Origin: a virus
Strand: one strand, 5' to 3'
DNA: 26,937 nucleotides
Virus record (IMG/VR): IMGVR_UViG_3300025704_000096
Location: 1 to 26,937 of that record
This document shows positions 1 through 26,937 of the stretch, piece by piece. Below the pieces are notes generated by a model. It was not told the DNA's origin, made no database searches, and was given only the letters and a program-made list of their open reading frames with translations. Positions within the stretch are counted from its first letter, which is position 1, and every line of letters begins with the position of its first letter. The translations under genes were made by a program, and so were the position numbers.

Positions 1-3000
1 CTGTTATCTTGGGCGGTTCTATATAATTTTTGCCGCCGTCAAGTATTACCACTGCAGGTAAATCAATAATAATTTTTGCACCCGGTAAATGTGTTGCTGG
101 AGTTGTTCCGTTTAATCCTCTTTGTAAACCACCGATAGTATTTAAAGCACGATCAACAAAAGAATAACTAATAAGTTCATTATCTATTTGTATCGTACCG
201 TTAATTGGGAAACCTTGTGCGTTATCTACCATGATCAAAACTGAACCGATAGTCATATATTCGTTTAGTTCAGTTATCTCATAATTTGTTTGCCCAACTA
301 ACGACAATCCATAATTATTATACCAATTAGAATATTGTTCTTTCTGCCATATTGCATCAGTTGGTAAGAATTCGTTTGTACCGTCAACATTTGAATAAAC
401 TAATTGCGGAGAAATATAAGATTGAGTTGTTTCATTCCACTCAGCAGGTAAATCAAAGTCTGTTATGTTTCCTGGGTATGTGTCGATACCTGTATACTTA
501 AATAAGAAGTCTTTAATAACTACGTGATAAGGTTTTGCTTCATTAATATATCCAGACAAGAATTCTTGGTTGTCTTGTTGATAATTCTGAATTGGTTTAA
601 GTTCTCTAATAACATGAGATACATCTACTAATGAAGTCTTGTTTAACCAAGGCAGATAGTTTTGTGATTCATCTGTCTCACTTTGAATATATTCAAATAG
701 AATAATTAGAGATTTGTTTCTAAACTCAACCAACTCATCAATATAAATTTGTTCGTTTAATGCACGAATAATCCAACGTGTTTCTTCACTTGGATATTCA
801 TCAAAGTCTGTTGTGTCAAAGAAATTATCTCCGAAGCCTGTTTTACCTGCGGCATAATCCCACAAGTACGTATTAAATTGTATTGTACCATTTTCTAAAC
901 CTATACGTGTCCAAATACTGTTGCCATCGTAACGATACATTTCCCATTTACCGTCACCGTTTGCCTCTACTGTAGCAATTGTTTTTATGTCTACGTTTAA
1001 TTTTGCTAAGTCTGCATAAATTGCAACACTAACCGTTGATTTAGTATTATTATTATATTGTCCTACTGGATTAGTTGTTGGCAACCACCAGTTGACATAT
1101 GTCCAATAGTCCGCTGTATCATAATATGTACCACTAGCAAATAAATATGTTGCATCTTGTCTTGTTTCTGAGATTGGATATTCAGCAAGAACTTTGTTTG
1201 CATATTCTAAATAATTTTCTAGTCCTAAGAATCTACTAAAAAAGAAACTTTGTCTTGGTCGTGCTAACACTCCTGACTGTACTGCTTTTGGCAAGTACGG
1301 ATTAGGTACAACTTCACCTACTTCGTCAACACCTGACATAGAATCTAACAGACGATCATAAAGACCTTCTGGTCTGTTTGTCGAAGTTTGTGGACCAAAC
1401 TTAGGTAGACCAGGTAAGAAATCATCTGGCTCGCCATCTTTAATTAAATTAAATTCTTGGTGTGAAGGATCATCATTGTTTCCTTCTGCAAAACCTATAT
1501 GAAATATACTATCAGTTGTGTTTATATAAGATTGTGCATTATATAAAGCAAACGTATTTTGTAGTAAAGGTGTAAAATATGCAATACCTGATCTTGTTGG
1601 TTGACCGATATATCTTTGTATTGTACTATCACTTAATGTTTTGCCTATAGATGTTTCTACGACATTTGTGTTACGTACCCAAAAGTAGTAACAAGGTTGA
1701 ACAGTATTAGATGCATTAATATCTGCTTCAACACTATATTGTGTAGTTGTTCTCGGTGTACCTGGTCCAGCATACTGTGCGGGTGGTCTAGTTGATTTGA
1801 CCCATGTATAACATGCCACTTGAGATCCTGGGAATACTTGTCCCCAAAATCTAGCATTATATGATACATCATTTTGATGATAGTTTAACCACCTTACCAT
1901 TGATGTGTCAAACCAAATATGTCCTATTTGATTTGTGCCCCAAGTTGCTCCTGAGTTAATTTCTCCAATTGCACTATTGTACATTGCAGGGTCTACACTA
2001 TTAACATAATCAATATTTTCTCTGGCTGCGCCTAATAGTTTGCCTTGCATTGGATCCATATAATCTAAATTAATTAATGTATCGTTTGTTTCTGCACTAT
2101 AGATTTGTGAATTTTGTATTCTGTTAATATCTACAATCGGTGCAGTTTGTCTATAAAGTACCCAGTCTTTAGCAGTGCCTGAGTTTTGGAACAATGTCAT
2201 TTGTCCTTCTAAATCACCGACACTTAAATTAGGTGTACCAATAACAACTTGATTGTCAGTAAAGTCTAATGCGGTTGCATATTGAGGTTCAAAACCAAAA
2301 GTTTGTTCTTGGCTATTTAAATTTTGTGCGTATGCAAACTTGCCAGGGTCTGTGATTGATCCATTATAGTTTGCAAGATAGTCATACATGTAAAGTGCGC
2401 CTGCATTATCCCATGTATCTACCCAACGAGTTGCATTGTTATCAAAAATCGTATCGTTGTCTAAGTTTTCGTCATCAATAAAATCAAATGTTGTTCCCAA
2501 GAATCTAGTAGATACCGGAGCAGAAATTACTACTGAATCATGCTCATTAAATTTAATTGTGTTACCAAACAATGTTCTACTAACATTATGCGGAGCATTA
2601 ATTGTTTGTGTTTCTGTATAAATGCTCAATCCTAATTCTGTAAATGTATCAGTGTCTGGTGCTTGTAATAATAGTTTTTCATTTATTAGTGATAAACTTG
2701 CATTAATAATTGAAATGATAAGTTTGCCATCGGATGCACTTGCAGTTATGTTTGTAATACCGTATTGATTAATAAGATTTGCAACACTAGTTGCAGTTCC
2801 ACCGCTCGGTAACTCTACAAGATAACCATTAATTAATAATTTTCGATCAGTAGTAAGTGAGCAATCACTTGTACCTATTACAGTTCCGTATTTCCCACCA
2901 CCATTAGTATATCTATAGACTGTTCCGTCTGTTTGATCTGCGCCATCTATTCTTATTTCACCCGGTGCGCCAATTAAAATTTCACTTCCGTATGAAGTCA

Positions 3001-6000
3001 TATCAGAGTCGTAGCCCATAAATACACCAACTCTGTCATCTGCATATGATACCATTGTTTGTACCCATTGCATCCTACGAGTGCTGATTGTAATAATATC
3101 TCCTGCTCTGATGTCGCCGAAGTATCTAAAGTCTGATGTTCCACCACCGATACCATAGTTATTGTCATCAACAACTGTGCCATTGACTGAAACTAATAAA
3201 GGTTCTGTCTGTACTAAGACTGTAAATGAAACAGTGTCATCAGTAAAAGTTAGTGTAGTAGCACTTGATCTGCTTTCTTTTAATTTAAATGTACTACCTG
3301 TAATATCGGACAAATAATAAACTTGATTAGGTGTAATGCCTGTAGTACCATAGTTGCCACCTTCATTAAAGACTACTGGATCACCGTTACTATAACCAGT
3401 CATTGATGCGTTTGCTGTAATCACACTTGATGTTACATCACTCGCAGTTCTACCTAAGAACAATGTAGTCCATGCTAATGGATACTGTTGTGGCTGATTA
3501 GGTATCGCAGTGTATTGTGATTCTATGTTTTGTACTAAACGTGAGAATACAAAGTTGCTTCCCCAATTTGTTTTATTAGTTGGGGATTTTGTTTCAGGCG
3601 CGCCAATCGATATAGTGTCTCCATTGCTATCACAACTTACAGAGAAACCAAATTTATCCCCTGCTATTGCGTTAACTGGGGCGACTGTGCCATCGATATC
3701 ATCTATCGCCTCATATGAAATTTGATTTGCTGTTCCAGTACCTGTACCTATGCCAGTTGCATTGAAAATAATACCTACTTTACCTTCTACTGCGCCAATG
3801 TCTTTCCATTGTTGGTCGGTCGTATTTCCTAAACTAGTAATTTCGTATGTTTCACCTATATTGAAATAACCTGCTGTTAAAGGTATGCGTTGTCTGTTAT
3901 AAACTTGTACTGAATTATTACTAGGGTTACCTGCAAAGATATAATTTTGATCATTGCTAATTGCAAGACTTGTACCTGAACTAAATGATGAAGTAAAAGA
4001 TTGCAGTGGTATAATATCATCTGATAATACAGAGTCATTTAAAGTATAAATTCTAAGTGTTGATGTAGTTGTTGTAGTCTCAGGCTCACTGATAACAAAA
4101 AGATTGTTAGAGTATGCGATTGCTGTACCGAATGATGCAGACTCTGTTATTCGATCTCCAGTGTCTTCATCAAATTGTTTTGATACAGGATTTAAGCCAT
4201 ATCGATAAACTTTACCTGCTTCTGAGTCACCGATTAAATAACCCATTCTAGGTGTATATGCTACTGAACTACCGAATTTTTCTCCGTCAGCACGATTTAA
4301 ATTGTTTGTTAAACTATAGTTAATTGACTTACGATATACTCCCCAACCACCGTCACTTGCTTCATCTACCCAAACAGTATTTTTTGAAAACTCTGCTTCA
4401 AGTAAATCTAAATCTGCAATGTCTCCGGGTTTTTCTACACGTTGTTCAACAAATGACAATCCTAATCCTTGAGTAGGTATTATTGCAGAAGACGGTTCCA
4501 ATTGCAAATTAATCATCACTTCTCTAGTATTAACGACTCTAGTTACAACATAATATCCGTTAATGTTTGGCCCAACACCAATAATTGATACTGGATCTAA
4601 CTTTGATAAAGTATGCCTTTTACTAAATGTAATCGTAGTAGTGCTATCATTGTTTGGTTGAACTCGTGTAACTTGTGCAATTGGCTTAACTGAGTAAACT
4701 TTCCATTGCTCTTTGAAGTTAGCAATCCACATGTAATCTCTTACATAAAATTGACTAATTGGAATTTGTTTGCCGGCAATATTGACTGCTCTATTTGTTA
4801 ATGAATTAAAATCATATGCAGCCATTTTAACGTCATTGTAGTTTACAAAACCTGCTGTTGGATAAAGACTTAATGGATCTTCACTTTTCAATGTAGATAA
4901 AATTTCAGGTCCGTCAATTGGTCTTGCATAGTTAAACAAATTGTGTACTGATACTTCTTGTTGAGATCCTATTGTAGGCGTACCTTCTGTTATAGATACT
5001 ATACCCGGATTACCTGTTAATTTTGCTTGATCTAATCTAAAGTCAACAAAGTTACTGTTTAGTGTTCCACCGAACTGTCCAGATAGAATAGCCCAGTTTT
5101 CATAAACATCATAATCAATTCCACCTGTCGGTAGTTGTGTTCCCTTAAAGGCTGATACTGCATTTACTGTACCTTTTGATTTAATTAAATTTTTATAAAC
5201 ATTTACTTGAGTAATATCTGATAGATTTACACTTGCCAAATAATCTCTAGGTCTAAATCCGATAAGAGAGAACGACAATTGATCTGCATCATTTTCTAAG
5301 TTTGCTTTTGTACTATTATAATACAGTGTACTTTCATAAGAACGTGTTGCAGAGTTAGGTAATAAACCTTTTTGTATGTCATTGTAGTCTGTTTCTACCC
5401 AATCAACTTCTATAAACTTATCATTTGGTTGAATTGTTTTGTTTGCGATAAAGAATTTATTCTTATATCTGACTATCTCGCCTTTTGCATATTTGTATGC
5501 AGTTTGCCATTCTTTAATATTGTCTTGGTTAAGAATAAATCCAGATGCATTAACTGTTCCATTCCATTCAGCAGTTTTAGTACCTCGTAGATAAATTCTA
5601 TTTTGTCTTAACCCTGTAATTAAGTTATAAATGACATCATTAAAAACTGTGTTATTATCAAACACAATACCATGTTCAATACTGCTCATATTGAATTGAC
5701 CATATCCCATAGTATCACCAACATTTAAGGTTTTTACTTGGAACTTAGTGTCTAATCTTTCTATTGATAAATCTTTAGTTGAAATAGGATATAAGTTTTG
5801 ATTTAATAAAAAGTTATCTTGTTCAATTGTTAATGGTTGAACTATATCACTATCTTTTTCAATCTTTAAATCTTGTGCTGCCGGGTTAACTGTTAGTAAC
5901 GATCCGTTTTCCCAATTGAATTGTGTCCAATAGAGATATTCTCTGATCATTGTGTTCCAATTTATCTCTGCGCCATTTTCAATTAAATCAAACTTCATGC

Positions 6001-9000
6001 CTTTACGTTTTAACCATGAACCGTAACTTGCTAAAAATTGTGAAAGGGCTTGATACGTGTAAAACTGTGTACCATAAGGAACAATCTTTTCATCTGTTTT
6101 AGTACTAGTATAGTCATTTGCAATCTTAACTGTATAGGAATCTACTTCAATTGTATTCGTATTTCCATTACCTATAGGAGTATCAGTTGTAAAATAGGCT
6201 TGATCTTGTGAACTACCAAATACTTTCCAACCATTTTGTACAATTTGAATTGTAACATTTGAAAATTTAATTTGATCATTGGGTTGATTGTCATGTAACA
6301 ACACAGAATAACTTTCATCTGGTATTAACAATGATGAATTATCAGAGTTAGGTGTTGCTTTTTCAACAAAGAATTTTAATAATGTTTTATCACTAAAACC
6401 TGCAAGTCTATAAATTAAACGAACATCTAAGTTGTTTAATAAAGTTGTAATTTCTGTAGTTGCATCAACACCCTGTTGTTTTTCATAATCAACAATCCAG
6501 TTTATGTAACTTGTTTTTGCTGTTCCGTCGCCGTAGATGTCAATAGCACCAATATCTAAATGACTTCTATCATTTACTAGATATTGTTTGAATTCTGTGT
6601 TATACTTATAATTGTCTAAATCTGATCCCAAGTTAAAAAACTCAGCAGGCTTAGTTAATGCAAATATTCGCATCAAGTCAAATGGATACGATGAACTTCT
6701 TCTGTATGAGAATTCAGCAGGAGCATCATCTCCTACTTTCCAATCACGTTGCAATGTATTAGAATCATATGCACCTATTAATGCATCAAATGGAGATAAC
6801 AAATCACCATGTTCATCAACAGGAATAATTTTATTTAAATCTGGTCGTTTTAATTGATCAATAGTTATACTAGTTGTTCCACCTGTATTGTAGATAATAC
6901 CTGCTTCGATGTCTCCCCACATAATTCCGTTTTCACTAGTATATGGGGCAGGGCCATAACGACTAGTCCACCAAGATGGCATTTCTGTAAAGCCTAACAT
7001 CTCCCATGGTGCTATGTCTGGCTGAGATGTACCATAAAAGTATTCATACACTCCTCTCCAATAACCTTGATCGATTGGTGTGCCAGTTAATTTATTTCCT
7101 GACTGATAATAGTTCCAACTAAACTCATTACCTTTTGTAAAACCAGATTGAGTTTTATAATCGATTCTGTTTTGTCCAGCCCAGTTTAAAAACTGTGAAC
7201 TGTAAATTTTTAAATAATCTTCAGTTGAATATGTTGACTCTCTAAAGAATCCAGGTAACACTTCGTAACGTTCAATAGGAACAAGTGTGCTTAATTTAAT
7301 ATTATTATAAATTCTAGTTTCAAATTCTAATAATGCTTGATCTCTAAAGTCAGTTAATCCTGTTGAAGGTGAATATTCAAGTGTATACAAAGATGTATAC
7401 GATCCGTCATGTCCTCTCAACATATATGTTGGCGTTTGATAGTTTGGATCTAATACGATTTCAGGTTTCCATCTAGGATACATACCTAACTTACTAGGTG
7501 TATTAGGTACAAAGTTACCGTATGTTTGATTGTATTCTTTGATAGTAACAACATCACCTGCTTGTAAATCTTCTGTTACTGTTAGTGAAGGTGAAGTTGT
7601 CGATACAACATAATCTACATCTCTGATTAATTGAGTAGTCTTTGTTACACCACTAGTTGTTCTTGTGATATAAACTAAAACTCCTTTATAGTTTGCTTCT
7701 GTAAAGTCATACGTTTGGGCTAGAGGGTAAATAGACTCTTGCAATGCGTTTGCAAATGTATATGTGTTTGTTTTATATGGCGCTTGTGATGGTAACATGT
7801 CTGACCAAAAGAAAGAATCTCCTTCTGATTTTGCTGATACCAATTGCTCTAATGCTGTATCTAAAATATAACTAGGTTCAAATCTTTGTTCCCAATTAAT
7901 ATCATTTACAATCTTTACAAGTTGTTGTTTGTATTTTATATACTGTTCAGAATTATATTGCAATGCATTAAACAAGTTGTGTTCTGACTTACGCAAAAAC
8001 ACACTCGGTAATACTAATGATGCAGAGTTTTGAATGATCTTTGTACCATATGGAACTAAGTTACCCAAGTCTCTTAAATTGTTAGAGCCAAATATTGTTC
8101 CAGTTGAATTAGGATTATTAATAAAGATATCTTGGTACTGTGATCTAATGTCACCGATGTCTGCAAGTTGTAAATCTGTGTTAAAAGGATTATTGCTTAA
8201 GTTTATAGGTATGCTATAATAAGCAGTATCAGATGTTTGATTACTTAGTATTAAAATTTGTACTGGTGTATCTACTGTTGGTGCAGTATTTAATTTAATC
8301 TTTGTTGCATCATTTGTTTCAGTAACTGTATATGTAGATTCTAATTGATATATGTTGTTTACATATACTTGTATACGCGGCCATGAATCGTCTGTTTGTG
8401 AAATTACAGCAACGTCACACGTAAATTCGGCTGCGGACCCTTTATCATATTCTAGTTCAAATATTTGATATTGAACTGAGGGGGCAAGTGCTGTTTGCCA
8501 GCCCAACTCACGTGTTTTTTCTGTACGTGTAGAATAATTGTACACGTAACCTGTATTAACCTTTTCGGTTTCTGGATTTGTTCCGCTGACATATGAGAAT
8601 GAATCAACATTAAGAGAACAATCGAAACTAATATCACCCACATTGTCTACTGCTGAGTATCGTAACGGGAAACCTAAGATTGCATCATTAATTCCAGTTC
8701 CTTTACCATAAGCAAATAATTTGTTACCTAAAAATGATGTACCTTGATAGACTGTAGTGTCTCCGAATGATACTCCGTTTTTGTCAAAGATATCAAACTT
8801 TGGTGCCTGATTGACTGTAAGTTTTTGTTGTGCTTCTTCCCAAACAGTCCCATCAAACCAAAAAGTAGAACCTTGATAATTATATCCTCTTACTGCTACT
8901 GTTTGATCATCTGTTGAACACAAGGCATCTTCTGCTTCAGTTAAAGTTATGACCGGAGAAGACCCAAATGTAATTGTTGAAAAGCCGACAACATAAATTT

Positions 9001-11437
9001 TGTTTCTAACTTCTAAATTTGTATCTGCTGTAAAGACAACTCTTGCACCAGAGAACAATTCATAATTGTTTACTGTTGTATCACTTCCTACGATTGATAC
9101 ATTTGTTTGTCCAACTATAGTAGATGATGCAAACTCAACTGTTAAAACAGTATTGGTGCCGACTATTTCGATATTTGTAATTTGTGTATTGTTGGGCAAA
9201 GCAAAATTAGAATCTGTTACATACATATTAACATCGAATGACGTATAAATGTCTGTTGTAGGAATAGTAATTGTTGTACTTGTGCCTGTTACACCTGCAA
9301 TTGTAGCAGTGTAACTTGTATATGTTTCTATATCAGGATAGTATTGTTGCTTGTTTGCAACTTGATCAAATGCATTTGTTGTTCTTGTATCAATAAAATC
9401 TACAGGTGCTTTTGCAATTGTTCCTGCATCAAATAATTTTAAGTTTGGATAAAACTCAATAATCGGACGTTTTGCTTTTGCATTACCTGTAGCATAAGTT
9501 GTTACAATAGATGGGTCTTTATTGTAATCAGCAGTCGCATTAATAACATCAATATGGAACCATCTGTTAGAACGTGACCATGCATTTCTATTAATAGAAT
9601 TTCTACTAATTGTAATATAATCTTGGTTTACAGGAATAAACAACTCTGTATCAAAGTTACCAATCGAATATGGTAGTGAGTCATAAGGAATATAATTTGT
9701 TCCTGTAAAATCTTCTGGTACTGTTAAGTCTGTAGTCGGAATCAAATTAATAGATTCTCCGACACCCTGAACATAATATTCACCTGTCAAATAATTTGAA
9801 GGAATAACATCTCCGTCAAATTCTACTTTTAATCCGTTTGTAAAAACTACGCCATTAGTAGATGTAAATGTTTTTTGACCTATAATATCTTCATCGATAT
9901 CTAAAGTATTTGTTAAGTTACTTTCAATTAATTTAATTTGCCCAACTTTATTTGCATTTGTACCGTCTTGGTAGTATAATGTGTCTAATAATGCTGAAAG
10001 ATAAGGTACTCTTGTAATTTCACCTGCTAATGATCTATAAAAGTCTAAGCCAATAAATTCTGTACCAAATTGAGCAGTAATCTTTTCCTCGGTTGGTATC
10101 ACTCCACCGGGAATTAAACGAATTGTCGGATCTGATGAGTCACCTACATATGTAATTGTATAAAAGTTTTCATTAACATTTGTATAAAAGCCTTCTTCCC
10201 ATAAACCTTCGTTGATATTTGCTACCATTGAGCCTGTTTCAGCAACTAATGATAAAGTTGGGCCGTTTAATGTTAATGAAATTGTAAATGATGTTGAATC
10301 AATAATATCTTTTATATAATAAATTGTATCAACGTCTAGTCCGCCAAGTAAAGGATCACTGTTAGGCACTGCTGTAAACGTTACAGTTTGATTAGCAACT
10401 AGGTCTGATGTAGTGCCAGATGATAACTTAAGTTGTGATGTTGTTGTCTCGTCAATTGATAAGGTTACAGGAGCAACGATTTCAGGAGATGTTAAATTAA
10501 CATCATAGTTTGCACCACTTTCATCAAAGAAAGATTGTACGAATCCTATTTCATTTGGTTCTTCTGTTTGATAGAACATAACAGTAAGACCTTCCAATGA
10601 AGTTACACCGTCAATGTTTCCTACTTGACTAACTGTTAATCCGTTGACTTCTGAAAATAGTTTTGTACTTACAACACTTACTGTGTTTTCTCCGGGGAAT
10701 AAAAAATCATTTTGTGCTTCTCTGCTCGGAACAGTAAATGTTACATAACCTGTACTTGCGCCGTTGTTATTGACACCTAATACATCTCTAGTATTCTGTG
10801 CACCGTCTAAGCCAGTTGTTCCTGGTACCCCTTGTATCCAAAATTGAGTTTCTTGGTTAACTGCAAATCTATAAGACCCGCCACGTAGCAATGTTAGAGT
10901 AGGATTGAGAGAACCTGATGCCGCACCTAATGCTTTAATACTATATGCATTTGATGTATCAGTTACAATGTAATCAGATTCTGAGAATACCGTAGCACTA
11001 GCAACAGTGACTGCTGGAGGCCCTTCTGGTATCCAATAGTATTGATTAAAGTTTATTAATTTATCTAGGTCTGTAAAAGAGTCCCATGAATAAAATTGAC
11101 TGTTAAACAAACGAGAATTGTCTAGTGTTACACCACCTTTAAGTTGCAGTGCATCGATAAGTTCAGGATAAGTTAAAAAGTCTTTAGCAGTAGATTGATT
11201 TGTATTTAAAAATGCAGTACCGGGTGCTAATTGATAATCTGTTCTTGTTTTGTTTGGTTCAGTTACATAATAATCTTTTGCATTAACACCGTATCCAAAC
11301 TTACTTCCAACATACCCTTGCAACGTTTCTGTTTTGGGTTCGTTGACTAATTGATCTAGTGTTGCTCCTAAGAACTGGGCATTGGTAGAGGTTTTAAATA
11401 TCTCAGGTAAAAACTCTAATGTTCTGATCTTTGCCAT
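1..11437 (-). CDS. Giant T4-like baseplate/tail structural protein, C-terminus beyond window
   Basis: One reading frame is open from an ATG at 11437 to the left edge: 3812 codons with no stop, N-terminus MAKIRTLEFLPEIFKTSTN. It lies 15 bases after gp6 in the late operon, so it is almost certainly a virion protein of the baseplate periphery. Visible modules: a beta-rich segment at about residues 176-236 with FWIQG and YVTFTVP, resembling the cupredoxin-like domain of phage tail proteins; related adhesin-like segments at about 322-412 and 2666-2730 (YYIKDI / YYLSDI); an FG-GAP-type beta-propeller at about 2388-3085; a GTGTGTA small domain inserted at about 2519-2569; and near the right end of the visible protein (about 3745-3800) a beta module with RGLNGTTPATHLPGA, common in phage structural proteins. 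No signal peptide, membrane segment or enzyme motif was seen. Large proteins of this position in marine T4-like phages have been labelled VrlC-like or gp7-like; I cannot choose between those names. Confidence 0.9.
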   Translation of the reverse strand, partial: MAKIRTLEFLPEIFKTSTNAQFLGATLDQLVNEPKTETLQGYVGSKFGYGVNAKDYYVTEPNKTRTDYQLAPGTAFLNTNQSTAKDFLTYPELIDALQLKGGVTLDNSRLFNSQFYSWDSFTDLDKLINFNQYYWIPEGPPAVTVASATVFSESDYIVTDTSNAYSIKALGAASGSLNPTLTLLRGGSYRFAVNQETQFWIQGVPGTTGLDGAQNTRDVLGVNNNGASTGYVTFTVPSREAQNDFLFPGENTVSVVSTKLFSEVNGLTVSQVGNIDGVTSLEGLTVMFYQTEEPNEIGFVQSFFDESGANYDVNLTSPEIVAPVTLSIDETTTSQLKLSSGTTSDLVANQTVTFTAVPNSDPLLGGLDVDTIYYIKDIIDSTSFTISLTLNGPTLSLVAETGSMVANINEGLWEEGFYTNVNENFYTITYVGDSSDPTIRLIPGGVIPTEEKITAQFGTEFIGLDFYRSLAGEITRVPYLSALLDTLYYQDGTNANKVGQIKLIESNLTNTLDIDEDIIGQKTFTSTNGVVFTNGLKVEFDGDVIPSNYLTGEYYVQGVGESINLIPTTDLTVPEDFTGTNYIPYDSLPYSIGNFDTELFIPVNQDYITISRNSINRNAWSRSNRWFHIDVINATADYNKDPSIVTTYATGNAKAKRPIIEFYPNLKLFDAGTIAKAPVDFIDTRTTNAFDQVANKQQYYPDIETYTSYTATIAGVTGTSTTITIPTTDIYTSFDVNMYVTDSNFALPNNTQITNIEIVGTNTVLTVEFASSTIVGQTNVSIVGSDTTVNNYELFSGARVVFTADTNLEVRNKIYVVGFSTITFGSSPVITLTEAEDALCSTDDQTVAVRGYNYQGSTFWFDGTVWEEAQQKLTVNQAPKFDIFDKNGVSFGDTTVYQGTSFLGNKLFAYGKGTGINDAILGFPLRYSAVDNVGDISFDCSLNVDSFSYVSGTNPETEKVNTGYVYNYSTRTEKTRELGWQTALAPSVQYQIFELEYDKGSAAEFTCDVAVISQTDDSWPRIQVYVNNIYQLESTYTVTETNDATKIKLNTAPTVDTPVQILILSNQTSDTAYYSIPINLSNNPFNTDLQLADIGDIRSQYQDIFINNPNSTGTIFGSNNLRDLGNLVPYGTKIIQNSASLVLPSVFLRKSEHNLFNALQYNSEQYIKYKQQLVKIVNDINWEQRFEPSYILDTALEQLVSAKSEGDSFFWSDMLPSQAPYKTNTYTFANALQESIYPLAQTYDFTEANYKGVLVYITRTTSGVTKTTQLIRDVDYVVSTTSPSLTVTEDLQAGDVVTIKEYNQTYGNFVPNTPSKLGMYPRWKPEIVLDPNYQTPTYMLRGHDGSYTSLYTLEYSPSTGLTDFRDQALLEFETRIYNNIKLSTLVPIERYEVLPGFFRESTYSTEDYLKIYSSQFLNWAGQNRIDYKTQSGFTKGNEFSWNYYQSGNKLTGTPIDQGYWRGVYEYFYGTSQPDIAPWEMLGFTEMPSWWTSRYGPAPYTSENGIMWGDIEAGIIYNTGGTTSITIDQLKRPDLNKIIPVDEHGDLLSPFDALIGAYDSNTLQRDWKVGDDAPAEFSYRRSSSYPFDLMRIFALTKPAEFFNLGSDLDNYKYNTEFKQYLVNDRSHLDIGAIDIYGDGTAKTSYINWIVDYEKQQGVDATTEITTLLNNLDVRLIYRLAGFSDKTLLKFFVEKATPNSDNSSLLIPDESYSVLLHDNQPNDQIKFSNVTIQIVQNGWKVFGSSQDQAYFTTDTPIGNGNTNTIEVDSYTVKIANDYTSTKTDEKIVPYGTQFYTYQALSQFLASYGSWLKRKGMKFDLIENGAEINWNTMIREYLYWTQFNWENGSLLTVNPAAQDLKIEKDSDIVQPLTIEQDNFLLNQNLYPISTKDLSIERLDTKFQVKTLNVGDTMGYGQFNMSSIEHGIVFDNNTVFNDVIYNLITGLRQNRIYLRGTKTAEWNGTVNASGFILNQDNIKEWQTAYKYAKGEIVRYKNKFFIANKTIQPNDKFIEVDWVETDYNDIQKGLLPNSATRSYESTLYYNSTKANLENDADQLSFSLIGFRPRDYLASVNLSDITQVNVYKNLIKSKGTVNAVSAFKGTQLPTGGIDYDVYENWAILSGQFGGTLNSNFVDFRLDQAKLTGNPGIVSITEGTPTIGSQQEVSVHNLFNYARPIDGPEILSTLKSEDPLSLYPTAGFVNYNDVKMAAYDFNSLTNRAVNIAGKQIPISQFYVRDYMWIANFKEQWKVYSVKPIAQVTRVQPNNDSTTTITFSKRHTLSKLDPVSIIGVGPNINGYYVVTRVVNTREVMINLQLEPSSAIIPTQGLGLSFVEQRVEKPGDIADLDLLEAEFSKNTVWVDEASDGGWGVYRKSINYSLTNNLNRADGEKFGSSVAYTPRMGYLIGDSEAGKVYRYGLNPVSKQFDEDTGDRITESASFGTAIAYSNNLFVISEPETTTTTSTLRIYTLNDSVLSDDIIPLQSFTSSFSSGTSLAISNDQNYIFAGNPSNNSVQVYNRQRIPLTAGYFNIGETYEITSLGNTTDQQWKDIGAVEGKVGIIFNATGIGTGTGTANQISYEAIDDIDGTVAPVNAIAGDKFGFSVSCDSNGDTISIGAPETKSPTNKTNWGSNFVFSRLVQNIESQYTAIPNQPQQYPLAWTTLFLGRTASDVTSSVITANASMTGYSNGDPVVFNEGGNYGTTGITPNQVYYLSDITGSTFKLKESRSSATTLTFTDDTVSFTVLVQTEPLLVSVNGTVVDDNNYGIGGGTSDFRYFGDIRAGDIITISTRRMQWVQTMVSYADDRVGVFMGYDSDMTSYGSEILIGAPGEIRIDGADQTDGTVYRYTNGGGKYGTVIGTSDCSLTTDRKLLINGYLVELPSGGTATSVANLINQYGITNITASASDGKLIISIINASLSLINEKLLLQAPDTDTFTELGLSIYTETQTINAPHNVSRTLFGNTIKFNEHDSVVISAPVSTRFLGTTFDFIDDENLDNDTIFDNNATRWVDTWDNAGALYMYDYLANYNGSITDPGKFAYAQNLNSQEQTFGFEPQYATALDFTDNQVVIGTPNLSVGDLEGQMTLFQNSGTAKDWVLYRQTAPIVDINRIQNSQIYSAETNDTLINLDYMDPMQGKLLGAARENIDYVNSVDPAMYNSAIGEINSGATWGTNQIGHIWFDTSMVRWLNYHQNDVSYNARFWGQVFPGSQVACYTWVKSTRPPAQYAGPGTPRTTTQYSVEADINASNTVQPCYYFWVRNTNVVETSIGKTLSDSTIQRYIGQPTRSGIAYFTPLLQNTFALYNAQSYINTTDSIFHIGFAEGNNDDPSHQEFNLIKDGEPDDFLPGLPKFGPQTSTNRPEGLYDRLLDSMSGVDEVGEVVPNPYLPKAVQSGVLARPRQSFFFSRFLGLENYLEYANKVLAEYPISETRQDATYLFASGTYYDTADYWTYVNWWLPTTNPVGQYNNNTKSTVSVAIYADLAKLNVDIKTIATVEANGDGKWEMYRYDGNSIWTRIGLENGTIQFNTYLWDYAAGKTGFGDNFFDTTDFDEYPSEETRWIIRALNEQIYIDELVEFRNKSLIILFEYIQSETDESQNYLPWLNKTSLVDVSHVIRELKPIQNYQQDNQEFLSGYINEAKPYHVVIKDFLFKYTGIDTYPGNITDFDLPAEWNETTQSYISPQLVYSNVDGTNEFLPTDAIWQKEQYSNWYNNYGLSLVGQTNYEITELNEYMTIGSVLIMVDNAQGFPINGTIQIDNELISYSFVDRALNTIGGLQRGLNGTTPATHLPGAKIIIDLPAVVILDGGKNYIEPPKIT

Positions 11438-11452
11438 ATTTTATTTACAACC

Positions 11453-14400
11453 TTATGACTGCATTGTTGCAGGAGTTAATGCGGGTACGATTACAATGTC
11501 TTCTGTAGTAGCCGCGTTTACAAATATTTCGTATGGTCTACATTTAATTTCATATAAATCACCAAATAATTTTTCTGGATCATCTGAAACAAGTATAACC
11601 GAACTCACTAGTTCTCCTATTTGTTCATGTAGATACGCACTTAATTCTGAGAAGAAGAAAGTATCGCCAAAGTTCCAATTGTTAATATCAAAATAACTAT
11701 CCATTGCCGCTAATACAGAACTTCTAATTTCACTGTTAGATGCATTTGTCGATTGTGATTTTACCACTTTAATAGTTGCTCTTAATGCTTGATCTGCTTT
11801 CGCTCCAAACAACGGTTTAAACGTAACACTATTTAATATAACTGAATCCGACAACATTTTATAATCTTGCACTAATGGATATGCAGTATTCAATTCATCA
11901 AGTGTTGGTTGATTGGGTTGTTTAACTGTATTTGTCGTGTCTTTAATATAATTATTAAATGCAGTATAATATGCTTGTGTCACTAAGTATAAATCAATAA
12001 TGTTTGTTGTTGCTGGATCAATACGAGTAGTGTTATTAGCATTATGTCTATATTGATAATCTAATCCTTGTCTGCCTGACTTAACAGAATAATCCAACTG
12101 TGCAGTCATAATATAATTAGGTGTTGTTATAGTAGGATCTTGCACTGACTTATAAAATTTGTTGTCAGTATATGCATAAAATAATTGTCCTACAGGAAAT
12201 TCATATTTTACAATTTCGATTTGATTTTTAGTACCATATGTATAAATGACATCTGTGCTGGGCACAATTAATTGTCTGGTTAAATTAACAGGATCAGTAA
12301 CTGTTCTAAAGAATACATATACACCTATGTTTGCACCGTTGTTTACAAAACCCGTAATATCATTAAAGAAGTCTGGGTCTAATATTAATTGACCGTTATT
12401 AACATCTGTAGCGGCTACTTCGACTTGAAAGTCATTTACATAACCATCTGATTCAACAGTTTGTCCTAAAATATTAACTTTAGTATCTGCACCTAATGCA
12501 TTTGCAGTGTTAAACACTGTATTAATACCCAACATGTTGATAAAGTCTTGTATGATTTTGCCAGTGAACGGGTCATATACTAATTCATCTTTACTATAGG
12601 TAAATCTTGTATCAGCAACACTACCAAAATAGTATGTTAATGTTTTATAAGTTACTGTATAACGATTGTTTCCTAAACTAGTAAACTTAACAAAGTAGTT
12701 TGCATTTGATGCCGATCCGATTGACCAACGTTCTTGGTTAATCAACAACGAGTTATTAAAAATTAAAGTAAAATCTTGTTGTAATTCTATCTTAAGAATT
12801 GCTTCTTGTATTACTTCAGATGATAACGAGTTATCAAATACTGGAATAATTTCTGTAAGTAAAACTCCGTTAGGTATATAACCATTTACTGTTACTGGTC
12901 CCTTACCGTTTGCAAATGTTCCTTCTCCGTTATTGTTACCATCGCCAACAACATTTAATATTGTTGACCATATATAATTTTTTTCTCCGCCAGTTGGGAC
13001 ACCTGCAACTAAACGATTGTCTGCATCAAAATAGTATCCTGTTGGTGCATCAAATTTTAATAATGCTCCTTGAGTTGCATACTTTGCATTAGTCGTTGTA
13101 AATGTTCCTATAGGTTGCGGTTGTTCTATTGTTCCGTTGAGTGAATAAAAATAACCAGATTCACTTGACGAATCTACTGAACTTGTTTTCCAATATAGAG
13201 TATTACCGCCGCCTGTTCCTGGATATGCATAACGTGTATAATTTTGTATGTAGTACTGGTTAGCACGATTCAATGCAAGTACTGATGCTAAATCATCAGT
13301 GAAGAATTGAATGATGTCTGATGTGTTGTTCACTTGCAATGTTAAGAAACCGTCTCCAGACTCTTGGTACAACGCACCGTCATCTCCAAATGAGTTTGTA
13401 CTAGAATATTTTCCAGTTGGATCAAGTAAATCTAAATTTTTAGATACTCCGATAGAACTTCTATTAATTGCTTTTGATTTAACAATAGAGTTATAGAGAG
13501 TATAAGGGAAGTTTGTATAGTCTTCTCCGTTAACCATACGATTTTGTGTATAATATCTTGTTGGTGCCCTTTGTTTGATTGCTGAGATAGGTTCTCTTGC
13601 TTGAGCATTTGATACTACAACAGGCAATGAAAAGGTCAATGACATAGTTTGTGTACTACCTACTCTGTCAACATACACAATAGAAACACTAACACCGTTC
13701 ATTTCAGAAGGGTCAATAGTATATGTCAATGCATTGCTTGATCTTACATATGCTCTAAAGTTACCTACGGGCATTTCTGAAAATACACCGTCACCAAACA
13801 CATATGTAACTTGATCATTTACACGTGAGTTTACAGAAAAGATTTTCTTATCACTTGATTCTGTTTGTAGGTATGCATCTGCATAAACATTTTCTACTTG
13901 TTTCCATGAACCTAATGTGTTATCTGCACTTACTTGATATAACCAAGTATCTGTCTCGTTAACACCCACAACATCGACATTAATTGTTTGGTTTGAAATT
14001 TGTTGTTGAAAGTCAAAATTAAAAGGTGTTAATGATCCTTGTTTAAAGAAAAACATAAACCCTGTGTTAGGACTACCAAAACCTAATTTATCGTTCCTGT
14101 ATAACATATTAAGTTTATTAGTCGGTGCAGGTGGAATCTCGTAAATATAATTTTCATCTAGTGAAGTTGCACTTACTAGTTCAAAGTTCATGCCTTGACC
14201 GTCAACCTGTGATGTAAACGGTACAATTGGCATCGTACCTTCAGGTAATCTTACTCCATATTCACTTGTTGTTACACCTAAAATTTCAGATGCATTTCCC
14301 GGTCTACCTATTCTTTGTGAATCTACCATCGCCGCATTGAATACAGCATTCATTTGATCTAACCAATTACTGTTAGATGGGTCGTTCCAACTAATCGGTG

Positions 14401-14818
14401 TATTACTTAAATTAACACCATTTGCATCTCTAACATTTTCAGTTGTTCTAACTGTTGTTACTTTTAAAAAACCAGATGCACAAGAATTTCTTTTAGGTGT
14501 GTAGCCAACTAAGTCTGCTAATTTTACTACAGAGTCTCTGCGTTCGGCCGTGTCAATGAAATTTTCACGTGTGTTTAAATCGTTTCTAAAAGCAAGACCT
14601 TGACCCATAAAAGCCATAACATCAAGTAAAGCAATATATTCTGAACTTTCAATATAGTCGTTGAATTTTTCAGGATAATAGAGTCTAATATAATCAATAA
14701 AACTTTTTCTTAAAGTCTCATAATCATATGATCGGAAGTCTGCCTCACGAAAGGTTTGGTAGATTGCTTTCCAATCATTTACTCCAAAGAGTCCTGATTG
14801 CCTTGAACTTGTAGCCAT
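11453..14818 (-). CDS. 6: Baseplate wedge subunit gp6 (baseplate J-like)
   Basis: Forms the ring-making dimeric wedge core of the T4-type baseplate that joins neighbouring wedges round the hub. The N-terminal part has the typical gp6/J-like stretch at about residues 74-115 (QGLAFRNDLNTRENF, then RRDSVVKLADLVGYTPKR). The C-terminal part (about 1000-1090) has the conserved region with SVTFKPLFGAKAD, NNWNFGDTFFFSEL and LHEQIGELVSSV. At 1121 residues it is far longer than T4 gp6 (660), the extra length being beta-rich middle sequence. The frame extends six codons upstream to a TTG at 14836, but I choose the ATG at 14818. It has an AGGGA ribosome site six bases upstream, and a late promoter box at 14838-14845 would start transcription near 14832, downstream of the TTG. 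It follows gp25 by 49 bases and is followed after 15 bases by the giant structural gene. Confidence 0.93.
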   Translation of the reverse strand: MATSSRQSGLFGVNDWKAIYQTFREADFRSYDYETLRKSFIDYIRLYYPEKFNDYIESSEYIALLDVMAFMGQGLAFRNDLNTRENFIDTAERRDSVVKLADLVGYTPKRNSCASGFLKVTTVRTTENVRDANGVNLSNTPISWNDPSNSNWLDQMNAVFNAAMVDSQRIGRPGNASEILGVTTSEYGVRLPEGTMPIVPFTSQVDGQGMNFELVSATSLDENYIYEIPPAPTNKLNMLYRNDKLGFGSPNTGFMFFFKQGSLTPFNFDFQQQISNQTINVDVVGVNETDTWLYQVSADNTLGSWKQVENVYADAYLQTESSDKKIFSVNSRVNDQVTYVFGDGVFSEMPVGNFRAYVRSSNALTYTIDPSEMNGVSVSIVYVDRVGSTQTMSLTFSLPVVVSNAQAREPISAIKQRAPTRYYTQNRMVNGEDYTNFPYTLYNSIVKSKAINRSSIGVSKNLDLLDPTGKYSSTNSFGDDGALYQESGDGFLTLQVNNTSDIIQFFTDDLASVLALNRANQYYIQNYTRYAYPGTGGGNTLYWKTSSVDSSSESGYFYSLNGTIEQPQPIGTFTTTNAKYATQGALLKFDAPTGYYFDADNRLVAGVPTGGEKNYIWSTILNVVGDGNNNGEGTFANGKGPVTVNGYIPNGVLLTEIIPVFDNSLSSEVIQEAILKIELQQDFTLIFNNSLLINQERWSIGSASNANYFVKFTSLGNNRYTVTYKTLTYYFGSVADTRFTYSKDELVYDPFTGKIIQDFINMLGINTVFNTANALGADTKVNILGQTVESDGYVNDFQVEVAATDVNNGQLILDPDFFNDITGFVNNGANIGVYVFFRTVTDPVNLTRQLIVPSTDVIYTYGTKNQIEIVKYEFPVGQLFYAYTDNKFYKSVQDPTITTPNYIMTAQLDYSVKSGRQGLDYQYRHNANNTTRIDPATTNIIDLYLVTQAYYTAFNNYIKDTTNTVKQPNQPTLDELNTAYPLVQDYKMLSDSVILNSVTFKPLFGAKADQALRATIKVVKSQSTNASNSEIRSSVLAAMDSYFDINNWNFGDTFFFSELSAYLHEQIGELVSSVILVSDDPEKLFGDLYEIKCRPYEIFVNAATTEDIVIVPALTPATMQS

Positions 14819-14837
14819 AGTTTTTCCCTGTTTCAAG

Positions 14838-14845
14838 TATTTATC
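14838..14845 (-). promoter_or_regulatory. T4-type late promoter box for gp6
   Basis: GATAAATA on the minus strand matches the NATAAATA late box used by gp55-type sigma factors. Transcription would begin about six bases after the box, near 14832, giving a leader of about 14 bases with an AGGGA ribosome site before the gp6 ATG at 14818. The box lies in the only sizeable gap of the lower operon (14819-14867), which supports a real function. The box and spacing are seen; promoter activity is inferred. Confidence 0.62.
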
Positions 14846-14867
14846 TTTATGGAAAAACCGAGTTTTT

Positions 14868-15317
14868 TTATGCTACTGTGGCTGTATTTGTCTGAGAATC
14901 AAAGAATAATGCTATATCTCCGGCATTATTGTATGGAGTGATAGATAATTGAACTTCTATTAATATTCCATTTTCTCTAGGATATGCTTGGATTGTATTG
15001 ATTATAAGACGGGGATCTAATCCAGCAACTCGTCTAACTTCATTTTGTATCGCAGTTTGAATATCACTTGTGTTGGGTTCAAAAATAAAGTCCCATAATG
15101 TAGTGCCATAATTGGGTTTGCCTACCTTTTCCCCGCGTCTAATATTAAGTGCATTAACTAAATCTTGTATAACAAGTTGTTCATCAGTTAATCTAAATTT
15201 TTTACCAAAGATAATAGGATTAGTTATGCCGTTTGCTTGTCCATCAATAGCCGGCACAGGATTAACCGTTCGTGCTTTGTCTGCGTTTATTGTTGAAAAT
15301 CCTACATAAGTTGCCAT
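14868..15317 (-). CDS. 25: Baseplate wedge subunit gp25 (gp25/GPW lysozyme-like family)
   Basis: A small wedge protein that, in T4-type baseplates, sits at the inner core with gp53 and gp6 and helps trigger sheath contraction. The family name includes lysozyme, but the conserved role is structural. The family core is seen at about residues 58-110: the stretch from RRGEKVGKPNYGTTLWDF to IFEP, then IQNEV, VAGLDPRL and GILIEVQL. Length (149) is close to T4 gp25 (132). The start ATG at 15317 gives MATYVGFSTIN and no other in-frame start lies nearby. The nearest ribosome-site-like bases, AGGA, overlap the gp5 stop and lie 13 bases from the ATG, which is long; a perfect TATAAATA sits between them. 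Confidence 0.93.
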   Translation of the reverse strand: MATYVGFSTINADKARTVNPVPAIDGQANGITNPIIFGKKFRLTDEQLVIQDLVNALNIRRGEKVGKPNYGTTLWDFIFEPNTSDIQTAIQNEVRRVAGLDPRLIINTIQAYPRENGILIEVQLSITPYNNAGDIALFFDSQTNTATVA

Positions 15318-15322
15318 AATAC

Positions 15323-15330
15323 TATTTATA
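15323..15330 (-). promoter_or_regulatory. Perfect late promoter box TATAAATA abutting the gp25 start
   Basis: TATAAATA on the minus strand equals the T4 late promoter consensus. It ends only five bases before the gp25 ATG, in the 15-base gap after gp5. With T4-like spacing, transcription would start at or next to the A of the ATG, so a message from here would be leaderless or nearly so. It may instead serve gp6 or be an AU-rich translation element. The motif is seen; use as a promoter is uncertain. Confidence 0.42.
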
Positions 15331-15332
15331 TC

Positions 15333-18300
15333 CTATTTCTTTTTCCATTCAAGGGAGAGATCATCATAGTACCATGTAAGATTGCCGCCGCCATAATATG
15401 GTCCTACATCAACTCCTATGTTTTCGTTTATCGTAATTATTCCGTAATTTGTATAAACGCCGCCTTCTTGTCCTATACCCGGATCAGCATTACCTCCACC
15501 GATTACACTTTCGACTGTGTTGTCTGGAGCCGGATAACCTGCTATAACAGGTTTATAATCAGTCGAGTAAGGATCAGATTGGTATTGAGTTTTATCATTA
15601 GAAACATATGTTTTTGCAACAGTTGCTAGTATGTTTGAATATGTGTTGAGATCATTACTTCCCAAAGTTACAATATTTGGATCAACACCGGACGCTATTT
15701 GACTATCTAGTCCATAAGTATTGGTTGGAGTGTCGGTCCCTTGAGTAGTACCCAATTCACCGGTGCCTCCTCCTTCAACGACAGCAAAAGAATCGGCAGT
15801 ATTACCACCAGACGAAGAATAATCTAATAAATTTTCTATATCACTAAACGGATTTGTTTCTGGTTGAATTGTTAGGTCTACACTAACAGTGTTAAATTGT
15901 TCTTGTGCGGCTTTAACTTTTTGTACTAATGTCGTATAGGTAGTCGAAGATGCGGCTTGTTGATATGCCGCTTCTGCCGCCGCAATTTCTGGTGACCCTG
16001 CAGGGAAGTTTGATTGTGCTTCAAATAGTGCCGATTTTTTCTTAGCAATTCCCTTAGATAGCACACTTAGTTGTTGTATGTCTTTTGACAATGTTTTCTT
16101 TAATTGTGTTATAGAGTTAATAGCACTAAGTGTACCTGAGGGTATTTCACCCAATAAGTTAGGTTTAGGCACAATATCATCTAACACAGAATCTATTAAG
16201 TTTGTAATACTAGATCGATCATATGTATTGATTGCAACAACAGGTAATTTAATAGTTGAGCCGCCCCCGGCAGTTAACGATGACAATGCAGATTGTAATG
16301 CGGCAGTTGTTCCTGGACTCAATGCACTACTTAGAGCGCCGGCTACTTTACCTGTTAACTGATCTGTCATTGCACCGGCCGCATCTTTGATACTTCCTAA
16401 GCCAGATGCTCCTTCAAATGCTATATTACCTGCATCAATGCCGGCAAATGCTTCTCCGCCTAAATCTGCTAATGCATTTGTTACCTTGCCTAGTCCGTCT
16501 GATAATGGATTAACTGCTCCTATCGCATTGTTTACTATAGAGCCAGCGAGGCTTTGTCCACCTGGCAGTTGACTTACACCCGATGCTATTGCTCCTGATA
16601 TTTTTGAAGATGTTCCTGTTTGTACGTTTAATGCCGCGGCTTGTAATAATCCCTGTTGTGTTAAAGTTGTTGGGTCACCTGCAATTGCACTTATATCATT
16701 TACCGCAGAGTTAATGGCTGCTACTGCTCCCGGATCACCACTGGCTGCTATTTGTGCGGCTGCACCTGATGCTGTAGTTAATGCGCCAGAGAATGTATCT
16801 ATTCCGGCGCTTCCGGCTCCAACTGCGGCTGCAAGACCAGAACTAATCGAGTCAGTATTTACTAAATCTAATCCAGTCATACCTGCACTTGCGCCTGCTA
16901 CTGCGGCCGCGGCTGCACCGGCTGTTGCTGCCAAATCAATAGGGCTATTAGCAGGTAAAACAGGGAATGAATTTACAATAGACTTGAATGATGATGCCGC
17001 CGCACCAATATTTAAATCTGCGCCTACGCCCGGTAAATTAAGTCCACTAGTATTAAGTGTATCTAATGCTGATATAATACCACCCGTTCCACCCGAAAGT
17101 TCAGATGCCAGCATTGCTGATGCTCCGGTTTTCATGCTCTTTAACACTTGACTTGCTGATGCGGGTATATTATCATTTGATCCAATAGATTTCGTAATTA
17201 TAGTTGATACATTCTTCACATTATTTGTTAGATTTCCTTTATCACTCAGTGTTGACATTGTACCCTGTACTATAGCACCTACTCCACCAGGTGATTCATT
17301 ACCTGTCATTGCTCCTAATGTCTGTAATGATTTTTGTCCTTTCTGCATTACTTGTACAGCCGACTTTGCTTGTGCTCCTGATGAGTTTGTGAATTGTTCT
17401 AATGAGTTAACTCCTGCTTTTCCGGAAAATATTGATGCCGGCATAACTGAAGATAAAGTAGCAGTTTTAATTGGATTAGACACCCCTGGTATGGCATTTT
17501 CTTCGTTTGTCTTGCTTCCTATATCTCCTGCATTGGCTGAAATTAAGGTATTAACCATAGTATCTGCGCCCGGTTTAAGAATTCCACCTTGAGCCATTTG
17601 TGATGGAGTTTGACCAAATAGACCTACGGCTGCCGTTGTTGCAGTTCCAATAGCATTATTAGTCATATTAGTAAGTGTTCCGCCGAGTGACACGGCGCTT
17701 GATCCTAGATCATCAATTGTATTTGATAGTGCACCGGACAACATTTGAGATGTTGCATTTTTATCTAATGCTTTACTAATTCCGCTTACTTCACTAATTG
17801 ATGCGGCAGTTGCAGGATTTGGTAGACTTGTAGGTCCTCCTAAATCTCCTGCTAATGCTGAATTTAAATCTGCTATTGTATCTGTTGGGCTTGTAGGAAG
17901 TGCGCCGGTTGCCGATGGGTCTACTTGTACATCTGCTCCTTGGTTCGCATTCATCCAAGGCATATGGGCAGGGGCACGTGAAGTAATGCTTGGGAGTTTT
18001 GCTAGTGCGGCAGCCCAACCTTTAGTATCGTCAAATAAAGTATCTGGATGCATAATAACTTCTATGGGTTCGACTACATCAGGAGACAAACTGGCTGCTC
18101 CGTCATTTAAATGTATTTTTGTTCCTTCATTAAATATTTCTGCATCAGATTTTATTCCTACTTGACCAATTGCTTCTATTGCAAGAGCCGCATCTGCTTT
18201 TATTTTTAAATCTTGTATTGCATAAAGACTATAATCTTCTCCTACTCTTTGTTTAAATTCTTTATCTGCATTTAAATAGGTATTTTCAGATGAATTTATG

Positions 18301-19343
18301 TTTACATTTTTTGCACTTAAGTTAAGTGTTTCGTCTGCATGTAAATTAAGATCACCTTGTGTACGAATGTTAACAGAGTTTGTACTAAAGACATCTACTG
18401 TTCCTTCTTTACCTAATTCAATATATGATTGTCCATTTGAGTGTAGGATAGATAACATCTGCCCGTCATCACTCATTAATATTTGATGTCCTAATGATGT
18501 ACGTAATCTAATTAATTGATCTCTACCAATAATGTCTCCGTCATCCATAACAAGTGAGTGTCCACCACGTCTTGTTACTACTCTAAAGTCTTCAGGTTCA
18601 TCTCCTAATTTACTAGGAATATCTTCATCTGTGGCTCCGCCTAAATAAACAGGTCTGCCCGGAGTACTCACACCCCAACCTACTCTACTTGATGCTTCTC
18701 TTGTTGCACTTGAGCCAATTGGTCCTCTATACTTGTCTCTGAGAACTCCTTGTTGTTGCATAATAGATGCAGTAAAACTATGGACAGGCTTTGCATCTTT
18801 TAGATAATTAACACTATTAGCAACATCTTTATTATTTGTATTAATATTGGTCGTAGGTAATCTAGTGGCGCCACCATATGATTGTGCTTCGCCTTCATTA
18901 AGAGTTACATTTTCAAATGCACCAATTGCCGGAATCATTGATAATGTTTCTGGTTTGGGTATTGTACCTATATAAAATCCATAATTGGGATCACCATTAA
19001 CAAATATACAAATGACTTGTGTTTCTTTGTCCGGTGGTGCATTCCATTGTCCATAAGAACTAGGGTTTTGAGTATATGATCCATAGTCTCCTGTCTCGTC
19101 AGGACCTATAGGTGCTGTTTGCCCTGCAAATGTTGCTAACCTACCTACCCACAGCCAATTATCAGAATTGTATGCATTTTTATTAAGATTTTCAGAAGGA
19201 TAAACTGCAATTCGTCCTTGGTGTGTAGGATCTACTGTACTCATTACTGTACAAATAATAGGTACTTGAATTACAGAGGCTACTCCCGCGCCAGGTTGAT
19301 TCTTTTTTAATTTCCCTCTGGGTTTAAAAACATCAATAGCCAT
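15333..19343 (-). CDS. 5: Baseplate central spike/hub protein gp5-like, no visible lysozyme domain, long Ala/Gly-rich extension
   Basis: Likely the central spike at the tail tip that pierces the outer membrane. Residues about 25-130 look like the gp5/VgrG OB-fold: VDPTHQGRIAVYPSE, a Trp-rich strand, then VNGDPNYGFYIGTIPKPE. Residues about 255-418 look like the trimeric beta-helix needle, starting RRGGHSLVMDD and running through short alternating strands such as LNLHADETLNLSAKNV. T4 gp5 carries a lysozyme domain between these parts; here only about 125 residues lie between them and no lysozyme motif was seen. Residues about 420-1150 are low-complexity, rich in Ala, Gly, Ser and Thr, with possible coiled coil at about 1080-1170 (LKKTLSKDIQQLSVLSKG). 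T4 gp5 has 575 residues; this has 1336. The start overlaps the upstream stop as TAATG. The peptidoglycan-cutting activity may be encoded elsewhere. Confidence 0.85.
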   Translation of the reverse strand: MAIDVFKPRGKLKKNQPGAGVASVIQVPIICTVMSTVDPTHQGRIAVYPSENLNKNAYNSDNWLWVGRLATFAGQTAPIGPDETGDYGSYTQNPSSYGQWNAPPDKETQVICIFVNGDPNYGFYIGTIPKPETLSMIPAIGAFENVTLNEGEAQSYGGATRLPTTNINTNNKDVANSVNYLKDAKPVHSFTASIMQQQGVLRDKYRGPIGSSATREASSRVGWGVSTPGRPVYLGGATDEDIPSKLGDEPEDFRVVTRRGGHSLVMDDGDIIGRDQLIRLRTSLGHQILMSDDGQMLSILHSNGQSYIELGKEGTVDVFSTNSVNIRTQGDLNLHADETLNLSAKNVNINSSENTYLNADKEFKQRVGEDYSLYAIQDLKIKADAALAIEAIGQVGIKSDAEIFNEGTKIHLNDGAASLSPDVVEPIEVIMHPDTLFDDTKGWAAALAKLPSITSRAPAHMPWMNANQGADVQVDPSATGALPTSPTDTIADLNSALAGDLGGPTSLPNPATAASISEVSGISKALDKNATSQMLSGALSNTIDDLGSSAVSLGGTLTNMTNNAIGTATTAAVGLFGQTPSQMAQGGILKPGADTMVNTLISANAGDIGSKTNEENAIPGVSNPIKTATLSSVMPASIFSGKAGVNSLEQFTNSSGAQAKSAVQVMQKGQKSLQTLGAMTGNESPGGVGAIVQGTMSTLSDKGNLTNNVKNVSTIITKSIGSNDNIPASASQVLKSMKTGASAMLASELSGGTGGIISALDTLNTSGLNLPGVGADLNIGAAASSFKSIVNSFPVLPANSPIDLAATAGAAAAAVAGASAGMTGLDLVNTDSISSGLAAAVGAGSAGIDTFSGALTTASGAAAQIAASGDPGAVAAINSAVNDISAIAGDPTTLTQQGLLQAAALNVQTGTSSKISGAIASGVSQLPGGQSLAGSIVNNAIGAVNPLSDGLGKVTNALADLGGEAFAGIDAGNIAFEGASGLGSIKDAAGAMTDQLTGKVAGALSSALSPGTTAALQSALSSLTAGGGSTIKLPVVAINTYDRSSITNLIDSVLDDIVPKPNLLGEIPSGTLSAINSITQLKKTLSKDIQQLSVLSKGIAKKKSALFEAQSNFPAGSPEIAAAEAAYQQAASSTTYTTLVQKVKAAQEQFNTVSVDLTIQPETNPFSDIENLLDYSSSGGNTADSFAVVEGGGTGELGTTQGTDTPTNTYGLDSQIASGVDPNIVTLGSNDLNTYSNILATVAKTYVSNDKTQYQSDPYSTDYKPVIAGYPAPDNTVESVIGGGNADPGIGQEGGVYTNYGIITINENIGVDVGPYYGGGNLTWYYDDLSLEWKKK

Positions 19344-21409
19344 TATGTATCACCGTTTCCTTCTTCGTTTTCTTCTTGACCACTACCTTGTTCTTGTGCT
19401 CCTGCTTCTTCTCCTGTTGTTGCTTCTTCTTCAGGGTCAGCAAATGTATTAATTGCACAAGATAAATCTTGTGTAAATTTTCCTTCACTAAACGTACTAT
19501 CTATAGTTATAATTTTATAACTTACTCCTTTAATTGTGTTTTCTAGCGCCGTCGGATATCTAAAAAATAAAATAGAATCATTGAGATCCATTACACCTGT
19601 TTCGCCATTGTAATCTATTGCTTCTTTAAAGTCAATTTCAATAAAGACTTGACCGCCATTTGCAGTTACTCTAAATCCATCGTCTCCGTAAAATCTTTGA
19701 TAAACTTGATCAGGGCTACCTCGATGTTCTTGTACTAAAAAGTCTGGATCTCCTAATATCTTAATTTTTGCAGTAGCATATGAATCAGGAGAATACAAAC
19801 TTGTTACATATTCATTTTGTGATGATCTTCCCCCACCTACAGCATTTAGTGTGGGCATAGATGTATTTTTGTTTGTTGCAACAGGAGTTTGTGCGCCGCC
19901 ACCAGAGCCTCTACCTTTTTGATCGTTGTCTTCATTATTTAAATTTGCATTTCCTAATACTTCATTGTAAAATAAATTATCTAACTTTTGTGAATATTCT
20001 AAAATTTCTCTATTTTCTCCAGACCACCAATATTCATATCTTTTATGAGGACCATAATAATCTGTCGATGGATTAGTAACACTCGTAGTAATGATAGGTG
20101 TTTCATATTTTTCTATTCTAAAAATAGTTTGGTATGCCCAATCAACCACGATACTATCCCATTTGGCTTTTTGAATAACCGGTGTTACTTTATACCAAGC
20201 AACTTTTGTATTACTACCCGGATCTTCTTGAGGTTGTTCTCCTGTTGTCAAATTAGGAGTGGCCTGACTTTTATAAATGGCTTTTAATGCGTCATACATA
20301 TAACCACTACCCTTAAGAACTTCGTCAAAGATTTCTATAAATGTAGTATCGCCATTAAATATTATTTTTCTATGTGCATCGTCTGGTACTGCTGTCGCGG
20401 ATTCAGCATCGTTTGCTTCAGATGTGTTTAATGCGCCGCCGTCTGGTCCACACCATTTGCTTTTGTCTGTATCAGTAGGTAAAATAAGTCTAGCATCTTT
20501 AATAGCATCTACGCCATCTCCTATATACTCTATAGAATAAACATTTGCAAACTCTGCTTCCCCGTCCTGAACTTTTTGTGCTTCTATATTATTAATTTGT
20601 GTGAATAAGCCTTTACCAGGTATATCATTGCCATTAGCATCTTGTGATCCGCCTCTCATAGCCTGATCAAATGTTTGACCAGAAATTGTTTTAGTTGAAT
20701 CTATTCTACCTCTTTTTACACCGAATGCTTTTCCGGGAGATAATGCTACACCTGACAATGCATATCTTGTTGCACCACCTTCAATTGAAAATTTAATACC
20801 CGTAATACTAATATCATAGTATGTTTGAAATATAGAATTACCACTCGCATTTGCATCTAATACATCTCCTTCAAAATCTTCTTCGCCGGATATTAAATCA
20901 CCATTTTCATTATAACCCAAAAACTTAACACCTATGATAAAAAACTGTCTGCTTGGGTTTTCAACTACACCGTTGCCTGAATATCCTGTTTCATTATAAT
21001 ATGATTGTAATTGATCACTTGCTCTTTTTAATTTTGTGTTAAAAGAAAACCCGTATGGTTCTATAATATCAAATGTCACAGAATAAGTATTAGTAGAAGA
21101 TTGAGTGGCTTCACCATTAATTGCTTGTTTTAATCTGAAATTATCTATATAATAATCTAAATCAAAGCCCGGTGCTCTTTGAGATTGATCATTATTAATT
21201 CCACCTGACTGTGCAATTAAATATGCACCACCTGTGTTAGTTTGACCAGTTGCTTCTTGTAATGCATTAATTGATCTTCTACCCGTTGCATTAAAAGCAT
21301 CATATGCATCCGGAGTAATCATATACAAACTTAGTTGATATGTATAAGAAGATAAGGCTCCTAAAGGATTCTTTAATCTTCTTCCTGGTGCATCAGTTGG
21401 ACTAGGCAT
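19343..21409 (-). CDS. Probable baseplate hub subunit, gp27-like
   Basis: Probably the hub protein that joins the tail tube to the spike. The position, between gp53 and gp5 with TAATG overlaps at both ends, is what a gp27-type partner of gp5 would have. An N-terminal beta-rich part (about 80-130) contains YYIDNFRLK and TYSVTFDIIEPYGFSF. A second strand-rich part (about 196-240) has YYDISITGIKFSIEGG. The C-terminal part (about 555-656) has GDPDFLVQEHRG, VFIEIDF and STFSEGKFTQDLSC, a pattern familiar from phage hub proteins. The last 32 residues form an acidic tail dominated by Glu, Gly and Gln with no hydrophobic residues after its start. At 688 residues it is much longer than T4 gp27 (391). 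The gp27 name rests on position and fold-like pattern rather than clear sequence identity; an unrelated baseplate protein is possible. Confidence 0.6.
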   Translation of the reverse strand: MPSPTDAPGRRLKNPLGALSSYTYQLSLYMITPDAYDAFNATGRRSINALQEATGQTNTGGAYLIAQSGGINNDQSQRAPGFDLDYYIDNFRLKQAINGEATQSSTNTYSVTFDIIEPYGFSFNTKLKRASDQLQSYYNETGYSGNGVVENPSRQFFIIGVKFLGYNENGDLISGEEDFEGDVLDANASGNSIFQTYYDISITGIKFSIEGGATRYALSGVALSPGKAFGVKRGRIDSTKTISGQTFDQAMRGGSQDANGNDIPGKGLFTQINNIEAQKVQDGEAEFANVYSIEYIGDGVDAIKDARLILPTDTDKSKWCGPDGGALNTSEANDAESATAVPDDAHRKIIFNGDTTFIEIFDEVLKGSGYMYDALKAIYKSQATPNLTTGEQPQEDPGSNTKVAWYKVTPVIQKAKWDSIVVDWAYQTIFRIEKYETPIITTSVTNPSTDYYGPHKRYEYWWSGENREILEYSQKLDNLFYNEVLGNANLNNEDNDQKGRGSGGGAQTPVATNKNTSMPTLNAVGGGRSSQNEYVTSLYSPDSYATAKIKILGDPDFLVQEHRGSPDQVYQRFYGDDGFRVTANGGQVFIEIDFKEAIDYNGETGVMDLNDSILFFRYPTALENTIKGVSYKIITIDSTFSEGKFTQDLSCAINTFADPEEEATTGEEAGAQEQGSGQEENEEGNGDT

Positions 21410-21726
21410 TAAATGCTCAATACCTTTTTAAGAGTATCCATAGTAGGAACAAATATTTGTGCTCCTGATGTAAAATTAAAATATGGATCAGGTCCTAATA
21501 AATTAGGATTCCGGGCCGCAAACACCCACCATAAACGTGAATCATTGTATAAATGTTGTGCTAACATGTCAGGTCTAAATTCATATTGCGGCGTAATAGT
21601 AAAAGATGCATCTGATTGCAATCTAGGTATATTTGGATACGGTTCCATGATGCCTAAATATGTGCCATCAGTAATTTCTGTTCTATTATATGGACTTGTT
21701 GGTGGATATAGATTATTAGAAGCCAT
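21409..21726 (-). CDS. 53: Baseplate wedge subunit gp53
   Basis: In T4-type baseplates gp53 clamps neighbouring wedges together and completes the wedge assembly with gp25. The family hallmark fills the second half of this 105-residue protein: YEFRPDMLAQHLYNDSRLWW, then VFAARNPNLLGPDPYFNF and GAQIFVPT, matching the usual pattern of a short helix, a LWWV strand, a DP-F turn and a final IxVP strand. The frame reaches back to a TTG two codons earlier (21732). I choose the ATG at 21726 because it forms a TAATG overlap with the stop of the gene before it, the same arrangement as the next two junctions. Shorter than T4 gp53 (196 residues). Confidence 0.87.
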   Translation of the reverse strand: MASNNLYPPTSPYNRTEITDGTYLGIMEPYPNIPRLQSDASFTITPQYEFRPDMLAQHLYNDSRLWWVFAARNPNLLGPDPYFNFTSGAQIFVPTMDTLKKVLSI

Positions 21727-22499
21727 TACCAAACTCCCGGTTTATTGTTTTGTGATCCACGCAATAATTTTCCTGTTGCGTATTCTTTAACACTAAAGTC
21801 ATTACTAATAGTATTTCTACTAACAACTGGAACACATGTTATTGTCATTGTAATTTTTGTCGGTACATATGTGATTGCTTGATCTGTTTGTGCTTCAAAC
21901 GTTGCAGGTGGTCTATTTCCACCTGGTTCTAATTGACCGCCTATCAATGATAAATTTGATGTTCCGGATGCATCGTCAGAATTTGTTGCTCTAATATAGT
22001 CAACATTGTTGGGTAAGTTATATGTAAAATTAGTAACAGCAACCGGATGATTATCTAATTGAAATGCTCCCAAGCCAAAAAGAAATCCTAATGGGGGAGG
22101 TGTTCCGTTAGTTGGATTCTGATCTTGACCATAAAACATTTTAGTCATTGATTTAAAGAAGTGAATAGATGCCAATAGATAGTTTGCTTCAAATGTATCT
22201 TGTGCTGTAAAATCAGCAGTAACCGTGACTTGCTCTACTGAACTATTCATGTATTGTTGAATTCTATAGTTTGTGTGAGTAGGCAGTACACCGTCATAGT
22301 TTGCCATGTATGATGTTGCAACTTGCGGAGTGTATGGGAAAACAACGCCATCTGTTTTTACAAGGGGTGCAAGAATCCCAGGTACGTTTGCTTTGTATAG
22401 ATAGTTTGCTGTAGGAGCCAAAGACATGCGTACTCTCCAATCGGCAAGTCTAATATCTGCGGCTGAATCTTCTTGTGTTTCTCCAGGTGTATCTGGCAT
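21726..22499 (-). CDS. 48: Baseplate tail tube cap protein, gp48-like
   Basis: First gene of the late baseplate operon. In T4, gp48 and its paralogue gp54 sit on top of the baseplate and start tail tube polymerisation. The protein (257 residues) has a Trp/Arg strand near the N-terminus (ADWRVRMSLAP), a mixed middle with HTNYRIQQYMNSSVEQVTVT and FTAQDTFEANYLLASIHFFK, then LGFLFGLGAFQLDNHPVAVTNF. It ends with a tube-like strand (YVPTKITMTITCVPVVSR). Such a middle is typical of tube/tube-cap proteins of marine T4-like phages. T4 gp48 is longer (364), and gp54 is the main alternative. A GGAG site lies nine bases before the ATG. The leader carries a late promoter box and a strong-looking hairpin. 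Confidence 0.62.
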   Translation of the reverse strand: MPDTPGETQEDSAADIRLADWRVRMSLAPTANYLYKANVPGILAPLVKTDGVVFPYTPQVATSYMANYDGVLPTHTNYRIQQYMNSSVEQVTVTADFTAQDTFEANYLLASIHFFKSMTKMFYGQDQNPTNGTPPPLGFLFGLGAFQLDNHPVAVTNFTYNLPNNVDYIRATNSDDASGTSNLSLIGGQLEPGGNRPPATFEAQTDQAITYVPTKITMTITCVPVVSRNTISNDFSVKEYATGKLLRGSQNNKPGVW

Positions 22500-22523
22500 G
22501 TATATTTTCTCCGAATATTTCCC

Positions 22524-22555
22524 AAGACTTACCTATTTGTATAAATAGTAGTCTT
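22524..22555 (-). promoter_or_regulatory. Inverted repeat: hairpin at the predicted 5' end of the baseplate operon mRNA
   Basis: On the plus strand AAGACT and CTATTT are mirrored by AAATAG and AGTCTT around a GTAT loop, giving 12 paired bases with a small bulge (TAC against T). The repeat lies just after the late box, so the message starting near 22558 would open with this hairpin and then reach the gp48 ribosome site. A 5'-terminal stem commonly protects an mRNA; an operator in DNA is also possible. Confidence 0.5.
22540..22547 (+). promoter_or_regulatory. TATAAATA late-type box facing gp55
   Basis: TATAAATA on the plus strand matches the T4 late consensus and points to gp55, 138 bases away. 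It lies wholly inside the loop and right arm of the inverted repeat, so it may be a by-product of that repeat. If used, gp55 would be able to drive its own gene late in infection. Confidence 0.3.
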
Positions 22556-22563
22556 ACATGATA

Positions 22564-22571
22564 TATTTATC
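22564..22571 (-). promoter_or_regulatory. T4-type late promoter box for the baseplate operon
   Basis: GATAAATA on the minus strand is identical to the box before gp6 and fits the NATAAATA late consensus. Transcription would start near 22558, giving a leader of about 59 bases for gp48. Its location at the head of an otherwise almost gapless operon supports real use; activity is inferred. Confidence 0.62.
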
Positions 22572-22605
22572 TATTACAAAAACCACTAAATTTTACCCGT
22601 TCGAC

Positions 22606-22634
22606 TTGCATTTGGTTAACAAGTCTTGTAGAAT
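22606..22634 (+). promoter_or_regulatory. Sigma70-type (early/middle) promoter for gp55
   Basis: TTGCAT and TAGAAT are separated by 17 bases, with TG directly before the -10 box. Start of transcription would be near 22641, about 44 bases before the gp55 ATG, which has a GAGGA ribosome site six bases upstream. The -35 is weak (three of six matches); the -10 is five of six. The arrangement repeats before gp47. Confidence 0.5.
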
Positions 22635-22684
22635 AGATATATCGACTCCATACTTGTCGAACTAATTAAACTAGAGGATTATTA

Positions 22685-23638
22685 ATGCCAGCACCGCGTA
22701 AAACAACGAATTACCTTAACAATAAGGACATACTAAAAGAAATTCACAAAAGCAAGACATCTTATTGCTACTTCACTAAGAAAGATTATCATCAATATGA
22801 TTTAATCACTGACCTCGATCTTGCTACTGAAGGGCAAAGCGGTATAGAAAAGAGTTTAACATGGGCACTTAAGCCTGAACAGATTCAACAAGCAAAAGAA
22901 AACAAAGCCGCTAGACTCTCAGCAGAGCAAGGGTTAACTGGTAAAAACAAAATTGACCCTGCAACTATTGAGACTGACGGTTTAATGTTTAGAGTTATGA
23001 CTTGGGATCATATTCCTGTTGCTCAGAAACAGCCTAGAAAAGTTGTTAAGAAAAAGAAAGCAGTTGACATTATTGATTTTGAAGAAGATTTAAGTGCAAA
23101 CCAAGATTTGTTTGCAGATATCGAAGACAAAAAAACTAAGAAAGAAGTACAAGACTTAGTTCACGTAAAAGTTAATTTCCCTCCCTTTCAACACTTTCGT
23201 TTAGATGCTGAAACAATGTCTACTCACTTAGTTGGCAAGTCACATTGGAAAGGCGGTCTTAAGACTGGTAAATTTACTGCAACAGATGGTAACCTTACAG
23301 ACAAGTTAGCACGTATGTACATTATGTTATGTGAAAAGTATGCTATGAAGTTTAACTGGCGTGGATATACTTACAATGACGAAATGAGACAAAGTGCTAT
23401 CCTTCAGTTGACTTATGTAGGTTTAAGATTTAATGAAGCCAAGTCAGCAAATCCATTCGCATACTATACTGCGGCAATTACAAATAGTTTCTGTAGAGTT
23501 CTTAACTCTGAAAAACGTAACCAAAATATCAGAGACGATATTTTAGAAATGAATGGGTTAAATCCTTCATTCACTCGTCAGATGAAAGACTACAACGGTT
23601 TAGGTTACGAAAAGAAAACAGAAGCATACTCTGAATAA
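22685..23638 (+). CDS. 55: Late-transcription sigma factor gp55, enlarged
   Basis: Directs host RNA polymerase to NATAAATA late promoters; three such candidates lie on the opposite strand of this window. The N-terminus NYLNNKDILKEI (residues 9-20) matches the NYVNNKELLQAI start of T4 gp55. Residues about 203-285 match its sigma region 2 segment: NWRGYTYNDEMRQSAILQL, then NPFAYYTAAITNSF and RVLNSEKRN. The protein has 317 residues against 185 in T4. The surplus is a stretch of about 150 residues (50-200) with a Lys-rich patch (VVKKKKA, 120-126) followed by acidic DFEEDLSANQDLFADIED. T4 gp55 binds the gp45 sliding clamp with a C-terminal SLDFL-type motif; this C-terminus (YEKKTEAYSE) lacks one. 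Transcribed alone: a promoter lies upstream and a terminator directly after. Confidence 0.87.
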   Translation: MPAPRKTTNYLNNKDILKEIHKSKTSYCYFTKKDYHQYDLITDLDLATEGQSGIEKSLTWALKPEQIQQAKENKAARLSAEQGLTGKNKIDPATIETDGLMFRVMTWDHIPVAQKQPRKVVKKKKAVDIIDFEEDLSANQDLFADIEDKKTKKEVQDLVHVKVNFPPFQHFRLDAETMSTHLVGKSHWKGGLKTGKFTATDGNLTDKLARMYIMLCEKYAMKFNWRGYTYNDEMRQSAILQLTYVGLRFNEAKSANPFAYYTAAITNSFCRVLNSEKRNQNIRDDILEMNGLNPSFTRQMKDYNGLGYEKKTEAYSE

Positions 23639-23649
23639 AACTTTTGGGC

Positions 23650-23677
23650 AAGCAAGGCATCCAAATGTCTTGCTTTT
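23650..23677 (+). terminator. Rho-independent terminator after gp55
   Basis: AAGCAAG, G, CAT, a CCAA loop, ATG, T, CTTGCTT: an 11-base stem with one G-U pair, running into TTTT. It starts 12 bases after the gp55 stop and would separate gp55 from gp47 transcription. The clearest terminator in the window. Confidence 0.8.
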
Positions 23678-23698
23678 CCTACCTCTGTCATGTATAAT
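23670..23698 (+). promoter_or_regulatory. Sigma70-type promoter for gp47-gp46-radical SAM
   Basis: TTGCTT and a perfect TATAAT are separated by exactly 17 bases, again with TG directly before the -10 box. The -35 lies in the 3' arm of the preceding terminator. Start would be near 23705, about 21 bases before the gp47 ATG. Confidence 0.65.
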
Positions 23699-23725
23699 TA
23701 ATGCTGAATACTGGGAAAACTAATT

Positions 23726-24742
23726 ATGAGTAATCTTTTTAAAAAGGCAGCCGTATTTACAGATATACATTTCGGTTTAAAAAGTAATAGCATACAACAT
23801 AACCGAGACTGTAGTAATTTTGTAGATTGGTTTATTGAAAAATCAAAAGAAGAAGGCTGTGAAACATGTTTGTTCTTAGGTGATTGGAATCATCACAGAG
23901 CAAGTATTAACATGCATACCTTACAGTTCGGACTTAACGCATTAGAAAAACTAAACGATGCGTTTGAAAAAGTCTATTTCATAACAGGTAACCACGATCT
24001 CTATTACAGAGACAAACGTGACATTCATTCAGTTGAGTGGGCTAAACATCTTAAAAACGTAGTCATTGTTGATCATTTTATCGAAGAGGGTAACTGTGTT
24101 ATTGCTCCGTGGTTATGCGGTGATGACTATAAACTTCTTAAAAAGAAGAAAGGTAAGTATTTGTTTGCTCATTTAGAGTTACCGCACTTTTATATGAATG
24201 CTATGATAGAAATGCCTGATCACGGAGAGACTAATGCTGACCATTTATCTCATTTTGAAACAGTATTTTCTGGGCATTTCCATAAACGTCAAGCAAGAAA
24301 AAATATTTGGTATATGGGCAATGCTTTCCCACACAACTATGCAGATGCAGGTGATGATGCTAGAGGTATGATGGTACTAGAATGGGATAAAGAACCCGAG
24401 TTTCATTCATGGCCTGATCAACCTGTATACAGAGTGTACAAACTAAGTGAAGTATTAGAGAACCCAGAAGGGTTGCTAATTAAAAATGCTCATGTTAGAG
24501 TACATTTAGATATCGATATATCTTATGAAGAATCAAACTTTATAAGAGAACAATTGATACCAAAACATGAATTAAGAGAAATGTCGTTGATTCCTGTTAA
24601 GAATGATGAACATGCACAAGACTTAGCACCCGGTGAGATTTCTTTTGAAAGTGTTGATTCAATTATTATCGAACAGATTAAAAACATAGAATCTGATTTC
24701 TATGACAAAGGTGTACTATTGGAGATTTATCAGTCTATATGA
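23726..24742 (+). CDS. 47: Recombination endonuclease subunit gp47 (Mre11/SbcD-like)
   Basis: Nuclease partner of gp46. In T4 the pair resects DNA ends for recombination-dependent replication, repair and host DNA breakdown. The metallophosphoesterase motifs are complete and in order: DIHFG (Asp13, His15), FLGDWNHHR (Asp53, His56), TGNHD (Asn89, His90), FAHLELPH (His149) and FSGHFHKR (His184, His186). Length 338 matches T4 gp47 (339). The start ATG at 23726 lies about 21 bases after a predicted transcription start, with a modest GGGA site upstream. The stop overlaps the gp46 start (ATGA), so the two are translationally coupled, as suits subunits of one complex. Confidence 0.96.
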   Translation: MSNLFKKAAVFTDIHFGLKSNSIQHNRDCSNFVDWFIEKSKEEGCETCLFLGDWNHHRASINMHTLQFGLNALEKLNDAFEKVYFITGNHDLYYRDKRDIHSVEWAKHLKNVVIVDHFIEEGNCVIAPWLCGDDYKLLKKKKGKYLFAHLELPHFYMNAMIEMPDHGETNADHLSHFETVFSGHFHKRQARKNIWYMGNAFPHNYADAGDDARGMMVLEWDKEPEFHSWPDQPVYRVYKLSEVLENPEGLLIKNAHVRVHLDIDISYEESNFIREQLIPKHELREMSLIPVKNDEHAQDLAPGEISFESVDSIIIEQIKNIESDFYDKGVLLEIYQSI

Positions 24743-26505
24743 TCAATTTAAAACATGTAACTCTCAGAAACTTTTTAAGTGTAGGATCAGTTACACAAGC
24801 AATTGACTTGCAGAATGAGGAACTGACCCTCATCTTAGGTGATAACTTAGATTTAGGTGGAGACGGTGCTAGAAATGGTACTGGTAAGACTACTATTATA
24901 CAAGCAATCAGTTATGCATTGTATGGTGTTCCGCTTAACAATATCAAACAGAACAATTTAATCAATAGAACTAACGGCAAAGGCATGATGGTCACATTAG
25001 ACTTTGAAGCCAATGGTGTTGAGTATCGTATTGAACGTGGTCGTAAGCCACATGGCATGAAGTTTTTTATCAACGGAACAGAAGAAGAAGATAACGAAGC
25101 ACAAGGCGAAAACAAACAAACACAAATACTAATCGAAGACATCATAGGAATGTCTTCAGTCATGTTTAGAAATATCGTTGCACTTAACACATACAGTCAA
25201 CCGTTCTTAAGTATGACACAAGGACAACAACGTGATATTATAGAGCAGTTGCTTGGAATAACGTTGTTATCAGAGAAAGCAGAAAAGATTAAGATAACAA
25301 TTAAGAATAACAAAGAAGAAATTCAACAAGAAGAATTTAAAGTCCAAGCAATAGAAGAAGCAAACAAACGAATAGTAGAACAAATAGACAGTCTTAAAAA
25401 GAGAGCAAGACTGTGGGATAACAAGACAGCAGAAGACATTAACACGTTAAAAAGTCAAATTACAAGGCTAGAAGAATTAGATATTGATGCCGAATTACTT
25501 GGGCACAAACAACTAATTGTATACAATGCGTTAGTGAAAGATCATGCAGATATTGACAAATTGATTACTAGAACCAATAACGATGTTAACCGAGAAGCAA
25601 AGGCTGTTAGTAAATTTGAGCAAGAATTAGAGATATTAAAACAGAACAAATGTCACACTTGTGGACAAGACTTCCATGATGATACTCACACAAAAGTATT
25701 AGCAGACAAAGAAGAAAGCCTAATAGAACATACTAAACATTTAACCGATCTAGCAGAAGTACAAGTAGAGTTAGAGGGTGAAAAGAATTCGTTGTTTGAA
25801 ATAGGGGAACGTCCTGACTTGTTTTATCAGTCAGAAGAAGAGGCGATTGAACACAAAAACAAGATTAAAGACCTTAAGGGGCAAGTGTCTCGTAAAGAAA
25901 CAGACGAAAATCCCTATACAGATCAAATACTTGAAATGGAAGAAAGTGCATTACAGGAAGCCGATTTTGACAAAATAAACGAGTTGTCACGTTTAGGTGA
26001 CCATCAGAAGTTTTTATTAGACTTACTTACAAGCAAAGATTCGTTTGTGCGTAAAAAGATTATCGATCAAAATTTATCTTACTTGAACTCACGTTTAACA
26101 AATTATTTAGATAAGATGGGTTTACCCCATCAAGTTGTGTTCCAAAACGATTTAACTGTAGAGATTACAGAATTGGGTAGAGAATTAGACTTTGATAACT
26201 TATCAAGGGGAGAACGTAACAGATTGATCTTAGGATTGTCATTTGCATTCAGAGATGTTTGGGAGAACTTATACTTCCCAATCAATACATTGTTTATTGA
26301 CGAATTGATTGACTCAGGTCTTGACACTATCGGTGTTGAAAATGCTATGGCTATTCTCAAAGACATGACACGTAGACGTAACAAATCTGTTTGGTTAGTT
26401 TCGCACAGAGAAGAACTAGCAGGAAGAGTTGCTAGTGTTTTACAAGTTATTAAAGAAAACGGATTTACAACATACAATTCGACAACAGAGTTGGAGGAGT
26501 TGTGA
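24739..26505 (+). CDS. 46: Recombination endonuclease subunit gp46 (Rad50/SbcC-like ATPase)
   Basis: ATPase that works with gp47 on DNA ends. All family landmarks are present: a Walker A region at residues 34-52 ending RNGTGKTT, a Q-loop region near NTYSQPF (150-156), long coiled coils at about 175-300 and 320-410, the zinc hook CHTCGQ (Cys305, Cys308) at their tip, the ABC signature LSRGERNRLILGL (488-500), Walker B NTLFIDELID (516-525), D-loop SGLD and H-loop SH (555-556). Length 588 is near T4 gp46 (560). The Walker A is preceded by an unusual loop, LDLGGDGA, between the usual GxN and the GxGKT part. The stop overlaps the GTG of the next gene. Confidence 0.97.
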   Translation: MINLKHVTLRNFLSVGSVTQAIDLQNEELTLILGDNLDLGGDGARNGTGKTTIIQAISYALYGVPLNNIKQNNLINRTNGKGMMVTLDFEANGVEYRIERGRKPHGMKFFINGTEEEDNEAQGENKQTQILIEDIIGMSSVMFRNIVALNTYSQPFLSMTQGQQRDIIEQLLGITLLSEKAEKIKITIKNNKEEIQQEEFKVQAIEEANKRIVEQIDSLKKRARLWDNKTAEDINTLKSQITRLEELDIDAELLGHKQLIVYNALVKDHADIDKLITRTNNDVNREAKAVSKFEQELEILKQNKCHTCGQDFHDDTHTKVLADKEESLIEHTKHLTDLAEVQVELEGEKNSLFEIGERPDLFYQSEEEAIEHKNKIKDLKGQVSRKETDENPYTDQILEMEESALQEADFDKINELSRLGDHQKFLLDLLTSKDSFVRKKIIDQNLSYLNSRLTNYLDKMGLPHQVVFQNDLTVEITELGRELDFDNLSRGERNRLILGLSFAFRDVWENLYFPINTLFIDELIDSGLDTIGVENAMAILKDMTRRRNKSVWLVSHREELAGRVASVLQVIKENGFTTYNSTTELEEL

Positions 26506-26937
26506 GTCTAGCCTTATGGCATTGGCACATTGAGATTAGCAGTAAATGCACTCTTAAGTGTCCTAGATGTCCTAGACAAGAAGTTCCTGATACATTAGTC
26601 AGCACTGAACTTAAACTAGATTTCTTTAAGCAAAACTTTCCTGCATTTTTTATATTAGAACATGTAGAAAAACTAACGTTCTGTGGTGATGATGGTGATC
26701 CTATCTATGCACACGACTTCATTGAAGTCATCCAGTATTTCAAGTCTATAAAGCCTAGTATAGCAATCATTATCGTCACTAACGGATCATATAAAAACGA
26801 AGACTGGTGGACAAGACTAGCAGAATTGCTAGACGAACAAGACCAAATACACTTCAGTATAGACGGTTGGGACCATGAGAGTAATAATATCTATAGAATC
26901 AATTCTAATTGGTCTAGCATCATCACAGGCGTCTCTA
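26502..26937 (+). CDS. Radical SAM protein, C-terminus beyond window
   Basis: The first 145 residues hold the iron-sulfur motif CTLKCPRC (Cys16, Cys20, Cys23; CxxxCxxC), a FCGDDGDP segment (60-67) in the place of the GGE-like SAM-binding motif, VTNGS near residue 95 and FSIDG near 117, all in the order of the radical SAM half-barrel. The start is a GTG whose last two bases plus A form the gp46 stop (GTGA overlap), with GGAGGAG just upstream; no ATG is in frame nearby. Its coupling to gp46 points to joint expression, not a known joint function. The substrate cannot be told: the C-terminal part that would show a SPASM/twitch cluster is outside. Radical SAM genes of this general type are known from other marine T4-like phages. 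Confidence 0.9.
   Translation, partial: MSLALWHWHIEISSKCTLKCPRCPRQEVPDTLVSTELKLDFFKQNFPAFFILEHVEKLTFCGDDGDPIYAHDFIEVIQYFKSIKPSIAIIIVTNGSYKNEDWWTRLAELLDEQDQIHFSIDGWDHESNNIYRINSNWSSIITGVS

Follow-up and report, generated by a model that had tools for sequence, protein, structure and literature searches.

A giant protein in the gene-7 slot beside gp6, probably a wedge-anchored baseplate component enlarged by inserted modules

In phage T4 the gene directly after gp6 is gene 7, whose product, the wedge initiator gp7 (phrog_964), has 1,032 aa. The wedge core consists of two gp6 chains and one gp7-like chain and is described as conserved from XM1 to T4 to eCIS; the gp7-like part of contractile systems is likewise described as docking fibres and as a hotspot of evolutionary re-engineering (PMC8894135, PMC10457771). 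Some cyanophages carry far larger proteins in the same slot. The gene after gp6 in S-SM1 (SSM1_102) encodes 6,180 aa, and its cluster, T4-GC969 (phrog_701), was detected in S-SM1 virions (PMC3037559). The giant in the gene-7 slot of RN05-S (phrog_2885) has 4,337 aa. When these cyanophage giants were compared with T4 gp7, profile probabilities at the KGT motif were 93.5% and 88.6%. In cyanophage S-SSM7 (L241, 19992-39086), two proteins of ~3,000 residues follow gp6, both labelled gp7, which may reflect splitting or duplication at this position. In phage CBB, a protein of about 3,340 aa (CBB_236) adjoins gp6 (CBB_237), and purified virions yielded 21 unique peptides of CBB_236 by mass spectrometry (7.72% coverage) and 13 peptides of gp6 (PMC5259590).

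The window analyzed here is a stretch of 26,937 nucleotides, positions 1 to 26,937 of IMG/VR record IMGVR_UViG_3300025704_000096. Its first 11.4 kb (2..11437, minus strand) form a single frame that starts with ATG and runs for 3812 codons with zero internal stops, still open at the window edge (Table 1). Given the base composition of the frame itself, 3812 stop-free codons would be expected with a probability of ~10^-132. The nearest IMG/VR relatives comprised 34 loci with 51-99% identity, and in comparisons with relatives the third codon positions carried most of the differences in every 250-codon bin, so translation and purifying selection extend over the whole frame. In the nearest relatives the complete gene is one uninterrupted frame of 6,385-6,726 codons. 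The window's protein should therefore have about 6,430 residues, ~2,620 of them beyond the window, and the window should carry the first 60% of a single protein of roughly 6,400 residues. The preliminary description had proposed one frame of at least 3812 residues adjoining gp6, and the open frame, the ATG, the third-position bias and the relatives confirm it.

Broken frames among the relatives were rare. One of the 34 loci in the first set (L031) had a frameshift near residue 2,890, and one of 76 checked loci in the second set (L181) had one stop. The first of these is a near relative and the second a more distant one, and both would fit a frame that arose in assembly or belongs to a gene in decay; against this, more than 70 relatives from other assemblies hold the frame open to their contig ends, and the third-position bias runs through every bin. 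The chance that the frame is an artefact or in decay is very slight, and that reading is already refuted by the conservation data. In L031, which shares 94.9% DNA identity with the window, the giant gene is split at ~9635-9699, either by an assembly error or by a real break.

Table 1. Features of the giant gene and of neighbouring baseplate genes in the window, with residue numbers of the giant protein.
Feature	Positions	Strand	Residues	Basis or remark
Giant-protein coding sequence	2..11437	-	1-3812 of an expected length of about 6,430	Continues past the left edge of the window; PHROG_10938
Conserved third core block	308..2167	-	3091-3710	HMM alignment to Cassandra, Atu_ph07, SCTP-2
Seven FG-GAP-type blades	2180..4282	-	2386-3086	Pfam FG-GAP_2 E 2.8e-6; blade HMM, seven units
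FCCH-like repeat within the propeller	3242..3457	-	2661-2732	Repeat HMM E 1.5e-10
FCCH-like repeat	4484..4669	-	2257-2318	Repeat HMM E 6.6e-13
Main conserved core	4943..8932	-	about 836-2165	Collinear with four isolate lineages
Candidate gp7-like helical segment, invariant KG(T) motif	5099..5395	-	2015-2113 (motif match 2081-2104)	
Chitin-binding type-3-like small beta domain	5390..5518	-	about 1974-2016	Foldseek; boundaries inferred from sequence
FCCH-like beta repeat, insert absent from isolates	10211..10462	-	326-409	Repeat HMM E 1.9e-23
Conserved N-terminal domain	10967..11437	-	1-157	HMM alignment to Cassandra, Atu_ph07, SCTP-2, GAP32
gp6-type baseplate wedge protein, adjacent upstream gene	11453..14836	-		PHROG_10646 E 1.4e-248; phrog_219; Pfam Gp6-like_1st weak
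gp25-type wedge protein / sheath initiator	14868..15317	-		phrog_43, phrog_261
Hub/spike, gp5 position, 1336 aa	15333..19343	-		Pfam Phage_base_V weak; annotated hub at this place in Cassandra and GAP32
gp53-type wedge protein	21409..21732	-		Pfam Phage_gp53 weak; position as CBB_242 (Pfam gp53 hit)

No close DNA relative of the window was found among annotated phages. At the protein level, the PHROG_10938 profile (3324 positions) matched in five stretches (E 8.7e-259), and HMM alignment found a shared set of blocks, in conserved order, in Cassandra (PA5oct group), Atu_ph07, SCTP-2 and GAP32. The collinear blocks shared with the isolates cover residues 1-157, about 600-700, 836-2165 and 3091-3710; in the last of these the GAP32 alignment is secure up to about residue 3342. 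Gene order agreed as well, with gp25, gp6 and the giant gene following one another in the window and in those isolates that have annotated neighbours; relatives take this place in phages GAP32, CBB, SCTP-2, Atu_ph07 and those of PA5oct type. The gp6-type protein of the window has 1127 aa counted from the first TTG, and its true start may lie a few codons inside. Judged by profile match and block order, the giant protein belongs, in enlarged form, to a family of giant virion proteins that had been catalogued before, and is not unprecedented. PHROG places this family under 'head and packaging', an annotation given without a shown basis. The isolate members (CBB_236, GAP32_230, Cassandra_0442, SCTP2_140 and AUZ94962 of Atu_ph07) share the collinear blocks and the gene place with the window clade, but they have about 3,341-4,449 aa and lack FCCH-like repeats, whereas the window clade reaches 6.1-6.7 kaa, with 10-18 FCCH-like repeats found and a long C-terminal extension.

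The claim that this is a virion protein is well supported through homologues, above all by the CBB_236 peptides (PMC5259590). The CBB homologue shares 25-30% identity with the window protein in the core, and the peptides are evidence that this homologue is present in the virion, not of its location. The size of the protein had also been described as unmatched among T4 baseplate proteins; this holds for T4 itself, where gp7 has 1032 residues, but not for T4-like phages, given the S-SM1 and RN05-S proteins in the same slot.

A scan of viral contigs with the Cassandra protein as sole query gave no match; with an alignment as query, at least 570 relative-encoding stretches were recovered. In 22 long contigs the frame had either 6,086-6,726 or 4,601-5,109 codons. 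Two of the 22 are longer than 300 kb, which makes jumbo phages of at least these two. In a complete relative of 6,429 residues (L003), the repeat HMM identified 16 FCCH-like modules, 3 in the part that corresponds to the window and 13 beyond it; three other relatives had 16-18, the clade of 4.6-5.1 kaa had 0-1 and the isolates had 0. These modules fall between backbone blocks that are common to the shorter clade, and the difference in size is thus mainly one of inserted modules. The modules that account for the added length are the 16 FCCH-like repeats, a seven-bladed FG-GAP propeller, a BNR-like region and a chitin-binding-type fold, in line with the modular, beta-rich make-up proposed at the outset. 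The seven blades at residues 2386-3086 probably form a seven-bladed beta-propeller. Beyond the window, a second propeller-like or BNR-like region (residues 5153-5260) showed 44% identity to a Caulobacter phage tail fibre, while tblastn searches of annotated phages with the propeller region and with residues 3712-5139 returned no match.

In sequence searches of solved structures, neither the window part of the protein nor its C-terminal part gave a match. AlphaFold2 models of residues 1-710 (pLDDT 76.0) and 1060-2170 (mean pLDDT 75.6) were compared with solved structures by Foldseek; neither piece had a global match, and no wedge protein was recovered with confidence. Among predicted viral proteins, the core fold matched an Atu_ph07 structural protein (E 3.8e-52) and several uncharacterised giants. 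Locally, several chitin-binding domains matched the core model (prob 1.00, 41-46 columns, rmsd 1.3-2.2 A), and a domain of this type is missing at the site of residues ~1974-2016 in the four aligned isolates. By eye, chitin-binding-type modules appear to have differing insertion points: the window clade has one ahead of the KGT segment, and those of Cassandra, Atu_ph07 and SCTP-2 lie between other blocks; the placement was seen in the cores of L037, L036 and L070 against about 5390-5518 in the window. The N-terminal model matched the E1 enzyme Uba6 (prob 1.00 over 101 columns), which is consistent with an FCCH-type repeat at residues 326-409. Foldseek hits of the N-terminal model to laccases were discarded, with a TM of about 0.08, an rmsd close to 27 A and a prob of 0.1-0.2. 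Model confidence was low for the helices at the KGT motif and for the N-terminal 120 residues, and these parts could need a partner.

To judge the relation to gp7, profiles phrog_964 and phrog_17744 were run against four complete isolate genomes and eight related contigs, where neither matched; the same profiles matched the T4, K491, RN05-S and Yut3 controls, and gp6 was detected in 15 of the 16 genomes or contigs of the scan. The gene-7 slot is thus occupied, and no other gp7 is visible. The gp8 N-domain was likewise not found in genomes that carry the PHROG_10938 family. Profile comparisons with gp7, made with shallow as well as deep profiles, gave no significant homology: hhalign of slices of the giant gave probabilities of 0.0-0.6%, and the N-terminal profile gave at most 1.3% against the gp7 of T4, cyanophages and Yut3. 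Residues 2015-2113 ranked top of all windows against gp7 core profiles, at 15-19% and about 4 SD above the mean of windows, and 5 of 30 block-shuffled profiles equalled this score. Because block shuffling may leave the motif block whole, the null may be stricter than it should be. The KG pair of the segment is invariant in 69 relatives and in the four isolate lineages.

Two readings of the origin of the backbone were weighed against these results. The giant may be a true descendant of gp7, in which residues ~2015-2113 would be the gp7 core (a helix-turn-helix and a KGT helix that pairs with two gp6) and the rest would have been added, as in the cyanophage giants, which do contain a gp7 core in the gene-7 slot. 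The gene position, the lack of another detectable gp7, the invariant KG pair and the rank of the segment all suit such descent, as does its predicted helical nature; its low model confidence in isolation could be that of a helix bundle which depends on a partner. The hhalign probability and the shuffled profiles of equal score argue the other way, together with the lack of a gp7 match by Foldseek and the place of the core, which is N-terminal in RN05-S and Yut3 and would be internal here. Descent is conceivable, with the balance tilted against it. The position after gp6 and a possible KGT motif are shared with T4 gp7, but no significant sequence or fold match to that protein was found; with a weak KGT-motif match, descent is not established and gp7 membership is not claimed.

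Alternatively, an unrelated giant adhesin may have moved into the gene-7 position, displacing gp7 together with the outer wedge proteins, in an independent, non-homologous replacement. The adhesin-like, lineage-specific content points to this, as does the lack of a secure sequence or fold match to any gp7, but the weak KGT resemblance does not, and full loss of the gp7 fold would be unusual for a wedge core described as conserved from XM1 through T4 to eCIS. We regard such a replacement as rather unlikely.

The cyanophage giants occupy the same slot, fall in the same size range, are multi-domain and have some short beta-module similarity to the window family; they differ in having a recognisable gp7 core in the N-terminal part, which the window family lacks, and HMM alignment of RN05-S with the window family found no common collinear backbone. 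XM1 gp17 and AlgoCIS Alg12, gp7-like lateral wedge parts, share the proposed role of a peripheral, fibre-docking wedge chain, but they have hundreds of residues and not thousands, and homology to the giant was not detected.

The PHROG_10938 giant probably fills the gene-7 slot of a T4-related jumbo phage, in the order gp25, gp6, giant and fibre genes, as a wedge-anchored baseplate component that displays adhesion or fibre-docking modules. The conserved collinear backbone would be built into the virion beside gp6, most likely as a peripheral wedge component, and would take over the role of gp7 and possibly that of gp8 too. Lineage-specific modules (FCCH-like repeats, propellers, chitin-binding-type domains) are inserted into and after this backbone and would face outwards, where they would probably tether fibres, touch the host surface or both. 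The open frame, family membership, gene order, a homologue in virions, the lack of any other detectable gp7 in complete genomes and growth through inserted modules are established by the data; direct contact with gp6, a copy number of six per baseplate, outward display and binding of host or fibre are all inferred. The preliminary description favoured an external arm over a wedge core, which on present evidence is a false choice: the gene is in the gene-7 (wedge) slot with no other gp7 detected in complete genomes of the family, and its modules look external. A wedge-anchored platform is the most likely reading.

It has also to be considered that the protein is mainly a tail-fibre or whisker-type appendage, encoded beside gp6 by chance and with no wedge role. 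Its beta-rich modules, chitin-binding-type fold and tail-fibre-like propeller region would suit an appendage, and CBB bears tail whiskers of unassigned origin (PMC5259590). Against this, the collinear backbone is conserved among phages whose hosts differ widely, unlike host-range fibres, and GAP32 has a homologue too, whereas the authors of the CBB study look for the whisker genes among the genes that GAP32 lacks (PMC5259590). An appendage of this kind is improbable.

A bolder form of the wedge-anchored platform is that one chain of ~700 kDa replaces the whole outer wedge of T4 (gp7, gp8 and perhaps gp10/gp11), in which case six chains totalling ~4 MDa would make up the peripheral baseplate and the 16 inserted FCCH-like copies of the window clade would make a host-contact platform; we put this forward as an unlikely, speculative extension.

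These results are further evidence that T4-related phages use the position behind gp6 to build very large proteins: the cyanophages and the Rak2/PA5oct-like jumbo phages, which have no backbone in common, have each arrived at a size of about 6 kaa in it. If the giant is a gp6 partner, it offers a test of how much enlargement a wedge component tolerates with the contractile trigger still functional. The clades with 0-1 and with 16 repeats on the same backbone provide a clean natural series for studying the function of the repeats. The window protein is a useful extreme case, with precedents in its own family and in the cyanophages.

Several minor observations were made on the surrounding genes. 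In the relatives, a conserved 206-residue protein and then a fibre-like protein are encoded downstream of the giant gene; in L003 the fibre-like protein, two genes downstream (21062-22279), has a C-terminal Peptidase_G2-like region (autoproteolytic chaperone domain) by a weak Pfam match. The hub gene (15333-19343) holds a long Ala/Gly/Ser-rich stretch at ~16000-18000, with a G+C of 0.41-0.44 against about 0.34 elsewhere, and an opposite-strand open frame within it (16714-17151) is probably a by-product. On the plus strand, 22685-26936 encodes a gp55-type late sigma factor, recombination nucleases of the gp47 and gp46 types and a truncated protein that by eye is radical-SAM-like; Cassandra and GAP32 also have the gp55-, gp47- and gp46-type genes as neighbours.
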